Shown here piece after piece: positions 1 to 64,000 of a stretch of 64,000 bases of DNA (within the stretch, counting starts at the first letter, position 1; every line of letters begins with the position of its first letter). The notes beneath the pieces are model-generated. The model was not told the DNA's origin. It did not search any database and was given only the letters and a program-made list of their open reading frames with translations. A program made the position numbers and the translations under genes. Location of the stretch: the NCBI GenBank assembly GCA_949297785.1, contig CASFTW010000015.1:1-64000 (forward strand), read 5' to 3'. Source of the stretch: an uncultured Spirochaetales bacterium. Its GTDB lineage: Bacteria; Spirochaetota; Spirochaetia; Sphaerochaetales; Sphaerochaetaceae.

Positions 1-54
1 GTGGGTCTTCTCACATACTATGCTGCCGTATTCCGTTTCCAGTTCATCTGTCAA
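1..54 (-). CDS. 5' end of an unidentified gene, cut by the window edge
   Basis: An open frame runs off the left edge on the minus strand. It begins with a TTG codon at 54-52, placed 6 nt after a strong GGAGGT (66-61), and reads MTDELETEYGSIVCEKTH before the edge. Only 18 codons are visible, so no family can be named. The start is supported mainly by the SD and its ideal spacing. The gene lies downstream of the ABC exporter operon but beyond that operon's terminator, so it is probably a separate transcript. Confidence 0.55.
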   Translation of the reverse strand, partial: MTDELETEYGSIVCEKTH

Positions 55-135
55 TGCGGCACCTCCGCTGTTATATAAAGATTCGGAACTCTTTTTGTGG
101 TCCTTATCTCTATACAAGAAAATGTCCGTTTTTGG

Positions 136-173
136 CTAAAAACAAAAGGGACAGCCGAATTAAGCCGTCCCTT
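136..173 (-). terminator. Terminator of the first ABC exporter operon
   Basis: On the minus strand AAGGGAC pairs with GTCCCTT (7 bp), extended by GGCT/GGCT with two G-U pairs around a 6-nt loop, and followed by a T-rich tail. It lies 24 bp past the stop of the exporter gene ending at 197. Confidence 0.8.
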
Positions 174-196
174 GAACGAAAATAAATATGATTTCA

Positions 197-2107
197 TCAC
201 TCGAGTTCGAAAGCGCCGGTATAAAGCCGGTAGTAGACTCCTTTTGCAGCCAGAAGCTCATCATGCGTACCGCGCTCGATGATTCTGCCGTGGTCAAGGA
301 CCATGATGCAGTTGCTGTTGCGTACCGTCGACAGACGGTGTGCAATCACAAATACAGTACGACCTTCCATCAGACGGTCCATACCCGACTGAACAAGAGT
401 CTCGGTGTGGGTATCGATGCTGCTTGTCGCCTCATCCATGACAAGAACCGGAGGATCCGCAACTGCGGCACGGGCGATTGAAAGCAGCTGACGCTGTCCC
501 TGCGAAAGCCCCTCTCCGTCATTCTCGATCATGGTATTGTAGCCCTCGGGCATCATCATGATGAAGTCATGAGCGTTGGCGAGCTTTGCCGCGGCGATGA
601 CTTCATCATCAGTTGCGTCAAGCTTTCCGAAACGGATGTTTTCCATGATCGTACCGCTGAACAGATGGGTATCCTGAAGGATCATGCCCAGGGAATGACG
701 CAGATCATCCTTCTTTATCTTGTTGATGTTTATGCCGTCAAAACGTATTTTTCCGTCCTGAATGTCATAAAACCGGTTGAGAAGATTCGTGATGGTCGTC
801 TTTCCCGCACCGGTTGAACCGACAAATGCTATTTTCTGTCCCGGCTTTGCATACAGTGTTATGTCATGGAGCACTATTTTGTCCTGCACATAGCCGAAAT
901 CCACATCATGCATCTCGATTGACCCCCTCACCGGAGTATATGTGACGGGACTGCCGTCCGTATGAGGATGTTTCCATGCCCATCTGCCCGTTCTTTCTTC
1001 TGACTCAGTCACATTGCCGCTCTCATCTTCAGTGCAGTTGACGAGTGTCACATACCCGTTGTCGACTTCGTTTTCCCTGTCCAGGAAGTCGAAGATGCGC
1101 TCTGCGCCGGCAAGTGCCATGAGAATGAAATTGGCCTGCTGTGCGATCTGGCTGATCGGATTTGCGAAACTGCGTGAAAGCTGGAGGAATGCGGCAAGCA
1201 TGCCGACGGTATAGCCGGATGCGAAGTCCCCTGCCATTATGCAGATTGCAGAACCTATGAAGACAAGCACGACGTACTGGAGGTTCCCGATATTCATTGT
1301 TATGGGCCCCATGACGTTGGAATAGCTTCCGGCCCTGGTCATTGTCTCGCAAAGCTGTTCGTTTATGGCATCGAAGTCTTTCTCGCTTTCCCCTTCATGG
1401 CAGAATACCTTCACGACCTTGCTGCCGTTTATCATTTCCTCGATGAAGCCGTTGACTCGGGCAAGATTGGCCTGCTGTGCGGCAAAATTGCGTCCGCTCT
1501 TCTTCGCAACGGATTTCGTCACATACATGAGGATAAGGGTTGCAGCTATGACTACAAGAGTCAGCTGCCAGCTGTTCCTGATCATAGTCACAAGCACCAT
1601 TATGACGGTAAGCAGGGATGATACGATACCGACAAGGGACTGTCCTATCATCTGCTGCAGGGTGTCGACATCATTCGTGAAAAGAGACATCGTCGCACCG
1701 TGCTGTGTCTGATCGTAATAAGAGACGGGAAGACGCTGGAGCTTCTCAAACATCTTGTCCCTTATGTTCATCAGCGCATCCTGCGCTATCGTCACCATTA
1801 TTCTCGAGTAGACATATACTGACAGGACACCGCATGCCATTATTGCGGCCCAGCGGGCCATCGCGGCAAGCAATGGTGTGAAACTGTCAAGCCCTCCGGT
1901 GATGAGCGGTGTGACATAATCATCGATCAGGGTCTCGATCATCGATGAGACGAAGACCGTCACAAGTGCTGAAATTATGATGCAGGCAAATACGACAGTC
2001 AGAGAGAGACCTTTGCCGCGGAAGACCTCTGAGAAAAGTCTCCTGAAAGTCTTTCCGCCGTGCTTTACCGTAGTTGTACCCATTCTTCTATTCATCGGAC
2101 CCGGCAT
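197..2107 (-). CDS. ABC exporter half-transporter with canonical ATP site
   Basis: This is a membrane-fused ABC exporter subunit of 636 aa. The first ~330 residues hold six transmembrane segments and the ATPase domain follows. Seen: Walker A (GSTGAGKTT), signature LSQGQ, and Walker B ending VLVMDEATSS with the catalytic Glu intact. The start at 2107 has GGAGG 8 nt upstream; MNRRMG at 2095 is an alternative. It overlaps the preceding exporter gene by 20 nt, and that partner has Asp in place of the Glu. The pair therefore fits heterodimeric exporters of the LmrCD/TM287-288 type with one degenerate ATP site. The substrate cannot be read from the sequence; control by a MarR protein suggests drug or toxin efflux. 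Confidence 0.93.
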   Translation of the reverse strand: MPGPMNRRMGTTTVKHGGKTFRRLFSEVFRGKGLSLTVVFACIIISALVTVFVSSMIETLIDDYVTPLITGGLDSFTPLLAAMARWAAIMACGVLSVYVYSRIMVTIAQDALMNIRDKMFEKLQRLPVSYYDQTQHGATMSLFTNDVDTLQQMIGQSLVGIVSSLLTVIMVLVTMIRNSWQLTLVVIAATLILMYVTKSVAKKSGRNFAAQQANLARVNGFIEEMINGSKVVKVFCHEGESEKDFDAINEQLCETMTRAGSYSNVMGPITMNIGNLQYVVLVFIGSAICIMAGDFASGYTVGMLAAFLQLSRSFANPISQIAQQANFILMALAGAERIFDFLDRENEVDNGYVTLVNCTEDESGNVTESEERTGRWAWKHPHTDGSPVTYTPVRGSIEMHDVDFGYVQDKIVLHDITLYAKPGQKIAFVGSTGAGKTTITNLLNRFYDIQDGKIRFDGININKIKKDDLRHSLGMILQDTHLFSGTIMENIRFGKLDATDDEVIAAAKLANAHDFIMMMPEGYNTMIENDGEGLSQGQRQLLSIARAAVADPPVLVMDEATSSIDTHTETLVQSGMDRLMEGRTVFVIAHRLSTVRNSNCIMVLDHGRIIERGTHDELLAAKGVYYRLYTGAFELE

Positions 2108-3827
2108 TTTCCTTACCTCCCAGCTGTACGCTTACAAGTGCCTGATAGACTTCATTTCTTGCCATCAGCTCATCGTGTGTTCCCACATCCTGGATACGTC
2201 CGTTGTCCATGATGATTATCTTGTCGGCATCAAGTACGGAATTGACACGCTGCGAGATTATGATCTTCGTGGTACCTTTGACATCATTTCTCAGCGCCTG
2301 TCTGATCTTTGCATCAGTTGCAGTGTCAACCGCGCTTGTGGAGTCGTCGAAGATTATGACCTGAGGGTTCTTGAGCAGGGCCCTGGCGATGCAGAGTCTC
2401 TGTTTCTGTCCGCCGGAGAAGTTGTTGCCGCCCTGCTCCACAACACTGTCGAGCCCGTCTTTTGCGGAGAACACGAAATCGGCATTGGCAACTGTAAGCG
2501 CCCATTTCATCTCTTCTTCCGTCGCATCCTTGTTACCCCACTGGAGGTTGCTTCTCACGGTTCCCGAGAAAAGCGTGTTCTTCTGAAGGACAACCGCAAC
2601 CCTGTTCCTCAGTGCACTCAGGTTGTATTCCCTGACATCATGATCACCGACAAGGACCGAGCCTTCCGTGACATCGTAAAGACGGGCGATCAGTGATATG
2701 AATGATGATTTGCCGCTTCCGGTGGAACCGAGGATTCCCACCATCTCTCCAGCACTGATCTTTATGTTTATGTCCTTGAGACAGAGGGAGTGGCCCTTTC
2801 CGCCGTACGAGAAGCTTACGTTTTTGAATTCGATGTCTCCGTTCTCAACTTCCTTAAGGCCCGGGCCGTCAAGTTCCATGTCCGCTTCCGTTGCCAGCAC
2901 CTGGCATATACGCTCGGCGGATGCACGGCTTATGGAAAGCATGGTTATGATCATCGCGATCATGACAAGGGATGAGAGGATCTGCATGGTATATGTGAAT
3001 GTGGACATGAGCTGTCCAGTGCCCATCTCACCGCCCATGATGAGGTGGGCGCCGAACCAGCAGATTGCCAGCATGCATGTATAGGCAACCGCCTGCACCA
3101 TCGGGTTCATGAGTATCATGAATTTCTGGGCTCTCACGAAATCATTTCTTATTGATGCGGAGGAATCATTGAACTTGTCAATCTGATGGGCTTCCCTCAC
3201 ATAGGCCTTCACCGTTCTGATACCGGTGAGATTCTCCTCGACAACCATGTTCAGTTTATCGTAGTTTCTGAAGACACGGTTGAAAATAGGATGGACCTTT
3301 CTCATCAGCAGATACACAAGAACGGCGATCACGGGTATCGCGACCGCAAAGATCATGACGAGAGAACCTCCGGTATTCGCCACCATCACTATTGCGAAAA
3401 TGAACATCACGGGGGCACGGAAACAGATTCTCGTCAGCATCTGGTATGACTGCTGTACATTCTGGACATCTGTGGTCATTCTCGTGATGAGTGAAGATGT
3501 GGAGAAAGAATCGATGTTCCTGAAAGAGAAATCCTGCAGATGGTAGAAGATATCATGCCTGAGGTTCTTTGCAAAACCGGAAGAGGCTTTTGCCGCAGTG
3601 AAGGCGCCAGCGACGCCGAATGAAAGAGACAGAAGCGCAGCCAGGACAATGAGAACGCTCATGCGCACGATATAATCCATATCGCCGGCATAGACACCGT
3701 TATCTATGATGAGGGCCATAAGCATCGGTATGAGAACTTCCATGGCAACCTCTCCGATCATCAGAAGCGGTGTAATGACTGTAGGCACGATATACTCCCT
3801 GATGCTCTTAGACAGTAACTTTAACAC
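2088..3827 (-). CDS. ABC exporter half-transporter with degenerate ATP site
   Basis: Partner half-transporter, 579 aa from the GTG at 3827, which follows GGAG with 7-nt spacing inside the end of the marR gene. An ATG at 3890 is in frame but would overlap marR by 83 nt and lacks an SD. The N-terminal half is the six-helix membrane domain. The C-terminal half has Walker A (GSTGSGKSS), signature FSGGQ, and Walker B IIFDDSTSA. The Asp-Asp where Asp-Glu is expected marks the non-hydrolysing site of heterodimeric exporters. It is co-transcribed between marR and the canonical subunit. Confidence 0.92.
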   Translation of the reverse strand: MLKLLSKSIREYIVPTVITPLLMIGEVAMEVLIPMLMALIIDNGVYAGDMDYIVRMSVLIVLAALLSLSFGVAGAFTAAKASSGFAKNLRHDIFYHLQDFSFRNIDSFSTSSLITRMTTDVQNVQQSYQMLTRICFRAPVMFIFAIVMVANTGGSLVMIFAVAIPVIAVLVYLLMRKVHPIFNRVFRNYDKLNMVVEENLTGIRTVKAYVREAHQIDKFNDSSASIRNDFVRAQKFMILMNPMVQAVAYTCMLAICWFGAHLIMGGEMGTGQLMSTFTYTMQILSSLVMIAMIITMLSISRASAERICQVLATEADMELDGPGLKEVENGDIEFKNVSFSYGGKGHSLCLKDINIKISAGEMVGILGSTGSGKSSFISLIARLYDVTEGSVLVGDHDVREYNLSALRNRVAVVLQKNTLFSGTVRSNLQWGNKDATEEEMKWALTVANADFVFSAKDGLDSVVEQGGNNFSGGQKQRLCIARALLKNPQVIIFDDSTSAVDTATDAKIRQALRNDVKGTTKIIISQRVNSVLDADKIIIMDNGRIQDVGTHDELMARNEVYQALVSVQLGGKENAGSDE

Positions 3828-4263
3828 TTGCCAACTCCAATATTTTATCCAGTTTTTCCACGACAGCACTGAAAAGGCCCAGCTCCTCACTGCTTATCGT
3901 GACACCTATTATTCTGTAAATATCCTTAAGCTGTGCGGCACATTTCCTGACCGCCTCATCTCCCTGGGGCGTCAGCGTGACAGTGCGCATTCTCCTGTCG
4001 GAAAGTGAAGCATTTCTGACAGCAAGACCTCTTGAAACAAGATTGTCGACAAGAAAGCTTACGGTCGGCCTTCTCAGACCTGTGAATTTCTCAATTTCCT
4101 TCTGGCTTACCGATCCGCCGCATTTCTGCAGAAAAGTACAGATTCTCAACTGCTGTGCAGTGCAGGAACCTGCCTTTCCGGCTGCGTTTTCACTTACCCT
4201 TCTGATTTTATCAGAAAGAGAAACGACCTCCTCCATGATATTCCCAACACTTCTGGTATCCAT
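3808..4263 (-). CDS. MarR-family transcriptional regulator
   Basis: A 151-aa winged-helix repressor of the MarR family. The recognition region is recognisable around RRPTVSFLVDNLVSRGLA, followed by the wing with SDRRMRTVTLTPQG, typical of MarR proteins that sense small molecules or stress. GGAGAG lies 4-6 nt before the ATG. It is the first gene of an operon with two ABC exporter halves and probably represses that operon, as many exporter-linked MarR proteins do. A second marR/exporter operon of the same gene order lies at 29496-33456. The inducer is unknown. Confidence 0.9.
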   Translation of the reverse strand: MDTRSVGNIMEEVVSLSDKIRRVSENAAGKAGSCTAQQLRICTFLQKCGGSVSQKEIEKFTGLRRPTVSFLVDNLVSRGLAVRNASLSDRRMRTVTLTPQGDEAVRKCAAQLKDIYRIIGVTISSEELGLFSAVVEKLDKILELASVKVTV

Positions 4264-4285
4264 AAAACTCTCCGGTACAAGCTAA

Positions 4286-4314
4286 AACGTAACAGGAGAA
4301 AAAACAATCGTCAA
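4286..4314 (-). promoter_or_regulatory. Promoter of the marR-ABC exporter operon
   Basis: On the minus strand, TTGACG (4314-4309), a 17-nt spacer and TACGTT (4291-4286) precede marR by about 25 nt. No clear palindromic operator was found over it, in contrast to the second marR operon. Confidence 0.6.
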
Positions 4315-4340
4315 CCATGTTTCCGATACGGGAATGCATG

Positions 4341-4373
4341 AAAAAACAGCCGCACACCGATGATGCGCAGCTG
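4341..4373 (-). terminator. Terminator of the pst-pho operon
   Basis: Minus-strand hairpin with a 10-bp stem (CAGCTGCGCA with TGTGCGGCTG, two G-U pairs), a 7-nt loop and six T residues. It follows the phoR stop at 4407 and separates the phosphate operon from marR. Confidence 0.85.
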
Positions 4374-4406
4374 CAGTGGCAAATGAAAAAAGTTTCTTTT
4401 CTTTCG

Positions 4407-6080
4407 TCAGCCGATCAGACAGTCAATCGGAAAAGAAACGATGAATACGGAGCCTTTTCCTTCACTGGATGTGAGTTTCACCTGAGCACCCAGCACAAGA
4501 GCGGCATGTTTCACGATGGAAAGTCCAAGACCGGTTCCGCCTGTCGAGCGGGAATGGGATGTGTCCACGCGGTAGAATCTCTCGAAGATGCGTGCCTGAT
4601 GTTCAGATGGGATTCCTATCCCGTTGTCACGTACCGAGACGGCAATGGCATCAGGACCTTTCTTTATGGAAAGCTCGAGGAAACCTCCTTCCCTGTTATA
4701 GCGCACGGCATTGTCGCAGAGATTGAAAATGATCTCGTATACAAGACGCGGAACACTGTTTATCTTTATGTCATCCACATCCTTTTTCAGCGTGACATGC
4801 TTTTCGTCCGCACTCTTTGAAAGGGCGTCAAACACTGACGACGCTATTTCTGCAAGGTTAACAGGCTCCTTCGGGAATTCCTTGGTCTCGTCAAGCTGGC
4901 TCAGCCTGATTATGTCTTCAACAAGAGTGACCAGGTGCTCGGCCTCGCTGTGGATCCGGCTTACGAAGGAAGCCTTGTCTTCCTCCTTCACAAGGTTGTT
5001 CATCAAAAGCTCGCTTGCGGCGAGGATTGAATGCAGCGGCGTCTTGAGCTCATGGCTCACATTGGCGCTGAATTCCCTTCTCATGCCCTCGGAAAGGACT
5101 TTCTCTGTCTCATCAACTATGAGGATGCAGGTGCCGATCGTCTTGTTGCTCTTCTCGTCATGAATGCGGTTTGCAATAAGCCTGTTCACGAAACCGTTAC
5201 GTTCGAAGAAGTATTCGCTTCTGCCGTTTCTCTTCACTTCATCAAGGGCATTCATGAACTCCACTGAACGCTCAAGCACAAGTATGTTCTTGCCCACAAC
5301 GGCCTGACTTCCTCCGAACAGCTTCACCGCAGAGGAGTTGATGCTCACTATGAGATCCGCACTGTTCAGGATGATCATTCCCTCCCTCATGTTGTCCGTG
5401 ATGGCATTGAACTCCTTCTGGCGGTAGCGGATAGTGTCGATCTGTTTCGCGATCTGCCTGTTCTGGTTGTCGATTCTGACCAGCAGCGGGGAAATTTCCC
5501 CGTATGTCTCGTTGTCAAGCGGATTGTCGAGATCGAGATTGTTGAGAGGTTCTATGATTCTGCCGGAGATCCACTTCGAGATGAACATGCACAGAATGAA
5601 GGCAAGTGCAAGGACACCAAGCATGTAAGGAATGACGCCGAGCGTGAGACGGAAGACAGAATGCTGCGTCAGGGACAGACGCACGATGGATCCGTCATCT
5701 ATTCGGACTGCGCTGTAAAGCGTCTCTTCGGCTATCGTATCAGAAAGTCTTCTCGACTGTCCGTAACCGAACTGCATCGCATCGATTATCTCCTGACGGG
5801 AGGCATGGTTGTCCATGCCGGAGGCATCGGCCGCGGTATCGTAGATCACCGTGCCGTCCTTATCTATCCATGTCACACGGTACACATCACTGTCAAAATC
5901 ATCAAAAAAAGTCGCCCCCGCCTTTTCCACAGCCTCCCCCGTCAGCTCGGCCTGAGCCTGAAGAGTCGCGAACTCCATTCCGGTGAAATAGGAATTGAGA
6001 AAGAAAAGCGTGAAGACAAGACTGAAAACCATAACTATACAGCATGAAAGCAGTACGGCACGGAAAATGGTTTTATTCAT
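4407..6080 (-). CDS. phoR: Phosphate-sensing histidine kinase PhoR
   Basis: A 557-aa membrane sensor kinase. Seen in order: one transmembrane helix near residues 8-30; an extracytoplasmic domain of ~115 residues; a second helix near 148-170; a PAS-like region (ITDNMREGMIILN); the HisKA box SHELKTPLHS with the phospho-accepting His; and HATPase motifs N (NLCDNAVRYN), G1 (DNGIGIP), F (RFYRV) and G2 (GTGLGLS). It is the last gene of the pst operon, directly after phoB, so it most likely phosphorylates PhoB when phosphate is scarce and is held in check by PstSCAB-PhoU. An AGAGGTG SD precedes the ATG. Confidence 0.92.
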   Translation of the reverse strand: MNKTIFRAVLLSCCIVMVFSLVFTLFFLNSYFTGMEFATLQAQAELTGEAVEKAGATFFDDFDSDVYRVTWIDKDGTVIYDTAADASGMDNHASRQEIIDAMQFGYGQSRRLSDTIAEETLYSAVRIDDGSIVRLSLTQHSVFRLTLGVIPYMLGVLALAFILCMFISKWISGRIIEPLNNLDLDNPLDNETYGEISPLLVRIDNQNRQIAKQIDTIRYRQKEFNAITDNMREGMIILNSADLIVSINSSAVKLFGGSQAVVGKNILVLERSVEFMNALDEVKRNGRSEYFFERNGFVNRLIANRIHDEKSNKTIGTCILIVDETEKVLSEGMRREFSANVSHELKTPLHSILAASELLMNNLVKEEDKASFVSRIHSEAEHLVTLVEDIIRLSQLDETKEFPKEPVNLAEIASSVFDALSKSADEKHVTLKKDVDDIKINSVPRLVYEIIFNLCDNAVRYNREGGFLELSIKKGPDAIAVSVRDNGIGIPSEHQARIFERFYRVDTSHSRSTGGTGLGLSIVKHAALVLGAQVKLTSSEGKGSVFIVSFPIDCLIG

Positions 6081-6091
6081 AAAGTCACCTC

Positions 6092-6757
6092 TTATCCTTC
6101 AATACGGTAGCCTACACCCCTGACAGTCTCGATGAGGGCACCTGCACTGCCGAGTTTCTGCCGCAGTGTCTTTATGTGGGCATCTACGGTCCTTGTCTCG
6201 GTACCCGCACTCTGCATCCATATTCTGTCAAGCAGCGTCTCCCGGGTGAATACGATGCCCGGGTTTGACATGAGAAGCTCAAGAAGATCGAATTCCTTGA
6301 GCGTAAGGGCAATCTTCCTGCCTTCAACCATCACGACATGTTCGGCCTTGTTGAGGGTTATGAGGCCGAGCGTTAGCACGGAAGTCTCCTTTTTCCCGCT
6401 TCTTCTCAGCACGGCCTTGACCCGGCTGACCATCTCCATCATTCCGAAAGGTTTGACAAGATAGTCATCCGCACCCGCATCAAGGCTCTCGACTTTGTCA
6501 TATTCACTTCCCTTTGCCGTCGCCATGATGACCGGTATGTCGCGGTATTCATGCGAAGCCTTCAGCCGACGCAGGATACCGACGCCGCTTTCCCCGGGAA
6601 GCATTATGTCCAGAATGATAAGGTCGGGAATGGTTTTCTCCAGTGCTTCAAAGAGAAGGGAGGCATCGGAAAACCCCTGAGCCTTGAAGCCCATGCTGTT
6701 AAGTGTGTATATCTCTATTTCCCTGATGCTCTCATCATCTTCAACCGTGAAAATCAT
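6092..6757 (-). CDS. phoB: Phosphate response regulator PhoB
   Basis: A 221-aa OmpR/PhoB-type response regulator. The receiver domain has the acidic pocket (VEDDES), the phospho-acceptor Asp at about residue 50 (LIILDIMLPG) and the conserved Lys (LVKPFG). The C-terminal winged-helix domain has LTLKEFDLLELL and ends with the DNA-binding hairpin VRGVGYRIEG. It shares an ATGA overlap with phoU and is followed by phoR. The likely target is the repeat array in front of pstS at 10814-10840, in addition to sites elsewhere. Confidence 0.93.
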   Translation of the reverse strand: MIFTVEDDESIREIEIYTLNSMGFKAQGFSDASLLFEALEKTIPDLIILDIMLPGESGVGILRRLKASHEYRDIPVIMATAKGSEYDKVESLDAGADDYLVKPFGMMEMVSRVKAVLRRSGKKETSVLTLGLITLNKAEHVVMVEGRKIALTLKEFDLLELLMSNPGIVFTRETLLDRIWMQSAGTETRTVDAHIKTLRQKLGSAGALIETVRGVGYRIEG

Positions 6758-7410
6758 TCCTGTTCATCTCTCCTGTGTATGCCGGTGACCGAATATTCAA
6801 CCCATTCGGCAACATTGACTGCATGATCTCCGATTCTCTCGAAATACTTTGCGATCATCAGAAGATCACTTGCATACTCACCGTCTATCTCTTTCCGGTT
6901 GATGGCCTCAATGACAACTTTCTTCAGCTGCACGAAAAGCTCATCAACGACATCATCATATTTTATCACGGACAGAGCGAGATTCTCATCCTGCTTTACA
7001 AAAGCATCAATTGAATCGCGGACCATCTTCTTGGTTGCAAGACCCATTTCCCGGATCAGGCTGTATTCGCCATGCTGATGATGAGCCGTGTATGCAATCA
7101 TCTCCCCGATATCATCTGCCTGGTCTCCGATTCTCTCAAGGTCAGTGACCATCTTGAGCGCCGCGCTGATCTGGCGCAGATCGCTTGCCACGGGCTGCTG
7201 ATGCAGGAGCATCTTCATGCACAGCGCGGTGATCTCCGATTCCTTCTCATCGATTTCCCTTTCTCTCTGGGAAACAACCTTCACAAGTGCGGTATCGCCG
7301 TTGATCAGGGCATCGACACAAGTATCGATCGCACTCTCGCAAAGGCCTCCCATCTGGATCATCTCGTTATTCAGATCAGTCAGCTGTTCTGTAAATTTTA
7401 TTCTTGTCAT
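6754..7410 (-). CDS. phoU: Phosphate signalling protein PhoU
   Basis: A 218-aa all-helical PhoU protein made of two similar three-helix repeats, each with the conserved ERIGDQADDIGE / ERIGDHAVNVAE metal-binding signature. PhoU links the PstSCAB transporter to PhoR and keeps the Pho regulon off when phosphate is plentiful. Its place between pstB and phoB fits this role. It is separated from pstB by 4 nt and overlaps phoB by 4 nt, which suggests translational coupling. Confidence 0.95.
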   Translation of the reverse strand: MTRIKFTEQLTDLNNEMIQMGGLCESAIDTCVDALINGDTALVKVVSQREREIDEKESEITALCMKMLLHQQPVASDLRQISAALKMVTDLERIGDQADDIGEMIAYTAHHQHGEYSLIREMGLATKKMVRDSIDAFVKQDENLALSVIKYDDVVDELFVQLKKVVIEAINRKEIDGEYASDLLMIAKYFERIGDHAVNVAEWVEYSVTGIHRRDEQE

Positions 7411-7414
7411 AATA

Positions 7415-8167
7415 TCAACCGAACCTTCCTGTAATGTATTCTTCTGTCTTCTTCAGCTTAGGCTTGCTGAACAGTTCCTCCGTATCGCCGGCTTCAATCA
7501 GCTCGCCGAGAAGGAAGAAGGCAGTCGTGTCACTTATTCTCAGCGCCTGCTGCATGTTGTGGGTGACAATGACTATAGTATAATCTTTTTTAAGTTCAAT
7601 AGCCAAATCTTCTATCTTGCTTGTTGAAATCGGATCAAGGGCGGAAGTCGGCTCATCCATGAGAAGAACCTTAGGCTCAACCGCAAGGGCACGCGCTATG
7701 CACAGTCTCTGCTGCTGTCCGCCGGAAAGCCCGGTCGCATTCTTCTTCAGGCGGTCCTTTACCTCGTCCCAGAGAGCTGCGTTCTTCAACGAACGTTCGA
7801 CAATCTCGTCAAGCTTTGCCTTCGACTTTATCCCGTTTGTTCTGGGACCGTAAGCGATATTGTCATAAATACTCATCAGAAACGGATTCGGCTTCTGGAA
7901 TACCATGCCGATATCTCTTCTCAGTCCGTTGACATCTACTTTCGGGCTGAAAATGTCCTGTCCTTCGTAAAGAACCTGTCCTTCAATCCTCACACCGTCG
8001 ATCAGATCATTCATTCTGTTGAGAGTTCTCAGATAAGTACTCTTTCCGCAGCCTGAAGGTCCGATGAGAGCTGTTATGCTCTTCTCCTCGATGTCAAGAT
8101 TTATATCCTTAAGAGCCTGGCTCTGGCCGTACCAGAGATTGAGGTTGTGTGTTTCTAGAATTTTCAC
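7415..8167 (-). CDS. pstB: Phosphate ABC transporter ATP-binding protein PstB
   Basis: A 250-aa ATPase that powers phosphate import through PstCA. Walker A is GPSGCGKST, the signature is LSGGQQQR and Walker B is [13 protein letters not shown]; the PstB-typical [12 protein letters not shown] segment follows Walker A. The start is a GTG at 8167 that overlaps the pstA stop (GTGA), so translation is coupled to pstA. Full length for the family. Confidence 0.96.
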
Positions 8168-9024
8168 TGTCCATTTCTCCTTTCCATGAGACGTCCCATG
8201 AGAGTTGTTGCAATGTTTATGAGAATCGTCAGCACCATGAGGATTGCCGCAATCGCATATGCAACTTCAAACTCGCCCTGTTCCTTTGCGTATACATACA
8301 GGGCAACTGTGAGTGTGGCACCGGAAGATCTCAGGCCTTCGATGAAACCGTTGAGATTGTGTGCGAAACCTGTCGTGAAGAGCAGCGCGGCACTTTCGCC
8401 CAGGATACGTCCGATCGCAAGGATACAGCCTGTGACGATTCCGTTTATGCAGCTGGGAAGGACGACCGTCCTTATGACTCTCCACTTTCCGGCACCCAGT
8501 GCGAATGCCCCTTCCCTGTAGCTCTGAGGAACAGTCTTGAGTGCTTCCTGCGTTGTTCTGAGGATTGTAGGCAGGTTCATGATCACAAGGGTCATTGAAC
8601 CGGCAAGCAAAGATGTCTGCAGACCCATGAACTGACAGAACACCAGCATGCCGACAAGGCCATATATGATTGAGGGAATGCCGGAAAGAGTCTCGGCAGC
8701 GAATTCGATGAGCTCGACGACTTTCCTGTTCTTTGCATACTCAGTGAGGTAGATTGCGGCACCGACACCGATCGGAAGAACCATCACAAGCGTCGCGATC
8801 ACGACATAGATAGTGTTCATGATATCAGGAAGGATACCGATCGTGTGCCTGAGATAGCTGGGGCTTGTGGAAACAAGAGACCAGGTGATCTCAGGTATGC
8901 CTTTGTAAAAAATATAAAGTATCATGAAAAGCGTGAGGGCCGTCACGGCTGCTATCGAGATGTAGCAGAAAGCCTTCATCATATTGCCCCATGCCTTTCT
9001 TCTGTTTGACAACTGCTGGATCAT
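8164..9024 (-). CDS. pstA: Phosphate ABC transporter permease PstA
   Basis: A 286-aa inner-membrane permease with six predicted helices and the coupling-helix region [20 protein letters not shown] that contacts PstB. It overlaps pstC by 4 nt upstream and pstB by 4 nt downstream. With PstC it forms the transmembrane channel for inorganic phosphate delivered by PstS. Confidence 0.95.
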
Positions 9025-9887
9025 ACGCTCTGACTCCTCTTTTTGATCAGCATAAGTGTTGCGTTGATGAGCATGATGAAGAAAAAGAGAACAAGTGCGA
9101 TTGAGAAAAGCGCCTGTCTCTGAAGTCCTGATGAATAGCTCATCTCACTTGCAACGGCGGTTGTAAGGAATCTTACGCTCTGGAAGAGACTGGGCATGTT
9201 TGCGACGTTTCCCGCAACCATCATGACAGCCATTGCCTCACCGATTGCACGTCCGATGCCAAGTACGATTGCCGTGAAGATTCCGCTTTTAGCAGCCGGA
9301 ACCGTCACTTTGAAATATGTTTCCGTGTCTGTCGCACCAAGTGCGAGAGAAGCTTCCTCATATTCCCTGGGAACCGCCTGAAGAGAACTCAATGACACCT
9401 TGATTACCGAAGGAAGAATCATTATGGCAAGCACTATTATAGCGGCAAGAAGGCTTGCACCGTCAGGCACGTTGAAAATTGCCATGATACCCGGAACAAG
9501 TATGAGCATGCCTACAAGACCGTAAACAACTGAGGGAATACCGGAGAGAACTCCGATACAAAGCTCCATTACCTGGCAGACTTTCTTTGGCGCCATCTTC
9601 GCAAGATAGACCGATGCGAAAAATCCTATCGGAACGCCGATGATGATTGCGCCTGCCGTACCGTAGATGCTTGTCAGGATAAAAGGAAGAATTCCATACT
9701 CAGGCTCAGCTGCAGTAGAAGCCCAGCGTTTTCCGAAAAGGAAATCCGCCAGGCCTATTTCCCTTATGGCAGGCAGCCCGGAGATTACCAGATACACCGT
9801 GATAACCAGAACCGAGCCGACCGCTATGAGTCCGAGGATCAGGAATATGAAGTGAATTACATCTTCTTTAGCTTTTTTTGCGTTCAT
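9021..9887 (-). CDS. pstC: Phosphate ABC transporter permease PstC
   Basis: A 288-aa permease with six predicted membrane helices and an EAA-type coupling loop (LQAVPREYEEASLALGA). The order pstS-pstC-pstA-pstB is the usual one. The 34-bp gap from pstS contains no terminator that I can see, so both are probably on one transcript. Spacing and overlaps point to a single operon down to phoR. Confidence 0.95.
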   Translation of the reverse strand: MNAKKAKEDVIHFIFLILGLIAVGSVLVITVYLVISGLPAIREIGLADFLFGKRWASTAAEPEYGILPFILTSIYGTAGAIIIGVPIGFFASVYLAKMAPKKVCQVMELCIGVLSGIPSVVYGLVGMLILVPGIMAIFNVPDGASLLAAIIVLAIMILPSVIKVSLSSLQAVPREYEEASLALGATDTETYFKVTVPAAKSGIFTAIVLGIGRAIGEAMAVMMVAGNVANMPSLFQSVRFLTTAVASEMSYSSGLQRQALFSIALVLFFFIMLINATLMLIKKRSQSV

Positions 9888-9921
9888 TTCCCATTCCTAC
9901 GTTATTCTGCTGATTGTTTTC

Positions 9922-10734
9922 TTACTCAGCTACAGGAACAGCACCTGCACCTGCGATGATTTCGTTTGCATCCGGGCTTGTGATGTAATCGAAGAATGCC
10001 TGAGCTGCATCGCTGAGAGCATCATTTGTTCTTGTTGCGAGCACGAACGGGCGCTGTACGAGGTAGGAACCGTCAAGAACCGTAGCTTCACTTGGAGCAA
10101 CACCGTTGACTGTAACAACCTTGACGCTGTCACTTACTGCAGAAAGGGATGCATAACCGATTGCGTTGACGTTTGTGGAAACTGTTGTGATGACATCACC
10201 TGTGCTTGTGAGCTCCTGGCGGTACTGGCACATATCCTCGGTTCCTGTGATTGACTCGAAACCGTCTCTTGTACCGCTTCCGGCTTCACGTCCGATAAGA
10301 ACGACAGGTCCATCATTACCGCCTACTTCGGACCAGTTTGTAATCTCTCCTGTGTAGATAGCAGCGATCTGCTCAAGTGTGAGATCATTTACGGGGTTTT
10401 CGTTGTTGACGATGATTGCAATGCCGTCAAGAGCGAGGATTGTCTGTGTAAGACCGCCGACAACCTCAGCATCCTTGAGAGCGCGTGAAGCAAGACCGAT
10501 GTCGCAGCGGCCTTCTGAAACAGCTGTGATACCCGAGCCGGATCCTGTCGGGTTGTATGTGACTGTCACTTCCGGATGCTCCATCATATATGCTTCAGCA
10601 AGAGAGCCGATAACTGATTCCATTGATGTTGAACCGTCTGTGGACACGATCTGTGATTCCTCACTGGAACCGCCTGCGAAAACCGGGGCAAGTGTACAAA
10701 GAGCAACAAGTGCGATTAACCAAATTTTTTTCAT
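9922..10734 (-). CDS. pstS: Phosphate-binding protein PstS
   Basis: A 270-aa periplasmic phosphate receptor. The signal peptide is about 20 residues, ending near PVFA-GGSSEES; there is no lipobox cysteine, so the product should be soluble or held in another way. Phosphate-contact motifs are recognisable: GSTSM near the N-terminus of the mature part, GSGSGI, and GREAGSGTRDGFE. It heads the pst-phoU-phoB-phoR operon. AGGAG lies 9 nt before the ATG, and a Pho-box-like repeat array lies about 80-105 bp upstream. Confidence 0.95.
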   Translation of the reverse strand: MKKIWLIALVALCTLAPVFAGGSSEESQIVSTDGSTSMESVIGSLAEAYMMEHPEVTVTYNPTGSGSGITAVSEGRCDIGLASRALKDAEVVGGLTQTILALDGIAIIVNNENPVNDLTLEQIAAIYTGEITNWSEVGGNDGPVVLIGREAGSGTRDGFESITGTEDMCQYRQELTSTGDVITTVSTNVNAIGYASLSAVSDSVKVVTVNGVAPSEATVLDGSYLVQRPFVLATRTNDALSDAAQAFFDYITSPDANEIIAGAGAVPVAE

Positions 10735-10813
10735 TTTTCCATTCTCCTGAAATTGGTTTTCATATTTGATGGCTACAATCTATGATGAGAATGTGAAATG
10801 AACCGGCAATGTT

Positions 10814-10840
10814 GTGTAAAATCCGTGTAAAATAAGTAAA
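10814..10840 (-). promoter_or_regulatory. Candidate Pho box upstream of pstS
   Basis: On the plus strand GTGTAAA occurs at 10814-10820 and again at 10825-10831, exactly 11 bp apart, and GTAAA recurs at 10836-10840. Seen from the operon this reads as tandem TTTACAC units. PhoB/PhoP-type regulators bind direct repeats with an 11-bp period, and this is the only such array between rpsD and pstS. No convincing -10 element was found, so the exact promoter is unplaced. Confidence 0.6.
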
Positions 10841-10944
10841 GCGTTACTATATAACTAATTATTATAAATGTAAAACAAATTCAGCCAAAAATTCAGATGA
10901 ATTTTACATAAAAACACGGTTTTGTCCTGCCTCTGAATCCGATA

Positions 10945-10980
10945 AAAAAGACCGGCTGAAAACATTCAAAGCCGGTCTTT
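10945..10980 (-). terminator. Terminator downstream of rpsD
   Basis: Perfect 10-bp stem AAAGACCGGC / GCCGGTCTTT with a 14-nt loop, followed on the minus strand by a T run. It lies 173 bp after the rpsD stop. The rest of 10735-11152 holds the pstS leader, the Pho repeats and a second stem-loop (ATGCGCCT/AGGCGCAT, 11015-11051); no gene is supported there. Confidence 0.85.
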
Positions 10981-11152
10981 AACCTGTTGTGAAATTTCTC
11001 GTCTTCTTTCTTCAATGCGCCTCTTTTCATGAGGGCAGCCGGAAGGCGCATCTTCTGTTATCTTCCTGATCAATTAGGGAATGGCGGTCAGAAAGCGGAA
11101 GGTCCCAGTATGTGGCCAGGTCCAGAGAAAGAAGGAATACTCTTTCCGGTTA

Positions 11153-11746
11153 TTACTTACTGTAGTATTCGACTACGTACTGGTCGTTTACTTCAATTGG
11201 AATTTCGTTTCTTTCAGGAAGTCTTGTGAGCTTTCCGCTGAACTCTTCATCATTCTTCTCGAAATAAGGAAGATTGAAAGCCGGATGACCGAGGAAGCAG
11301 TCTCTGAAGTGCTCGTTCTTTCTTGAGCTCTCCTTAAGTGAGATCACATCGCCGACCTTGACTTCATAAGACGGGATGTCAATCTTCTTTCCGTTAACCA
11401 GGATGTGGCCGTGGGAAACAAGCTGACGGGCCAGGCGGATTGAATTGCCGAAGCCGATGCGGTATACGCAGTTGTCAAGTCTGGTCTCAAGCTGGATAAC
11501 AAGTGCGTCACCTGTCATCATTGAGCTCTTGAGAGCCTTTTCATAGTAGTGATGAAGCTGCTTCTCAAGTACGCCGTAATAGGCCTTGAGCTTCTGCTTC
11601 TCTGTGAGCTGCTTACTGTATTCAGTAGGCTTTCTTCTCTTGGCGAACGCCGGAGAATTTGCTCTCTTCATTGCCTTGGGATGTCCACATACATTAACAC
11701 CAAGTCTTCTGCACTGTTTAAATCTAGGAGCCATGTTTCTTGCCAT
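11153..11746 (-). CDS. rpsD: 30S ribosomal protein S4
   Basis: A 197-aa S4 protein, starting at [12 protein letters not shown] longer frame to 11791 is open, but GGAGGG lies 10 nt before this ATG and the family begins here. The S4 RNA-binding domain is evident near residues 90-150 ([27 protein letters not shown]). S4 nucleates assembly of the 30S body. Here the gene stands alone instead of lying in the alpha operon, with its own promoter and terminator. Confidence 0.97.
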
Positions 11747-11786
11747 TAGATTTATACCCTCCGAAAATATTATGCGCATGGTAAAA

Positions 11787-11798
11787 ACCAAGCTTGGT
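11787..11798. repeat. 12-bp palindrome in the rpsD leader
   Basis: ACCAAGCTTGGT is a perfect palindrome between the rpsD -10 element and the SD; on the minus strand it is followed by TTTTT. It could be an operator or a weak attenuator, or chance. S4 is known to control its own mRNA in other bacteria through a structured leader, but I cannot show that here. Confidence 0.35.
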
Positions 11799-11799
11799 C

Positions 11800-11829
11800 A
11801 GAATAAGCTTTTAATGCCGCGTTAGTCAA
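11800..11829 (-). promoter_or_regulatory. rpsD promoter
   Basis: TTGACT (11829-11824), an 18-nt spacer and TATTCT (11805-11800) on the minus strand, giving a leader of roughly 45 nt before the rpsD start. Confidence 0.6.
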
Positions 11830-11862
11830 TACAAAAACAGGAATTAAATGCACTGTCATATG

Positions 11863-11888
11863 AAAAAAGGACGGCCTGCCGCCGTCCT
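11863..11888 (-). terminator. Terminator of ychF
   Basis: Minus strand: AGGACGGC, a 5-nt loop, GCCGTCCT, then T6. It lies 24 bp after the ychF stop. Confidence 0.9.
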
Positions 11889-11911
11889 GAACGGAAAAGT
11901 GCCTCAATCTG

Positions 11912-13018
11912 TCATACATTGAAGCGGAAATGCATTATATCTCCATCCTGAACAACATAATCCTTGCCTTCCAGACGGAGCTTTCCCGCTTCCTTCACCT
12001 TGACTTCGCTTCCGTATGTGAAAAGATCCTCACAGTTGTAGACCTCAGCACGGATGAATCCTTTCTCGAAATCCGTATGGATTATTCCGGCACAGCGTGG
12101 AGCCTTGTCGCCCTCATGGAAAGTCCAGGCCCTGTCCTCATCGCTTCCGGCCGTGAAAAATGTTCTCAGCCCGAGTGTCCTGTAGGCGCTTCTTATGAGA
12201 TTGTTCAGTCCGCTTTCCTCCAGTCCCACAGCCTCAAGGAATTCACGCTTTTCCTCTTCGCTGTCAAGTGCGGCTATCTCGCTTTCTATCTTGCCGCAGA
12301 TGACTACGACCTCAGCTCCTTCCTTTTCAGCAATGGAACGTACTGTGCTGACGTACATATTCTCACCGCTGATTGAATCCTCATCCACATTGCACACGTA
12401 TATGACAGGCTTCATGGTGATCAGATGAAGATCATACAAAGCCTTCACCTCTTCCTCATCAGTTATGACAGAACGTGCAGCCTTACCGTCGCCCAGAGCC
12501 TCCCTGAGACGCTCGAGAACGGGAATCACGAATGCATTTTCCTTCTGCTGTTCCTTATCCACTCTCGACATGCGCACAAGCTTGTCATACCGTTTCTCGA
12601 CAGTCTCAAGATCAGCAAGCGCAAGTTCTATGTTTATTGTCTCGATGTCTCCGGCGGGATCGATTCTGTTACTTACATGAATGATGTCGGGATTGTCAAA
12701 GCAGCGCACGACATGCGCGATGACACCGACCTCCCTGATCGACGCGAGAAACCTGTTGCCAAGTCCCTCTCCCTGACTCGCCCCCTTCACAAGTCCGGCT
12801 ATATCCACAAATTCAACTGTTGCCGGAACAACCTTCGCGGGAGGAATGAGAGAAACAATCCTGTCCAGTCTGTCATCGGGAACCGATACGATTCCGACAT
12901 TCGGATCTATAGTGCAGAACGGATAGTTGGCAGCTTCCGCAGGGGCGGATGTGACTGCCGAGAAGATCGTTGACTTGCCGACGTTCGGAAGTCCTACAAT
13001 ACCACAATTCAGAGCCAT
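11912..13018 (-). CDS. ychF: Ribosome-associated ATPase YchF
   Basis: A 368-aa YchF/Ola1 protein, near the usual family length (~363). The start is taken at MALNCGIVGLPNVGKST; the frame stays open a further 69 codons upstream without homology, and CGAGGT lies 9 nt before this ATG. P-loop GLPNVGKST, the family-typical GLVKGASQGEGLGNRFLA segment, and a G4 motif reading NVDE instead of NKxD are visible. That change explains why this family prefers ATP. A TGS domain ends the protein (DIMHFRFNV). It is divergent from hflX with 72 bp between them. Confidence 0.95.
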   Translation of the reverse strand: MALNCGIVGLPNVGKSTIFSAVTSAPAEAANYPFCTIDPNVGIVSVPDDRLDRIVSLIPPAKVVPATVEFVDIAGLVKGASQGEGLGNRFLASIREVGVIAHVVRCFDNPDIIHVSNRIDPAGDIETINIELALADLETVEKRYDKLVRMSRVDKEQQKENAFVIPVLERLREALGDGKAARSVITDEEEVKALYDLHLITMKPVIYVCNVDEDSISGENMYVSTVRSIAEKEGAEVVVICGKIESEIAALDSEEEKREFLEAVGLEESGLNNLIRSAYRTLGLRTFFTAGSDEDRAWTFHEGDKAPRCAGIIHTDFEKGFIRAEVYNCEDLFTYGSEVKVKEAGKLRLEGKDYVVQDGDIMHFRFNV

Positions 13019-13090
13019 ATTCAAAAACCTCGTGACAAGATTAAACCAATTCGCCTCAGCTTGCAAGAATGAGAGGAGTCTGCAATCATT

Positions 13091-14359
13091 ATGCTGATGA
13101 TAGAAACAGCACAGGATGTAGAGAGAGCCCTGATCGTAATAATCAGCGAGAGCAGAGAAAGTGAATACCGTCTCAAAAGACAGGAAGATGAGGCAGTCAG
13201 CCTGCTTGACACTCTCGGCATACAAAGTCTTTCCACACTCTTCTTCAATGTGAAGGAAAGAAACAGCTCAACTCTCATCGGACGGGGCCAGGCGGAGGAA
13301 GTGAAACAGCATGCTCTCTTCTTTGAAACCACACTGGTCTATTTCGACACATCACTCTCACCGCGCATAAGCCGTAACCTTGAATCATATCTGCAGCAGC
13401 CGGTTCTTGACCGCAATGAGCTCATCATAGAAATATTCGCAAGCCGAGCAAGAACAAGGGAGGCCCGTCTTCAGGTGGCCCTTGCAAGGGCCCAGTTCCT
13501 GCTTCCCCGCCTCAAACAGGGAATAAACCCGTATTCCCAGCAGCGCGGCGGTGTCAGAGGCGCGAAGGGAGAAGGAGAAAAACAGATAGAACTCGACAGA
13601 AGACAGCTTGAGAAAGTGATCGTAAAGCTCAGGCGTGAAATTGAAAATGTCAGGAAAGACCGTACGACACAGCGTAAAAAGCGACTCTCCTCATCTGTCC
13701 CGTCTTTTGCGCTTGCAGGCTATACGAACAGCGGCAAGAGTTCTCTTATGAAGGCACTGACAGGTTTCGACACTCTTGCAGAGGACATGCTTTTCGCCAC
13801 GCTGGATCCCCTTGAGAAGACACTGCAGCTTGAAGACGGACTTTCCGTGATCCTCTGCGATACTGTCGGTTTTGTCTCAAACCTGCCTCATTTTCTCATC
13901 GATGCATTCTCCTCTACACTTGAGGAAGCCCGTCTTGCGGATGTGATCATCCTTGTCCTGGATTCATCCAGCGCGGATGTCATCAGCAATTACGAGACGA
14001 CAAAGGAAGTTCTCACTGAGCTCAGGGCACTGGACAAACCGGTGATCACGGTGCTCAACAAATGTGACCTCAAGAACCCGGATGACATAGCACTGGCAAG
14101 GATAAAAGCAGAAATCCCAGATGCGATACCGGTTTCGGCAAAGACAGGGGAAAACCTTGACCGCCTCATCCTCAGAATGAAGGAAGAAGCCTGCAGACTG
14201 CTGTCGCTCACCTCACTCACACTCGCCGCCTCTGACAGCGCTGCGATAGAGGAAGTGTACAGAACACGTCATGTGGTCAGTGCCCGATACACTGAAAACA
14301 GTGTCACATTCCTACTCACAGACAGAAAGAGACCCGCAAGCGGGCCTCAGTCTGATTAA
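13091..14359 (+). CDS. hflX: Ribosome-splitting GTPase HflX
   Basis: A 422-aa HflX GTPase. The N-terminal HflX domain has the glycine-rich stretch QRGGVRGAKGEGEKQIELD; a coiled linker follows; then the G domain with G1 GYTNSGKSS, G3 DTVGF and G4 NKCD. HflX splits stalled or stressed ribosomes. The SD (GGAG) is 12 nt from the ATG, a little far; the ATG at 13097 is an alternative. The last codons form a GC-rich hairpin without a T run, so no terminator is called there. It converges on the oad genes. Confidence 0.94.
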   Translation: MLMIETAQDVERALIVIISESRESEYRLKRQEDEAVSLLDTLGIQSLSTLFFNVKERNSSTLIGRGQAEEVKQHALFFETTLVYFDTSLSPRISRNLESYLQQPVLDRNELIIEIFASRARTREARLQVALARAQFLLPRLKQGINPYSQQRGGVRGAKGEGEKQIELDRRQLEKVIVKLRREIENVRKDRTTQRKKRLSSSVPSFALAGYTNSGKSSLMKALTGFDTLAEDMLFATLDPLEKTLQLEDGLSVILCDTVGFVSNLPHFLIDAFSSTLEEARLADVIILVLDSSSADVISNYETTKEVLTELRALDKPVITVLNKCDLKNPDDIALARIKAEIPDAIPVSAKTGENLDRLILRMKEEACRLLSLTSLTLAASDSAAIEEVYRTRHVVSARYTENSVTFLLTDRKRPASGPQSD

Positions 14360-14392
14360 AGTAAAGAATTTATTATAAAGAACAGTCAGTGC

Positions 14393-14545
14393 TTATTTGT
14401 TCTCATCATCCTTCTTCTTGCCTGTGACTTTGGCAAGAATGACCATGACGATGAAAAGCACACCGAGACCTACAGCAAGAAGCCCCCAGCGTGAAAAGCC
14501 CATTGTGACTGCCTCAAGAACATTGCTCATTGGCTGAAATGTCAT
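14393..14545 (-). CDS. OadG-like gamma subunit of a sodium-pump decarboxylase
   Basis: A 50-aa protein with one transmembrane helix (residues ~19-38, rich in L, V, G and I) and a charged cytoplasmic tail KKKDDENK. GGAGG lies 6 nt before its ATG, which overlaps the oadB stop as ATGA. Size, topology and position right after oadB match the small gamma subunits that anchor the decarboxylase complex. Sequence alone cannot prove it, because gamma subunits are poorly conserved. Confidence 0.8.
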   Translation of the reverse strand: MTFQPMSNVLEAVTMGFSRWGLLAVGLGVLFIVMVILAKVTGKKKDDENK

Positions 14546-15639
14546 ACCAGACCTCCTCCGAAATAACTGAGGATCAGGCCGCCTGCGAGAACTGATGCGA
14601 TCTGACCGGATACGTTTGCACCGAGAGCGAACGGCAGGAGATAAACCTGCTTGTCTGCTTCGTTGCCGACCTTATGAACAACACGGCTTGACATCGGGAA
14701 TGCGGAAATGCCCGCACCGCCGATAAGCGGGTTGATTTTCTCTTTTGTGAAAAGGTTCGCGATCTTTACGAAGAACACGCCGCATGCGGTATCGAAGATG
14801 AATGCGAGCAGACCGAAACAGATGATCATGAGTGTTTCAGGCTGCAGCAGCTCCGGACCGGACATAGTCGGTGCAATTGCAAGACCGAGAAGAAGTGAGA
14901 TTGTCGGTGAGAGGATGTCCTGTGCAGCTCTCTGGAGAGAACCGAGAACACCGCATTCCCTGATGAGGTTACCGAACATCAGCATGCCTACAAGTGCGAC
15001 TGAATCCGGTGCGAGAAGTCCTGATACGAGAGTCACCACGATCGGGAAGATGATTCTTGTCGTCTTGGAAACTGAACTCGGCTTGTAATGCATCTTGATG
15101 CATCTTTCCTTCTTGGTGGTGGTCACCTTGAGGACTACCGGCTGTATGATAGGCACAAGGGCCATGTAACAGTATGCGACAATGAGGATCGGGGCAAAGA
15201 ACTGGCTGTTCAGTCTTGTGCTTACGAGAATCGCGGTAGGACCGTCAGCAGCACCGATGATACCGATACTTGCAGCATCATTCAGAGGGAAGAAGAAGCT
15301 TGCGAGCATCATTGAGAGGAAGATACCGCCCTGACCTGCCGCACCGATGAAGATGAGCCAAGGTTTTGACAGAAGCGGTCCGAAATCGATCATCGCACCG
15401 ATACCGATAAACAGGAGGAGCGGGAATGCTTCTGCACCGTTGATGCCGACATCCATGAGCCAGCCGAGAAGTCCGTGAGCCGCAGCATCACCGATTGTGC
15501 TTCCCGGAAGGTTTACGAGTATGGCACCGAAACCCATCGGCAGAAGGAGCGTCGGCTCCATCTCTTTCTTGATTGCCAGATAGATGAGGATACAACCTAC
15601 GACAATCATAATGATTTGGTAAATAAGTTCTGTGTTCAT
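14542..15639 (-). CDS. Sodium-translocating decarboxylase beta subunit (OadB/GcdB/MmdB type)
   Basis: A 365-aa polytopic membrane protein. The diagnostic beta-subunit segment IIGAADGPTAILVSTRL is present, together with the hydrophobic N-terminal helix and the ending typical of the family (ALGANVSGQIASVLAGG). The beta subunit couples decarboxylation of a biotin-bound carboxyl group to sodium export. Only beta and gamma are here; the carboxyltransferase and biotin carrier must be elsewhere, so the substrate (oxaloacetate, glutaconyl-CoA or methylmalonyl-CoA) is open. ATGs at 15639 and 15648 both lack an SD; a TATAAA lies directly before them. Confidence 0.88.
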   Translation of the reverse strand: MNTELIYQIIMIVVGCILIYLAIKKEMEPTLLLPMGFGAILVNLPGSTIGDAAAHGLLGWLMDVGINGAEAFPLLLFIGIGAMIDFGPLLSKPWLIFIGAAGQGGIFLSMMLASFFFPLNDAASIGIIGAADGPTAILVSTRLNSQFFAPILIVAYCYMALVPIIQPVVLKVTTTKKERCIKMHYKPSSVSKTTRIIFPIVVTLVSGLLAPDSVALVGMLMFGNLIRECGVLGSLQRAAQDILSPTISLLLGLAIAPTMSGPELLQPETLMIICFGLLAFIFDTACGVFFVKIANLFTKEKINPLIGGAGISAFPMSSRVVHKVGNEADKQVYLLPFALGANVSGQIASVLAGGLILSYFGGGLV

Positions 15640-15767
15640 AATGCCCATTTTATACCATATAGAATTTTTATTGGCGATATTTGCCCTTGCCAATATCAAT
15701 ATTGTTTAAGATATATCAAAAGTTTAATATTGCCGGCACAGTGCTGAAAATTCCGTAAATTTTTTTG

Positions 15768-15796
15768 TTGACCGGTTTAGAAAACCGATTTAGCAT
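15768..15796 (+). promoter_or_regulatory. Promoter and LacI-type operator of the sugar transport operon
   Basis: TTGACC (15768-15773), a 17-nt spacer and TAGCAT (15791-15796). The spacer carries a palindrome CGGTTT-AGA-AAACCG (15773-15787). A repressor bound there would block polymerase directly. The LacI-family gene at 19013 in the same locus is the natural candidate. A looser second match (CGGTTTTCAATCG) lies further down the leader. Confidence 0.7.
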
Positions 15797-15884
15797 TTAA
15801 ACAGAAAGCGGAAACGGAGGCAGGACGGCAAATCCTGATCCGCCCGGTTTTCAATCGAGTAGCAATCTAAAAAAGGAGAAACAA

Positions 15885-17222
15885 ATGAAAAAAGCATTAT
15901 CAATCATGTTAATCGCTTTGATCGCTCTTTCAAGCGTATTCGCAAACGGCGCTTCAGAGAGCTCCGGCAAGACAGAAGTTTACTTCCTGAACTTCAAGCC
16001 GGAAATCGCAGATGTATACACAAACGTTGTCGAACCGGCATTCGAGGCAGCATATCCCCAGTACGACCTCAAGGTTGTCACAGCTGCATCCAACCAGTAC
16101 CAGACAACACTCAAGAGCGAGCTTGAGAAGGCTGCTCCTCCTGTTATCTTCCAGGTCAACGGACCTGTCGGCGTACAGGAGAACGTGAACACAGTCGCTC
16201 CTCTTCAGGATACAGACTATTATTCACTGCTTGCCGACAAGAGCATGGCCCTCACACTTGACGGAAACGTTGTCGGTGTTCCGTATGCAGTTGAAGGCTA
16301 CGGTATCATCTACAATGATGCCATCATGAGAAAGTACTTCGCACTCCCTGACAAGGCTGTAAGCATCTCAAGTGCAGAGGAAATCACAAGCTTCGAGACA
16401 CTCAAGGCTGTCGTTGAAGATATGTCAAAGCACCTTGACGAGCTGGGAATCCAGGGTGTATTCGCTTCCACATCATTCATGCCGGGCAGCGAATGGAGAT
16501 GGACAACCCACCTCGTGAACCCCGCTCTCTGGGCTGAATTCGGAGATCTTGCAACAGCACAGGCTGCAAAGGAATTCAAGTTCACGGCAAGCGAGAACTT
16601 CAAGAACCTCTTTGATCTCTATCTCAACAACTCCATCACGGCAAAGGGAATGGTAGGCGCACGCGCTGATGCCGACTCAATGTCAGAGTTCGCACTCGGA
16701 CAGGTCGCAATGGTACAGAACGGAAACTGGGCAGCAGCTCAGATCCTCGGCACAGCAGGCAACACTGTTGCTGACGAAGACATCAAGTTCCTCCCGCTCT
16801 ACATGGGCCTTGACGGTGAAGAGAACTACGGTATCTGTGTAGGTACAGAGAACTATCTCGCATTCAACAAGAACGCTTCTCCTGGAGCTCTTGAAGGTGC
16901 TGATGTATTCCTCACATGGCTCTTCAGCAGCGAGGAAGGAAAGGCAATCGTCACAAACGACCTCATGTTCATCACACCGTTCAGCTCATTCAGCGCAGAC
17001 GAAGTTCCAGACGATCCTCTTGCACGCCAGGTCAATATCTGGATGAACAAGGACGGCATCACTTCAGTTCCATGGGTATTCAACGGTATTCCTTCAGAAC
17101 AGTGGAAAGCTGACTTCGCACAGGCAATGCTCGAGTACATCAACGGCAACTACACCTGGGATCAGGTGACAAAGGTTGCCCAGGATGCATGGGCAAGAGA
17201 AGCTGAGCTCGCTGGAAGATAA
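15885..17222 (+). CDS. Sugar ABC transporter substrate-binding protein
   Basis: A 445-aa family-1 extracellular solute-binding protein. The signal peptide ends near SSVFA-NGASES and has no lipobox cysteine. The body has the usual two-lobe pattern, with GVPYAVEGYGIIYN at the hinge and FALGQVAMVQNGNW further on, typical of CUT1 binding proteins for oligosaccharides. AAAGGAG lies just before the start. Two permeases, a LacI regulator and a 4-alpha-glucanotransferase follow, so malto-oligosaccharide is the likely ligand. No transport ATPase is encoded here; a shared MsmK/UgpC-type ATPase elsewhere would be needed. Confidence 0.92.
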   Translation: MKKALSIMLIALIALSSVFANGASESSGKTEVYFLNFKPEIADVYTNVVEPAFEAAYPQYDLKVVTAASNQYQTTLKSELEKAAPPVIFQVNGPVGVQENVNTVAPLQDTDYYSLLADKSMALTLDGNVVGVPYAVEGYGIIYNDAIMRKYFALPDKAVSISSAEEITSFETLKAVVEDMSKHLDELGIQGVFASTSFMPGSEWRWTTHLVNPALWAEFGDLATAQAAKEFKFTASENFKNLFDLYLNNSITAKGMVGARADADSMSEFALGQVAMVQNGNWAAAQILGTAGNTVADEDIKFLPLYMGLDGEENYGICVGTENYLAFNKNASPGALEGADVFLTWLFSSEEGKAIVTNDLMFITPFSSFSADEVPDDPLARQVNIWMNKDGITSVPWVFNGIPSEQWKADFAQAMLEYINGNYTWDQVTKVAQDAWAREAELAGR

Positions 17223-17239
17223 GCTTAAGTCATGTTTTA

Positions 17240-17280
17240 AAGCCGTCATTTCAATGAGCTTGATCTGGCGGCTTTTTTGT
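17240..17280 (+). terminator. Intra-operon terminator after the binding-protein gene
   Basis: A 9-bp stem (AAGCCGTCA with TGGCGGCTT, one G-U pair) and a T6 tail between the binding protein and the first permease. It probably lets only part of the transcripts continue, so that the binding protein is made in excess. Confidence 0.75.
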
Positions 17281-17307
17281 TAAACGACAAAAGGGGTTGT
17301 TAGAAAA

Positions 17308-18153
17308 ATGGAAAAAACTCTCAGAAAATATTTTCCTCTATTCGCTCTTCCCGCTCTGATATGTTTCGCACTTTCCTTCCTTATTCCGATGGTATGGGGC
17401 TTCATTCTCTCATTCTGCGAGTTCACAACCATCACAGATGCGACATTCGTCGGTTTTAAAAACTATGTAAGAGCATTCACCGTAGATAACTACTTCACAG
17501 GGGCCTTCTGGTTCACACTGGGCTTCACCATTGTAACGGTGATATCGATAAACATTCTCGCATTCACAATTGCGATGATCCTCACAAAGAACGTTCCCGG
17601 CACAAACGCATTCAGGACGATATTCTTCATGCCGAACCTGATCGGCGGCATTGTTCTGGGCTGGATCTGGCAGGTCGTTCTAAACGGCGTCCTCGCAGGA
17701 TTCGAGCAGACACTGCTTTCAAATGCGAAATACGGTTTCTGGGGCCTTGTCATCCTGATGAACTGGCAGAATGTAGGTTACATGATGGTCATCTACATAG
17801 CCGCCATCCAGAATATTTCAAGCGACATGCTTGAGGCGGCCTCCATAGACGGTGCTGACGGAAAGACAACACTTTTCAAGATCATCATTCCTTCCGTCAT
17901 GCCGAGCATAACGATCTGTCTGTTCCTGACTCTGACCAACGGCTTCAAGCTGTACGATCAGAACCTGGCACTCACGAACGGCGCACCTAACCACCAGACT
18001 GAAATGCTTGCACTCAACATCTTCAACACATTCTATTCCAGAACCGGCTTTGAAGGTGTCGGACAGGCCAAAGCCGTGATGTTCACGATCATTGTCGCGG
18101 CCATCGCTCTCATTCAGCTGGTTGCTACAAGAAGCAGGGAGGTTGAGAACTGA
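17308..18153 (+). CDS. Sugar ABC transporter permease, MalF-like
   Basis: A 281-aa inner-membrane permease of the CUT1 family with six predicted helices and the coupling loop EAASIDGADGKTTLFKIIIPSVMP (EAA motif). It starts 85 bp after the binding-protein gene and ends with a TGATG overlap with the second permease. Together they form the translocation channel for the sugar bound by the upstream protein. Confidence 0.93.
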   Translation: MEKTLRKYFPLFALPALICFALSFLIPMVWGFILSFCEFTTITDATFVGFKNYVRAFTVDNYFTGAFWFTLGFTIVTVISINILAFTIAMILTKNVPGTNAFRTIFFMPNLIGGIVLGWIWQVVLNGVLAGFEQTLLSNAKYGFWGLVILMNWQNVGYMMVIYIAAIQNISSDMLEAASIDGADGKTTLFKIIIPSVMPSITICLFLTLTNGFKLYDQNLALTNGAPNHQTEMLALNIFNTFYSRTGFEGVGQAKAVMFTIIVAAIALIQLVATRSREVEN

Positions 18154-18995
18154 TGGCACAAGTCGCAAGAAAATCAACAAAATGGATTCTTTTCATTATC
18201 CTTCTCATTGTCGCGGCAGTTATCATATTCCCGATTCTTGTCGTACTGATGAATTCTTTCAAGGCAAATCTCTTCATCTCTTCCACCGGTGCCTTCAAGC
18301 TGCCTGACAGCCAGAGCTTTGTCGGACTTGCCAACTATTTCAACGGTGCTGACAGGATCAACTTCTTCTCGGCATTCGGTTATTCACTGTGGATCACGAT
18401 AGCATCGGTTGCCTGCATACTGCTTCTGACAAGCATGCTTGCATGGTACATCACAAGAGTTAAAGGCAAGGTGACCTCTGTAATCTACTACCTTCTCGTA
18501 TTCTCGATGATCGTGCCTTTCCAGATGGTCATGTTCACGATGAGCAAGTTCGCAAACATGATCCACCTCGACAATCCGGTGGGAATCATCGTGCTTTACG
18601 TCGGTTTCGGCTGCGGCATGAGCACATTCATGTTCTCAGGATTCATCAAGAGCATTCCGCTCGCACTTGAGGAAGCTGCAATGATTGACGGGGCGACTCC
18701 GGTCAGGACATTCTTCTCCGTCGTGCTCCCGATGCTCAAGAGCACTGCAATCACAATCGCTATCCTTGAGACAATGTGGGTATGGAACGACTATCTGATG
18801 CCCTACCTCGTCATCGGAACTGAATACAGGACAATACCTGTGGCAATCCAGTACCTGAGAGGAGGCTACGGTTCAGTTGACATGGGCGCAATGATGGCAA
18901 TGCTCGTACTTGCAATGATTCCTGTCATTGTCTTCTTCCTCACATGCCAGAAGTACATCATCAAGGGTGTGCTTGCAGGTGCTGTGAAGGGCTGA
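18153..18995 (+). CDS. Sugar ABC transporter permease, MalG-like
   Basis: A 280-aa permease with six predicted helices and an EAA loop (EEAAMIDGATPVRTFFSVVLP). It overlaps the first permease by 1 nt (TGATG), which implies coupled translation. The C-terminal QKYIIKGVLAGAVKG is the standard ending of MalG-type permeases. Confidence 0.93.
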   Translation: MAQVARKSTKWILFIILLIVAAVIIFPILVVLMNSFKANLFISSTGAFKLPDSQSFVGLANYFNGADRINFFSAFGYSLWITIASVACILLLTSMLAWYITRVKGKVTSVIYYLLVFSMIVPFQMVMFTMSKFANMIHLDNPVGIIVLYVGFGCGMSTFMFSGFIKSIPLALEEAAMIDGATPVRTFFSVVLPMLKSTAITIAILETMWVWNDYLMPYLVIGTEYRTIPVAIQYLRGGYGSVDMGAMMAMLVLAMIPVIVFFLTCQKYIIKGVLAGAVKG

Positions 18996-19012
18996 TGAAA
19001 AGGAGGGTGCAT

Positions 19013-20041
19013 ATGAATGCAAATGGAAAGAAAAGAATAACCATTGCCGATATCGCAAGAGAGTCTGGATACTCGAAAACCGCGGTATCATTTGCCTTCA
19101 ATGCACCTGAAAGGATCAGCACAAATGCCAGAGAGAAGATCCTCAGAACTGCCGGCAAACTCCGTTATATACCGGATCCGACGGCAAGGAACTTCTCTCT
19201 CGGCAGACATTCTTCTATAGGCTTTCTCCTGCCCCAGAGTATCGACACATGTCTTCTCAACCCGTACATCATAGATGTGATGAGAGGCCTTGGTACTGTG
19301 TGTCAGGAGAACGGCTATATGATTACGATCATACCGCCTCTCAATGACTCGCTGTATGAAGCTGTGAAAAACGCCACCGTGGACGGACTCATAACCATGG
19401 GCTATCTCATAAGCGACGGTGTCGGAAGTCTTGCGGATGTCAGGGCAATGCCGCTTGTTATGATCGACGGCGGTGATTCCGACAGGTTCCTTTCCGTGAA
19501 TATCGATGATGAGGGTGCTGCATATATACAGCTGTCAGCAGCGCTCAGGGCCGGACACAGGAAGATATGCATCGTCAGCCTGCCCGCACCCACCCTCACG
19601 CCTGACTTCAACGAAAAAGGCCTGATCGCCCGGCGCTTCCGGGGCTACAGAAAGGCACTTGATGAGTTCTCTGTGGATGAGAACAGTCTATTCTATTTCC
19701 AGAGTGAGGCCACTTACGCATCAGGCCTCGCACTTGCGGATGAGATAATGAAGACAAAGCCCACATGCATCATCACGATGAGCGATGCACAGGCTTACGG
19801 AATAATGGACAGGCTGACCTCAACCGGCTGCAGCATTCCTGATGACATATCGATAATAGGATTTGACAACATCCAGCAGCATGGCTGCGTCAGGAAGCTG
19901 ACCACCATCGACCAGCCCGGAATCGAGAAAGGCTCTCTGGCTGCCAGAACACTTTTCTCAATAATGAACGGAAAGAAAATAACCAAAGCCCCGGTGGTTC
20001 CCCATCGCCTGATAGAAGGCGGAACGCTGAGGACTTTGTAA
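19013..20041 (+). CDS. LacI-family transcriptional regulator
   Basis: A 342-aa repressor. The start at MNANGKKRITIADIA is chosen because AGGAGGG lies just upstream and the LacI helix-turn-helix begins there (TIADIARESGYSKTAVSFAFN, then the hinge helix). The remainder is a periplasmic-binding-protein-like sensor domain ending in the usual TIDQPG...RLIEGGTL pattern. It follows the permeases and precedes the glucanotransferase, so it probably senses a maltodextrin-derived ligand and binds the operator in the promoter at 15768. Confidence 0.93.
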   Translation: MNANGKKRITIADIARESGYSKTAVSFAFNAPERISTNAREKILRTAGKLRYIPDPTARNFSLGRHSSIGFLLPQSIDTCLLNPYIIDVMRGLGTVCQENGYMITIIPPLNDSLYEAVKNATVDGLITMGYLISDGVGSLADVRAMPLVMIDGGDSDRFLSVNIDDEGAAYIQLSAALRAGHRKICIVSLPAPTLTPDFNEKGLIARRFRGYRKALDEFSVDENSLFYFQSEATYASGLALADEIMKTKPTCIITMSDAQAYGIMDRLTSTGCSIPDDISIIGFDNIQQHGCVRKLTTIDQPGIEKGSLAARTLFSIMNGKKITKAPVVPHRLIEGGTLRTL

Positions 20042-20050
20042 AGGAGAAAT

Positions 20051-21589
20051 ATGGAAATAACGAATGCCCGGTATGCGGGAATACTCTTTCACCTGACCAG
20101 CATACAAACAAGGTACGGTATAGGAGATATGGGAAAACAGGCCTGCCGCTTTGCCGACAAGCTTCACAGGACAGGGGCCACGCTCTGGCAGATACTGCCG
20201 CTCGGTCCCACAGGATACGGCAACAGCCCGTATGCATCGCGCTCAACATTTGCGGGAAACGAACTTCTCATCGATCTAGAAAGCCTTGTCTCCGACGGAT
20301 GGCTTTCTCCTGAGGACATCGCATCTCCTCCCCTTTTCGATAAGGACCATGTTGAATTCGACAAAGTGAGGGCATACAAGCTCCCCCTTCTGAAGAAAGC
20401 GGCAGCAGCATTCCTTGAGAAAGGCGGAAAGAACGAGAAGGAGTACAGGAAATTCAGGAAGGACAATGCCTTCTGGCTTGACGGATATGCGGTTTTCATG
20501 ACGCTGTACGATGAAAAGTATCATGATGCACGCTGGATGCTCTGGAGTGACAAGTACAGTCCGCAGACACTTAAGAAATACTCAGCAGAGGCCGAAACAT
20601 ACAGGGTTCTGCAGTACTTCTTCCTCAGACAGTGGCTGAAGCTAAAGGAATATGTGAACAGCCTCGGCATAAAGATCATCGGAGATATCCCGATATTCGT
20701 CGGTGCCGATTCTGCGGACACCTGGTCGAACATCGAGCTTTTCAAGACGGATGCAAAAGGCGGCTATTCTGCGGTTTCGGGAGTCCCGCCAGACAATTTC
20801 TCAGCTACGGGACAGAGGTGGGGAAACCCGGTTTATGACTGGAAAAAGCACGAAGAGACCGGCTTTGCATGGTGGATTGCCAGAATCAGGAAGCAGCTTG
20901 AATTCTGCGACATAATCAGAATCGACCATTTCAGAGGTTTTGATGCCTACTGGGAAGTCAAGGCAAGCTGTCCGACTGCCGAGCACGGCAGATGGGTAAA
21001 GGCTCCGGGAAAGGCTTTCTTCCGCACTCTGGAAAAAGAACTCGGACATCTACCCATCATCGCGGAGGATCTTGGATTCATGACTGACAGTGTCAAGGCA
21101 CTGAGGAAAAACAACCATCTTCCCGGCATGAAGATCTTCCAGTTCGGCTTCACAAGCCTTCCGGACGGATCCCTCAACACATATGATGACTTCCTTGCAC
21201 ATAACTGGGATGAGGATTTCGTAGCCTACCCCGGCACTCACGACAATGAGACCTTCCTCGGCTGGTACCGCAGCCAGGATGAACTCACAAGACATAATGT
21301 CAGGGAGTATCTGGCCTCAGATGACAAAGAGATCGTATGGTCAATGATGAGAGTGCTGATGCAGAGCCATGCAGGCTGGGCAATAGTTCCGCTCCAGGAT
21401 ATCCTCGAGCTCGGCAACGAGGCAAGAATGAACACGCCAAGCACCTGCAATGAAATAAACTGGTCATGGATGGTCGACATCTGCAGATTTGACGACTACC
21501 GTATCTCCCGTTTCGCCCATCTGGTGAAGATTTCGGGAAGAAACGGCATGACATTCACTGAAAAGCTGAAAGAGCTTGAAAAACATTAG
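20051..21589 (+). CDS. malQ: 4-alpha-glucanotransferase (amylomaltase, GH77)
   Basis: A 512-aa GH77 enzyme, standard length. It transfers alpha-1,4-glucan segments between maltodextrins and releases glucose. Catalytic signatures are seen in order: IRIDHFRGFDAYW with the nucleophile Asp, IIAEDLG with the acid/base Glu, and YPGTHDNETFLGWY with the third carboxylate. An AAGGAG lies at the end of the lacI gene, 10 bp from the start, so the two are co-transcribed. It supports the view that the upstream transporter imports malto-oligosaccharides. Confidence 0.96.
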   Translation: MEITNARYAGILFHLTSIQTRYGIGDMGKQACRFADKLHRTGATLWQILPLGPTGYGNSPYASRSTFAGNELLIDLESLVSDGWLSPEDIASPPLFDKDHVEFDKVRAYKLPLLKKAAAAFLEKGGKNEKEYRKFRKDNAFWLDGYAVFMTLYDEKYHDARWMLWSDKYSPQTLKKYSAEAETYRVLQYFFLRQWLKLKEYVNSLGIKIIGDIPIFVGADSADTWSNIELFKTDAKGGYSAVSGVPPDNFSATGQRWGNPVYDWKKHEETGFAWWIARIRKQLEFCDIIRIDHFRGFDAYWEVKASCPTAEHGRWVKAPGKAFFRTLEKELGHLPIIAEDLGFMTDSVKALRKNNHLPGMKIFQFGFTSLPDGSLNTYDDFLAHNWDEDFVAYPGTHDNETFLGWYRSQDELTRHNVREYLASDDKEIVWSMMRVLMQSHAGWAIVPLQDILELGNEARMNTPSTCNEINWSWMVDICRFDDYRISRFAHLVKISGRNGMTFTEKLKELEKH

Positions 21590-21630
21590 CCAGTACAGAA
21601 GGGAATCTGCAGAAAATGCAGGTCCTCTTC

Positions 21631-22257
21631 TCACCCTGCCTGGGGAGACTCGTCCTTTTCGAAAATGATTCTCTTGAGAAGCTCAAGCTTTCCTGCTATC
21701 TCAATGAGGGCCTCATCCAGAAGCATCACCCTGGTATCCATCTGATGAAGCTGACGTATCTTCTCCCCGTATTCGCTCATCACCGGAATGCGGATGCCTG
21801 ATGAATTCAGCTCCTTCTCCCCGATCTGCACCGCATTGCCGTGAGCATCTGTGCTCAGATGACAGCTTCTGTATGAAAGGCCGTTTTTTGTCCGGCTTGC
21901 GGCAGAAGAGAATGTGCGGCAGATGACCGGGCGAACACTGTATGCCGAGCATCTTTTTGTCTCACAGTCAAAAAGAGGACAGCAGGTATGATGTTTTTTC
22001 CAGTCAGTGAAAAAGGACACATCCCTGTTCTCGATGATGAAAACATAGAAGCCTGCGGCAAGCGCCTCAAGATAGGTCACATCCAGAATGAAGTTCTCAC
22101 AGCATCTGCCGCACTTTGCCGGACAGGTGATTGAATAGTTCTTCTCAAAGTCCGTGAAATCATTTTCTATGCTTTTGTAATAATTCCATACCGTCAGCAC
22201 ATCATCATGGACACTGGTGCCGCGGAAAAGGGAAACTGCCTGTTCTATTTCATCCAT
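21631..22257 (-). CDS. YkgJ-type cysteine-cluster protein
   Basis: A protein of about 208 aa with the CPAKCGRCCENF cluster (CxxxCxxCC), then TCCPLFDCETKRCSAYSVRPVICRTF. This Cys pattern defines the zinc/iron-chelating YkgJ/UPF0153 family, whose function is poorly known. The start is uncertain: ATG at 22257 and GTG at 22275 are both in frame and neither has a clear SD. It converges on malQ. Confidence 0.85.
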   Translation of the reverse strand: MDEIEQAVSLFRGTSVHDDVLTVWNYYKSIENDFTDFEKNYSITCPAKCGRCCENFILDVTYLEALAAGFYVFIIENRDVSFFTDWKKHHTCCPLFDCETKRCSAYSVRPVICRTFSSAASRTKNGLSYRSCHLSTDAHGNAVQIGEKELNSSGIRIPVMSEYGEKIRQLHQMDTRVMLLDEALIEIAGKLELLKRIIFEKDESPQAG

Positions 22258-22315
22258 GGATGCGAGTATTAGCACAATGAAAACTGTTTCAGCAAGATGT
22301 TTTCACAAAGATTTC

Positions 22316-22714
22316 TCATTCACAAAGCAGTTTCTCAACCTTGTCGAGGATGAGTCTGTCTGCAGGCAGCCATCTGAGTGAATAAAGAGACGATCTGTCA
22401 AGAAAGGCGGAAGACTCCGCCTCAAGAAGATCAAGCTTCCCCTCCTTCACTTCACAGAGAAAGCAGTGCATCACAAGATGAAACGCAGGATAGTCATACT
22501 CCACCGTGCCGATAAGCGAATCTATGGCTATCAGGGTGTCATGCTCCTCCTTTATCTCCCTCACAAGAGCCTCCTGCGGACTTTCTCCGGCTTCGACCTT
22601 GCCTCCCGGGAATTCCCACCAGTCCTTGTACTCACCGTAACCGCGCTGAACCGCAAACACCTTTCTGCCAGTGATTATGACAGCAGCTGAAACCTCGATT
22701 GTCTTCTTATCCAT
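22316..22714 (-). CDS. Nudix hydrolase, MutT-like
   Basis: A 132-aa Nudix protein resembling 8-oxo-dGTP or (d)CTP pyrophosphatases. The Nudix box runs from GGKVEAGE to REIKEEHDT; it keeps the REUxEE core, but the Gly after EEx is Asp. GGAG lies 6 nt before the second of two adjacent ATGs (22714), which is preferred. Substrate preference cannot be told from sequence. Confidence 0.88.
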   Translation of the reverse strand: MDKKTIEVSAAVIITGRKVFAVQRGYGEYKDWWEFPGGKVEAGESPQEALVREIKEEHDTLIAIDSLIGTVEYDYPAFHLVMHCFLCEVKEGKLDLLEAESSAFLDRSSLYSLRWLPADRLILDKVEKLLCE

Positions 22715-22760
22715 CATCGTCTCCGGCTTATGATTATCAGCTATTGCAGGTGGATTATCA

Positions 22761-22773
22761 ACATTGGCAATGT
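22761..22773. repeat. Palindrome upstream of dapB
   Basis: ACATTGGCAATGT has perfect 6-bp arms around one base and lies about 30 bp before the dap promoter. It could be an operator for the lysine operon or for the divergent Nudix gene. The intergenic AT-rich stretch also repeats TTATTGTTA twice. Confidence 0.3.
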
Positions 22774-22801
22774 GTTATTATAATAACTTATTGTTATATT
22801 A

Positions 22802-22831
22802 TTGACATTATTGTTACTTATAAAGTATTTT
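22802..22831 (+). promoter_or_regulatory. Promoter of the dapB-dapA-dapL-lysA operon
   Basis: Consensus TTGACA (22802-22807), 18-nt spacer, TATTTT (22826-22831). The leader is too short for a lysine riboswitch. Confidence 0.6.
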
Positions 22832-22850
22832 TACCGCAAGCGGAGGTAAA

Positions 22851-23624
22851 ATGAAAATCGCAATCGCAGGCTATGGAAAAATGGGCAGGATGGTGCATCT
22901 TCTGGCAAAGGGAATGGGCAATGTCGAAGTCACAAACATAATTGACCCCGCAGCGGGGAATGCGGAAGTAACAGCTGAAAGAGTCACAGCAGACAGCATC
23001 AGGGATGCCGATGCGGTCATCGACTTCTCAAGCAGTCAGGCGGTGATGGAGAATATCAGAGTATATGCTGACTGCTCCGCAACAGCGGTGATCGGTACAA
23101 CCGGATGGCTTGAACATCTTGATGAAGTGAAACAGCTCATCAGCGGCACTGATGCCAGAATACTTTATTCAGGCAACTTCTCGCTCGGTATCACAATCTT
23201 TCTCATGCTGGTGCAGGAAGCTTCACGGCTGATCAGCAATATTCCATCCTATGACGTGGCAATAAGTGAAATACACCACAGTGAAAAGGCGGACAGCCCG
23301 TCAGGAACAGCTTTGATGGCCGCTGAGAAAGTTCTCTCATGTCTTGAGAGGAAAAATGAAATACTTACAGGAAACAGCGATGGAAAAATACGTGATAACC
23401 AGCTTCAGATCACATCAATGCGTGTCGGACGCGTTCCCGGTGTGCATACGCTGACGATCGACGGACCTGCAGACACAATAACGATACAGCACAGCGCAAG
23501 AAACCGCGAAGGCTTCGCCTCAGGTGCACTGCAGGCGGCACTCTGGCTGATGAAACAGGACAAAGGACTATATTCAATGGATGATTTCGCAACATCCCTT
23601 ACAGGAGGTAATGCAGATGCATGA
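22851..23624 (+). CDS. dapB: 4-hydroxy-tetrahydrodipicolinate reductase DapB
   Basis: A 257-aa DapB. It reduces hydroxytetrahydrodipicolinate with NAD(P)H in lysine and diaminopimelate synthesis. The nucleotide-binding start is AIAGYGKMGRMV; the signature SEIHHSEKADSPSGTAL carries the catalytic His pair and Lys. GGAGG lies 5 nt before the ATG. It is the first gene of a four-gene operon and overlaps dapA by 8 nt. Confidence 0.96.
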   Translation: MKIAIAGYGKMGRMVHLLAKGMGNVEVTNIIDPAAGNAEVTAERVTADSIRDADAVIDFSSSQAVMENIRVYADCSATAVIGTTGWLEHLDEVKQLISGTDARILYSGNFSLGITIFLMLVQEASRLISNIPSYDVAISEIHHSEKADSPSGTALMAAEKVLSCLERKNEILTGNSDGKIRDNQLQITSMRVGRVPGVHTLTIDGPADTITIQHSARNREGFASGALQAALWLMKQDKGLYSMDDFATSLTGGNADA

Positions 23625-24522
23625 ATACAAAGGAGTCTACACTGCCCTCATAACACCTTTCACGGATCTCGGTGTTGTCGACTACAGGGCTCTTGAACAG
23701 ATAGTGAACCGCCAGATCGAGGCAGGTATCGACGGTCTTGTCCCCTGCGGTACAACAGGAGAAAGCCCCACTCTCTCCCATGAAGAACATGACCGGGTGA
23801 TCGCACAGACGATAAAGTATGCGGCAGGACGCGTTCCGGTGATCGCGGGAACCGGTTCCAACTCCACCACTGAGGCGATAAGGCTCTCACAGCATGCCGA
23901 AGATGCGGGAGCGGATGCGCTTCTCCTGGTAAATCCTTATTACAACAAGCCGACCCAGAAAGGCATGTATCTCCACTTCAAGGCAATAGCCGACTGTGTG
24001 AAGATTCCCTGCATACTCTACAACATCAAGGGCCGCACAGGCGTGAATCTCGAAACGGAAACGCTGAAGAGACTTGCAGAGGACTGTCCGAACATCACGG
24101 CAGTTAAGGAGGCTTCAGGCTCTATCAAGCAGATGGAAGAAGTGATCGGCGCCACCGGTGATGATTTCATGGTTCTCAGCGGGGACGACAATCTTGCCCT
24201 TGACCTCATAAAGATCGGCGGAGACGGTGTCATAAGCGTCGCATCGAATCTCTTTCCCCATGAAATGGCGAGAATGATACATGCCGCACTTGACAACAAC
24301 TGGGATGAGGCCGAACTGCTCGGAAAATGGTTCGCACCGTTCTTCTCCCTGTGCTTCATAGAGACCAATCCGATTCCGATCAAGACGGCTATGGCAAAAG
24401 CCGGATGGTGCACCGAGTCATTCAGACTGCCGCTGTGCACACTTGAAAATGAAGAACACAGGCAGAAGCTCTATGAGAGAATAGATGAAATGTCTGCCGA
24501 CATAAAGGAGGGACGTATCTGA
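23617..24522 (+). CDS. dapA: 4-hydroxy-tetrahydrodipicolinate synthase DapA
   Basis: A 301-aa TIM-barrel lyase condensing pyruvate with aspartate semialdehyde. The Schiff-base Lys lies in NITAVKEASG; the substrate loop is GTTGES; the tyrosine motif is ILYNIKGRTG, where most DapA proteins have a Pro in place of this Lys. The start at 23617 is chosen because AGGAGG sits 8 nt before it; upstream ATGs are too close to the SD. It overlaps dapB by 8 nt and dapL by 1 nt. Confidence 0.95.
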   Translation: MHEYKGVYTALITPFTDLGVVDYRALEQIVNRQIEAGIDGLVPCGTTGESPTLSHEEHDRVIAQTIKYAAGRVPVIAGTGSNSTTEAIRLSQHAEDAGADALLLVNPYYNKPTQKGMYLHFKAIADCVKIPCILYNIKGRTGVNLETETLKRLAEDCPNITAVKEASGSIKQMEEVIGATGDDFMVLSGDDNLALDLIKIGGDGVISVASNLFPHEMARMIHAALDNNWDEAELLGKWFAPFFSLCFIETNPIPIKTAMAKAGWCTESFRLPLCTLENEEHRQKLYERIDEMSADIKEGRI

Positions 24523-25748
24523 TGGCACACGCAAACGAGAATTTCGCACATCTTCAGGCTGGCTATCTTTTCCCGGAAGTCGCAAGGCGCATCAGCGGAT
24601 GGAGTGAGAGAAATCCCGGTGAGAAAGTACTACGCCTCAGTATCGGCAACACAACCGAGGCGATTCCTCCTTCAGTCGCCAAGGCGATGAAGGACAAGAT
24701 AGATGCTCTTTCAAACCGAGACACATACACAGGCTACGGGGATGAACAGGGGGACATCTGCCTCAGAGAAGCACTGAGAAACCACTACATGAATGAATAC
24801 GGCGTAGATCTTCCCGCCGATGCATTCTTCATCTCTGACGGTGCAAAAAGCGATGCGGCTAACATACAGTCAATTTTCAGCTCCTCAAGCGTAATAGCCG
24901 TGCAGGATCCGGCCTATCCCGTCTATGTGGATTCCAACGTCGCGGGAGGTCACACAGGTCTGTACGACAGGGAATCTGAAGGTTACGGCGGAATAATCTA
25001 CATGAAGTCGGATGAATCAAACGGTTTCGTCGCCTCTCCGCCTGAATCCCATGCAGATATCATATATCTGTGTTTTCCCAACAACCCGACAGGAGCAGTT
25101 GCAACCCAAGACCAGCTCAGGGCTTTCGTCGATTATGCACACAGGGAAAAGGCAATAATCATCTTTGACGCCGCATACTGCGATTATATCCAGAGCAGAG
25201 GAATTCCCCGCTCAATCTACGAGGTCGAAGGATCTGAGGACTGTGCAATTGAAATAAACTCATTCTCAAAAAATGCGGGCTTCACCGGTGTCAGGCTCGG
25301 CTGGACAATCGTACCGCACACCCTGATCACGCAGGATGAGGACAGTAGCCTTCTCCACCGGTTCTGGAACAGAAGGCAGACGACCTTCTTCAACGGGGCC
25401 TGCAACATAGCGCAGGCAGGAGGCATCGCAGCATTGACAGAACAGGGGCGGAAGGAGTGCATGCAGCTTGTCTCATACTACAAGGAAAACGCCGCAATCA
25501 TAAAGGAAGCTGTTGAGTCCATCGGCCTTACCTGCTTCGGCGGTGTGGACAGTCCGTACGTATGGACAAAGTGTCCAGAGGGTCTCTCCAGCTGGGATTT
25601 CTTCTCCCTCCTGCTTGAGAAGGCACATGTCGCAGTGACGCCTGGTTCCGGTTTCGGTCCTGCCGGTGAAGGCTTTGTGCGCATTTCGGCATACGGACAC
25701 AGGGAAGATGTGGAAGAGGCCACAGCCTCACTTAAGGAGAATCTCTGA
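24522..25748 (+). CDS. dapL: LL-diaminopimelate aminotransferase DapL
   Basis: A 408-aa PLP-dependent fold-type-I aminotransferase that converts tetrahydrodipicolinate directly to LL-diaminopimelate, bypassing the succinylase and acetylase routes. The start (NFAHLQAGYLFPEVARR), LSIGNTTEAIPP, the CFPNNPTGAV loop and the PLP-lysine motif EINSFSKNAGFTGVRLGW are family-typical. The DapL route is known from plants, chlamydiae, spirochaetes and some anaerobes. It sits between dapA and lysA with 1-nt overlaps on both sides. Confidence 0.96.
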   Translation: MAHANENFAHLQAGYLFPEVARRISGWSERNPGEKVLRLSIGNTTEAIPPSVAKAMKDKIDALSNRDTYTGYGDEQGDICLREALRNHYMNEYGVDLPADAFFISDGAKSDAANIQSIFSSSSVIAVQDPAYPVYVDSNVAGGHTGLYDRESEGYGGIIYMKSDESNGFVASPPESHADIIYLCFPNNPTGAVATQDQLRAFVDYAHREKAIIIFDAAYCDYIQSRGIPRSIYEVEGSEDCAIEINSFSKNAGFTGVRLGWTIVPHTLITQDEDSSLLHRFWNRRQTTFFNGACNIAQAGGIAALTEQGRKECMQLVSYYKENAAIIKEAVESIGLTCFGGVDSPYVWTKCPEGLSSWDFFSLLLEKAHVAVTPGSGFGPAGEGFVRISAYGHREDVEEATASLKENL

Positions 25749-27007
25749 TGAGCGAAAAAAGACTTCCGCTGGACAGCAGTGAGCTGATCCGCTTCGCAAA
25801 GACAGCCGGCACGCCGTTTCACATTTACGACGGCGATGCGATAAAGGCAAACATCAGGAGCATGGCTGAGGCCTTCTCCTGGGCTGACGGGTTCATAAAC
25901 TATTTTGCAGTGAAGGCACTTCCGAATATCAGCATACTGCGCCTGATCGCGGCAGAAGGCTTCGGTGCGGACTGTTCGTCACTTCCCGAGCTGAAGCTTG
26001 CTTCGGAGGCAGGTTTTTCTCCCGACAGGATAATGTTTTCATCCAACGACACGGCGGATGAGGAATTTCTTGAAGCCTTCAGGATGGGTGCGATAATCAA
26101 CCTTGATGACATCACCCACATTGATGATGTCATAAGAGTATGCGGCAGACTTCCCGAAACCATCTCTTTCCGCTTCAATCCGGGCAGGGAGAGAACAGGA
26201 AACGCAATCATAGGAAACCCTGTGGAGGCAAAATACGGAGTGACGCATGAACAGCTAATTCCATGCTATGAAAGGGCACGGAAAGAAGGTGTCAGGCATT
26301 TCTACCTCCATACCATGGTCGCATCCAACGAGCTTAATGAGGACTATATTGTCGAGACAGCCCGCATGCTTTTCTCCCTTGTGGGGGAGATATATGAGCA
26401 AACCGGCATAATCATCGAGCAGGTTGACCTGGGAGGCGGAATCGGGATTCCCTACAGACCGGAGGATGAGGCGATTTCATTCAGTTCCCTGTCACAGCGT
26501 ATAAGACAGGTGTATGAAGACCTCATAGGAAAGACAGGCAGGAATCTTCGCATCTCATTTGAATGCGGAAGGTGCATCACCGGTCCTTACGGATGGCTTG
26601 TAAGCACGGTGCGGCATGTCGCACATAAGTACAAGGATTATGTCGGCCTTGATTCCACAATGGCGGATCTCATGCGCCCTGCCCTGTACGGTGCCTATCA
26701 TCATATAACCGTTGCGGGAAAGGAAAATGAAAAAGCAGATCATGTCTATGATGTCACCGGTTCGCTGTGTGAGAACAATGACAAGTTCGCTGTGGACCGC
26801 TCACTTCCCGAAATAGTAAAAGGAGATATCCTCGTGATCCATGACACCGGGGCTCACGGCCATGCGATGGGTTTCAACTACAATGCGAAAATGCGTCATG
26901 CCGAGTATCTTATCGAAAACGGTGAGATTTACAGGATAAGGCGTGATGAGACTTATGAGGATTATGTGAGAACCCAGCTTGCCATGCCCGAGAAAATCAT
27001 ATTCTAG
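25748..27007 (+). CDS. lysA: Diaminopimelate decarboxylase LysA
   Basis: A 419-aa alanine-racemase-fold decarboxylase making L-lysine. The PLP Lys is in YFAVKALPN; HTMVASNEL, DLGGGIGIPY and the FECGRCITGPYG segment bind cofactor and substrate. LysA needs meso-diaminopimelate, so an epimerase (dapF) must be encoded elsewhere, because DapL makes the LL form. The last 11 bp overlap the end of the convergent MATE gene. Confidence 0.95.
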   Translation: MSEKRLPLDSSELIRFAKTAGTPFHIYDGDAIKANIRSMAEAFSWADGFINYFAVKALPNISILRLIAAEGFGADCSSLPELKLASEAGFSPDRIMFSSNDTADEEFLEAFRMGAIINLDDITHIDDVIRVCGRLPETISFRFNPGRERTGNAIIGNPVEAKYGVTHEQLIPCYERARKEGVRHFYLHTMVASNELNEDYIVETARMLFSLVGEIYEQTGIIIEQVDLGGGIGIPYRPEDEAISFSSLSQRIRQVYEDLIGKTGRNLRISFECGRCITGPYGWLVSTVRHVAHKYKDYVGLDSTMADLMRPALYGAYHHITVAGKENEKADHVYDVTGSLCENNDKFAVDRSLPEIVKGDILVIHDTGAHGHAMGFNYNAKMRHAEYLIENGEIYRIRRDETYEDYVRTQLAMPEKIIF

Positions 27008-28343
27008 CGGAAACTGTGCTGCGTACTGCCTTATGACGGATATACATCATGTAAGGCAGTGCGAAAAGCGTGCAAAGTACCTCAGCCAGGACAAGTGCAT
27101 AAAGGATTCCGTCAAAGCCGGTGAAAAGAGGCAGGATGATCAGCAGTATTCCGCTCAGAACAAGTCCCCTCGCAAGCGATATGATAAGGGATGGAACCGG
27201 TATGAGTATGGACTGCAGGAAGAACACTATGTTGATGTTGAGCGACATGAAGAAAAGAGACGCAGAATACACTCTCACGATATGAGGCCCGATTTCAAGG
27301 ACGTTCTCACTTGCATCGACAAAGAGATTGATGAGCGGAAGCGGGAAAAGCTCACAGGCTGCAGTGGAAACAAGGCCGAAAATGAAAGCTGTCCATATGA
27401 GATACCTGTACGACTGCCATACCCTGTCCGTCTTTCCTGCACCGTAATTCGTGCTGGCTATTGGCTGCACCGCCTGTCCTATTCCCGCAAACAGATGCTG
27501 GAGGATGAAGGAAATTGTCATGACGATGCCAAGAACGGCCAGCTCATCGCTCCCGCCGTACTTCATAGTCTGCCTGTTTGCTATGACCGTTAGTGCGCCG
27601 ATTGCGACATCGAGTATGCTGGCACCGAATCCTGATGAGATTATCCTCAGGCTGCGTGACATGAATTTTCTTTCCCTGCGCAGGGAAAGTGCGGACTGTT
27701 TCCTTATGAAGTGGAATGAAAGCACGAGAGTCTGAATCAGGGCTCCCATGGCTGTCGCAAGCCCTGCTCCCGCCATTCCCATTGAAAGCGGGAAGACAAA
27801 GAAATAATCGCCGAAGACATTGAAAAGACCGCCGGCAAGCGTCGCCTTCATTATTGTATCAGGCTTTTCATCATATCGGATTACCGGTGCCATGAACACG
27901 TTGAAAAGGAAAAGAGGATAGGAAAGCACTATCCAGAAGGAATAGTCCATGGCATAAGGCAGAAGCACGTCATCAGCACCGCAGAAATACAGAAGCTCCT
28001 CAAGAAACAGGCTTATGAGAGTCCATGAGACAATGCCTGCCACCGCAAGCAGAATGAGGGAAACAGAGAAGATCCTGTCCGCTTTCTCCCTGTTTCCTTC
28101 CCCTTTTGCACGGCTCATCTCAACGGATGCGCCTATGCCGAAAAGAAGCCCTATAAAGTTGAATATCGCGAAAAGCGGATTGATCACGGCTATCGCCGCA
28201 GCGCCATCCGGCCCGCATGCCTGTCCGACTGCAATAGTGTCCACAGTACTGTAGATGGACGTGGCAAGCACCCCGCCGAGGGAGGGCAGCAGGTACTTGA
28301 AATACAGTTTTCTCACATCAGATGTCAAAAGTTCAGTATTCAT
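26997..28343 (-). CDS. MATE-family efflux transporter
   Basis: A 448-aa membrane protein with about 12 predicted helices in two similar halves, starting with the MATE pattern LPSLGGVLATSIYSTVDTIAVGQACG. Members export drugs or metabolites in exchange for sodium or protons. A weak SD (GGTGA) precedes the ATG. It overlaps the end of lysA tail to tail by 11 bp, with no room for a separate terminator. The substrate is unknown. Confidence 0.92.
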   Translation of the reverse strand: MNTELLTSDVRKLYFKYLLPSLGGVLATSIYSTVDTIAVGQACGPDGAAAIAVINPLFAIFNFIGLLFGIGASVEMSRAKGEGNREKADRIFSVSLILLAVAGIVSWTLISLFLEELLYFCGADDVLLPYAMDYSFWIVLSYPLFLFNVFMAPVIRYDEKPDTIMKATLAGGLFNVFGDYFFVFPLSMGMAGAGLATAMGALIQTLVLSFHFIRKQSALSLRRERKFMSRSLRIISSGFGASILDVAIGALTVIANRQTMKYGGSDELAVLGIVMTISFILQHLFAGIGQAVQPIASTNYGAGKTDRVWQSYRYLIWTAFIFGLVSTAACELFPLPLINLFVDASENVLEIGPHIVRVYSASLFFMSLNINIVFFLQSILIPVPSLIISLARGLVLSGILLIILPLFTGFDGILYALVLAEVLCTLFALPYMMYIRHKAVRSTVSARI

Positions 28344-28392
28344 GAAATGTCACCATGTAAATAGATCTGTGAATGTCCGGATGCCTGCATTT

Positions 28393-28698
28393 TCACAGAA
28401 CATAGATGAGCATGTCGACTGCAATCGCAGCAATGACAGAGACCATGACCGGCAGTCTCTTCCATGCAAGAAGTGCTGCAACCGCTCCCCCTGCTATTCC
28501 AATCCATATATTCCCGCTGTCAACAGCAAAGACGGAAGGAAAGACAAGCGCTGCCATGGCTGTGTATGGAATCAGACGGAGGAATTTCTCAAACCTGGCA
28601 GGGAATTTCATCTTTTCTATGAAAAGGGATGGCAGCAGACGGGGAATGAATGTGACCAGAGCCATACCTGTGATGAGAACAAGGATTTCACTTCTCAT
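28393..28698 (-). CDS. azlD: AzlD-family branched-chain amino acid exporter subunit
   Basis: A 101-aa membrane protein with about four hydrophobic segments and the AzlD-type start ILVLITGMALVTFIPRLLP. AzlD works with AzlC to export branched-chain amino acids. It overlaps azlC by 4 nt. The gene pair stands alone with no regulator beside it. Confidence 0.88.
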   Translation of the reverse strand: MRSEILVLITGMALVTFIPRLLPSLFIEKMKFPARFEKFLRLIPYTAMAALVFPSVFAVDSGNIWIGIAGGAVAALLAWKRLPVMVSVIAAIAVDMLIYVL

Positions 28699-29399
28699 GC
28701 GGCATCCTCCCCGAGATCAACAAAGAACACTCCTGCAAATGCACATACAAGGGTGGAAACGATAAGAGCCCAGCTTGATGACATCACCTGTGACAGTGCG
28801 GTGTTCACACAGGCTGTTATCACGACAAGAATGGCAAGTCTCCCATTTCCCCTGAGATTCGGAACAAGAAGGCCTATGAACATTGCATACATGGCAATGC
28901 CGAGACTGGCAGAGACAAGTGGAGGAAGCGCTTCTGATGCCAGCGCTCCGATAAGGGAGCCTATTGCCCATGAAAGGTAGGCGACGGAAACAAGACCGAG
29001 AAAGAAAGCCGGTGTGCACCGCTTTTCATCAGATGTCGTGAAAATGGCAAAGGTCTCATCCGTGACACCTGCAGAAGAAATGATCCTCAGTGCAAGAGGT
29101 GTGTTGCCCATGCGGTTGAACACACAGGTGCTCATGATCACATGGCGCAGATTTATGATGAATGCCGCGGTTATTATGGCAACAAGTCCCGCACCCTGCG
29201 CATACATTCCAACCGCCATCATCTGGCTTGCCCCGGCAAATACGAGCAGGGACATCAAGACTGTCTCAAGTGCCGAAAAACCCGCATCATGTGCCATGAC
29301 GGCATATGCGATACCGACAGGCACGAAACCGAGAATGACGGGAAGCGCGGCCCTCACTCCGTCAAAATATTCCTTTTTTCTGTTTTTATGTGCTGACAT
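28695..29399 (-). CDS. azlC: AzlC-family branched-chain amino acid exporter
   Basis: A 234-aa membrane protein with the AzlC signature near the start (AALPVILGFVPVGIAYAVMA) and the later INLRHVIMSTC segment. AzlCD exporters remove excess leucine, isoleucine, valine or analogues. An AGGA lies 6 nt before the ATG. The gap to the ABC exporter operon downstream (29400-29495) shows no feature. Confidence 0.9.
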   Translation of the reverse strand: MSAHKNRKKEYFDGVRAALPVILGFVPVGIAYAVMAHDAGFSALETVLMSLLVFAGASQMMAVGMYAQGAGLVAIITAAFIINLRHVIMSTCVFNRMGNTPLALRIISSAGVTDETFAIFTTSDEKRCTPAFFLGLVSVAYLSWAIGSLIGALASEALPPLVSASLGIAMYAMFIGLLVPNLRGNGRLAILVVITACVNTALSQVMSSSWALIVSTLVCAFAGVFFVDLGEDAA

Positions 29400-29495
29400 T
29401 GTAATTCCTGCTGAAGCGATGAGTGTTTTCAGCTGGCACTCAGATTACCAGCTGAGGGAAAAATCATCAAGCGGAAACAGGGAGGAAGGACCTTC

Positions 29496-31301
29496 TCAGC
29501 TAAGCTCGAACAGACCTGTATACAGATCATAATAACGCCCTCTCTGCGCTATGAGGTCGTCATGGCTGCCACGCTCTATTATACGGCCGCCTTCAAGAAC
29601 GAGAATGGCATCGGCATTCCTGACAGTGGAAAGACGATGTGCGATTACGAACACGGTACGTCCTTCCATAAGGCGGTCCATACCCTTCTCTATCAGGTCT
29701 TCGGTTCTCGTATCGATATTGCTTGTCGCCTCATCAAGGATGAGAACCGGAGGATCTGCGACCGCGGCACGGGCAATGGCGATCAGCTGACGCTGTCCGC
29801 TTGAGAGATTCGCACCATCGCTCACAACCATTGTGTCATAGCCTTCCGGAAGACGGCGTATGAATGAATCCGCATTTGCAGTCACAGCAGCCTTCTCCAC
29901 TTCCTCATCACTTGCCTCCAGACGCCCGTATCTTATGTTCTCCCTTATGGTTCCCGTGAAAAGATGCGTATCCTGAAGCACCATTGCAAGGGAATGGCGC
30001 AGGTCGGCCTTCCTTATCCTCCTCACGTCAATTCCGTCAAAAAGGATTTGTCCTTCATCCACATCATAGAAGCGGTTTATGAGATTCGTTATGGTTGTCT
30101 TTCCGGCTCCTGTCGAGCCGACAAAGGCAATCTTCTGTCCTGGTTTGGCATAAAGGCTGACATCGGTAAGCACAGGGTGTCCCTTGACATATGAGAATGT
30201 GACATCATTGAATCTCACATCGCCCCTGAGCGGAATCCTGTTTCCTCCGTCATTCCAGTTCCAGCTGCCGTTCTCAGTCTTCTCCAGTGTGACATTTCCC
30301 TCATCATTCTCGCTTTCCTTGTCGATAAGGGCAAATATCCTTTCCGCTCCGGCAAGGGAGGAGAGAAGAAAGTTGCTCTGCTGCGTGAACTGGTTGATCG
30401 GGGCCGTTGCCTGACGCACGAATACCAGATAGCTTGCAAGGGCACCGAAGCTTGTCAGCGAGAAAAGGACCATGAAGCCTCCGGCAAGAGAGACTATGGT
30501 GTATGTCAGGAATGAAATGCTCACAACAGCCGGTATCATGGTGGAAGCATAGGACTGTGCGGATGTACCCATTTCCCTCAGCTCCCCGTTCTTCTCCCTG
30601 AAGCCTTTCTGATTCTCTTCCTCATGATTGAATACCTTTATGACCTTCTGACCTGCTGTCATTTCCTGAATGTATCCGTCAAGGGAACCGAGGCTTGCCT
30701 GGTGCTTCTTGTAGTATTTCTTGCTGTGGGATGCGGAAAAGCGGACATAGAAGAACATCAGTGCATAGGAGAATGCCACTATGAGGGAAAGCCTCCAGTT
30801 GAGGATTATGAGCATCGTCATTGTGCCTATTATCTGGATACCGTTCTTGATCACGGCAGTGAAACTGTTGTTAAGCGCATCAGATATCGTATCGACATCA
30901 TTGGTGTAATAGCTCATGACATCACCATGCTGATTCATATCGAAGAAGCGTATGGGAAGCGTCTGCATATGTGAAAACAGATCCTTTCTTATGTCATAGA
31001 CTATCTGCTGGCTGGACGCGGCCATTATCTGGCTGTAGCCGAGAGAGGCCAGCACTCCTGCGGCATAGATAACGGCAGTGATGGCGACACCTTCAACCAG
31101 TTCCGCCATTCCTCCCCCTGAAACGAGAGAGTCTATCACAGGGGATATCATGTAGGTCCCGAGAAGGTTGCAGGTGACGCTTATGACAACAAGGAGGGCA
31201 ACCAGCAGCAGGGAAATCCTATGACGCCCCATGTAGGAAAGAAGGCGTTTCACCGTATAGACAAGATTCTCAGGTTTTCTGGCACTTACCATTCTGGGCA
31301 T
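29496..31301 (-). CDS. ABC exporter half-transporter with canonical ATP site (second system)
   Basis: A 601-aa exporter half with six N-terminal helices, then Walker A GSTGAGKTT, signature LSSGQ and Walker B VLILDEATSN with the catalytic Glu. It is a clear paralogue of the subunit at 197-2107, including the same order and overlap in its operon. The start ATG shares its first base with the stop of the partner gene, so translation is coupled. Confidence 0.93.
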   Translation of the reverse strand: MPRMVSARKPENLVYTVKRLLSYMGRHRISLLLVALLVVISVTCNLLGTYMISPVIDSLVSGGGMAELVEGVAITAVIYAAGVLASLGYSQIMAASSQQIVYDIRKDLFSHMQTLPIRFFDMNQHGDVMSYYTNDVDTISDALNNSFTAVIKNGIQIIGTMTMLIILNWRLSLIVAFSYALMFFYVRFSASHSKKYYKKHQASLGSLDGYIQEMTAGQKVIKVFNHEEENQKGFREKNGELREMGTSAQSYASTMIPAVVSISFLTYTIVSLAGGFMVLFSLTSFGALASYLVFVRQATAPINQFTQQSNFLLSSLAGAERIFALIDKESENDEGNVTLEKTENGSWNWNDGGNRIPLRGDVRFNDVTFSYVKGHPVLTDVSLYAKPGQKIAFVGSTGAGKTTITNLINRFYDVDEGQILFDGIDVRRIRKADLRHSLAMVLQDTHLFTGTIRENIRYGRLEASDEEVEKAAVTANADSFIRRLPEGYDTMVVSDGANLSSGQRQLIAIARAAVADPPVLILDEATSNIDTRTEDLIEKGMDRLMEGRTVFVIAHRLSTVRNADAILVLEGGRIIERGSHDDLIAQRGRYYDLYTGLFELS

Positions 31302-33031
31302 CAGAGTACACCTCCTTTCATCTGCGAGTCATAGATTTCCCTGTATATTCCGCTCGTCTTCATAAGCTCGTCATGGGTGCCGGAAGCGGCAAGATGACCG
31401 CCGTCAAGAATGAATATGCAGTCAGCCTCGATAACTGTTGAAATGCGCTGCGCAATGAATATTTTCGTAACGCCTTCAAGTTTTCTCAGGTTGTCCCTGA
31501 TCAGCTTTTCCGTGGCACTGTCCACCGCGCTGGTGGAATCATCGAAAATGAGGATCTTCGGCTTTTTCAGAAGCGCACGTGCTATGCACAGTCTCTGCTT
31601 CTGTCCTCCCGACACATTGACGCCGCCCTGCCCGAGATCGGTGTCCAGGCCCTTCGGCATCCTGCGTATGAACTCTCCCGCGCCGGCCTTGTCGCAGGCT
31701 TCCATCATCTCCTCGTCATCTGCACTGCTGTCACCCCAGCGGAGGTTGTCCCTTATCGTTCCGCTGAAAAGCAGGTTTTTCTGAAGCACCATGCCCACAG
31801 CATCCCTGAGGGTGCTGAGGCTGTAGTCCCTGACGTCATTCCCTCCTACAAGAACCTGACCGGAATCAACGTCGTAAAGTCTGTCTATAAGCTGCACCAG
31901 AGAAGATTTTCCGCTGCCCGTTCCGCCAAGAATCCCGACTACGGAACCGGGTGCAATTGAAAGCGAGATGTCTTCAAGTGTCTTCTCTCTGGCCTTGCTG
32001 CTGTAGCTGAAGGATACATTCCTGAATTCAACGGAAGAAGAAGGAACCTCCTTCAGCGGATTCTCACTCTCCTTCATGACTACCTTCTCATCAAGCACAT
32101 CACAGATTCTTCCGGCAGAAGCCAGGGAACGGGTCAGGAGAAGAAAGACGTTTGAAAGCATCATCATCGAGTTCAGAACCTGCATCACATAGCTGAGGAA
32201 GCCTGTAAGCTGACCGACCTGCAAAGTGCCTTCAAGCACCATGGAGCCGCCGAAGAACATAAGGGCAAGCACGCAGATATACATGATAAGCTGGAAGAAC
32301 GGAAGGTTCAGCACGGCAGTGCGGTTGGTTCTTATTGCCGTGTTCTCAAGCTTTGTGTTCACTCCGTCGAACTTGTACTCCTCAAATTCATCCCTCACAA
32401 AGGCCTTGACCACCCTTACCGCCCGCAGGTTTTCCTCAACCACTGAATTCAGAGAATCGACAGTCGTCTGGAGAACTGAATACATAGGAGCCACATGCCG
32501 TACAATCAGGAAAAGTCCGATACCGAGAAGAGGCGTCAGGATAATGAAGACAAAGGCAAGCTCTGCATTCATGGAGAATGAGAAGATTATGCCGAGCAGC
32601 AGCATCACAGGAGATCGCATCAGCGGCCTCAGCCCGTTGTTTATCGTGTTCTGCATCACCGTGATATCACTGGTCATGCGGGTCACAAGGGAACCTGTCT
32701 CGAACTTGTCTATATTTGAAAACGCATAAAGCTGCAGTTTCTCATATTCCTTTTCTCTTATTTCAGAGCCCCACCCGTATGCGGCTCTGGCGGCAAAACG
32801 TGCATATGCAAGACCGGTTGCAAGAGCCAGAAGCGCGCACACTGCCATCTGACCTCCCTTGACCAGCATATAATGCACATCACCTGCCGACACTCCGTTA
32901 TCGATGAGGTCAGCCATCATTGACGGGATGATAAGTTCAAAACTTGTTTCAATCACGACGAGGATGCATGCGATGAGAACATCCTTTTTATATTTCCCCA
33001 GGAGGGAAAACAGTTTTCCCAGACTTTTCAC
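31301..33031 (-). CDS. ABC exporter half-transporter with degenerate ATP site (second system)
   Basis: A 576-aa exporter half paralogous to 2088-3827. Walker A is GGTGSGKSS, signature VSGGQ, and Walker B ILIFDDSTSA has Asp in place of the catalytic Glu. It therefore supplies the inactive site of a heterodimer with the downstream gene. It overlaps the marR gene by 4 nt and the partner by 1 nt. Confidence 0.93.
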   Translation of the reverse strand: MKSLGKLFSLLGKYKKDVLIACILVVIETSFELIIPSMMADLIDNGVSAGDVHYMLVKGGQMAVCALLALATGLAYARFAARAAYGWGSEIREKEYEKLQLYAFSNIDKFETGSLVTRMTSDITVMQNTINNGLRPLMRSPVMLLLGIIFSFSMNAELAFVFIILTPLLGIGLFLIVRHVAPMYSVLQTTVDSLNSVVEENLRAVRVVKAFVRDEFEEYKFDGVNTKLENTAIRTNRTAVLNLPFFQLIMYICVLALMFFGGSMVLEGTLQVGQLTGFLSYVMQVLNSMMMLSNVFLLLTRSLASAGRICDVLDEKVVMKESENPLKEVPSSSVEFRNVSFSYSSKAREKTLEDISLSIAPGSVVGILGGTGSGKSSLVQLIDRLYDVDSGQVLVGGNDVRDYSLSTLRDAVGMVLQKNLLFSGTIRDNLRWGDSSADDEEMMEACDKAGAGEFIRRMPKGLDTDLGQGGVNVSGGQKQRLCIARALLKKPKILIFDDSTSAVDSATEKLIRDNLRKLEGVTKIFIAQRISTVIEADCIFILDGGHLAASGTHDELMKTSGIYREIYDSQMKGGVL

Positions 33032-33456
33032 ACTTCCTCCTGCCGGACGGCATTGTCAAGAAGACGCTGCAGCATTGACTTGAGCGTCTCTGTCTCCTCA
33101 CTTGTGAAACCTCTCAGCATCTTTCTTTCCACCATTTCACAGGATTCATTCCAGTGCTGTGCCGCATCCTTTCCCTTTTCTGTCAGCTCAAGTACATTCG
33201 AACGGCGGCAATCCTCTGCTGCCCTGCGTGTCAGGAATCCGTTCTTTCTGAGTATTTCCGTCATTCTGGAAACAGCGGCGGGATCTATGCCGAAATACGA
33301 TGCGATGTCATTCTGGCTGCTGCTGCCATGAGAAAGCAGGTATGTCAGAAGCCTCGGCTGGCCTCTTCCGAGTCCGAGTTCATCCCGCACACTCTGGAGC
33401 ATATTGTCTTTTTCATGAAATGTGCGGAACAGAAGCTGATTGAGTGTCAGAGCCAT
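33028..33456 (-). CDS. MarR-family regulator of the second exporter operon
   Basis: A 142-aa winged-helix regulator. The frame is open to 33468, but GGAG lies 6 nt before the ATG at 33456 (MALTLNQLLF), which is preferred. The DNA-binding part is seen in SQNDIASYFGIDPAAVSRMTEIL and the following wing. A near-perfect palindrome directly upstream (33470-33492) is the likely operator, implying autoregulation of this operon. It ends in an ATGA overlap with the first exporter gene. Confidence 0.9.
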   Translation of the reverse strand: MALTLNQLLFRTFHEKDNMLQSVRDELGLGRGQPRLLTYLLSHGSSSQNDIASYFGIDPAAVSRMTEILRKNGFLTRRAAEDCRRSNVLELTEKGKDAAQHWNESCEMVERKMLRGFTSEETETLKSMLQRLLDNAVRQEEV

Positions 33457-33469
33457 TACCATCTCCATT

Positions 33470-33492
33470 GACTTATCAATTATTGATATGTC
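33470..33492. promoter_or_regulatory. MarR operator palindrome
   Basis: Arms GACTTATCAAT and ATTGATATGTC flank a single T; 10 of 11 positions pair. The site overlaps the start region of the MarR gene's transcript and covers its probable promoter. Length and symmetry match known MarR-type operators. Confidence 0.7.
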
Positions 33493-33593
33493 ATATATTA
33501 AAAAACGGGAACAGACAAGTCAATGAAATAGCAGGCAATTGTAAAAAATACTTTCAAAGCCCATCATTGGAAGAGAATGTGGAAGAATGAAAA

Positions 33594-34043
33594 ATGAGAA
33601 TCATGAAATATGAAGGGGAAAAGACAGATTTCACCGGTCTGCTTCTCCTTGCAGATGAAAGCCGGGACATGATTGACCGTTATCTTGACAGAGGGGAAAT
33701 GTACATCCTGGAAGATGAAGGCATCGTGACAGGAGAATGCGTGGTTACAGATGAAGGCGGCGGCATTCTGGAAATAAAGAACATCGCCGTGCTTCCCCGA
33801 TATTCGCGCAAGGGTTACGGCAGGGCCATGATTGATTATCTTTCCTCTGCTTACCGTGGTTCTTTCTCCATCCTTCAGGCGGGAACAGGAGACAGTCCTC
33901 TTACAATTCCGTTCTATGAGAAATGCGGCTTCAAGCGCTATCATATAATAAAAAACTTCTTTGTTGAGAATTATGATCACCCTATCTTTGAGTGCGGCAT
34001 GCAGCTTGTTGACATGATCATCATGAGGAAAAGCATATCATGA
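33594..34043 (+). CDS. GNAT-family N-acetyltransferase
   Basis: A 149-aa single-domain acetyltransferase. The acetyl-CoA binding motif A is KNIAVLPRYSRKGYGRAMIDYL, and motif B is recognisable in PFYEKCGFKRYH. The substrate is unknown. The SD is weak (GGAAG). The gene is divergent from the MarR operon and the 105-bp region between them includes the operator palindrome. Confidence 0.88.
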   Translation: MRIMKYEGEKTDFTGLLLLADESRDMIDRYLDRGEMYILEDEGIVTGECVVTDEGGGILEIKNIAVLPRYSRKGYGRAMIDYLSSAYRGSFSILQAGTGDSPLTIPFYEKCGFKRYHIIKNFFVENYDHPIFECGMQLVDMIIMRKSIS

Positions 34044-34151
34044 GATGCACGGACAGACAGATCTGTTCCCTGCAATATTGCTGATGCTGCAGATTCAGCT
34101 GATGTGGATTTTCAGACAGTTTTTCTGATACGATCGTACAGGATCGGACTT

Positions 34152-34604
34152 ATGAAAATAATTGAAGTATCAGAAAGAAACATTGACTTGCTGGAAAAGC
34201 TTGTCAGCATATGGGAAAGCTCAGTCAGAGCCACTCACCTTTTCCTCTCAGACGGAGAGATAGAAGACATAAAGAAGTATGTCCCCCGGGCTTTGAAGGA
34301 AGTGCCGGTTCTGATCGTAAGCGAAGATGAAAGCGGAAATTCTTCCGGTTTCATGGGACTTTCAGGGCAGAAGGTTGAAATGCTGTTTGTAAATGCACAG
34401 AACAGAGGGAAAGGCATCGGCAGGAAGCTTCTGGAATACGGAATGGAACACTATTCGGTCAATGAACTGGCTGTGAACGAACAGAATCCTCTTGCGAAAG
34501 GTTTCTATGAACATATGGGTTTCCGTGTTTATAAAAGGGATGAACTTGATGAACAGGGAAATCCGTATCCCATTCTGCGGATGAAAAGATCACAGGAGGC
34601 ATGA
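34152..34604 (+). CDS. GNAT acetyltransferase, YjaB-like
   Basis: A 150-aa acetyltransferase resembling E. coli YjaB: IWESSVRATHLFLSD near the start, GFMGLSGQKVEMLFV, the acetyl-CoA loop NRGKGIGRKLLEYG, NEQNPLAKGFYEHMGF and the ending GNPYPILRM all match that protein's layout. The ATG at 34152 is chosen; the in-frame GTG at 34104 lacks homology. It lies just before mtnN, only 3 bp apart. Confidence 0.86.
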   Translation: MKIIEVSERNIDLLEKLVSIWESSVRATHLFLSDGEIEDIKKYVPRALKEVPVLIVSEDESGNSSGFMGLSGQKVEMLFVNAQNRGKGIGRKLLEYGMEHYSVNELAVNEQNPLAKGFYEHMGFRVYKRDELDEQGNPYPILRMKRSQEA

Positions 34605-34607
34605 TTA

Positions 34608-35312
34608 ATGAAAATCGGAATAATATGTGCAGATGAGTGCGAACTGGCTCCTTTCATTCCGGTAATTCAGAACCGAAATATTACACGGCATGCAATGCTG
34701 GACTTTCAGGAGGGAACAATCAGAAATGCTGATGTTGTTGCAGTATACTCCGGTGTTTGCAAGGTAAATGCCGCAGTCGCCGCACAGCTCATGATCGACA
34801 GGTTCAATGTTGAAATGATCATCAATGCAGGAACCGCAGGCGGTATGAATCCGGATGTGAAAATATTCGATACCGTCATCTCAAGCGAAGTCTGTTACCA
34901 TGATGTCAGGCCGGACAATCTTACAGATTACCATCCATGGCTGGAAACACCTTTTTTCAAAACAGAGGAAAAACTTGTTGAGCTTTCAAAAAGTGCGGCC
35001 GGCAAAACAAAGACTGACGGAAAAATATTCTGGGGAAGAATTGTCACAGGAGAATCATTCATCACAGATGAAGGCAGAGACAGGATATTGAAAGCCTTCT
35101 CTCCTCTGGCTGTCGACATGGAAAGTGCTGCAATCGCCCATGTCTGCCATGTCAACAGTCTCCCCTTCATCTCAATAAGAACCATCACAGATACCGCACA
35201 GCACAGCGGTGTGGAGACTTTCGAGGAAAACTGTGAGAAGGCAGCTGTTATCTCAAAAGACATTGCGGTATCTTTCATAGAGGAACTGACAGGAAACAAC
35301 ATTCTCGGATAA
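34608..35312 (+). CDS. mtnN: 5'-methylthioadenosine/S-adenosylhomocysteine nucleosidase
   Basis: A 234-aa nucleosidase that cleaves adenine from methylthioadenosine and S-adenosylhomocysteine, recycling by-products of methylation and polyamine synthesis. MKIGIICADECELAPF at the start, NAGTAGGMNPD, and VDMESAAIAHVCH with the catalytic Glu and nearby residues are family signatures. AGGAGG in the end of the previous gene is its SD. The Asp of the C-terminal SxxD motif is seen in ISIRTITDTA. Confidence 0.94.
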   Translation: MKIGIICADECELAPFIPVIQNRNITRHAMLDFQEGTIRNADVVAVYSGVCKVNAAVAAQLMIDRFNVEMIINAGTAGGMNPDVKIFDTVISSEVCYHDVRPDNLTDYHPWLETPFFKTEEKLVELSKSAAGKTKTDGKIFWGRIVTGESFITDEGRDRILKAFSPLAVDMESAAIAHVCHVNSLPFISIRTITDTAQHSGVETFEENCEKAAVISKDIAVSFIEELTGNNILG

Positions 35313-35349
35313 GAAGAAAATCTGCCGGATAAAATAGAAAAATAGATAT

Positions 35350-36597
35350 ATGAAAATAACCTTTCTCACCATATTCCCCGACTCTTTCTCAAGCTTTCTT
35401 TCCTGCCCTGTAATCGCCAGGGCAGTGAATAAAGGCATCGTAAGTTTCGATGTTGTTGATATCAGAGAGTATGCTGCCGGCTGTTTCCGGGCAGTGGATG
35501 ACTCCCCCTACGGAGGAGGAGCCGGACTGCTCCTCAGGGCAGACACACTCACAAAAGCACTTGATGAGGTGAAGGCTGACAGCTCAAGAACAATCCTCCT
35601 CGGCCCCAAGGGAAGAAAATTCACACAGGCAATTGCCCATTACTTTGCCGGTGAGGATCATATCATTCTGGTTGCAGGTCATTATGAAGGTGTGGATGAG
35701 AGATTCAGAAGTCATATCGATGATGAAATCTCAATCGGGGACTACATCCTGACCGGAGGAGAAAGTGCCGCAATGATTGTCGCAGAAGCGGTTACCCGCC
35801 TGCTTGAGGGCGCACTGCGGGGATCATCGGCGAAAGAGGAAAGCTTTGAAGACGGGATACTTGAATATCCTCAGTATACGCACCCCGCTGTATTTGAAGG
35901 CAAGTCTGTTCCTGAAGTTCTCATGAGCGGGGACAGGAAGAGAATCGCATGCTTCAATGAGACGGAAGCATTGAAGGACACAATACGTCTGCGCCCGGAC
36001 CTTCTATCCTATGACCGAGATTTCAGCTGTTGCTCACTTCATAAGGACTATGGCAATGAGGCTGACATCATCAGATGGATAAACGGAAGACTCCCTGTTC
36101 CTGAAATCCTTTATGAAGATGAAACTTATCTCATTCTGTCAAAAAAGAAAGGAAGAAGTCTGAAAGATTGTACGGAGAACAGAATTCTGAAAACCTGCGC
36201 TGCCCTTCTCAAGGCATTCTGGGCCATGGATGTTTCCGGCTGTCCATGCTGTGAAGACACAGAAGCGACAATCAGCAAGGTGAAAGGCAGAACGCTTTCA
36301 TACGCAAAGTGGAACATCCTGCAGAAACTTGAGAAGACAGATTTGAGTGAAGACCGGGTGTTCTCCCACGGAAAACTCACACTTGACAATATCATTGTAA
36401 ATGGAAACGGACTTTTATTGCTGACCGGAATGCAGAAAGCTGGAACTGCTGACAGATATAGGGATCTTGCCATTCTGCTGCCATCTCTTGAAGAAGCAGG
36501 CATCAGAAAAGAAGAGCTTTTTTCTCTGCTTGACTTTGAGCCTGATGATGAGAAGATTGAATTCTTCCGGAATCTGAATTCTCTGGTATCAGGCTAA
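35350..36597 (+). CDS. trmD: TrmD tRNA (m1G37) methyltransferase fused to an APH-like pseudokinase domain
   Basis: A 415-aa protein. Residues 1-~222 are a complete TrmD, with RAVDDSPYGGGAG, AGHYEGVDERF and the knot region DYILTGGESAAM; TrmD methylates G37 of tRNAs reading codons that start with C. Family length is about 240. Residues ~230-415 resemble the C-lobe of APH(3') aminoglycoside kinases: IIRWINGRLPVPEIL, then SGCPCC, then HGKLTLDNI and GTADRYRDLAILL. The catalytic HGD is HGK (Lys342), the metal-binding Asp position reads LLTGMQ, and most of the N-lobe is absent, so kinase activity is unlikely. The frame is continuous with no sign of an assembly join. Usual neighbours rpsP, rimM and rplS are not here. 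The start lacks a clear SD. Confidence 0.92.
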   Translation: MKITFLTIFPDSFSSFLSCPVIARAVNKGIVSFDVVDIREYAAGCFRAVDDSPYGGGAGLLLRADTLTKALDEVKADSSRTILLGPKGRKFTQAIAHYFAGEDHIILVAGHYEGVDERFRSHIDDEISIGDYILTGGESAAMIVAEAVTRLLEGALRGSSAKEESFEDGILEYPQYTHPAVFEGKSVPEVLMSGDRKRIACFNETEALKDTIRLRPDLLSYDRDFSCCSLHKDYGNEADIIRWINGRLPVPEILYEDETYLILSKKKGRSLKDCTENRILKTCAALLKAFWAMDVSGCPCCEDTEATISKVKGRTLSYAKWNILQKLEKTDLSEDRVFSHGKLTLDNIIVNGNGLLLLTGMQKAGTADRYRDLAILLPSLEEAGIRKEELFSLLDFEPDDEKIEFFRNLNSLVSG

Positions 36598-36703
36598 TCG
36601 AAATAATCTCTGCTGCTGTGAATTAAAATCTGATTGATTAGGTGCAAATAAAGTTCAGGTAAAGTCAAATGAAAGAAGCAAACATGGATGTCTGTGGTTC
36701 CTT

Positions 36704-36937
36704 ATGTTTGGATTCTGGTTCCTGCTTCTGATTCCATTCAAATGGGTTATCGGTGCAATTGTTTTCATTGTCTATGACTGGTGGATGGCTATTATCAAGA
36801 AGATGAAGGGTAAAGGCCATGTCTGGAAGTGTAAGGGATGGTTTGTCGGAACAAAGAAAATCTATACTGCGGACACAATTTCCGGGCATAATAGCAGCAA
36901 CCTAATCTGTAAGAATCCTAAACTGTTAAACAAGTAA
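36704..36937 (+). CDS. Possible small membrane protein
   Basis: A 77-aa frame with a strongly hydrophobic, aromatic N-terminus (about 28 residues beginning MFGFWFLLL) followed by a basic stretch KKMKGKGHVWKCKGW. No SD is visible before its ATG, and I do not recognise a family. The perfect hairpin after its stop (36945-36968) could end its transcript. It lies between trmD and the tRNA gene, so it may be a remnant of an earlier insertion. Confidence 0.4.
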   Translation: MFGFWFLLLIPFKWVIGAIVFIVYDWWMAIIKKMKGKGHVWKCKGWFVGTKKIYTADTISGHNSSNLICKNPKLLNK

Positions 36938-36944
36938 AAGAGGT

Positions 36945-36968
36945 TTGAGCCTCTGAACAGAGGCTCAA
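36945..36968. repeat. Perfect 10-bp hairpin before tRNA-Val
   Basis: TTGAGCCTCT, loop GAAC, AGAGGCTCAA. There is no T run on either side. A related hairpin with the same GAGCCTC core lies at 59027-59050 on the other side of the mobile element. Confidence 0.5.
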
Positions 36969-37003
36969 TGCAACATAAAAAGCAAGAATCTTCTCAAAAC
37001 CTA

Positions 37004-37032
37004 TTGCAAAGAGAAAATTAATCTGCTAATGT
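37004..37032 (+). promoter_or_regulatory. tRNA-Val promoter
   Basis: TTGCAA (37004-37009), 17-nt spacer, TAATGT (37027-37032), 21 bp before the tRNA 5' end. Confidence 0.55.
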
Positions 37033-37053
37033 TGCAAAGCAAACAAAAACTGA

Positions 37054-37125
37054 GGGCGGTTAACTCAGCGGGAGAGTGCCACCTTGACGTGGTGGAAGTC
37101 ATAGGTTCAAACCCTATACCGCCCA
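37054..37125 (+). tRNA. tRNA-Val (anticodon GAC)
   Basis: A full cloverleaf: acceptor GGGCGGT pairs with ACCGCCC, D-arm ACTC/GAGT, anticodon arm CCACC/GGTGG with loop TTGACGT (anticodon GAC), T-arm ATAGG/CCTAT with loop TTCAAAC, discriminator A. CCA is not encoded. The 3' part is duplicated at 58409-58438, showing that this gene is the integration site of the mobile element. The copy here stays functional because the element supplies an identical 3' end. Confidence 0.95.
37096..37125 (+). repeat. Left attachment repeat (attL core)
   Basis: The last 30 nt of the tRNA gene (AAGTCATAGG...ACCGCCCA) are identical to 58409-58438. The similarity extends imperfectly another 12 nt into the anticodon arm (10 of 12). 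Confidence 0.93.
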
Positions 37126-37127
37126 CT

Positions 37128-37175
37128 AAGGCATCTTCTTACTGTATAAGTAATTAGATGCCTTTTCTTTTTGTG
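37128..37175 (+). terminator. Terminator after tRNA-Val
   Basis: AAGGCATCT pairs with AGATGCCTT (9 bp) and is followed by a T-rich tail. It belongs to the element's left end; the original chromosomal terminator is at 58448. Confidence 0.8.
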
Positions 37176-37198
37176 CTTGCAATGGTGTGTAACCTCCG

Positions 37199-37218
37199 TG
37201 TAGCATAATTTGTAGCAT
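37199..37218 (+). repeat. Left pair of TGTAGCAT repeats, candidate integrase arm sites
   Basis: TGTAGCAT at 37199-37206 and 37211-37218, 12 bp apart. The same TGTAGCA unit with the same 12-bp period occurs three times near the right end (58212-58242). Confidence 0.7.
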
Positions 37219-37257
37219 GTTGAAACCAAAAATTCTGTAGATTTTCTGCTCTTCTTG

Positions 37258-37276
37258 CCTCCTGAGGAGGAAGAAT
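37258..37276 (+). promoter_or_regulatory. Integrase SD in a hairpin
   Basis: CCTCC (37258-37262), TGA, GGAGG (37266-37270). The stem continues with TTCTT/AAGAA after one bulged G, giving about 10 bp. It buries the SD that lies 6 nt before the integrase ATG, so translation may need the hairpin opened. Confidence 0.55.
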
Positions 37277-38512
37277 ATGGTTAGATTTTCGCTTTATAAG
37301 CGTCATCTTTCCGGAGGCGTATATTATTACGTCCGTTTCTGGAATCCTGAGAAGAAGAGCTATGATGCCGGAATAAGCATAGAGACTCTCAGGGCAAAAC
37401 TCGGTGATGACAGTATCAGAAGGATTGGAACAAGAAGTGCAGCTGCCGCTATTGCTGTCAGAGCTTACGAGGAAGGACTTACGAAGAAGGATAAGAAATC
37501 TCCTAACTTCATTGAGTATGTCCTTAACTTCTGGGACTTCGATAATTCATCATATGTCAAGTTGAAGAACAAGACCAGGAAGAACAGTATCGGTCGCGAT
37601 CACTGCCTCAATATGCTTGGAACCTTCAAACGGAATTTTATGCCAAGAATCAATCCATCCTTGAAGCTTTCAGAGATTACCCAGAGCGATATCGAAGCTG
37701 TTATTGTATCGCTCATCGATGAAGGCAAGATTTCCGAAGCTACAATAAACAAAGTCATCCTCTCTGTTCAGAAGCCCATCAATGAAGCATTCTCACGAGG
37801 AATGATAAAGGTAAATCCGATGCAGAACATCAGCATGCTTCAGAGAAACCAGAAGGACAGAGGTATTCCTACAAAGAGAGAAGTCGAAGCAGTCCTTGAG
37901 TATCTGAGAAAAGAGGGATTTGCAGGACGGATCAGCATGAAGATATATCTCGCTGTTGCGCTTGCCGCCACAGCTGGTATGAGACAAGGAGAAGTGCGTG
38001 CCCTGAGAAAAGAAACAGTCGAGTTCGTTGAGAATAATCTTGAGTATGAAGACCAGGCGATAATCACCGTCGGCGAAAGCTATGCCAAGCTGGATGGTTT
38101 TAAGTCTACGAAGGGAAAGAGAGTCAGGCATGTTCCTGTATCAAAGGCACTCGCAGAAGAGCTCATAAGGATGGCAGATTCGAATCCCTATGGTAATGGT
38201 CTTGTGTTCTGGTCTGAATCCTCTGCTGAAGCTCCTATGGCTGCAAGCTATCTTCTCAAGTATTACTATGCAGCTCTTGCATCTGTCGGTATCACTGAGG
38301 AGAAGAGAAAGGAAAGGAACATAGACTTTCATTCTCTCAGGCATTTCTTCAATTCGATGCTCCGTGGTCAGATTGATGACAGCAATCTACGTCTCATCGT
38401 AGGTCATCAGAGCGAAAGAATGAGCGACAACTATACGCATGAAGTTAGGGAAAGGCTTCTTCAGATTGGCAAGATTTCGAGCAACATCATTGTCTTCCCG
38501 AAATCATCTTGA
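37277..38512 (+). CDS. int: Tyrosine-family site-specific integrase
   Basis: A 411-aa phage-type integrase. The N-terminal third is a likely arm-binding and core-binding region; the catalytic domain spans residues ~190-400. Catalytic residues seen: Arg in AGMRQGEVRAL, Lys further on, HSLRHFF (HxxR), the second His in LIVGHQSERM, and the nucleophile Tyr in SDNYTHEV. It lies 151 bp inside the left end, reading inwards, as usual for tRNA-targeting elements. The SD GAGGAGG is strong but can be sequestered in a hairpin. Confidence 0.95.
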   Translation: MVRFSLYKRHLSGGVYYYVRFWNPEKKSYDAGISIETLRAKLGDDSIRRIGTRSAAAAIAVRAYEEGLTKKDKKSPNFIEYVLNFWDFDNSSYVKLKNKTRKNSIGRDHCLNMLGTFKRNFMPRINPSLKLSEITQSDIEAVIVSLIDEGKISEATINKVILSVQKPINEAFSRGMIKVNPMQNISMLQRNQKDRGIPTKREVEAVLEYLRKEGFAGRISMKIYLAVALAATAGMRQGEVRALRKETVEFVENNLEYEDQAIITVGESYAKLDGFKSTKGKRVRHVPVSKALAEELIRMADSNPYGNGLVFWSESSAEAPMAASYLLKYYYAALASVGITEEKRKERNIDFHSLRHFFNSMLRGQIDDSNLRLIVGHQSERMSDNYTHEVRERLLQIGKISSNIIVFPKSS

Positions 38513-38631
38513 AGTCTGTCATGTCTATTTGGTAGGATTCGATAGTCGTCAGCAGATAGCAGACGGTGGCCTCTGATCCTGTAGAGGGAGAGCAATCTTC
38601 CTAAACCACTGCAGGGAAGGAGGTGAAGGAT

Positions 38632-38742
38632 ATGATGAAAGCAGTATTAGAGCTTGCTCTGGTGCTCCTGCGGATCTTGAAAGAGGTTCTCGGCCTGATC
38701 AGGGATATAAAGAATCCTCGCCGTCATAATGCCAACCGATAG
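38632..38742 (+). CDS. 36-residue amphipathic peptide with a strong SD
   Basis: A short frame starting ATGATG, with AAGGAGGTGA 8 nt before the first ATG. It reads MMKAVLELALVLLRILKEVL, then GLIRDIKNPRRHNANR: a hydrophobic/amphipathic helix of about 25 residues with a basic tail. A hairpin terminator follows 27 bp after the stop and a folded leader precedes it. This layout resembles small membrane-acting type I toxins, but no antisense RNA promoter was identified. It could also be a leader peptide. No family is recognised. Confidence 0.55.
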   Translation: MMKAVLELALVLLRILKEVLGLIRDIKNPRRHNANR

Positions 38743-38768
38743 CGAGGAGTCTATTCTCAAAGTCTGAG

Positions 38769-38793
38769 GTCGCCGTCTTGCTGGCGACTCTTT
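38769..38793 (+). terminator. Hairpin after the small peptide gene
   Basis: GTCGCC, 8-nt loop, GGCGAC, then TCTTTCT. The following 38794-39016 is AT-rich and shows no gene. Confidence 0.6.
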
Positions 38794-39016
38794 CTATAAA
38801 CATAATACAGCCCAAGTGCTTAAATAGTCAATGAAGCATATGATTCCATTATGTTCAGATTTTGTTTATTTTATAGGCTGATTCCCTGAATTCTTCCTTG
38901 TTTGAAACACCTCGTGTTTAATTGCGTTTAAATGTAATATCAATTCCGTAAGTTGCAACATAGCAATGAAATATTTATGTTGAACAACTGATGATAATAG
39001 GCGATATTATATATCA

Positions 39017-39943
39017 ATGGACTCACTTGACATAAAACTTAGTAACCTTGAAAAGCTCAGGAGATACCTTGATAACATCATCCCTGATATCTATGAGCAG
39101 ATGATATCCTCAATGGTGCAGCAGAGCTCTGTTTATCATCGCTATACAGGTCTCTGCTATTCTATTCTGAAAGAGTCCGTAATTGCTGAAAACGGGTTCA
39201 GAGAATATGGGAAGATCCAGTCAGATTCGCAGATGAAGATCTCCATGCCTGAGACCGATGAATTCATTGAAATCAGGCATGATACTCTTGAGAGAATATC
39301 TTCTGGTCTTAATGAAGAGTCTCTTATTTTCTTCTCGTCTTTCTATAGGAAGATCCACAGCAGGAGCAACATGAGCTTTGAAACTGAGCTCTTTTCCTAT
39401 TCCATGCTCTTATGGATCCTGAGAGGAAAGAAGAAAGCAATTGCACCAAGGAAGGCCAGGAGGATTGCTTTCATGTTTGCCATCGCTCCGAATATCCTCC
39501 CATACATCTACAGATGGTTTCATAAGAAGACGCTGACACCTTCTGATTCTGTGACAATTCATAATCCCAGGCTTGTGATGCTTCTTACCCTCATTGATAA
39601 GAATATCGAAGAGGCAGAAAACAGCAACAGGGAAGCATCTTCATCTCTTCTCATGTTCCTTGAAAGCAACGGAGTGATTACTAGAATTGAAAATACCAGC
39701 AAGTATCTGATTGCCGTAGGGAGAGGAAGCCTTACGGATCTTTTCAATGCGCTCTCATCTTATTCATATGAGATTGCAGAGAAGAAGATTATGTTCCCTA
39801 AAAAGGAGATTCTCTTCGATTCAATAGTCAAGAATGAGAAGCTTGAGAAATTCACGCCCGCAACTCTGAGCAAGATGTACAGCATATACCAGGATATCAA
39901 CTGGTTATTTTACAATCTTCCTGCTCCAGATAAGGCGATTTGA
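39017..39943 (+). CDS. Uncharacterised element protein
   Basis: A 308-aa protein of no family that I recognise. It looks mostly helical; a basic patch GKKKAIAPRKARRIAF near residue 140 is followed by a hydrophobic stretch around residues 150-165, and a C-terminal segment is rich in aromatic residues. No SD is visible before the ATG at 39017. It lies between the integrase module and the xis-like gene, a place often held by element-specific control proteins, but the sequence gives no function. Confidence 0.75.
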   Translation: MDSLDIKLSNLEKLRRYLDNIIPDIYEQMISSMVQQSSVYHRYTGLCYSILKESVIAENGFREYGKIQSDSQMKISMPETDEFIEIRHDTLERISSGLNEESLIFFSSFYRKIHSRSNMSFETELFSYSMLLWILRGKKKAIAPRKARRIAFMFAIAPNILPYIYRWFHKKTLTPSDSVTIHNPRLVMLLTLIDKNIEEAENSNREASSSLLMFLESNGVITRIENTSKYLIAVGRGSLTDLFNALSSYSYEIAEKKIMFPKKEILFDSIVKNEKLEKFTPATLSKMYSIYQDINWLFYNLPAPDKAI

Positions 39944-39994
39944 CCGTTTTTACTATATTCATACCGAAATCAGACTGCTAATTTTGCTTTTCTA

Positions 39995-40024
39995 TCCTAT
40001 GGTTTCCATATCAAACGCATAGGA
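39995..40024 (+). promoter_or_regulatory. SD-covering hairpin before the xis-like gene
   Basis: TCCTATG (39995-40001) can pair with CATAGGA (40018-40024), which covers part of the AGGAGG SD at 40021-40026. This is the second SD-covering hairpin in the element, after the one before int. Confidence 0.4.
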
Positions 40025-40030
40025 GGACAC

Positions 40031-40279
40031 ATGATGACGGTAATAAACACCCCATCCAATCAGAGTGCAGGCCATACGCCTCATAGAGTTTTCATGACCA
40101 TCGATGAGCTTTCTGCATATATCGGGCTGTCTAAGAGGGCCATATATCAGAGAGCAGCGAACCACACGATACCATCCCAGAAGATAGGGAGTCTGCTCCG
40201 TTTCGAGAAAAGCGAGATTGACAAGTGGCTGCGTTCACAGAGCGTCACAGCTGACGAGTCGATAAAGATGATGATGTGA
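40031..40279 (+). CDS. Excisionase-like helix-turn-helix protein
   Basis: An 82-aa DNA-binding protein. MTIDELSAYIGLSKRAIYQRA is a MerR/HTH_17-type recognition helix, and SLLRFEKSEIDKWL is the wing typical of excisionases and similar small adaptors. AGGAGG precedes the double ATG. It probably acts as Xis in excision or as a regulator of the following replication genes. Confidence 0.85.
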   Translation: MMTVINTPSNQSAGHTPHRVFMTIDELSAYIGLSKRAIYQRAANHTIPSQKIGSLLRFEKSEIDKWLRSQSVTADESIKMMM

Positions 40280-40289
40280 AGGAGGTAAA

Positions 40290-40392
40290 GGGAAGAGCTG
40301 AATAATCCAGAGAAAAGGTTTTAAGATGCCGGCAGGGAGAAGAGCTAACCGTCCAAGTCCAGCAGATTCTCCCTGACCTTTCAGCTTTTCCC
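40290..40392 (+). ncRNA. Nested stem structure in the repA leader
   Basis: Between xis and repA, GGGAAGAGCTGAA (40290-40302) pairs with TTCAGCTTTTCCC (40380-40392), 13 bp with one G-U. Inside it, GGT/ACC and CAGGGAGAA (40333-40341)/TTCTCCCTG (40367-40375) pair. The only good SD (GGAGG, 40281-40285) lies before the structure and the repA ATG (40401) lies 8 nt after it. Folding would bring them to about 12 nt apart. It may instead be a replication or regulatory RNA. Confidence 0.6.
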
Positions 40393-40400
40393 GGCACAGA

Positions 40401-41528
40401 ATGCAAGGAAAAACCATTGATATCCATCTCATACATGGTAACGAGTATTTCAAGAAGAAACAATCTCAGAAATGGCTCATAAAAAACTGGATTCCGGAAC
40501 GTGGTATCGGAATGCTCTATGGCGATTCTGCTACCGGCAAGACTTTCATAGCTCTCGATTTGATGCTCTCCATCTCAACAGGCCAGGCAAAATGGTTTGG
40601 AAGCAGGATTGATGATGAGAGACGCTCTGTCGTGTATCTATGCGGAGAAGGTGCAGACGGCAATGCCCAGAGAATCGGAGCTTGGACAAAAGCAAAGAAC
40701 AACGAAACTGAAGATACTGGCAACTTTTATGTTATTGAGGACGAGTTCAATCTCGATAATACACTCAATACTGAAGCTCTCATCAGGGCTATAAAAGCGA
40801 AGGTTAATTTAGATCCGTCATTCATTGTCATAGATACACTCAACTGCTATTTCTCAGGAAATGAGAATGATGCTACAAGTGCACGTCTCTTCAACTTCTC
40901 CTGCAAGAAGCTCAGTAAGGAGTTTGATGCATTTGTCCTGATTATCCACCACACAGGAAAGAACAGGGATTATAAAGGTGAAGCAAGAGGTAGCAGTGCA
41001 TTCTTCGGTGCGATGGACATATCAATCATCGCGTCAATTGTCAGAGACAATATCATCTCTCTGAAAGTGAATAAACAGAAGAACGGCAAGCTTCCTGAAG
41101 AGCTTCTTCTCTCTTCTGAGGTTATCACTCTCGATACATGGGATATGGATTCTGACGGTAACTATCCATCAAGCCTTGTATTCATAAGAGCAGAGAAATC
41201 CTTCTATGAAGGAATCGAAAAGGATAAGGAATTGCTGATTCGTATTCTTCAGAAGACAAGAGTGGAAGAAATCTCTTTGAATCAAGCAAAGGAGGCGATG
41301 AGGGCTCTCGGATTCTCATCAGATACAATCTACAACACATTCTACAGAGGACGGAGCAATTTCCTCTCTCGGCTTGTCAAAGCAGGAATTGCAGAAGAGG
41401 ACCACGGCATCTTCAGAGTTCTGGATAGAGAGATTGTCAGGTCAATAGAGAAAATGTCGTCACATCCCTCCTCCCCTATGGGGAGAGGTGTGACGACGTC
41501 AGGTAATACGGAGGAAGGAGATGACTGA
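40401..41528 (+). CDS. RepA-like AAA ATPase (AAA_25)
   Basis: A 375-aa protein related to the hexameric helicase RepA of mobilisable plasmids. Walker A is YGDSATGKTFIALD, Walker B FIVIDTLNCYF, then IIHHTGKN and RGSSAFFGAMD, matching the RepA/AAA_25 layout. The C-terminal third has a winged-helix feel. Together with the Toprim gene that overlaps its end by 8 nt it likely replicates the excised element. The start lacks a direct SD and follows a large stem structure. Confidence 0.88.
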   Translation: MQGKTIDIHLIHGNEYFKKKQSQKWLIKNWIPERGIGMLYGDSATGKTFIALDLMLSISTGQAKWFGSRIDDERRSVVYLCGEGADGNAQRIGAWTKAKNNETEDTGNFYVIEDEFNLDNTLNTEALIRAIKAKVNLDPSFIVIDTLNCYFSGNENDATSARLFNFSCKKLSKEFDAFVLIIHHTGKNRDYKGEARGSSAFFGAMDISIIASIVRDNIISLKVNKQKNGKLPEELLLSSEVITLDTWDMDSDGNYPSSLVFIRAEKSFYEGIEKDKELLIRILQKTRVEEISLNQAKEAMRALGFSSDTIYNTFYRGRSNFLSRLVKAGIAEEDHGIFRVLDREIVRSIEKMSSHPSSPMGRGVTTSGNTEEGDD

Positions 41529-42570
41529 TTTCAAGGTTATCAATGCATTTCTCTCTGATTATCTCTACTCATCCGGCATGCTTGATTTCCCCAGAGATAA
41601 TGACCGGGCAAGATACCCACGAGGAATACACTGTTATGTACGTTGTCCTATCTGTGGAGCGAAGACCTCAACTGAAATCATAAAGGGAACAAGACGTTTC
41701 AAAAGCTGGCAATGCGATCATCTTTCAAGCTCAAGTCCTTTTGATTACTTCATGCTCTCTTGTGGTATTGAAGAGCCCTCAGAGGCAATAAGACGAGTTG
41801 AAGAACTGAGGAATGGAAGAATCGTACCTTTTGAAGAAAAGCATTCAGCCAATTTCCATCAAGATGATGAATCAGAAGCCCTGAGAAAGAAGAATCTTGA
41901 GCTTGCAGAGAGTGTCTTCAGCAATCGTGATAATGAGCTCACAGCAAGTTATCTGAAGCTCAGGGGCATTGATTACAGTCTGCTTCCAGAAGAAGTACGG
42001 AGTGATATCGCATATACAACCCGGCTTGAACAGATAAGCCAGTCTTCAGGCAAAGTCTTTCATGTCTCTGGGATGCTCTTCAGGAACAGATATCGTGATG
42101 AGGTTTCCTATACTCTCAGGAAGACTGAAAAAGGAAGCTATGTCAGAAATGGATTCAGAGTCCTTCAGATTGGAAAGATTCTTCCGTTCGGATTATCTGG
42201 AACATCTGAATCAAGAGTAGTGGCTATCACAGAAGGTGCTTTCGATTGTCTGTCGCTTTACACAGCTGGATTGCCAGCTATCTCCATCTCAGGGGTGGCA
42301 AACGTGAGAAAAGTTCCATTATATCTTCCATCGTGCTGCACTGATGTTGTCATTGTTCTTGATAACGATGAGGCAGGAATGGTGGCAACATCAGAACTCG
42401 GAGAAATTCTTAAAGCATCAAAGTGGAACTTTCATATTCTCCATATTGAGGAAGGAAAGGATGTGAATGAGTGGATCCAGAGAAAATCACAGGGGCTTCT
42501 GACCTCTGTAAAGAAAATAATCAAGAAGGTGACAGACTATGAAGAAGATAGTTGTCGGAATTCGTATTGA
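41521..42570 (+). CDS. Toprim-domain primase-like protein
   Basis: A 349-aa protein. The N-terminus has a zinc-ribbon-like part (CYVRCPICGAKT ... WQCDHL), as in CHC2-type primases. The Toprim domain spans residues ~235-320: AITEGAFDCLSLYTAG carries the catalytic Glu and VVIVLDNDEAG the acidic pair. Such proteins act as primase or DnaG-like factors in mobile elements. It overlaps repA and the following ribbon-helix-helix gene, so the three are one operon. Confidence 0.87.
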   Translation: MTDFKVINAFLSDYLYSSGMLDFPRDNDRARYPRGIHCYVRCPICGAKTSTEIIKGTRRFKSWQCDHLSSSSPFDYFMLSCGIEEPSEAIRRVEELRNGRIVPFEEKHSANFHQDDESEALRKKNLELAESVFSNRDNELTASYLKLRGIDYSLLPEEVRSDIAYTTRLEQISQSSGKVFHVSGMLFRNRYRDEVSYTLRKTEKGSYVRNGFRVLQIGKILPFGLSGTSESRVVAITEGAFDCLSLYTAGLPAISISGVANVRKVPLYLPSCCTDVVIVLDNDEAGMVATSELGEILKASKWNFHILHIEEGKDVNEWIQRKSQGLLTSVKKIIKKVTDYEEDSCRNSY

Positions 42571-42949
42571 TGAACATCTCAAAGAAAAACTTCAGAAACT
42601 TGCAGATAGTGCTGGAGTATCGCTTTCTGCTTTTGTTTCGGAAAAGATTGAAGAGACAATCTCTGAAACAGAGAGGATGGAGCCTCTTGTCCGCAATATG
42701 TATGAAGAGATTCTGAAGCTTGGCGACATGCTCTCTCTCATGATGGGATTCAATACAGAGACGTATGCAACCATGATCAGCCGCATCAGCGTGAATATGA
42801 CAGATACTCAGCTGAAGGCAAGCAAGGAGAGAAGAGAATCAGTTCTCAAAGGACTTCGCAAGTATCTCAGGGAGACCAATGAGAGACTCAATGAAGGCGC
42901 AAACGTCTGGATTGGAGAAGCTCCTGTTGTAATAGCCCAGGAAAACTGA
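42539..42949 (+). CDS. Ribbon-helix-helix protein, possibly MobC-like
   Basis: A 136-aa protein. The first ~45 residues fit a ribbon-helix-helix DNA-binding unit (KKIVVGIRIDEHLKEKLQKL, then GVSLSAFVSEKI). The rest is helical and ends with LNEGANVWIGEAP. It overlaps the Toprim gene by 32 nt with its own AAGGTG SD. Similar proteins accompany relaxases or control replication, but no relaxase is present here. A decayed second copy of its C-terminus lies near 56570-56690. Confidence 0.75.
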   Translation: MKKIVVGIRIDEHLKEKLQKLADSAGVSLSAFVSEKIEETISETERMEPLVRNMYEEILKLGDMLSLMMGFNTETYATMISRISVNMTDTQLKASKERRESVLKGLRKYLRETNERLNEGANVWIGEAPVVIAQEN

Positions 42950-42959
42950 AAAAGCAGTT

Positions 42960-43008
42960 CATCCCTCCAGTTCACTTGTTGTCATTATGATCACGAACTT
43001 GAGGGATG
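42960..43008. repeat. Long inverted repeat between converging genes
   Basis: CATCCCTCCAGTTC and GAACTTGAGGGATG (14-nt arms, one mismatch) around a 21-nt loop. No T run on either strand. It could stop transcription by structure, or be an origin or transfer site beside the RHH gene. Confidence 0.6.
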
Positions 43009-43037
43009 AAATCGCCTGTGAGGACGTGTCAGACCCG

Positions 43038-45224
43038 CTATTTGACAGGAATATTTGAAAGCATATCAATCAATTCATTCTCGGATTTAAGCTTCCTTTC
43101 TTGTTTGTCATTTATGCAATAGATACTCCTTTCCTCACCTACATTATTCCATTCATTGTTATAGTATTCATCCAATGTAATAATCTTTCCTGTTGAAATT
43201 AGATAAAAGGTTTTATTTTTATATTTGAATCGAGTATAGTTCACACCACTATACCATTCTCCCAAAATAACCAAATGAGATATAGAGGAATCTGTACCGT
43301 TAGAAATACCATCGGCATCTATTAATGTGTAATACCCCTCATCAAGGTTTACTCCTCTATCATGCATTATCTTAAAGAAACGTGTATTAAGTTTGTTTTC
43401 AATAATATTTTCTTCTTCAGAAAACCACCCTCCGGCATCCCAATAGATGACATTGTTACAATGATATTTATGAAAACAAGGATGTCCATTAGGCCATTTC
43501 AGAGAATATTTTTCGCTATCCCATTGTTGAAACATCCATTTTATAAACCAGTCATTCTTTACTAAAGATGATTTTACCGCCAAAAAGAACCCGTCTGTTT
43601 CTTCTATTTCAATCTCATTAAGGGCATCTTCATCGGTTGCAGACAATAATCTGCTCACAAAGCATCTGTTATCATCAGTGTTAGCCTTTGCAAAGATCTC
43701 ACTTCTCCAATAGTTTCTGGATGCATCGAAGAAATAATTTTGTCCCCACCTCAGTGTGGAAAGCTTGATATATGCCTTTGCAACGACAACCCTATAGTCT
43801 TCGTTTAGCCCATTTTCAGTAAACCAAATTCCGAAGCTTTTCAATCTATTTGTGAACTCATTCCATGTATCATCAAAAAAGAGGAAATCTATTCTTCCAT
43901 CGGCAAAGGCTGTACTTTCAGCTTTCTCAATATCTTCCTTTTTTACATCTTTGTTCTTTATTGCAATAGCTTTTGTTCTTTCTTCCGCATACTGGGGAAT
44001 AGCACTATCTTTTTTACTATCATCACTTGCAAGATAGGATATGATTTCATTTGCTTTTGTATGAAGCTTGAAAATCAATTCAAGAGCTGATTCTGGCTCA
44101 CTTACATTCCATATGATATTAGCGCAAAATCTCATCCAGTCTTTCATCTGATCCACAGAAAAACTGTCACCAGCTGTAAGCAGATAAGAAAAAAGCAATG
44201 ATTTTTCTTTCTGGCCTTTTTTATGACATTCATTCATCTGTGGCTTTTTTGTATATACAGGACAAGTGTCCATAAAGTTATTCTGATATTTTTTTAAATC
44301 AAAATTTTTATCCCCCATAGCACTAAAGAGTTTTTCCAATGCTTTTACATAACCATCATCACCCATGGCTTTAAATGCTACATAGGCAGAAGAAGGAACC
44401 AAATCAGGCTCATAAAAATTAATTCTTTCTTTGTTTCCACTCCTTTTGTTCTCAATCATGGAGAAAGCGTCAAACATTATGCTAATGAGTCCCATAAAAT
44501 ATTCTTCATATTTCTCATGGTTGGCTCTAAAAAATTCCACGGCTATCGCATCTATACTCTTTGCTTGTTTTTCGTCTCCTTTTCCAAACCAGGATGATTT
44601 GAATCTTTCCAGTGAAGTCAGCCTCTTGCCCCTAGAATTCATCTTCCAGTAGATATCAGTTGAAAGCGAAATATCAGAAGGAATATAGAATACAATAGAG
44701 TTAAGTTTTTCTATCTCTTTTTCTGAAAGTGAAAAGCTTTGAATTTTCTCTCTTATAGCTTTTTTCATTTCCCGCATACCTTTTACAGAAGGATTTGATG
44801 AGTCATTCTTGTCTTCATTGCTTCTAATGCAGGATACGCAATAGGCCTCAGCTTCTGGCCTGTCGGCATATCTGAAATTTTCCAATAGCAATTCAGCATA
44901 CATTCCTTGTTCTCGACACAGCTCAGCATAAATCAGAAAGAGTGTGGTAAGACGCTGCTGCCCGTCAAATGGGAAGAACTCATTTCTGTCATTAACCCTT
45001 CCATAGATGAAATCAAGCTCCATTTTTTTCTTTGATTCATCTTTAAGAAACTGGAAAATATCATTAAGGAACATTTCTCTGACAAATTCAGAATGTTTAT
45101 CGCATCTGCCTTGTGCATATTCTCTCTGAAAATCAGGTATAACTATCTTACATTTCCTTATAATGTCTATGAGACTGACTGGTTCATTATTTCTAAAAAA
45201 AATCAACTCTGCAGTTATCAACAT
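43038..45224 (-). CDS. DUF262 protein without HNH domain
   Basis: A 728-aa protein. The N-terminal DUF262 domain is clear: IPDFQREYAQG, then FFPFDGQQRLTTLFLIY, then KMNSRGKRLTSLERFK. DUF262 belongs to the ParB/Srx-like NTP-binding fold used by GmrSD restriction enzymes, SspE and RloF. No DUF1524 HNH motif is seen in the C-terminal 450 residues, which are unassigned. It overlaps the upstream DUF262-DUF1524 gene by 32 nt, so the two probably work together. A role in anti-phage defence is inferred from the family and the setting. No SD is visible at the ATG. Confidence 0.85.
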   Translation of the reverse strand: MLITAELIFFRNNEPVSLIDIIRKCKIVIPDFQREYAQGRCDKHSEFVREMFLNDIFQFLKDESKKKMELDFIYGRVNDRNEFFPFDGQQRLTTLFLIYAELCREQGMYAELLLENFRYADRPEAEAYCVSCIRSNEDKNDSSNPSVKGMREMKKAIREKIQSFSLSEKEIEKLNSIVFYIPSDISLSTDIYWKMNSRGKRLTSLERFKSSWFGKGDEKQAKSIDAIAVEFFRANHEKYEEYFMGLISIMFDAFSMIENKRSGNKERINFYEPDLVPSSAYVAFKAMGDDGYVKALEKLFSAMGDKNFDLKKYQNNFMDTCPVYTKKPQMNECHKKGQKEKSLLFSYLLTAGDSFSVDQMKDWMRFCANIIWNVSEPESALELIFKLHTKANEIISYLASDDSKKDSAIPQYAEERTKAIAIKNKDVKKEDIEKAESTAFADGRIDFLFFDDTWNEFTNRLKSFGIWFTENGLNEDYRVVVAKAYIKLSTLRWGQNYFFDASRNYWRSEIFAKANTDDNRCFVSRLLSATDEDALNEIEIEETDGFFLAVKSSLVKNDWFIKWMFQQWDSEKYSLKWPNGHPCFHKYHCNNVIYWDAGGWFSEEENIIENKLNTRFFKIMHDRGVNLDEGYYTLIDADGISNGTDSSISHLVILGEWYSGVNYTRFKYKNKTFYLISTGKIITLDEYYNNEWNNVGEERSIYCINDKQERKLKSENELIDMLSNIPVK

Positions 45225-46818
45225 AACTTGTTTTCTTAATCGATTCTTCCAAGAATGTTTTTATTCTTACTTTGATTTCTTCGAGATACTTATCACACTC
45301 ATTCTTGAGCCAGAGCTCTCTATCCTCTGCAAGCGTGTAAGCATACAATGTGCCTTCAAACAGTTTTCTCCTCTCATCTGAATCTTTTAGTTTATCATCT
45401 AGCTTGAGGAGCTTATCCTTAACAGATGCATTGTTAAACGACGAATTCTGATTATGCTCAAGTAATACTAGGTTTCCAATTCCATTGATCCAGTTATCGA
45501 TCGTTGCATCGCTAGATACAAAAGTTCCTGTCTTTTTATCGAATTCCTGAGCTTGATCTCTTAAATCATATAGTAAGTTCTGGTATTCAAATTGATTGTG
45601 CTCAGACATGTATTTTTCTTTTGCTTTCTGAAGCAAAGTACAATCAATCTGATTTATTTGTTCTTCAAGTTCCTTTATTTCCTTTTCATTGAGCTGTACT
45701 TCGTTTTTTGCATGTATATGATCAAGAGTCCATCCACTGTTTCTTCTTACTTCCTGATATGTTTTAAAATCAAAGCGTGAATCTCTATTATTATAGAATG
45801 TCAGATTAAACAACAAAAGAATATTTTCAATCTTATCGTGATTGTCATAATAGTTTAGTTGTTCGAAAGATTCCAAATCTCCAACAACATTTTTTATTTC
45901 AAGATTTAGATCCTTATTAACAAGGGCTACAAGAAACTCATACTGATCAGTCCTGTTTTTACGATTAATAAGAAATCCAATTCTGTTATACGTATCAATG
46001 TCGTTATAGCAAGACTTCAATGCAGTAAATAAAGAATAGAGTTTATCAAATATATCTTTTGCAGAATGTTTTTCTGAAAGAGAAGAGAAAACATAGTTCT
46101 TATCTTTTTCCCAATTATTTTCAATTGCTCTTCTGTTTTTCTTATCGCCTGAAATTATTATCTCAACCAGTTCTGCAAGATAATCCATACGCGTTGCATA
46201 ATATCTTGGTGACTCTGGCTCAGAATTGATAAAGCAGAAGAAGAAATCATCTTCTAACAGCTTCTCCATTTCATTCCATTTGTCTCTTACATCCTCATAA
46301 GGAAGGGATGTGAAAAGCCATGCCTTGAGAAGCTCTGCAGAAGATAATGGAATCTTTCCTTCATTTACTCTGGTGAAAATTTTCCTAACTTCATCTTCAT
46401 CCCCTTCAACTATATAGCTGATGAAAAATGATCCTCTTACTTTCTGCATAAAACCGAGGCATTCTTCAGTGCCAAGCGATGACTTAAAATCATCAATCTG
46501 TTTTCTTGCCTTTTCTATATTATCTTTATCTATCTCATCGTGTGAGAAATTCTCAAATTGCTTGGTATCACCCAAGATTAGAAGAATAGTAGTCAATCTC
46601 TGTTGCCCATCAACTACATCATATAATTTATTATCTTTGTCCTTCTCACATAGAACCAAAGGCTGCAATGAATAATCTGTTTCCGATTCCTTGATATCCT
46701 TTAAAAGCTTTTTAACTTCGTTATCTGCTCTCCATCGATATCCTCTCTGATAAGAACGTGGAATAGCAAAATTATAATCTTTTAACTCAGTAATAGGCAG
46801 TTTATGTATTTGGGACAT
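45193..46818 (-). CDS. GmrSD-like DUF262-DUF1524 nuclease
   Basis: A 541-aa protein. The N-terminal DUF262 domain has IPRSYQRGYRWR, YDVVDGQQRLTTILLIL and RVNEGKIPLSSAELLKAW. The C-terminal part has DUF1524 HNH features: TLDHIHAKNE as the His-containing motif and GIGNLVLLEHNQNSSFNN before the end. GmrSD-type enzymes cut modified phage DNA after NTP-dependent activation; SspE acts in phosphorothioate-based defence. Neither partner system is here. AAAGGAG lies just before the ATG and a promoter is visible at 46848-46876. Confidence 0.88.
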   Translation of the reverse strand: MSQIHKLPITELKDYNFAIPRSYQRGYRWRADNEVKKLLKDIKESETDYSLQPLVLCEKDKDNKLYDVVDGQQRLTTILLILGDTKQFENFSHDEIDKDNIEKARKQIDDFKSSLGTEECLGFMQKVRGSFFISYIVEGDEDEVRKIFTRVNEGKIPLSSAELLKAWLFTSLPYEDVRDKWNEMEKLLEDDFFFCFINSEPESPRYYATRMDYLAELVEIIISGDKKNRRAIENNWEKDKNYVFSSLSEKHSAKDIFDKLYSLFTALKSCYNDIDTYNRIGFLINRKNRTDQYEFLVALVNKDLNLEIKNVVGDLESFEQLNYYDNHDKIENILLLFNLTFYNNRDSRFDFKTYQEVRRNSGWTLDHIHAKNEVQLNEKEIKELEEQINQIDCTLLQKAKEKYMSEHNQFEYQNLLYDLRDQAQEFDKKTGTFVSSDATIDNWINGIGNLVLLEHNQNSSFNNASVKDKLLKLDDKLKDSDERRKLFEGTLYAYTLAEDRELWLKNECDKYLEEIKVRIKTFLEESIKKTSYVDNCRVDFF

Positions 46819-46847
46819 GATATTCTCCTTTTTTCTATTTGATTCCG

Positions 46848-46876
46848 TTAATGTATGTGTACGGTGTTGATATCAA
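46848..46876 (-). promoter_or_regulatory. Promoter of the DUF262 gene pair
   Basis: Minus strand: TTGATA (46876-46871), 17-nt spacer, CATTAA (46853-46848), 30 bp before the start codon. Confidence 0.5.
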
Positions 46877-46892
46877 ATATCTAGAATGGTTT

Positions 46893-48839
46893 TCATGAGA
46901 TAATTGTAGAGGATGTACAATCACATGAATAGTTTGATTTTTTATCCTGATATCTCTGAATCACATTAACAATCTCTTTTCTTACATCTGAATTCCTTAT
47001 CTTGGATAGCGCCTCAAGAATCTGTGGCATTTCATCTGGCCTGACATAGCCTCCTTTCCCCAGATATCTGATTGCTCCAAGATTTCTTGCCTCTAATGCA
47101 AGAAGAAAAGGGCTTTTTCCATCTTTGCCTAATGCAGTAAGAAATGACTTGTCGTTAATAGAGTCGAATACGTGCCAGTCTTCCTCAAAGAAATGCAATC
47201 CCCAATTTTGGTCCGCAGCTAATTCACATACTGCATTATTTTCTGTATTCAAAACGTCAGTATCAGCTCCATTTTCTAGAAGGAGATTAAATACTGACAT
47301 TTTGTATGGGCTCAGTGATTCAACTAAGGGACATCTACCAAAAATATCTTTCTTGTTTAGGTCTACCCCTCTTTCAAACATCTTCCTATAGAAATTAACA
47401 TCCGTTATATCTGCTATTATCGCTTGAAGTAACGGCGTAACTCCTTGAGGGTTCACAAAATCAGGGCCAACATAATTCAGCAGTTTAAATATCTGAGTAT
47501 CAACTAATTGACCTTTCTTTTCATCATGTCCGACAATTTCTAACCATTTACAGATTAACTGCATCAGCAGTGCCCCTGCCTCTGCCTTCTGAGAATCGAT
47601 TCCAATCTCTGTTGATAGTTTGCCATTCCCAATAAATAAATACTTTTCATCATTTGTCATCAGCCTATATGGAATCAATAAATCATAAATCAGCCATGAA
47701 GGTGAAATATCTCCTGAACGATCCCACAAGAACTCATGAAAAATATTGTGTTCACCAAAATGATAGTCTTCGGGGGATGATTTATCCAATACTTTCTTGA
47801 AACACTTTGGGAAGAGATTAAGAGCACGTACGGCATATGCCAGAATACAATTACGATTATCTGTATTCAAAGAGAATACTTCATCTGGCATGCATTTCGA
47901 GATTCTTTCAAAGTAAGAACAAAACATATCGTCAAGCTCTCTGATAGACTCAATGGATGGATTTGGAACCAGATTGCTGACAAGCCTTGAAAACCGTCCT
48001 ATTCCTTCGAGGAAATGCAACATCATCATATATAAATCTTTTATGGTAAAATCTGAGATTCTGCTTTCCAGTAAGCTGCATAGATTATCAAATGTATGGA
48101 AGAAAACTTGTGTTTTACTATAGAAAATAATCTCTGGCCTATCAGAAATGAACGCATTAAAATGCAATCCTTGCCTGACAAGATATTCAACTACGCTATA
48201 TTGGCATTCCATAACCGCAATATCCAGAATGCTGTTGTTTTTGTCATAGCCCCTTACTCTATAATTCTTTGCATTTTCCAGACCAATCCATTGAACGAAT
48301 TCTGTTAATTCAGATGAACAGTTCTGAAAGTAAGCATAGACAATTCCATCCAGAGATTTTAATTCCCTGACATTGTCAAGTACGGCAGCTGGTAAAGCAA
48401 TCCTACCATCATATCCGAGGAGGAAAAGCTGATCATAATCGTAGGGTTCCAGATCCAGATAATCCCTCTCGTCAGATGATATAATGGTGCCATTTTTATT
48501 ACTATTGGACTCATTACACAATGACTTATACCGTATCCCTGAAGCGTCCATTTCTTTTAGATAAATATCATTATCTGAATCTTTCAGAGCCAGTAGGATA
48601 CATATATCAACATCGGAGCTTGTTGTGGAATTGAATCTTATATGGAGATTCTTGTACTCATGGGAAACCAGCTGCTTCGGAGATAGTCCATTCAATTCTT
48701 TTATTTTTACTTCATATCCAAAGAACTTCTTATATTTGCAATCACAGTAAAATAGAAAAAGCTTATTCTCGTGAATATGCAAAAAAACCCTACCTTTAGA
48801 AGATATTGAAAGAGAAGTATAATCGTCAGTCTTATTCAT
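46893..48839 (-). CDS. Ankyrin-repeat protein A
   Basis: A 648-aa protein, second of two ankyrin genes. The N-terminal ~180 residues look beta-rich and are unassigned. Weak ankyrin-like units follow (NSILDIAVMECQYSVVEYLV); the clearest ones are near residues 470-560 (GVTPLLQAIIADITDVNFYRK, CPLVESLSPYKMSVFNLLLE). The last 65 residues match the end of protein B (GKSPFLLALEARNLGAIRYL with the same spacing), so the two are paralogues. It shares an ATGA overlap with protein B. There is no signal peptide. A role in defence or toxin control is inferred from the WYL gene in front and the setting. Confidence 0.85.
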   Translation of the reverse strand: MNKTDDYTSLSISSKGRVFLHIHENKLFLFYCDCKYKKFFGYEVKIKELNGLSPKQLVSHEYKNLHIRFNSTTSSDVDICILLALKDSDNDIYLKEMDASGIRYKSLCNESNSNKNGTIISSDERDYLDLEPYDYDQLFLLGYDGRIALPAAVLDNVRELKSLDGIVYAYFQNCSSELTEFVQWIGLENAKNYRVRGYDKNNSILDIAVMECQYSVVEYLVRQGLHFNAFISDRPEIIFYSKTQVFFHTFDNLCSLLESRISDFTIKDLYMMMLHFLEGIGRFSRLVSNLVPNPSIESIRELDDMFCSYFERISKCMPDEVFSLNTDNRNCILAYAVRALNLFPKCFKKVLDKSSPEDYHFGEHNIFHEFLWDRSGDISPSWLIYDLLIPYRLMTNDEKYLFIGNGKLSTEIGIDSQKAEAGALLMQLICKWLEIVGHDEKKGQLVDTQIFKLLNYVGPDFVNPQGVTPLLQAIIADITDVNFYRKMFERGVDLNKKDIFGRCPLVESLSPYKMSVFNLLLENGADTDVLNTENNAVCELAADQNWGLHFFEEDWHVFDSINDKSFLTALGKDGKSPFLLALEARNLGAIRYLGKGGYVRPDEMPQILEALSKIRNSDVRKEIVNVIQRYQDKKSNYSCDCTSSTIIS

Positions 48840-50941
48840 TTTTCCCTCCTTTTTTTTACACTTGAATACAGATTCTCCAATTCCTCACGCATTGATTTTG
48901 TATTCACCCTGTCGATCTGCTTCCGGATGTATTCCATGTCAGAATCCTGTACATAGCCGTTATTCATTAGGAACCTTATCGCCGTCAAATTCATATATTT
49001 GAACGCTGTCATGACTGGTGTGAAACCATAGTCGTCAGACAAGAAGAAAGCTTTCTTGCCCTTTGAGGTTCCAATGATTTTCCAGCCTTCCTCATCAAAT
49101 CTGAACGAACGAGCAGCGACATGAATGGCAGTTTCCCCGATCTTGTTCTGGATTGCCACATCAATTCCATGATTGATAAGAAAGAAAATCTTCTTGTTGT
49201 TTTCCCAATTGTCCCAAGATGACTGAATAGCATACATCAGAGCAGTATTTCCCGCCCAATCTATCGCATTGATATCGATGCCTGCTTTCAATATGTCATC
49301 AAAAAGCTCGGGCTCGAACCTGTAACTGAGGAGATGCATCAGAACATTTCTACCATCATTCCTGAAGATAGCTTTTTGAGGATTTACACAGTCCTTCAAA
49401 AGAACAATAAGGATTCTCTTGAAAACCTCTTTCACATACCCACAGTCAAAACAGACAGCATCAGCGACTGCAGGAATATACTCATATCTATTATGCCCCA
49501 TCCACTCTTTTGCCCGATTGACAATTCCACTATGGAAGTAAGCGGAACAGAATACACTTGTGCCATTTATTGAATCTTCACTTACTCCAGCAGTCATCAA
49601 CATTTCTGCGACTTCCTTGTCTGTACCTTCCAAATGTCGATGTGCATTATTTCCATTACCATCAATAAGCCAGGGATCTTTCGTTAATTCAATAATCGTC
49701 TTATATAGCTTTGGAAGAAAATATCTCCTATGCAGGATTTCGCTTGCATACATGAGCAATGTCTTTCCATAGGCATCACGATATGAAAACACCTCTTCTG
49801 GAAAGAATGCAGTCAATCTCTTGAATTCTGAGCAGAATTTCTCATCTGCATCTTCCAGCAATTTGTTCTGATCACTATTCCGTGGGCGATGCAGCAGATA
49901 ACGACCGCTCTCTTCACATTCAGTTGTATATCTGAGAAATGAAATAGCTATATAGAAAAGCTCCTTTACACCTGCTTTGTAACCATTTTCCAGTAGCCAG
50001 CAAATCTTATTGAGGCTTTCTGGATCCATAGAATCTGATGCCAGTGCGGCTAGTCCTAATCCCTCATCTTCCTCGTCATCTATACACGAATAGGTTCTGT
50101 ACATGTCTCCATACCCCAACAAAAAAGAAACTATTTCATCCATGGAATCCGGATTGGAGTCAATTGCAATTCTAAGCAGAGATTCCCTTCCAGGCATAAT
50201 AGGCCTCTTATTTTCCGGATATCCAATTCTGTCTAAGAATTTCTTTATGATTTCCAGATTCCTTGTCCTGATGAAATACTCTGACAGTTCCTGCCATTCG
50301 TCTCTTCTGAGAGACTCTTTTACTTCATTGTCTTCAAGAACAGAAAGCAAAAAAGAAGAGAATGCGTCAGCACCCGGCTGTAAGATTATATGCTCAATGA
50401 CTATGCAATCATCCCAATTCTTTTCCCACTGCTGTCCGTTTTCAGGAGTATCAATGAGCAGGAATCTGAGATTATTTTCTTCACCGAGGAACTGTCTAAT
50501 CTGTTTCTTTTCATATTGCCCCAGAGCATTGCCATCAATAATGAAAAATCTGTTATATGGTTCGTTCTGCATCAAAGAGATGCCATCAACTATACCGCAT
50601 CTCTCTGCCCTCGGGAAATGATACAAACCAGTTTCTTCTGTTACAAATACAATATCAAGATTCTCAAACATCATGACGGACACAGCTGCCAAGACAGCGG
50701 AAGGCCAATAATCTGGGGATATCATTATCCTCTCTTTCTTGTCTTTATAAAAAAACCAGTAATACGTTCTGTTGTAGTAACTCGTGATACTGTATTGGAT
50801 ATCACCATCTTTTAATGCGACACGCATGCTCCAATTCTGAGCGTCTTCATATATCCCACAAAATGGTTCACGGGCAAGTTGCTGTGCATAATTAATGGTA
50901 ATTCGATTAGTCCAGTCAGATATATAGTTTCCTTTGTTCAT
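48836..50941 (-). CDS. Ankyrin-repeat protein B with possible degenerate P-loop region
   Basis: A 701-aa protein. Residues ~60-200 contain alternating strand and helix patterns (ERIMISPDYWPSAVLAAVS, LDIVFVTEE, RFFIIDGNALG, LRFLLIDTPEN) that recall a worn-out FtsK/HerA-like ATPase fold without a real Walker A; this is my inference. Ankyrin units follow from ~245 on, with good ones near 400 and 560-640 (GNTALMYAIQSSWDNWENNK, IGETAIHVAARSF). It lies 48 bp after the WYL regulator and overlaps protein A by 4 nt, so the three genes form an operon. Confidence 0.84.
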   Translation of the reverse strand: MNKGNYISDWTNRITINYAQQLAREPFCGIYEDAQNWSMRVALKDGDIQYSITSYYNRTYYWFFYKDKKERIMISPDYWPSAVLAAVSVMMFENLDIVFVTEETGLYHFPRAERCGIVDGISLMQNEPYNRFFIIDGNALGQYEKKQIRQFLGEENNLRFLLIDTPENGQQWEKNWDDCIVIEHIILQPGADAFSSFLLSVLEDNEVKESLRRDEWQELSEYFIRTRNLEIIKKFLDRIGYPENKRPIMPGRESLLRIAIDSNPDSMDEIVSFLLGYGDMYRTYSCIDDEEDEGLGLAALASDSMDPESLNKICWLLENGYKAGVKELFYIAISFLRYTTECEESGRYLLHRPRNSDQNKLLEDADEKFCSEFKRLTAFFPEEVFSYRDAYGKTLLMYASEILHRRYFLPKLYKTIIELTKDPWLIDGNGNNAHRHLEGTDKEVAEMLMTAGVSEDSINGTSVFCSAYFHSGIVNRAKEWMGHNRYEYIPAVADAVCFDCGYVKEVFKRILIVLLKDCVNPQKAIFRNDGRNVLMHLLSYRFEPELFDDILKAGIDINAIDWAGNTALMYAIQSSWDNWENNKKIFFLINHGIDVAIQNKIGETAIHVAARSFRFDEEGWKIIGTSKGKKAFFLSDDYGFTPVMTAFKYMNLTAIRFLMNNGYVQDSDMEYIRKQIDRVNTKSMREELENLYSSVKKRREK

Positions 50942-50989
50942 AAGCTTATAATAAGCCCTATGTGTACAATTTCTTATACAGTCGAATCT

Positions 50990-51991
50990 TTATTTCTGGA
51001 ATGTCTGCAGCATAGTCTCAAGTTCTTCTTTCACTTTTTCCCTCAACCATTCTGGCTTGATGACAGTCGCACTTGATCCCAGTGACATAATCCATTTTAG
51101 AAGACCGTACGAACTAGCCGTTTTAAGCGTGAACTGATAGCTTCCGTCTTCCTGCTGATTGAATGTGACACTCTTTGGCCATGCTTTCTGAATCTCATAC
51201 CATCCCTGATACTCATCTATTAGGACTTCTGCGATGAACGGATCTTCAGTCTGGTAGAATGGGAAAGGATCCTCAAAATCATTGATATGTTCTGGCTCAG
51301 GGTATTTTTCATGCCTGAGCTTTACTAATTTCTTGATTCTTGATAATGCCAACAGTTGCCTCTGTCCATAGTTGTTGAGAACCTCCGCATAGACTGCACC
51401 ATCCTGTACAATAACCTTTAACGGGTAGATATCATATTCCACATCACACTCTGAGTTCCTGCTTTCATAAACTACATGACATTTGATTCTCTTCTCTGAT
51501 GCTTCAAGAAGGATAAGAAGTGTTTTGAAGTATTCTGGAGAAAGCTTGAAGAAAGAGCCAAACTCTGAAAACCGGGGATTGATTTCAGTCTTTGTATTCG
51601 GATTTATCACCATCCTCAACCTGGAAATAAAATCAGCACCACACATCTCCATAAGCGGAGACGTTGAGGATACTGTTTCCAAGACAAAGTTAAGGAAACG
51701 GATGTCATCTTCGCTCAGAACTTCGCTGACAATGCCACTCTTCCAGCGAGCAGCCGCATCAGACTCAATCTTGTAAAGCATCTTCCTGCTTCCATCACTT
51801 GATTTCTCCGTGTAATATGCAAAACCCATCTCATCCAGAGTCTCAAGCACATTGAAAGCCGAAGAGCGGTTGTTGACTCCAAGCATGTCCATTATTTCAT
51901 ATATCGTGCAGCCCCTTTCTTCCCTTTCGGTTATCAAAGATGCAACGGCAAACACCTTGGCAAATCGAGACCAGACTTTTTCTTCTTTCAT
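50990..51991 (-). CDS. WYL-domain transcriptional regulator
   Basis: A 333-aa regulator. The N-terminal winged helix (TIYEIMDMLGVNNRSSAFNVLETL) is followed by a WYL-type sensor near residues 170-230 (CDVEYDIYPLKVIVQDGAVYAEVL) and a C-terminal WCX-like extension. GAGGTG lies 6 nt before the ATG at 51991; the frame extends to 52024 without an SD. WYL proteins often control phage-defence operons and bind nucleic-acid ligands. It heads the operon with ankyrin proteins B and A and is divergent from the ankyrin/pseudo-FtsK gene, so it likely controls both directions. Confidence 0.9.
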   Translation of the reverse strand: MKEEKVWSRFAKVFAVASLITEREERGCTIYEIMDMLGVNNRSSAFNVLETLDEMGFAYYTEKSSDGSRKMLYKIESDAAARWKSGIVSEVLSEDDIRFLNFVLETVSSTSPLMEMCGADFISRLRMVINPNTKTEINPRFSEFGSFFKLSPEYFKTLLILLEASEKRIKCHVVYESRNSECDVEYDIYPLKVIVQDGAVYAEVLNNYGQRQLLALSRIKKLVKLRHEKYPEPEHINDFEDPFPFYQTEDPFIAEVLIDEYQGWYEIQKAWPKSVTFNQQEDGSYQFTLKTASSYGLLKWIMSLGSSATVIKPEWLREKVKEELETMLQTFQK

Positions 51992-52029
51992 CTTTATCAC
52001 CTCATGTGAAAGATTATCGCACAACTGTA

Positions 52030-52059
52030 CAGGATTTTAAACACTTATTGTTTATCCTG
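52030..52059. promoter_or_regulatory. Divergent control region with inverted repeat
   Basis: CAGGAT (52030-52035) and ATCCTG (52054-52059) are complementary arms 18 nt apart in the 73-bp gap between the WYL gene and the ankyrin/pseudo-FtsK gene. This is the best candidate for the WYL protein's binding site. Promoter elements here are not clear. Confidence 0.4.
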
Positions 52060-52064
52060 AGACC

Positions 52065-54023
52065 ATGAACAAAGAAATAGAATTGTTTTACCTTGACAGA
52101 ATCGATGATGATCAGCTGCCAGGAGATTTCATCAGAGAAGCCCTGATAACCGGAATAAGATGCGATAATGCCGAACTTGTGAAAAAGGCAGCGGGAGAAA
52201 AACTCATTCAGGGAAGCTTCTATGGCTATTCTTCACCACTGGAATTTGCCATTAATGAGATGGCTTCACATGAAGTGATTGAGACTCTGGTGAAGGCAGG
52301 ATATGAGCTATCGAAACCCTGTCATGACCTTGCGCCGTTTAATGGCTCACCGCAAGAAATTGTAAAAATGTGGATGGAGACCAATGGGAAAACAAAGGAG
52401 GAAGCCTTGCAGCTTCTGGCTGGTGATATCGGCTACTTCTTTCACGTGATAAGGACAGACTATTCCTGTTACAGGATTACATATGATGTGGACTCTGAAG
52501 ACAGATACAAGCCTTGCTTCTGGAATTATCTTGATGAATGGATGGCAGGATTTCTCAGGCTTCTGGCAGATGAGAATGAATCTGCCATTATAGACTCCTA
52601 CTTTTGCAGGGGCATCATGGAGAATGTTGAATTCAAGAAAGCGTTAGGCACTCTTTTTGAGTTGTTCGGACAAACCTTCAGCAACGATGATCTCATCTGG
52701 TTCATCAATATTGCTATCAGCCATGACAACGAATATGCATTTGCAAAACTGGTTGAACATTATCCTTCTCTGATAAAAGAAGTGAATTGCTATCCGTCTT
52801 CAAGCAAGAAGATTCTCTCTGCAATCTTTGAGGCAGGACTTCTGATACCTGGAACAGAAGAAGGATTCGATGCTTTCATCCCACGCATCGCATACGGAGA
52901 GATTGAAAAAGATATCCTGACAGCAATTGTTCATCCTTCATATGCATCACATATAACAGAAGAAGGGAAAACGCCCTTGATGTATGCAGTCGAGAATGAT
53001 GATTTCCCTGTCGAGCTGTACAAGCTCCTCATTACATCATCCAGTGATGTCAATATTCAGGACGAGGATGGGCAGACCGCACTGCACTACATGGCAAAGA
53101 CCGATTATCCCGAATGCATAGAGAACCTTCTGGAACTGGGAGCAGATCCATTCATCACTGATAACAAAGGAAACAATATCCTTCATGTCCTTGCAGAAAA
53201 CAAGGAAATGCTTTCAATCGATATTCTTCGTGATTGCGTCTCACTGCTTCCCAAAAAGTTACTCACCATGGAGAACAGTCAGGGAGTAACACCTGTTGAT
53301 CTGTTTTTCCAAAAACTCACAGGTACAGAGCAAGAACCTTACAAGAAACTCGCTTTCACAGACTTTCTTGACCAGTATCTTGCCTCTCCAGATTCCTTGA
53401 AAGGAAACATTCTGATAGGTGGGGCTGATAACGAAACACGATTCAAGCTTCTTTCTATGGTGAGGCAACATATCATAAAGCGACTCAGAGTCAGGAAAAC
53501 AATCTTCGGCGTGATTGCTGAGAGATCAGAAAAAACTATAGTCAGACAACTTGAAATGCTTGTTGACGGTATACTCGGAGCCAAGCTTCAGCCAAATGGA
53601 AAACCCCGTTTCTATTTGGTAATCATCAATGAAATAGGTGATTGCCAGAGTGAGGAATTAAGCAGACGATTTGAAACTTCCTTAAAAAGGCTGGAAGAAA
53701 AGGATAATGTTCTCATTGTTGCTACTACAAAACTGAGTTCTGATGATGTGATCACAGATGTAGTCAAACGGGCCTTTCCTTATCGAATCACAACATTGCA
53801 TTCCAGCGACATAAGCAGTGAGGTTTTCCTTGGCATTGATGATGCTGCATATATCAGCAAGGATGAAGTTCTCATCAAGGGTTTTGAAGATAGTCTCCTG
53901 TTAAGCAATCTCGAATCAGAAGAAAAACCAAGCGAGAAAAAAGATGAAGATTCCATCGTTATTGCTCAAGCCGAGAGAATCCTGAACAAGCACTTGGCTG
54001 CATTCAAGGAGCTTGCAAAATGA
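52065..54023 (+). CDS. Ankyrin-repeat protein C with degenerate FtsK-like ATPase domain
   Basis: A 652-aa protein. Residues ~30-440 are helical with clear ankyrin units at ~300-385 (GKTPLMYAVENDDFPVELYK, GQTALHYMAKTDYPECIENL, GNNILHVLAENKEM). Residues ~445-606 match the C-terminal half of the FtsK/SpoIIIE motor: NILIGGADNETRF takes the place of Walker A (no GKS/T), FYLVIINEIGD the place of Walker B with Asn for Asp, and ATTKLSSDDVITDVV, then PYRITTLHSSDISSEVF, align with the ATQRPS...DVITGLIK...SSKIDSRTIL region. ATP hydrolysis is therefore unlikely. It overlaps the Doc gene by 4 nt and holds the position where an antitoxin would be expected. The SD is weak. Confidence 0.86.
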   Translation: MNKEIELFYLDRIDDDQLPGDFIREALITGIRCDNAELVKKAAGEKLIQGSFYGYSSPLEFAINEMASHEVIETLVKAGYELSKPCHDLAPFNGSPQEIVKMWMETNGKTKEEALQLLAGDIGYFFHVIRTDYSCYRITYDVDSEDRYKPCFWNYLDEWMAGFLRLLADENESAIIDSYFCRGIMENVEFKKALGTLFELFGQTFSNDDLIWFINIAISHDNEYAFAKLVEHYPSLIKEVNCYPSSSKKILSAIFEAGLLIPGTEEGFDAFIPRIAYGEIEKDILTAIVHPSYASHITEEGKTPLMYAVENDDFPVELYKLLITSSSDVNIQDEDGQTALHYMAKTDYPECIENLLELGADPFITDNKGNNILHVLAENKEMLSIDILRDCVSLLPKKLLTMENSQGVTPVDLFFQKLTGTEQEPYKKLAFTDFLDQYLASPDSLKGNILIGGADNETRFKLLSMVRQHIIKRLRVRKTIFGVIAERSEKTIVRQLEMLVDGILGAKLQPNGKPRFYLVIINEIGDCQSEELSRRFETSLKRLEEKDNVLIVATTKLSSDDVITDVVKRAFPYRITTLHSSDISSEVFLGIDDAAYISKDEVLIKGFEDSLLLSNLESEEKPSEKKDEDSIVIAQAERILNKHLAAFKELAK

Positions 54024-54403
54024 TCAGGCTGACAAAAGATCAGGTTCTTTTAATATACGGAATGCTTATCCAGAAGACCGGAGGCTCTCATGGTGTGTTG
54101 AATGAATCGCTGATGGACTCCGCCATCAACAACATCTGGCAGACATTTGATGGTGTGGAACTATATCCAACGATGGAAGAAAAAGGTGCAAGGCTTGGGT
54201 ACTCTCTTGTCAGAAATCACTCATTTGCAGATGGGAACAAGAGAATCGGGATTCTTGCAATGCTGGTTTTCTTCGCAATCAATAATGCAGAAATAAGATG
54301 CGAAGATGCAGATATCGTGGAACTCGGCCTTTCCCTTGCATCTGGAACAATGGATTATCCTTCTCTCTTTGATTGGGTGAAGAAGCACACTTCTATCTGC
54401 TAA
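54020..54403 (+). CDS. Doc/Fic-type toxin
   Basis: A 127-aa death-on-curing protein, almost exactly the size of P1 Doc. The Fic motif HSFADGNKRIG (residues 67-77) is complete, with His67 and the GNKR anion-binding loop, so it should be active. Doc toxins phosphorylate EF-Tu; other Fic proteins transfer AMP. No Phd-like antitoxin gene adjoins it; its ATG overlaps the stop of the ankyrin/pseudo-FtsK gene, so that protein is the most likely partner. Possibly it restrains or targets the toxin. Confidence 0.92.
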   Translation: MIRLTKDQVLLIYGMLIQKTGGSHGVLNESLMDSAINNIWQTFDGVELYPTMEEKGARLGYSLVRNHSFADGNKRIGILAMLVFFAINNAEIRCEDADIVELGLSLASGTMDYPSLFDWVKKHTSIC

Positions 54404-54452
54404 CTACGCAAATCTGTATTGGAAAAAATTCTCATTTTTATTGGAGGTTATT

Positions 54453-55430
54453 ATGAGTGTTGGAAAGATAATGGAATACGACTCCTGGCTTAACAATGAG
54501 AGATTACGTCTTATTGCATTAGGCAGAGCCAAAGAAAAGGAGGTAGGCAAAAAGCTCGGAGAGCTTTTTTCTACGGTACTTATTACAAGGAGATTCAGCA
54601 AAGCTGGAGCACACAGAGCAGTTGCTGGGTATTATTTAAAGGATGAAAAAACAATAACAATTAATCAAAGAGTCTTTAGAGAAGGACGCGTTTATGCTGA
54701 TGAAGTAATGCTTCATGAGCTTGCGCATGGTCTTGACCGTGAAACAGAAGGGTACACAGAAAGATTCACTATTCACGATGAAAGATTTATCACTGCAGCA
54801 AAGACTTTAGGTGTTGATGTAGCACACTATATTAAAAGCGCCAGACTCAAGAATGAAACTGAAAAGTTTGAAAAGGAGAGAAGAGCGAATTATATTCCCC
54901 CAGAATTTTCTCCACTCCCGGATGACAGGAATAACTGTTACCAGTATTTCCATGAGTCAAAACATCCTTCATTGATCTGCAGAAATGTGTTTGAAATGAT
55001 GCGTGCCTATGCTGATATCTATGGTGACTGGAAAAAGGATTACTATAAAGGAGGCAAATACGTGATGTGTGGCTGGGGACCCCGCGAAAATATGGAAATG
55101 GCCCATAATCTGTTTCCAGATCTGGACTGTGCGGTGCGTAAACTGTCCAGAAAAATCAGACGGGATTTTGAGGTGGGCACAGATGGAATAATTGTGGGCC
55201 TCAGGTATGGATTTATTTCATATTTGAAAGACCTTGGCTTCAGACGTGCCATGAATTACGATTTCGCTCGAGTAGAAGGAATGAAAGAATGTCTTCAGGA
55301 AAAAGTTGCATTTTATACTTGTGTTTCTGTTGCTGGTTTCTGGAAAGGCTTTGAGGAAGGACCTCATCTGGCAGAAGGGATGATAAGAAAATACGGCAGA
55401 CCGAATGACAACACCCCTTTCATCTGTTAG
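54453..55430 (+). CDS. SprT-like HExxH metalloprotein
   Basis: A 325-aa protein. VMLHELAHGLD is an HExxH zinc motif near residue 85, and the pattern H-x4-F-x6-LG that follows (IHDERFITAAKTLG) is that of SprT-like proteases, with a third His ligand. The C-terminal ~190 residues are unassigned. GGAGG lies 5 nt before the ATG at 54453. SprT-like enzymes in eukaryotes cut DNA-protein crosslinks; in mobile elements their role is not clear. A hairpin with a T run lies inside its coding start (54549-54570). Confidence 0.82.
   Translation: MSVGKIMEYDSWLNNERLRLIALGRAKEKEVGKKLGELFSTVLITRRFSKAGAHRAVAGYYLKDEKTITINQRVFREGRVYADEVMLHELAHGLDRETEGYTERFTIHDERFITAAKTLGVDVAHYIKSARLKNETEKFEKERRANYIPPEFSPLPDDRNNCYQYFHESKHPSLICRNVFEMMRAYADIYGDWKKDYYKGGKYVMCGWGPRENMEMAHNLFPDLDCAVRKLSRKIRRDFEVGTDGIIVGLRYGFISYLKDLGFRRAMNYDFARVEGMKECLQEKVAFYTCVSVAGFWKGFEEGPHLAEGMIRKYGRPNDNTPFIC
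54549..54570 (+). terminator. Terminator-like hairpin inside the SprT-like gene
   Basis: AAAAAGCTC, GGA, GAGCTTTTTT, about 9 bp and a T run, at codons 33-39 of the gene starting at 54453. It may act as a partial terminator for the upstream Doc transcript or be chance; the stem has only four G/C pairs on each side. Confidence 0.35.
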
Positions 55431-55479
55431 CCAGTTTGTACAGATGTGAAGTATACTAAAAACAAATCGGAGGTTTGAT

Positions 55480-55731
55480 ATGGCAAACTATTATTGCAAG
55501 TATTGTGGTCAGAAGTTTTCAAGTGTGAATTCTCTTACATCTCACAATTGTCCACGACACCCCAATGGGACATTTAAAGGTAACCATGAACTGTATGAAG
55601 GAAGTGAAAAGTCAAAATACACATGTAAATACTGCGGACAGATTTTTTCTTCTATCAGCAGCATGACCGATCATAACTGTCCAAGGCATCCTGATGGAAC
55701 ATTTAAAGGAAAACATTCTCCAGCGTTGTAA
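55480..55731 (+). CDS. Small protein with two zinc-finger repeats
   Basis: An 83-aa protein made of two near-identical units of ~41 residues, each with CKYCGQ, then SSxxSxTxHNCPRHPxGTFKG. The CxxC plus HxCxxH arrangement is a C2H2-like zinc finger. GGAGGT lies 5 nt before the ATG. It follows the SprT-like gene by 49 bp and may bind DNA, RNA or protein for that gene's product. Similar small fingers occur in gut bacteria; function unknown. Confidence 0.85.
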   Translation: MANYYCKYCGQKFSSVNSLTSHNCPRHPNGTFKGNHELYEGSEKSKYTCKYCGQIFSSISSMTDHNCPRHPDGTFKGKHSPAL

Positions 55732-55799
55732 GTCAGGACCTTTAACATCATTGATGTATATTCACCTCATCATTGAGGAAGCCATAAGATTGTCGCGGT

Positions 55800-56290
55800 T
55801 TATTCCCTTGTTTCTGTCCTTTGGAGAAATGACTGATCATTGTTTACAGAATGCAGGATTAGGGAAATGCTGTCTTTTCTACACACAGTGAGACTATGGA
55901 CTCTTCTAGTGCAGCGTACCCATGTTGCAATGAAACCTCAGACAGTGAATGGGTGATTGTTCAGATGATGAAAGAGCAGTAAAATATGTGCATTCATATA
56001 CCGAATTTGTACCGGTCTGTCCCCGATGCGGAAATTCTATGATTACGAATCTCTGTTCTGATGACAGTTTTGGGAATATGAAGGTTGTGATAAAGCCGCA
56101 GAACGTTATGTAACGTTCCTGAAAAACATAAAAGAATGAAGATCCTATTTCTGGAACTCGGTGTAGGCTATAACACGCCAGGCATAATAAAGTATCCGTT
56201 CTGGAAGATGACAAATGAAAATCCGTAGGCGGTTTATGTGGTAGTTAACAGAGGGGAGGCCAATTGTCGCTGGAGGTTGAGCAGAGGAGT
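55800..56290 (+). pseudogene. Remnant of a SIR2-family NAD-dependent deacetylase
   Basis: Several frames together give a SIR2-like C-terminus: TDHCLQNAGL, LFYTQ(stop)DYGLF(stop)CS, FVPVCPRCGNSM ... CSDDSF, AERYVTFLKNIKE, then KILFLELGVGYNTPGIIKYP and FWKMTNENP(stop)AVYVVVNRGEA. At least three stop codons and two or more frameshifts interrupt it, and the N-terminal NAD-binding part is absent. SIR2 proteins are common in phage-defence loci. The boundaries are approximate; 56290-56560 shows only unassignable decayed sequence. Confidence 0.75.
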
Positions 56291-56559
56291 GACATCACTG
56301 CCTTCGCCCTTGAATGGACTTGCTCAACTTCTACCATCACAGAATGGGAATGCTACGGATGCTCAGCGGATCCAGTATTCCAGGAAATACCGGGATAGTT
56401 AAGGATGCGCTCATTATTTCTAGACCTGCACCACAACGATTGGAACTGAGGACGAAATGCTAAAAGTCTTCGGGTCGCACTTATCTCGTTTCCTGTTAAA
56501 ATCGTATATCAAGGAGTCATGGTAACCAATCTTCATTGGAAAGCTTCGGTGAAAAATCA

Positions 56560-56700
56560 TCGATATTTCTATTGATCATGGCCAGATGAAGAAGGTAAGC
56601 AGGTAAAGAAGAAAATCCGTTCTCAATGAACTTTGCAAGTATCACAGTAAAACCATCAATGAAGGGGCAAATGCCTGGATTGTGAAGAGGAATATATCAG
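56560..56700 (+). pseudogene. Decayed C-terminal copy of the ribbon-helix-helix gene
   Basis: The frame around 56610-56695 reads VLNELCKYHSKTINEGANAW, matching SVLKGLRKYL...LNEGANVW of the RHH protein at 42539-42949. DNA similarity extends upstream to about 56560. No start or full domain remains. It shows that the element once held a second copy of this gene or recombined with a related element. Confidence 0.6.
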
Positions 56701-56767
56701 AGGTAAGTAAATATACACTGATATCAATTTTTCTTTTCTAAGGCGACTGTTGTCAGAGTAAATCCTG

Positions 56768-56781
56768 TGTAAATGTTTACA
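56768..56781. repeat. Hairpin/palindrome before the DUF3800 unit
   Basis: TGTAAA-TG-TTTACA. It lies between TTTCTAAGG (56735-56743) and its complement CCTTAGAAA (56809-56817). A TATAAT occurs at 56833. These look regulatory but cannot be tied to a gene. Confidence 0.35.
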
Positions 56782-56916
56782 TTGGACAAGATAAATATAG
56801 AGTGTTTACCTTAGAAAGATAATCCTTTGTTGTATAATGTGTTAACCTGTGTACGTCACATTTCATCCAGAAAGCCGTATTGTTAACAGACTTCCTAAAT
56901 TGATTTTTCAATTTTA

Positions 56917-56945
56917 TTGACGTTAGAGAGACAAGGCAGTAAACT
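56917..56945 (+). promoter_or_regulatory. Promoter of the RNA upstream of DUF3800
   Basis: TTGACG (56917-56922), 17-nt spacer, TAAACT (56940-56945). Predicted start near 56952, followed by the structured region. Confidence 0.6.
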
Positions 56946-56951
56946 TTAATT

Positions 56952-57058
56952 ACGACATCGGTAGATATCGTCAGCGGTGGGAACCAGTCGAACCGTCTAA
57001 GCGTATGTTAAGTACGTTGGCCACCGCGAAAAGCCACCTCGTTGAAAGGTGGTTTTTT
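56952..57058 (+). ncRNA. Structured RNA upstream of DUF3800 (candidate DUF3800 RNA motif)
   Basis: About 107 nt with its own promoter. GCGGTGG (56974-56980) pairs perfectly with CCACCGC (57021-57027), enclosing a 40-nt loop that contains a smaller stem GCGTA/TACGT (57001-57015). It is followed at once by the terminator hairpin. Several DUF3800 RNA motifs have been described from comparative genomics upstream of such genes; whether this is one of those classes needs a covariance search. Small RNA + terminator + protein also recalls type III toxin-antitoxin loci. Confidence 0.6.
57032..57058 (+). terminator. Terminator between the RNA and the DUF3800 gene
   Basis: AGCCACCT pairs with AGGTGGTT (8 bp, one G-U) and is followed by T6. 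It would end most transcripts 28 nt before the DUF3800 start codon, so the protein would be made only by read-through. Confidence 0.8.
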
Positions 57059-57085
57059 CTTTTTTCTTTTTCTGAGGAGATATGG

Positions 57086-57781
57086 ATGAACATCTACGTG
57101 TTTTCTGATGAAAGTGGAATATTCGACTACAAACATCACGAATGGTTCGTGTATGCAGGTATTGTCGTCATCGGAAAACAGGAAATGGATATGCTTTCCC
57201 GTAAGTTTCTGGCACTTGAAAAGAAGTTACGACAGAAAACAAAATACAGAAAGATGTCGGAACTGAAAGCAAAATATCTTGATGAGAAGGATAAGAAAAA
57301 GCTTCTTGGAGTATTCTGTGAAACATATAAATTCGCAATAGCGATTAAACTGAATCATCTGGATCTTAAGAGGGTATTTCATAATCAGAAGTCAAAACAG
57401 AATTATATGGACTTCGCATACAGGTTTATATTAAGAAAAGCTTTTGAACACATGATTGGAAGAGGGTCTTTGTTCCCAGATGAAGCTTTTGATCTTATTA
57501 TCAATGAAGACAATCATCATATAGCAGAGTGTGATTTACAACAGAAGTCGGACACGATTTATAAAGAATTCAAGGAAGGAACATTCAGGACAACATTTGG
57601 TGTATTGTTCCCACCTCTTTTTGAAAATCTGAGGAAAGTGGAAATTACGCTCCGAGATTCTGTAAACAGTGCACTTGTCCGCGGTGCAGATATTGTAGCC
57701 AACACGGTTTACACCTCTCTTCTGAAGAATGAGCTTGATGTTCTGGAAAATGATGATTTCTATATTGAGTTTTTACCTTAA
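57086..57781 (+). CDS. DUF3800 protein
   Basis: A 231-aa protein starting MNIYVFSDESG, the hallmark of DUF3800, whose predicted fold is RNase H-like with the Asp and Glu of this motif as likely acidic residues. Later motifs YRFILRKAFE, LIINEDNH, and ALVRGADIVANTVYTSL fit the family, which ends with an Asp-containing helix. GGAG lies 6 nt before the ATG; the longer frame from 57005 runs through the terminator and is rejected. Function is unknown, but members sit in mobile and defence regions, often with an RNA motif upstream as here. Confidence 0.88.
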   Translation: MNIYVFSDESGIFDYKHHEWFVYAGIVVIGKQEMDMLSRKFLALEKKLRQKTKYRKMSELKAKYLDEKDKKKLLGVFCETYKFAIAIKLNHLDLKRVFHNQKSKQNYMDFAYRFILRKAFEHMIGRGSLFPDEAFDLIINEDNHHIAECDLQQKSDTIYKEFKEGTFRTTFGVLFPPLFENLRKVEITLRDSVNSALVRGADIVANTVYTSLLKNELDVLENDDFYIEFLP

Positions 57782-57789
57782 AAGAAACT

Positions 57790-58081
57790 ATGCCGAATGG
57801 TTCAGAAATAACTCGCGAACAGTTCGCGAATAGCTCGCAAATAACTCGCGAGTCATTTAATAGATCAGATGTTGTTCCTAAGAAAAAAAGTTTCAAAGGA
57901 GGCCGTAAAAGCTGCTATCGTTTCATATCTAAGAAATAATTCCAAAGCTACATATCAGGAAATTGGTGATGAGGTGGATATAAAGAAGACAACAGTTTTC
58001 AAATATCTAAGCGAATTAGTGTAGGCAAGAATAATAGGAAGGATTGGAAATAATAAAAGCGGATACTGGAAAGTTCTTTAA
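57790..58081 (+). pseudogene. Remnant of an AlbA_2/AAA_4-type winged-helix regulator
   Basis: The first frame reads MPNGSEITREQFANSSQITR, whose DNA carries the repeated unit AACTCGCGA. A shift of one base near 57896 continues into EAVKAAIVSYLRNNSKATYQ and TTVFKYLSELV, then a TAG, then IGNNKSGYWKVL and the final stop. The last part is the winged-helix end typical of AlbA_2/AAA_4 (ATP-dependent helicase-like) regulators. One frameshift and one stop, with most of the protein missing. Confidence 0.65.
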
Positions 58082-58090
58082 TGCAAAATG

Positions 58091-58107
58091 CGAACGCACT
58101 GTGTTCG
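58091..58107. repeat. Palindrome 1 near the right end
   Basis: CGAACGCA-C-TGTGTTCG, arms with one mismatch. It shares the core GAACGCACTG with palindrome 2. Confidence 0.6.
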
Positions 58108-58155
58108 TAATTGGATTTGATTGTAAACATCAAATTCCGTCGGCCATTTCTTGAC

Positions 58156-58174
58156 GTGAACGCACTGCGTTCAC
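58156..58174. repeat. Palindrome 2 near the right end
   Basis: GTGAACGCA-C-TGCGTTCAC, perfect 9-bp arms around one base, 65 bp after palindrome 1. The pair lies 235-350 bp inside the right attachment repeat and could be a protein-binding site used in excision or control. The rest of 58082-58396 shows no gene. Confidence 0.65.
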
Positions 58175-58211
58175 ACATACCCTGCTTATCAGTTTCAGAA
58201 TGATTTATGTA

Positions 58212-58242
58212 TGTAGCACTATTTGTAGCAGGTCATGTAGCA
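58212..58242 (+). repeat. Right TGTAGCA triplet, candidate integrase arm sites
   Basis: TGTAGCA at 58212-58218, 58224-58230 and 58236-58242: three copies with an exact 12-bp period, matching the two copies at the left end (37199-37218). Confidence 0.75.
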
Positions 58243-58408
58243 ACTTGTGATACCGTAATGACAAGAAAGCGGAGATAATGCGTACTAAGGCATGCAAACA
58301 TCTCTCTTGCATAAAGTGTTAAGGGATGTTAAATTAAAGCAAAGAATGGTAAGAAGAGCGTTGTAATTTCTTGTATTAAAAGAGATTATAAGCGTTTTGA
58401 CGCGGTGA

Positions 58409-58438
58409 AAGTCATAGGTTCAAACCCTATACCGCCCA
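58409..58438 (+). repeat. Right attachment repeat (attR core), displaced tRNA-Val 3' end
   Basis: Thirty nt identical to the 3' end of tRNA-Val at 37096-37125. Only the T-arm and acceptor half are present, so this is not a second tRNA. It marks the right end of the element. Confidence 0.93.
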
Positions 58439-58447
58439 ACATATAAG

Positions 58448-58486
58448 AAGCCTTGTAACTGGTCGGTTGCAAGGCTTATTTTTTGT
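58448..58486 (+). terminator. Original terminator of tRNA-Val
   Basis: AAGCCTTG pairs with CAAGGCTT and is followed by ATTTTTTG. It lies 10 bp after attR, where the tRNA gene ended before the element inserted. Confidence 0.8.
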
Positions 58487-58656
58487 TTTCTTATATGGTT
58501 CATGCATAAAAGTATTGGGGTGCGTGGGGATTAGCTTAGGAGAAGCAGAAGTCAAATCAAGAACATGATAATTAAATAATAGACTAAGAGTACTAAATAA
58601 AAAGGTTTCCATGCCTCATTGTTGTAAGTAGACAAAAAACAAAAGGAAGGAAACCC

Positions 58657-58929
58657 ATGGATCAATTTATCACATCATTGTTGTCTTTGCCAGAGTGCGA
58701 GTATACAGAAATCTGTCAGATGATTGAGAGAAGGATGGATGGCATAACTTCAAGGGCAATACATCCCATCTCCAATGGCCCACTTGAAGGTACTAACAAT
58801 ATGATCAAGACATTGCATAAGCAGTCTTATGCTTTCACAGATACACACTACTTCTTCCTTAAGATCTGGGATGCGTATGGACTGATTCCTAAGACAGGAA
58901 GGTATAAAGCCCAACAAAATTGTACATGA
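58657..58929 (+). pseudogene. Internally deleted ISL3-type transposase
   Basis: A 90-aa frame. The second half matches the C-terminus of ISL3-family transposases: AIHPISNGPLEGTNNMIKTL, then YAFTDTHYFFLKIWD; the Glu in PLEG is the likely third catalytic acid. The first ~16 residues (MDQFITSLLSLPECEY) look like the normal transposase start, after which about 300 residues with the first two Asp are missing. AAAGGAAGG precedes the ATG. It is probably a non-functional deletion derivative. Terminal inverted repeats were not found; 58490-58656 and 58930-59026 hold nothing else. Confidence 0.7.
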
Positions 58930-59026
58930 GCCTTCTATTTTATCTTGATACTTAAGAACATCAACAATGCTTATACATTTCAGTTCCTGTATGTAAACTG
59001 CCTTCTATATCCTGTTTTAAATCGTT

Positions 59027-59050
59027 CTGAGCCTCCAGAGAGAGGCTCAG
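59027..59050. terminator. Hairpin after topA
   Basis: CTGAGCCTC, 6-nt loop, GAGGCTCAG, 5 bp past the topA stop. There is no T run, so it may be a weak terminator or an mRNA-end stabiliser. It resembles the hairpin at 36945-36968. Confidence 0.5.
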
Positions 59051-59055
59051 TGGGA

Positions 59056-62034
59056 TCACTCTGTTTTCTTCTTTATGATTTCAACGGCTTCTTCAAGGGT
59101 GAGACCGTCAACGGACTTCTTATACTTTGATGGAAGGGCAATGTTGTCTGTACCCCACTTGAGGTAGTAACCGTAACGGCCGTTTGCAGCTGCGACATCC
59201 TTTCCTTCATACTGGCCGAGAACAACAGGCTGAATGGATTTTATTTCCTCTGCTTTCTCAATTGCCTTAATTGCATCTTCAAGAGAAATACTGCCGGCAG
59301 ACCTCTGGCTGATGCGGTAATTGCCGTCATTCCATTTTAGGTAATAACCGTAGCGGCCTGAGACCAGCTGGATATCGCTGCCTTTGTACTGGCCAAGAAC
59401 ACTGTCCGGCTGGTTCGCTTTCTCGATCTCCTGCACGGCTTCTTCAAATGTAATGCTGTCCGTACCCTTGCTCATACGGTAGTTCTTTCCGTTCCATTTC
59501 AGATAATAGCCGTAGCGGCCGTTATGAAGAGTTATGTTCTGACCATTGTATGAGCCGAGAACAGTACCGTCCTTCGCTGCCGCAGTTTTGACGGAAGCAC
59601 CCGCCTGACAGAGATTCTCAGCCTCCTCCTGAGTCAGCGTCTCGCTGTCGGTTCCCTTCGGGATTCTGACAGAAACATCTCCCCATTTCAGATACGGACC
59701 GAACTTTCCCTTTCTCAGGCACAACGACTTTCCTTCATAATCATCAAAGGTCTTCAGATCACTTCCTGTCTTTCTGCCTATCAGGGCGAAGGCACTCTCC
59801 GCACTCATATTGTATGGAACTCCGTAAACCCGGTAGTTTGAATCCTTGTACTTCAGATAGAAACCGAAAGGACCGCTGTTGAGGACAGCTTCATTGCCTT
59901 CTTCATCTTTTGCCACGACAAGTGGAAGGGAGAAAAGGTATTCAATCTCGTCAATGCTGTAGTCTTCTGCCTTTTTCTTGCCCTTTGGCACATTGCAGGT
60001 TTTGTCGCCCTTCTGCCAGTATTCGCCCCGGCTTCCCTTTCTGAGAACTATCTCATTCTCATCAGATGGTGTCTGCGGAGAAACCGCGTTGCTGATAAGA
60101 GATGCGATATCATCATCACTCATAAGACCCGGAAGCTCGTATGGCGGAATGTTCACGAGAAGAGTCTTTCCGTCCTCCTTTTTGAGGTTTGTCTGGATGT
60201 ATGTGCCATAAGGACCGATCTTTATGCTGTAGGAACATTCACTGCCATCACCCAGCTTTGCCTTCCCAGTGAAATGAGGGAAAGAAAGAGTCTTGTAATC
60301 ATCTTCGGATGCTCTTGCAATGGCAAGCATGTCCTTGAGCCCGACGTGCTCACCATCTCCGTAATAGAACTCGTTGAGATAAGTCAGGCTGTCCTCTTCC
60401 CCGTTTGAGATTTTATCAAGTTCATCTTCCATTCTGGAAGTGTAGGAATAGTCGACAAGCTGGCTGAAAGCCCTGTTCATGCAGGCATTCACGGCGAATC
60501 CCGTGAAAGTCGGGATCATGACCCTGTCCTGTTCCTTCACATAGCCCCTGTCAAGAAGCGTCGATATGATCGTGGAATAGGTACTGGGCCTTCCGATACC
60601 CTGTTCCTCAAGTTTCTTTATGAGACTTGCTTCGTTATAGCGGTTTGGGGGTGTCGTTATATGTTCGCTGTTTGTGAGAATGGCATCATGGAGCTTCTCA
60701 CCTTCACTCAGCACAGGAAGCTTGACACCCTTGTCATCTTCATCCTTGTCATCGGCATACACCTTCAGATAGCCGGCAAAAAGCACAGATGTGCCGGAAG
60801 AAGAGAATATGAAATCACCATTGTGAATCTTGACCGTAGTTGTGCTCTTTCTGGCATTTGCCATCTGGGTTGCCAGCGTTCTCATCCATATGAGTGTATA
60901 AAGAGCAAGCTCCTTGCCTTTCAGGCCGGTCGCCTCGGGACGGCGGAATACATCTCCGGCCGGACGGATGGCCTCATGGGCTTCCTGCGCATTCTTGCTC
61001 TTATTGCGGAACTGACGCTCAGAAGGACTGAGATAATCCTGCCCGAACTCATTCAGTATTTCATGGCGCGCAGCCTTTATGCATTCATCGGAAAGGTTCA
61101 CGCTGTCAGTACGCATATAGGTTATGAAGCCGTTCTCGAAAAGATTCTGGGCAAGCCTCATGGTCTCCTTTGAGGAAAGTTTCAGACGGCTGGAAGCGGC
61201 CTGCTGAAGAGTTGATGTCGTGAAAGGCGCCTGCGGCGATGAAACATTCTCCTTGCATTTCACGCTGATAACTTCATATACAGGATTCTCATTGCACAGT
61301 GCGATGATCTTATCACCGTCTTCCTTTGAAAGAAGTCTTGCACGTCCGTTGAATTCACCTGTTGTGGAATCGAAATCCTTGCCTGTTGCAATCCTCTCGC
61401 CCCATGCACTTTCAAGTGTGGCACAGAAGGAAGAGAAATCCGCTTTTATATCATAATATGAAGCAGCCTTGTGATGCAGGCGGTCAAGCTCCTTCTCCAC
61501 GATGAAACGCAGACCGACGGACTGAACACGGCCGCCGGAAAGCTTCTTGTTTGAAAGCTTCTTCCACAGAAGAGGAGAAACCTCGTAACCGAAAAGACGG
61601 TCGATTATCCTTCTATCCTCCTGTGCTTTGACAAGGTTCATGTCTATGTCCCTTCCCCCTTCCAGCGCGCTCGTTATGGCAGAACGGGTAATTTCATGGA
61701 ACACCATTCTCCGGTAGGGAACACGCGGCTTCAAAAGCTGCAGCAGATGCCAGGAAATTGACTCGCCCTCACGGTCCTCATCAGTCGCAAGCAGCAGCTC
61801 GCTGCTGTCCTTCAGTTTCTTTCTGAGGTCCTGTACAAGAGATTCCTTGCCTTCTGTTATTTCATACTCGGGCTCGAATCCGTGCTCGATATCAATGGCC
61901 ATGCGGTCCTGCGGAAGATCCCTGACATGCCCCTTGCTGGCAACAACCGTGTAATTTGACGGAAGATATTTCTTTATGGTCTGCGCCTTGGTGGGAGACT
62001 CTACGATTACAAGCGATTTCTTCTCCTGACTCAT
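59056..62034 (-). CDS. topA: DNA topoisomerase I
   Basis: A 992-aa type IA topoisomerase that relaxes negative supercoils. The Toprim domain opens with VIVESPTKAQTI and includes TDEDREGESISWHLLQLL. The active-site Tyr is in FITYMRTDSVNLS. The C-terminal ~350 residues hold about six Topo C-terminal repeats (for example GRYGYYLKW three times, GKFGPYLKW, GPFGFYLKY) in place of zinc fingers. AAGGA lies 7 nt before the ATG. The gene belongs to the chromosomal backbone right of the mobile element. Confidence 0.96.
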   Translation of the reverse strand: MSQEKKSLVIVESPTKAQTIKKYLPSNYTVVASKGHVRDLPQDRMAIDIEHGFEPEYEITEGKESLVQDLRKKLKDSSELLLATDEDREGESISWHLLQLLKPRVPYRRMVFHEITRSAITSALEGGRDIDMNLVKAQEDRRIIDRLFGYEVSPLLWKKLSNKKLSGGRVQSVGLRFIVEKELDRLHHKAASYYDIKADFSSFCATLESAWGERIATGKDFDSTTGEFNGRARLLSKEDGDKIIALCNENPVYEVISVKCKENVSSPQAPFTTSTLQQAASSRLKLSSKETMRLAQNLFENGFITYMRTDSVNLSDECIKAARHEILNEFGQDYLSPSERQFRNKSKNAQEAHEAIRPAGDVFRRPEATGLKGKELALYTLIWMRTLATQMANARKSTTTVKIHNGDFIFSSSGTSVLFAGYLKVYADDKDEDDKGVKLPVLSEGEKLHDAILTNSEHITTPPNRYNEASLIKKLEEQGIGRPSTYSTIISTLLDRGYVKEQDRVMIPTFTGFAVNACMNRAFSQLVDYSYTSRMEDELDKISNGEEDSLTYLNEFYYGDGEHVGLKDMLAIARASEDDYKTLSFPHFTGKAKLGDGSECSYSIKIGPYGTYIQTNLKKEDGKTLLVNIPPYELPGLMSDDDIASLISNAVSPQTPSDENEIVLRKGSRGEYWQKGDKTCNVPKGKKKAEDYSIDEIEYLFSLPLVVAKDEEGNEAVLNSGPFGFYLKYKDSNYRVYGVPYNMSAESAFALIGRKTGSDLKTFDDYEGKSLCLRKGKFGPYLKWGDVSVRIPKGTDSETLTQEEAENLCQAGASVKTAAAKDGTVLGSYNGQNITLHNGRYGYYLKWNGKNYRMSKGTDSITFEEAVQEIEKANQPDSVLGQYKGSDIQLVSGRYGYYLKWNDGNYRISQRSAGSISLEDAIKAIEKAEEIKSIQPVVLGQYEGKDVAAANGRYGYYLKWGTDNIALPSKYKKSVDGLTLEEAVEIIKKKTE

Positions 62035-62057
62035 CTTTGTTTCCTTCTCAGATAGAG

Positions 62058-62087
62058 AAAATATTGGGATGGGAAATGATTTGTCAA
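62058..62087 (-). promoter_or_regulatory. topA promoter
   Basis: Minus strand: TTGACA (62087-62082), 18-nt spacer, TATTTT (62063-62058). Confidence 0.6.
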
Positions 62088-62122
62088 GTCAGGAAAAGCC
62101 GATTTCAGCCGGTATATTATCC

Positions 62123-62141
62123 TTATTACTACTAGTAATAA
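62123..62141. repeat. Perfect 19-bp palindrome upstream of topA
   Basis: TTATTACTA-C-TAGTAATAA. It lies between the end of the fibronectin-like gene and the topA promoter, and the plus strand continues with CTTTTTT. It could be a binding site or a weak terminator. Confidence 0.45.
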
Positions 62142-62147
62142 CTTTTT

Positions 62148-62975
62148 TCAGATTTCCATTACTCTGACCATCTCATATGTGAATGGATCATCCTCATTCA
62201 TGGGATTGCGGAAAAGCGCCGACTCGACAAGACCGGATCCGCTTGTCTCGTAAACAAGATAAACACCGTCCTCCCGCATTGAGAAATCATAGCTGGTGGT
62301 GGTCGTAACCTTGAAGCCGAACGCACTTGACTGTATCTCCACCGATGCACTCTCCGGTGTGATGAATATGCGGCTGACGCGGAAACGGCCCGGTTTGAGG
62401 GAACTTGTATTGAATTTCTCGCAGTTGAGTCGGTAGGCAAGCGCAGTCTCGCCCCCGTCATCATAATCAATCCAGGGCCAGGTACTGTCATCGAGACTCT
62501 GGAGGGGGAAAATCACAAGCTCGTCGTCTCCGTACGGTATCGAGATTTCCATATACTGTCCGTATTCCGGGCTGGTCTTCAGTCTTGCTATGTAGACAAT
62601 CTCCTTCAGACGGCCCTTATTGTCATCATCAGTCTCGTTCACCCATTTGTAAACGCCGCTGAATGAGTCCGTTTCAATCTCCAGTGCATCAGCATCAAGG
62701 GTATTGTTGTTCTCATCCCTCGCACCGACAATGAGGCGGTAACCGCTGTCCTGAGCCAGATTTTCGGCCGTGTAGGAGAAAGTATCAGCATCAAGGCGTG
62801 CAAGAAATATGTCATTTGCATATACATCATAGAAAGAGGCACCCTCCACCTCACTCCATTCCAGATTCACATCATTGACCAGCACCTGTGCCTTAAGGTC
62901 CAGCTGACTGGCATACAGGGAGAATGAAATCATTATCATGATGAAGACAAGACCCGATTTTCTTGAAGAAAACAT
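62148..62975 (-). CDS. Secreted fibronectin type III-like protein
   Basis: A 275-aa protein with a signal peptide (first ~22 residues, ending SLYAS). Residues ~30-110 look like a fibronectin type III domain (VNDVNLEWSEVEGASFYDVY, then YRLIVGARDENNN). The rest is beta-rich and unassigned, with many acidic residues. It is probably periplasmic or surface-exposed. Such proteins are common in spirochaetes, but I cannot give a role. It is divergent from the lipoprotein gene with about 65 bp between them. Confidence 0.8.
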   Translation of the reverse strand: MFSSRKSGLVFIMIMISFSLYASQLDLKAQVLVNDVNLEWSEVEGASFYDVYANDIFLARLDADTFSYTAENLAQDSGYRLIVGARDENNNTLDADALEIETDSFSGVYKWVNETDDDNKGRLKEIVYIARLKTSPEYGQYMEISIPYGDDELVIFPLQSLDDSTWPWIDYDDGGETALAYRLNCEKFNTSSLKPGRFRVSRIFITPESASVEIQSSAFGFKVTTTTSYDFSMREDGVYLVYETSGSGLVESALFRNPMNEDDPFTYEMVRVMEI

Positions 62976-63040
62976 AACAGCACCTTATAAATCAAAATTT
63001 TACACTTGTGTGTGTTATCACAATTTTATATCTTATGTCT

Positions 63041-63736
63041 ATGAGAAAGATCCTATTTACCGTCATTTCGGTCTGCATCCTCCTCAGCGGATGCACCGTA
63101 ACCGAGACACTGACGCTGAGCAATGACGAATCAACTTCCGTTACAGACATTTCAGTAGAACGGTTCTTCATCGATGTCCTCACCGACTTCCAGGAATTCA
63201 TGCCATCAGGTGATGAGAACATAATGGACAAGGCCATCACAAGCTTTGCAGGACAGATTGAGGACACGGATAACGCATACGGCACGCTTTTCGTAAAGAG
63301 CGGAGAGAACGAATATACAGGCACATTCAATTTCGGCAACATAGCTGTGCTTGCAAATGAGCTGGGCGGAATCGAACAGAGCATCATCACGCAGACTGAC
63401 AACTCTCTCTCCTTCTACTGCGACATCGACAACTACACCGAGCTTGAAGCAGTCGTTCCGTTCCTTGCGGATCCGAACGTCTCGGTATACCTCGCAAACT
63501 ATAATGTAGGATACAGCGAACAGGATTATTATGACATGATGATCTTTGCAATCGGCGAGCAGGCTCCCGAGGCAATCAGCGGCAGCACAATCACATTCGA
63601 CATCACGGTTCCCGGCAGAATAACATCAGTTGAGGGTGCCGTTCAGACAGGTGAGAACACCATCCGGTATTCATTCCCCCTCATCGATTTCCTGCTGCTT
63701 TCCACCCCTCTGTCTTTCTCTGTACAGTGGGTCTGA
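63041..63736 (+). CDS. Uncharacterised lipoprotein
   Basis: A 231-aa protein. MRKILFTVISVCILLSGCTV is a lipoprotein signal with the lipobox LSGC, so Cys18 should be lipid-modified. The mature part is acidic and beta-rich with no known domain; the end (IRYSFPLIDFLLLSTPLSFS) resembles the closing of periplasmic beta-sandwich proteins. ATGs at 63041 and 63035 are both possible; neither has a clear SD. Confidence 0.82.
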   Translation: MRKILFTVISVCILLSGCTVTETLTLSNDESTSVTDISVERFFIDVLTDFQEFMPSGDENIMDKAITSFAGQIEDTDNAYGTLFVKSGENEYTGTFNFGNIAVLANELGGIEQSIITQTDNSLSFYCDIDNYTELEAVVPFLADPNVSVYLANYNVGYSEQDYYDMMIFAIGEQAPEAISGSTITFDITVPGRITSVEGAVQTGENTIRYSFPLIDFLLLSTPLSFSVQWV

Positions 63737-63739
63737 TCG

Positions 63740-63769
63740 TTGACAGCATACTTCCTTTAATGCTATTTT
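63740..63769 (+). promoter_or_regulatory. Promoter of the right-edge gene
   Basis: TTGACA (63740-63745), 18-nt spacer, TATTTT (63764-63769). The -35 box begins 4 bp after the lipoprotein stop. Confidence 0.65.
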
Positions 63770-63779
63770 CTTAAGCGTT

Positions 63780-63803
63780 GTGTCCTTCTCGTGGGAAGGA
63801 CAC
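63780..63803 (+). other. Hairpin at the 5' end of the right-edge transcript
   Basis: GTGTCCTTC, 6-nt loop, GAAGGACAC, 9 bp perfect. The predicted transcript start is within a few bases of it, so it would cap the mRNA 5' end and may protect it. Confidence 0.55.
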
Positions 63804-63832
63804 TGTGCATTTAATAAAAGGAAGGTCCGCAA

Positions 63833-64000
63833 ATGGCTGATACAGAGAACAGGAATATCGACTTCAAAGACGCATCGAAAGAGTCTGCCAGAGCCGATAA
63901 ATCACACAACGAGAAGAAACCGCATAAGAAGAAAAGCTTCGCCTGGTGGGCGGGAGTGATTGTCTTAATTCTGATTTCCATTACCTTCATTCTTCCGGCT
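63833..64000 (+). CDS. N-terminal part of a single-pass membrane protein, cut by the window edge
   Basis: Fifty-six codons are visible from ATG at 63833, with AAAGGAAGG about 8 nt before it. A charged cytoplasmic stretch rich in Lys and Asp (ending NEKKPHKKKS) is followed by one transmembrane helix (FAWWAGVIVLILISITFILP). This layout fits membrane-anchored periplasmic chaperones of the PpiD/SurA type among others, but the identifying part is outside the window. Confidence 0.75.
   Translation, partial: MADTENRNIDFKDASKESARADKSHNEKKPHKKKSFAWWAGVIVLILISITFILPA

Follow-up and report, generated by a model that had tools for sequence, protein, structure and literature searches.

The question raised by this locus is how a Doc toxin is held in check when the gene in the antitoxin position encodes a large ankyrin protein. 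In the window (the whole 64,000-nt stretch of DNA analysed here), a 652-aa ORF (positions 52065 to 54023, forward strand) overlaps a 127-aa Doc ORF (54020–54403, forward strand) by 4 nt. An earlier sequence-only reading had described the first product as ankyrin repeats joined to an FtsK-like domain without Walker A, and the second as a complete Doc/Fic toxin without any Phd-type antitoxin; it proposed that the ankyrin/FtsK fold itself may restrain the toxin until a phage protein or a DNA state is sensed. The two ORFs, their overlap and the nature of the toxin were confirmed, and the very probable antitoxin, a Phd-type tail, was found within the 652-aa protein itself. Our preferred reading (probability about 0.6) is that this protein constitutes a composite type II antitoxin whose body senses an infection signal and frees Doc.

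The Doc (Fic-fold) toxin matches PF02661 (Fic/Doc; E = 3.8e-14, 53.7 bits against a cut-off of 24) and TIGR01550 (death-on-curing; 48.5 bits against 38.65), and its HxFxxGNKR motif is intact (HSFADGNKR). Its top PDB match is 9vzc_A, from the Phd-Doc complex of Enterococcus faecalis (E = 2.5e-9), and it also resembles Fic-bearing candidates in PADLOC (PDC-S23, E = 3.4e-19). In the E. faecalis complex (PDB 9VZC) the C-terminal helix of Phd inserts into Doc; that report ascribes neutralisation to antitoxin-driven Doc dimerisation, partly via residues before the C-peptide, and states phosphorylation of EF-Tu for the E. coli Doc (PMC13034048).

The last residues of the 652-aa protein (aa 627–652; 53943–54020, forward strand) form a Phd-type tail, identified by a tail HMM, an antitoxin profile and identity comparison. 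The HMM, built from 31 ordinary antitoxins only, matched exactly six fusion or mini proteins among 1,848 ORFs (E = 1.5e-11 to 3.7e-4; the next ORF had 0.59). In this search the window protein was matched at aa 636–652 with E = 1.2e-4. A profile built from 12 ordinary antitoxins and run against the genome that carries the locus gave the tail as its single match (E = 9.1e-5), and the match of the A7 antitoxin profile in this genome was limited to model positions 35 to 80. Apart from the tail, no Phd-like antitoxin was detected there by profile search; a separate one, if sufficient, would have spoken against the earlier reading. The tail is 81 to 85% identical to its counterparts in loci L036 and L077, compared to 47 to 48% for the FtsK-like domain. 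Among 39 Doc loci, taken as the best-scoring of a larger set with many weaker Doc matches, 37 have an ORF overlapping Doc by 4 nt, and all 37 such ORFs end in an ELAK, ELAR or EMAK tail; the two loci lacking an overlapping tailed ORF have incomplete Docs. The 26-aa tail alone found no match in PDB by phmmer, and the A7 profile matched YefM in PDB in its N-domain only, not as a Doc-bound tail. As judged by these comparisons, the last ~25 residues are the predicted toxin-binding tail known from Phd-like antitoxins, the usual upstream partners of this Doc, and the tail is very probably the antitoxin. The claim that a Phd-type antitoxin is missing therefore did not hold.

As in type II Phd-Doc modules (TIGR01550/PF02604), the antitoxin gene comes first and overlaps that of a Doc homologue, and a C-terminal tail is the likely neutraliser. 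The module differs in that the Phd DNA-binding domain is missing (PF02604 does not match the 652-aa protein at E≤1), that the tail sits on an ankyrin/FtsK-like carrier of more than 620 aa, and that regulation probably comes from a divergent WYL gene. A Phd-type tail on an unrelated, putatively sensory domain has a precedent in Corynebacterium doosanense DocD6:PanA, in which the Panacea antitoxin carries a Phd-C tail and a SUMO-fused Phd-C suffices to neutralise Doc; the authors speak of exchangeable elements in linear neutralisation (PMC10440598). Since grafting of Phd tails is already known from PanA/Phd-C, what is new here is the form that it takes and the proteins that carry the tail. The carriers are ankyrin/pseudo-FtsK or WYL proteins, which in several genomes also occur untailed beside GmrSD-type genes. 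The literature searched (ankyrin, FtsK, GmrSD, Doc/Phd and WYL-fused antitoxin) yielded no description of the ankyrin/pseudo-FtsK plus Doc arrangement. The earlier reading likewise had noted no counterpart, among described Doc systems, for ankyrin repeats joined to a dead ATPase fold in the antitoxin's place.

The ankyrin part of the 652-aa protein scores above Pfam cut-offs (PF00023, E = 7e-15; PF12796, E = 1.2e-14), and the top-scoring Ank_2 stretch lies at aa 305–381 (52977–53207, forward strand). At E≤1 only ankyrin families were reported by Pfam; the Panacea domain (DUF4065) was not among the matches, and neither PF01580 nor any other FtsK domain was reported for the single sequence. The pseudo-FtsK domain (53397–53903, forward strand) was recognised by a match of the A4 profile, by profile search of PDB and by hhalign. 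A profile of eight relatives has the FtsK chains 2ius, 2iuu and 2iut as its best PDB matches (E = 1.8e-10 to 2.9e-10). By hhalign the domain aligns with 19 FtsK motors of relatives at a probability of 97.9 (E = 4.3e-13), and with DnaB-like proteins at 1.6. PADLOC gave a weak match of aa 445–589 to mad8 (E = 0.0012). From the A4, PDB and hhalign comparisons, the domain is derived from FtsK and the likeness is not due to chance. The similarity to the FtsK/SpoIIIE motor (PF01580) covers the half of the motor that runs from Walker B to the C-terminus; the difference from it is that Walker A is lost and that Pfam is silent on single sequences.

The loss of Walker A, noted from the window sequence at the outset, extends to the whole family as found here (11 members, all at E≤1.4e-25): GxxxxGK[ST] is absent in 11 of 11. 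The degenerate site in the window is GGADNETRF (aa 452–460; 53418–53444, forward strand). All 11 members have an Arg at one fixed place of this segment, as found with a pattern that was built to look for Arg; by eye it appears to be the counterpart of the FtsK P-loop lysine (Arg459 in the window). The Asn reported at Walker B is present in the window (Asn522-Glu523; 53628–53633, forward strand) and in L042, but it is not a family feature: aligned by eye, eight members have Asp (including L036 and L077 with Asp-Glu) and L078 has Lys. Purifying selection is demonstrated, with dN lower than dS wherever dS could be computed. The AlphaFold2 models were poor (pLDDT 56.8 for the 652-aa protein and 42.7 for aa 431–652) and came from shallow two-row alignments with the window and L036 proteins as their only rows.

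The linkage to Doc is found in three other genomes (L036/G301, L077/G176 and L037/G010, the last as two separate genes), as the earlier reading had required. In all four tailed pseudo-FtsK genes Doc follows at −4, and none of the seven untailed ones has Doc directly downstream, within the downstream stretch examined (only 829 nt for L078). The ankyrin/pseudo-FtsK module can also occur apart from Doc, as 7 of 11 members have no Doc directly behind them. A natural counterpart is in G394 (L145), where a 593-aa protein with this ankyrin/pseudo-FtsK fusion, alignable to aa 1–605 of the window protein, stands beside two GmrSD genes and a WYL gene and has neither tail nor Doc. A parallel case is a WYL protein in G014 (L038) that carries the tail and is followed by Doc; its homologue in G176 (L077), 61% identical over aa 1–332, ends before the tail and has no adjacent Doc. 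The tail swaps in both pseudo-FtsK and WYL proteins suggest that a protein of GmrSD/WYL islands was turned into a Doc antitoxin through tail grafting. The four Docs of the tailed pseudo-FtsK group form one supported clade (96/95), nested in a larger Doc group whose other partners are mostly Phd-like. Because of this single clade and the common architecture of three of the four tailed members (63% identity between the window and L036 proteins), the 4/4 association does not count as four independent events. Such natural pairs with and without the tail (ankyrin/pseudo-FtsK and WYL) make directly testable the idea that toxin-antitoxin modules arise when a short neutralising tail is joined to a regulator or sensor already present.

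On the other side of the 652-aa gene lies a divergent WYL/WCX regulator gene (50990–52024, reverse strand; PF25583, E = 5.2e-13; PF13280, E = 4.8e-5), for which comparison with L036 favours the ATG at 51991 as the start. The divergent intergenic region (51992–52064) is 80 to 81% identical to L036 and L077, compared to 52 to 53% for the ankyrin/pseudo-FtsK gene at its third codon positions, and is probably a shared promoter/operator. The island further encodes, all on the reverse strand, a 701-aa ankyrin protein (48836–50941; Pfam; homologue in L036), a 648-aa ankyrin protein (46893–48839; Pfam), a GmrSD-type restriction protein (45193–46818; PF03235, E = 1.2e-27) and a second GmrSD_N protein (43038–45224; PF03235, E = 3.2e-18). 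GmrSD/WYL islands are probably defence islands, and the ankyrin/pseudo-FtsK protein with its GmrSD and WYL neighbours is a candidate defence module. The combination of GmrSD family, WYL-domain regulator and mobile island is shared with the WYL/BrxR-regulated GmrSD (BrxU) islands (PMC9122601; see also PMC8565348), the likeness of the regulators being at the level of the WYL domain. The present island differs from them by its extra ankyrin and pseudo-FtsK proteins and Doc. A Pfam scan of 20 window proteins gave no BREX family.

We propose the following working model. The body of the composite antitoxin would be an ankyrin/pseudo-FtsK protein of GmrSD/WYL islands, which elsewhere has no toxin alongside, and its last ~25 residues would supply the Phd-like Doc-binding tail minus the Phd DNA-binding domain. 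The 4-nt overlap would couple its translation to that of Doc. By analogy to Phd-Doc structures, the tail helix would lie in the Doc groove and block the action of Doc on EF-Tu. The divergent WYL regulator probably replaces the Phd DNA-binding domain in autoregulation. The most likely role of the ankyrin/pseudo-FtsK body is to sense an infection signal or partner, or to bind one; its engagement, destabilisation or loss would free Doc and stop translation, presumably as a second line after the GmrSD proteins. Taken by itself, signal-dependent control of the toxin by the body is an evenly balanced proposition.

A rival account, addiction without sensing, is possible though doubtful. The tail and Doc would hitch-hike on the island, the body would be a stabilising carrier, and loss of the island or gene would free Doc and kill or arrest the cell. 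The locus does lie in an element of ~21.3 kb that contains an integrase and has a 30-nt copy of the 3' end of tRNA-Val at each border (37096–37125 and 58409–58438), and 7 of the 11 family members have no tail or adjacent Doc. The sufficiency of Phd-C on inert SUMO in neutralising a Doc, as given in PMC10440598, fits as well, since it means that the carrier need not be a sensor. Against this account, the same tail is found on two different putative regulators or sensors (pseudo-FtsK and WYL), and an ordinary Phd-Doc pair would achieve addiction without any fusion.

The dead motor could have a more specific role. In one reading, which is unlikely, the pseudo-FtsK domain would serve as an integrated decoy: a dead host or mobile-element translocase on ankyrin repeats, whose engagement by an invader motor or anti-host factor would draw the grafted tail away from Doc and arrest translation. 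If the dead motor is a sensor, the locus would be a bacterial example of such a decoy. We regard as equally unlikely the accompanying proposal that the tail is a plug-in module giving existing sensors (pseudo-FtsK, WYL) an abortive-infection output. A related version, in which the domain is decoy or partner of the host FtsK or of a phage or plasmid FtsK-type motor and binding of the motor or a phage protein displaces the tail and frees Doc, also appears improbable. It draws on the derivation of the domain from FtsK and on the fused toxin-antitoxin of PMC13423816, which senses a phage protein when this is bound to FtsZ, a cell-division protein of the host. The pseudo-FtsK domain is also the most diverged large segment in both comparisons with the window (47 to 48% identity). 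However, between L036 and L077 it is 72% identical and is not the least conserved part, which weakens the view of it as the fastest-changing part, and fast change would equally fit relaxed constraint in a dead enzyme. The original proposal that the ankyrin/pseudo-FtsK fold itself holds Doc without a Phd-type element has gene order and overlap in its favour, and is very improbable given the Phd-type tail as likely neutraliser and the lack of Doc directly behind all seven untailed genes.

Searches of viral contigs and phages with the 652-aa protein gave no match, and a search of plasmids gave one, covering 11% of the query in the ankyrin part only. Two further candidate dead enzymes gained no support. 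An ankyrin paralogue (G000:C22) and its relatives seemed by eye to be paired with a dead DnaB helicase, but the 255-aa neighbour has no Pfam match, its five-row profile found no PDB match at E≤10, and hhalign gave a probability of 0.4 against three neighbouring DnaB-like proteins. The N-terminus of the 701-aa ankyrin protein was considered as a degenerate ATPase; its two-row profile matched ankyrin-type chains only in PDB (best 60 of 259 matches). One match in G230, belonging to another family, proved to be a true FtsK in which Walker A is present. In G006 (read from L146), the locus contains GmrSD proteins, one of them with DUF7834, and reverse-transcriptase-like genes, recognised by eye, lie between them.

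The 652-aa ankyrin/pseudo-FtsK gene (52065–54023, plus strand; an ORF with Pfam ankyrin repeats) overlaps by 4 nt the gene for a 127-aa Doc toxin (54020–54403, plus strand; Pfam Fic/Doc, above the TIGR01550 cut-off), as the sequence-only reading had stated from the window. The nearest named relative found for the locus is the uncultured Spirochaetales contig CASDZV010000088.1 (locus L036). The same reading held that this Doc has no Phd-type antitoxin, and this was not borne out: the C-terminus of the 652-aa protein is the toxin-binding tail of such antitoxins. A Doc search gave matches in 97 of 394 class genomes (E<=1e-6) and in 28 of 139 family genomes (E<=1e-20), and the upstream gene was inspected at 39 loci, the best matches (the class-wide search had many weaker ones besides). 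At 37 of the 39 loci an ORF shares exactly 4 nt with Doc; the remaining two loci have incomplete Docs. All 37 ORFs end in ELAK, ELAR or EMAK. At 31 loci the ORF encodes a protein of 67 to 115 aa (as called). Pfam scanning of six of these ordinary proteins detected PhdYefM in five (one above and four below the cut-off) and no PhdYefM match in the sixth, a 69-aa type. Six loci carry other upstream proteins: three ankyrin/pseudo-FtsK proteins (L047, L048 and L049), a 227-aa pseudo-FtsK protein (genome G010), a 361-aa WYL protein (G014) and a 46-aa peptide (G286). A tail HMM built from the C-terminal 30 residues of all 31 ordinary proteins and run on 1,848 ORFs (window and 16 loci) matched exactly these six partners at their C-termini (E 1.5e-11 to 3.7e-4; next match 0.59), with an additional stray internal stretch in L077. 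A profile of 12 ordinary antitoxins, searched against the whole own genome, gave one match up to E=10, at the C-terminus of the 652-aa protein (53877–54020, E=9.1e-5, model positions 35–80). Thus no separate Phd is found at that sensitivity in the 2.2-Mb draft assembly (95% complete; the window lies within its contig C15), and the match identifies the tail as the Phd relative, with the N-terminal DNA-binding part missing. The same kind of Doc tail occurs in another family of the class on 67- to 77-aa antitoxins (L064, L068, L070, L071 and L072; 110 aa as called in L071). The L064 and L070 antitoxins align poorly with the Phd N-domain, and Pfam reported no PhdYefM match for the former. The G286 mini-antitoxin (L078:8721–8861, minus strand, 46 aa) is scarcely more than a tail and lies between an ankyrin-like protein and Doc. 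An SprT-like metalloprotease candidate (54441–55430; PF10263 E=5.7e-4, below cut-off) is found directly 3' of the window Doc.

The proposed FtsK-like domain that has lost Walker A was confirmed by profile comparison. Single sequences, where scanned with Pfam, gave no FtsK match. A PDB search with an 8-relative profile gave the FtsK chains 2ius (E=1.8e-10), 2iuu and 2iut as best matches; next came an FtsK-like coupling protein (2.3e-4). Comparison by hhalign with the FtsK motors of 19 relatives' sequences gave a probability of 97.9 over the half of the motor that runs from Walker B to the C-terminus. Profile search of the 139 family genomes found 11 pseudo-FtsK members at E<=1.4e-25; further matches start at 1.6e-17 and are mostly long frames sized like genuine FtsK, with some match at E<=0.01 in 129 of the 139 genomes. 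Outside the family, the one match at E<=1e-15 in the 394-genome class-wide sample is a genuine FtsK. Walker A is missing in all 11 members, and all have Arg at one fixed place of that segment, equated by eye with the FtsK lysine. The Asn noted in Walker B is present in the window protein and one other member; it is not a family-wide feature (Asp in eight, Lys in one). AlphaFold models, both of the whole protein and of its part aa 431–652, were too poor for use, so the claim is based on sequence, by which the FtsK-derived domain is judged real and degenerate. A 220-aa pseudo-FtsK protein in L144 (4877–5539) has apparently lost the ankyrin part, its N-terminus still resembling by eye that of the ankyrin protein.

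The tail and the toxin occur together. The four tailed pseudo-FtsK genes (window, L036, L077 and L037) all have Doc at -4, so that the linkage recurs in three other genomes; none of the seven untailed genes has Doc downstream within 829 to 7,969 nt of available sequence. Two of these seven loci have Doc elsewhere with its own tail carrier (WYL in G014, the 46-aa peptide in G286). L145 (G394) is a clean untailed control: it encodes two GmrSD proteins, WYL and a 593-aa ankyrin/pseudo-FtsK fusion with no Doc, and the fusion aligns with window aa 1–605 (34% identity) and ends before the tail. Likewise, the G176 homologue (L077:10249–11253) of the tailed G014 WYL protein (L038:551–1636; 61% identity over aa 1–332) stops short of the tail, and no Doc adjoins it. 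In a tree of 36 Docs (three short ones dropped), the Docs of the four tailed pseudo-FtsK genes form one supported clade (96/95), and for this reason the pseudo-FtsK graft looks like a single event, now in two genera. For all six fusion-type Docs the best tree requires two changes; they may also share a single origin.

The fusion gene is maintained and not decaying, with dN below dS wherever dS is computable (whole gene 0.17–0.25 versus 0.85–1.4; dS is saturated for pseudo-FtsK between window and L036, and the tail has only 26 codons). Identity to the two nearest relatives is 81–85% in the tail, 73–76% in the ankyrin repeats and 47–48% in pseudo-FtsK; between L036 and L077 it is 92, 79 and 72%, so that fast change of pseudo-FtsK is seen only on the side of the window. 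The 73-nt spacer between the fusion gene and the divergent WYL gene is 80–81% identical to L036/L077 (58/72, 57/71) against 52–53% at third codon positions, and 74% (52/70) against 63% between L036 and L077. This excess suggests a conserved operator.

By comparison, a carrier protein acquired the Doc-binding tail and now fills the antitoxin position; the 652-aa body may sense something and release Doc. The best PDB match of the window Doc is the E. faecalis Doc structure 9VZC, in which the C-terminal helix of Phd inserts into Doc; the authors put neutralisation down to antitoxin-driven Doc dimerisation and not to active-site closure (PMC13034048). In a C. doosanense Panacea protein with a Phd-C tail, tail loss abolishes neutralisation and the tail fused to SUMO is enough for it (PMC10440598). 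Because the tail on SUMO suffices, simple addiction, with the body merely carrying the tail and sensing nothing, stays tenable beside the sensing model. Tail grafting itself is already known (PMC10440598). Neither ankyrin/pseudo-FtsK and WYL as tail carriers, nor natural tailed/untailed pairs, nor a GmrSD/WYL island link was found in searches of the open-licence PMC literature.

Of the 11 pseudo-FtsK genes, 10 share their stretch with a WYL/WCX protein, which is not in every case an immediate neighbour (the 11th gene is at a contig end), and GmrSD_N proteins were found in seven of the 11 loci. No GmrSD_N was found among the proteins scanned of L042, L144 and L078, and the L046 locus is cut. 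L042 has instead a restriction enzyme of NgoMIV type together with a cytosine methylase, and L144 a PD-(D/E)XK nuclease. We call these putative defence islands, as the protein has restriction-type genes around it in most loci. The window island is a ~21.3-kb integrative element (37054–58438), with tRNA-Val (37054–37126) at one end, a phage-type integrase (37277–38512) inside, and an exact 30-nt copy of the tRNA-Val 3' end (58409–58438) at the other. AAA_25 and Toprim proteins are encoded at 40401–42570. Several pseudo-FtsK loci have nearby a gene for an 83- to 98-aa protein in which two finger-like Cys/His repeats are seen by eye (window 55480–55731; L036:8356–8607; L077:9845–10096; L037:14438–14701; L042:6182–6478; L144:5521–5778). 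A 425- to 435-aa ankyrin protein homologous to the N-terminal part of the 652-aa protein (L045:4775–6082; relatives in L040, L041, L043 and L044) belongs to a locus that recurs; its neighbours there are a protein that looks NUDIX-like by eye, proteins of 91 and 255 aa, and one that looks WYL-like by eye. In L042 (4457–6155; G003) the C5 cytosine methylase and NgoMIV-type enzyme are found beside an untailed ankyrin/pseudo-FtsK pair.

Follow-up and report, generated by a model that had tools for sequence, protein, structure and literature searches.

A DUF3800-I RNA and an adjoining DUF3800 protein of predicted RNase HII-like fold form a near-obligate pair on mobile DNA

Introduction

DUF3800 proteins are found paired with named RNA families, which run from DUF3800-I to at least DUF3800-XI, and the RNA motifs in question were reportedly described in a 2017 paper. 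Our search of the literature, outside of which that motif description fell, returned nothing on the function of DUF3800-I.

Among systems in which an RNA controls a protein, the AbiF-RCd22 pair of Clostridioides difficile relies on a prophage RNA that neutralises a toxin by binding to it (PMC12373285). DUF3800 proteins themselves have been encountered as accessories in some class 2 CRISPR loci (PMC10910872, PMC12669027), and a DUF3800 protein distinct from the one studied here is reported to have an RNase H fold in which the catalytic residues are rearranged (PMC10910872).

Here, we describe a DUF3800 locus located in a 64,000-nucleotide stretch of DNA from an uncultured Spirochaetales bacterium (GenBank assembly GCA_949297785.1, contig CASFTW010000015.1, positions 1 to 64,000; hereafter, the window), in which a first-pass annotation made from the letters alone had singled out a structured RNA lying between a promoter and a terminator, ahead of a DUF3800 gene. 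The RNA, the protein and their association were known before; new to this work are the predicted fold of the protein, the existence of both gene orders, the near-obligate pairing, the mobility of the module and the divergent branch to which the window's copy belongs.

Results

The RNA of the window is a divergent member of the DUF3800-I family

The features of the locus and of the island that carries it are collected in Table 1. The RNA matched the Rfam model of DUF3800-I over its full length (model positions 1-115), above the curated threshold, and the adjoining gene belongs to Pfam family DUF3800; by their sequences, RNA and protein represent a divergent branch of these two families. The mature transcript probably extends from about 56952 to 57062, as deduced from the positions of the -10 box and U-tract. 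Folding (z-score of -3.3) reproduced the ~107-nt RNA with a perfect 7-bp closing stem and an inner stem that the first-pass annotation had drawn; the terminator that it had placed behind them was confirmed as well. The most conserved letters of DUF3800-I RNAs are UAAGCG, at the base of the inner hairpin; a CAG/CUG base is frequent in P1 of other members and is replaced in the window RNA. In agreement with the same annotation, a search of the window RNA for tandem repeats found none besides the U-tract. Nor was any guide-like hypervariable unpaired stretch of more than ~4 nt found within the modelled RNA, segments outside the model not being covered by this search, and a guide RNA of the OMEGA type was rejected given that the modelled RNA holds no long variable unpaired stretch.

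Table 1. Features of the RNA-DUF3800 locus and of its island (window coordinates)
Feature	Position	Strand	Basis and remarks
tRNA-Val(GAC), attachment gene of the island	37054..37126	+	last 42 bp (37084-37125) form attL
Tyrosine integrase of the island	37277..38512	+	PF00589
Two GmrSD-type (DUF262) proteins, island cargo	43038..46818	-	DUF262
Sigma-70-type promoter of the DUF3800-I RNA, TTGACG-17-TAAACT	56917..56945	+	consensus match (9/12), register kept in relatives; -35 TTGACG 56917-56922, 17-nt spacer, -10 TAAACT 56940-56945
DUF3800-I RNA (Rfam RF02969)	56946..57068	+	covariance model, 57.0 bits (cut-off 44.2)
P1, 5' hairpin ACGAcAUC-ggua-GAUaUCGU	56952..56971	+	folding, comparison with members
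P2, closing stem around junction (UAAGCG) plus inner hairpin	56974..57027	+	folding, covariation; closing stem GCGGUGG/CCACCGC, 56974-56980 with 57021-57027; inner hairpin 57000-57018
Intrinsic terminator and U-tract, separating RNA from gene	57028..57068	+	12-bp stem 57028-57058
Shine-Dalgarno GAGGAG of the DUF3800 gene	57074..57079	+	sequence; separate from the terminator
DUF3800 protein of 231 aa (RNase HII-like fold predicted), with DESG motif, ELK, D142 and D202	57086..57781	+	PF12686 and AlphaFold2 model
attR, copy of the tRNA-Val 3' end	58397..58438	+	42-bp repeat, two mismatches

A separate covariance model, based on 24 mostly viral sequences, none of them belonging to the branch of the window, detected the window RNA at 32.7 bits (E 2e-6 in a search of 408 kb); every one of its matches was either a DUF3800-linked or an orphan RNA locus. 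Across 50 distinct RNAs, standard pairs occupied 97.4% of the 1394 pair cells and 26 of 28 base pairs were altered on both sides; none of 500 shuffles was as good, and sliding the pairings lowered the proportion to 31-59%. The 50-RNA alignment was fitted to the covariance model, and a plain MAFFT alignment of a less divergent set, used as a model-free check, gave the same picture, with 95.7% of the pairs kept and 21 of 29 pairs changed on both sides. Applied to the divergent set, MAFFT with RNAalifold recovered one helix only; the less divergent sequences, most of them viral, yielded a model that overcame this. On this comparative evidence the RNA is a genuine conserved structure, and the two inquiries suggested by the first-pass annotation, namely a search with the Rfam DUF3800 models and a test of covariation in homologues, returned a match above threshold in the one case and strong covariation in the other.

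The promoter assigned to the RNA was, taken singly, at chance level, six comparable sites being present in the region versus 7.1 expected. A site matching at least 9 of the 12 consensus positions was nevertheless present in the 50 nt at the same position in 78% of the 50 related RNAs, as against 12% of shuffles, and nearly all of these sites shared one register. It is thus through the conservation of its position and register, rather than as a single site, that the consensus-like promoter proposed at first has held up.

The DUF3800 protein is predicted to adopt an RNase HII-like fold

As anticipated by the first-pass annotation, the gene following the terminator encodes a DUF3800 protein, PF12686 (48.2 bits, cut-off 21) being the sole Pfam family to match it at E<=0.01. 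Comparison with the homologous locus L007 yielded a dN of 0.027 and a dS of 0.62 for the gene, and a handful of changes in the core of the RNA, substitution patterns which indicate that both protein and RNA are under purifying selection. The window protein lacks the TATNG motif, as do those of a few other loci; the joint loss of this motif and of the CAG/CUG base of P1 in the window's branch was probably a single event, and is offered as a lead only.

An AlphaFold2 model computed with 38 relatives in the alignment reached a pLDDT of 92. Its nearest solved folds were RNases HII/HIII (1eke_B, Z 13.1, 170 residues aligned, 3.0 A), with Argonaute PIWI domains and RNase HI ranking lower, a result that agrees with the RNase H fold of the other DUF3800 protein (PMC10910872). 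The residues found to be invariant were D8, S10, G11, G25, E59, K61, D109, D142, P177, S192, D202, N206 and the last residue, P231; E9 is replaced by D in one clade. From motif and strand position, D8-E9-x-G11 would occupy the place of the DE-x-G motif of RNase HII. No homology to solved structures was detected at the sequence level by phmmer or profile searches, the RNase HII family (PF01351) gave no Pfam match and an hhalign probability of 0.4%, and the protein matched neither the Pfam profiles of ToxN/AbiQ-type toxins or Abi_2 nor the PADLOC defence models. Based on the model, the DUF3800 protein is probably a metal-dependent nuclease, its activity being a prediction.

RNA and protein are almost always found together

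The DUF3800-I RNA was present in 16 of 196 related genomes, one copy (G090) having been skipped by the fast filter used in this search and recovered separately. Wherever these genomes encode an intact relative of the protein (ten cases), the RNA adjoins it, as it does in the 38 loci with enough flank among the 41 identified in IMG/VR, a count in which L116 was taken as a duplicate of L115 and in which L107, L114 and L117 end at contig ends. Within the clade surveyed, the pairing of RNA and protein is thus close to obligate.

Such pairing, maintained in either gene order, could also be expected if the DUF3800 nuclease worked as a ribonucleoprotein that depends on its RNA, the latter being a cofactor, scaffold or activating phage sensor and not an inhibitor, in defence against phages or in competition between elements. 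The RNase HII-like fold predicted for the protein, the occurrence of DUF3800 proteins as accessories to certain class 2 CRISPR loci (PMC10910872, PMC12669027) and the position of the module close to prophage ends would suit this proposal as well. Against it, the hypervariable stretch that a guide would require is missing from the modelled RNA, and RNA without intact protein was found in 13 loci, seven of them without DUF3800 nearby and six with a broken gene, where it would be useless for an enzyme subunit, unless these copies are relics. We consider this explanation the main alternative, though a rather unlikely one. Conversely, no locus with testable flank had an intact protein without RNA. 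RNA-only loci are what RNA-antitoxin systems would leave behind; the 13:0 asymmetry is nonetheless weak by itself because the gene is a five- to six-fold larger mutation target, and it was not significant once this target size was allowed for (estimate ~0.1).

Orphan RNAs had kept their structure in G000 (contig C3), G088 and G086, and had not clearly done so in G071, G015, G100 and C41. In the case of G088 (locus L140), no DUF3800 gene of the window's clade was found near the orphan RNA, and a near-threshold DUF3800-XI match was observed about 1.1 kb away from it (1677-1725 and 2857-2977). The genome from which the window originates (G000) itself harbors two more DUF3800 genes, which belong to another branch (L070, 7098-7865 on C3, and L006, 2089-2136 on C20): a DUF3800-XI RNA (48.6 bits) lies immediately ahead of one, and a weak DUF3800-XI match (24.8 bits) occupies the same place at the other. 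With DUF3800-I and DUF3800-XI in one genome, DUF3800 proteins seem to have acquired more than one kind of RNA partner.

The RNA is a separate gene

Most loci have the RNA immediately ahead of the DUF3800 gene, an arrangement that would be compatible with control of DUF3800 expression in cis by the RNA, as a 5' attenuator or leader, all the more so as no GGAGG other than that in the 3' arm of the terminator is close to the ATG in loci L012, L018 and L010. In nine loci (L073, L074, L076, L108, L109, L111-L113 and L115), however, the gene comes first and the RNA follows 15-126 nt behind it, and most of those tested had a promoter match of at least 9/12 in the usual place. This gene-first arrangement is found in one phage/plasmid clade, with carriers that include Streptococcus phages (Javan110 and Javan73), a plasmid of Enterococcus faecium and a number of IMG/VR proviruses. 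Since the RNA of gene-first loci has its own promoter, it is a separate gene and not merely a leader, and a role restricted to that of a cis-acting leader is ruled out by these loci; the conservation of structure and junction goes, in addition, far beyond what an attenuator would require, making control in cis a most improbable account of the module. In RNA-first loci, the end of the modelled RNA overlaps the start codon or is separated from it by 17 nt at most, leaving no room for a second promoter, such that the gene would be reached by read-through of the terminator.

Two of the gene-first loci, those of Streptococcus phages L073 (5619-6681) and L074, share a further trait in that the DUF3800 gene overlaps the gene of a Cro/CI-type regulator by 8 bp, the RNA coming after; this regulator is a possible extra protein partner. 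In L108 (4851-4928) and L113 (2328-2411), a skipping-rope RNA (RF02924) was found ~20 nt behind the DUF3800-I RNA.

The module is carried by mobile elements

The att repeats, the integrase and the empty sites of two relatives, G001 and G010, in which the tRNA directly joins the sequence beyond 58438, delineate an integrated island of ~21 kb (37126-58438, or 37084-58438 with attL). The RNA-DUF3800 pair occupies the far end of this tRNA-Val island, attR lying 616 bp beyond the DUF3800 gene. Other cargo includes a WYL regulator, ankyrin proteins, a Fic protein and, at 55480-55731, an 83-aa ORF with two C2H2-like zinc fingers, which are unusual in bacteria. A short repeated CGCGAA-type motif behind the DUF3800 gene (57790-57860) looks like a gene remnant with an HTH tail, and the remnant of an ISL3 transposase (58657-58929) is situated just outside attR. 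Relative to G010, the segment consisting of the tRNA, the island and its flank is inverted between trmD and topA (36598-37054 and 58439-59056): the 5' side of the tRNA faces trmD in the window and topA in G010, reflecting either an inversion or a misassembly.

Relatives of the module are carried by the satellite phage Javan632 (in its last 1.4 kb), by prophages, where they are found beside the integrase, and by plasmids. Among viral copies, 20 of 30 had a contig end no more than 4 kb away, as against 9.6 expected, near-duplicates and possible assembly ends being included in this count. Location at attachment ends and next to integrases might point to a module that processes nucleic acids on behalf of its own mobile element, helping it to replicate, integrate or excise, and that acts neither as a toxin nor in defence. 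The carriers are, however, unrelated (islands, tailed prophages, a satellite and plasmids), and most related genomes are without the module, as for cargo. Service to the element is, in our view, very improbable.

Discussion

The function that we favor for the pair, and hold to be moderately probable, is that of an RNA-antitoxin module, resembling type III systems and AbiF-RCd22, whose effector, of RNase HII fold, would serve either toxin addiction or abortive infection. Driven by a promoter of its own, the ~107-nt RNA would be produced in excess and end at the intrinsic terminator, leaky read-through of which would yield a little DUF3800 mRNA. The folded RNA would then bind whole to the DUF3800 nuclease and hold it inactive, in the manner of ToxI or RCd22, the latter being an experimental precedent of comparable layout (PMC12373285). 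Loss of the RNA or arrest of its synthesis, be it through loss of the element or through the shut-off of transcription by a phage, would free the nuclease and stop growth, with the mobile element being stabilised or the phage infection aborted as the outcome. Nuclease activity, toxicity, binding, neutralisation and triggering are deductions in this scheme, as opposed to observations. Several features speak against it: the likeness to RNase HII is at the level of the fold only, the RNA is devoid of repeats, and the gene-first order is atypical. A distinctly unlikely variant of the ribonucleoprotein proposal would have the RNA direct or switch a nuclease of RNase HII-like fold, perhaps upon sensing the RNA or DNA of a phage, and the module would then represent a family of defence nucleases under RNA control, unrelated to CRISPR and OMEGA systems.

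Should the RNA indeed be an antitoxin and its partner a toxin of RNase HII fold, the pair would add a new toxin fold to RNA-neutralised systems, beside ToxN and AbiF. A nuclease-like protein, a separate RNA gene, near-obligate pairing and cargo positions in phages and islands together make the function of DUF3800 testable.

With the DUF3800-I/PF12686 loci already described, the module of the window shares the RNA structure and the adjoining DUF3800 gene. RNase HII offers the nearest solved fold and a DE-x-G motif that ends strand 1 alike; the window protein differs from it in giving no Pfam or profile match to it, in having D202 in a helix and in having an RNA partner. Like TnpB/IscB OMEGA systems, the module associates a nuclease-fold protein with an adjoining RNA on mobile DNA, but no guide segment was found in its modelled RNA and its protein is much smaller. 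Type III toxin-antitoxin systems (ToxIN, AbiQ, TenpIN and CptIN) have the same order of promoter, RNA, terminator and gene, read-through being inferred in our case. The window RNA differs from theirs in being without repeats, the protein is RNase HII-like and not ToxN-like, and some relatives are gene-first, which is unusual for type III; membership of the defined type III families was rejected on account of the missing tandem repeats and ToxN-type Pfam match. The resemblance to type III loci noted in the first-pass annotation stands, therefore, for the separate RNA gene, the terminator, the pairing, the nuclease fold and the mobility, but not for the repeats or for a ToxN-type protein. AbiF-RCd22, finally, differs in that its protein is of the Abi_2 type, related to the ancestor of Cas13, and in that RCd22 has two copies of its motif versus one here, and resembles the module of the window in that a prophage-borne structured RNA and its terminator are found beside a putative nuclease (PMC12373285).
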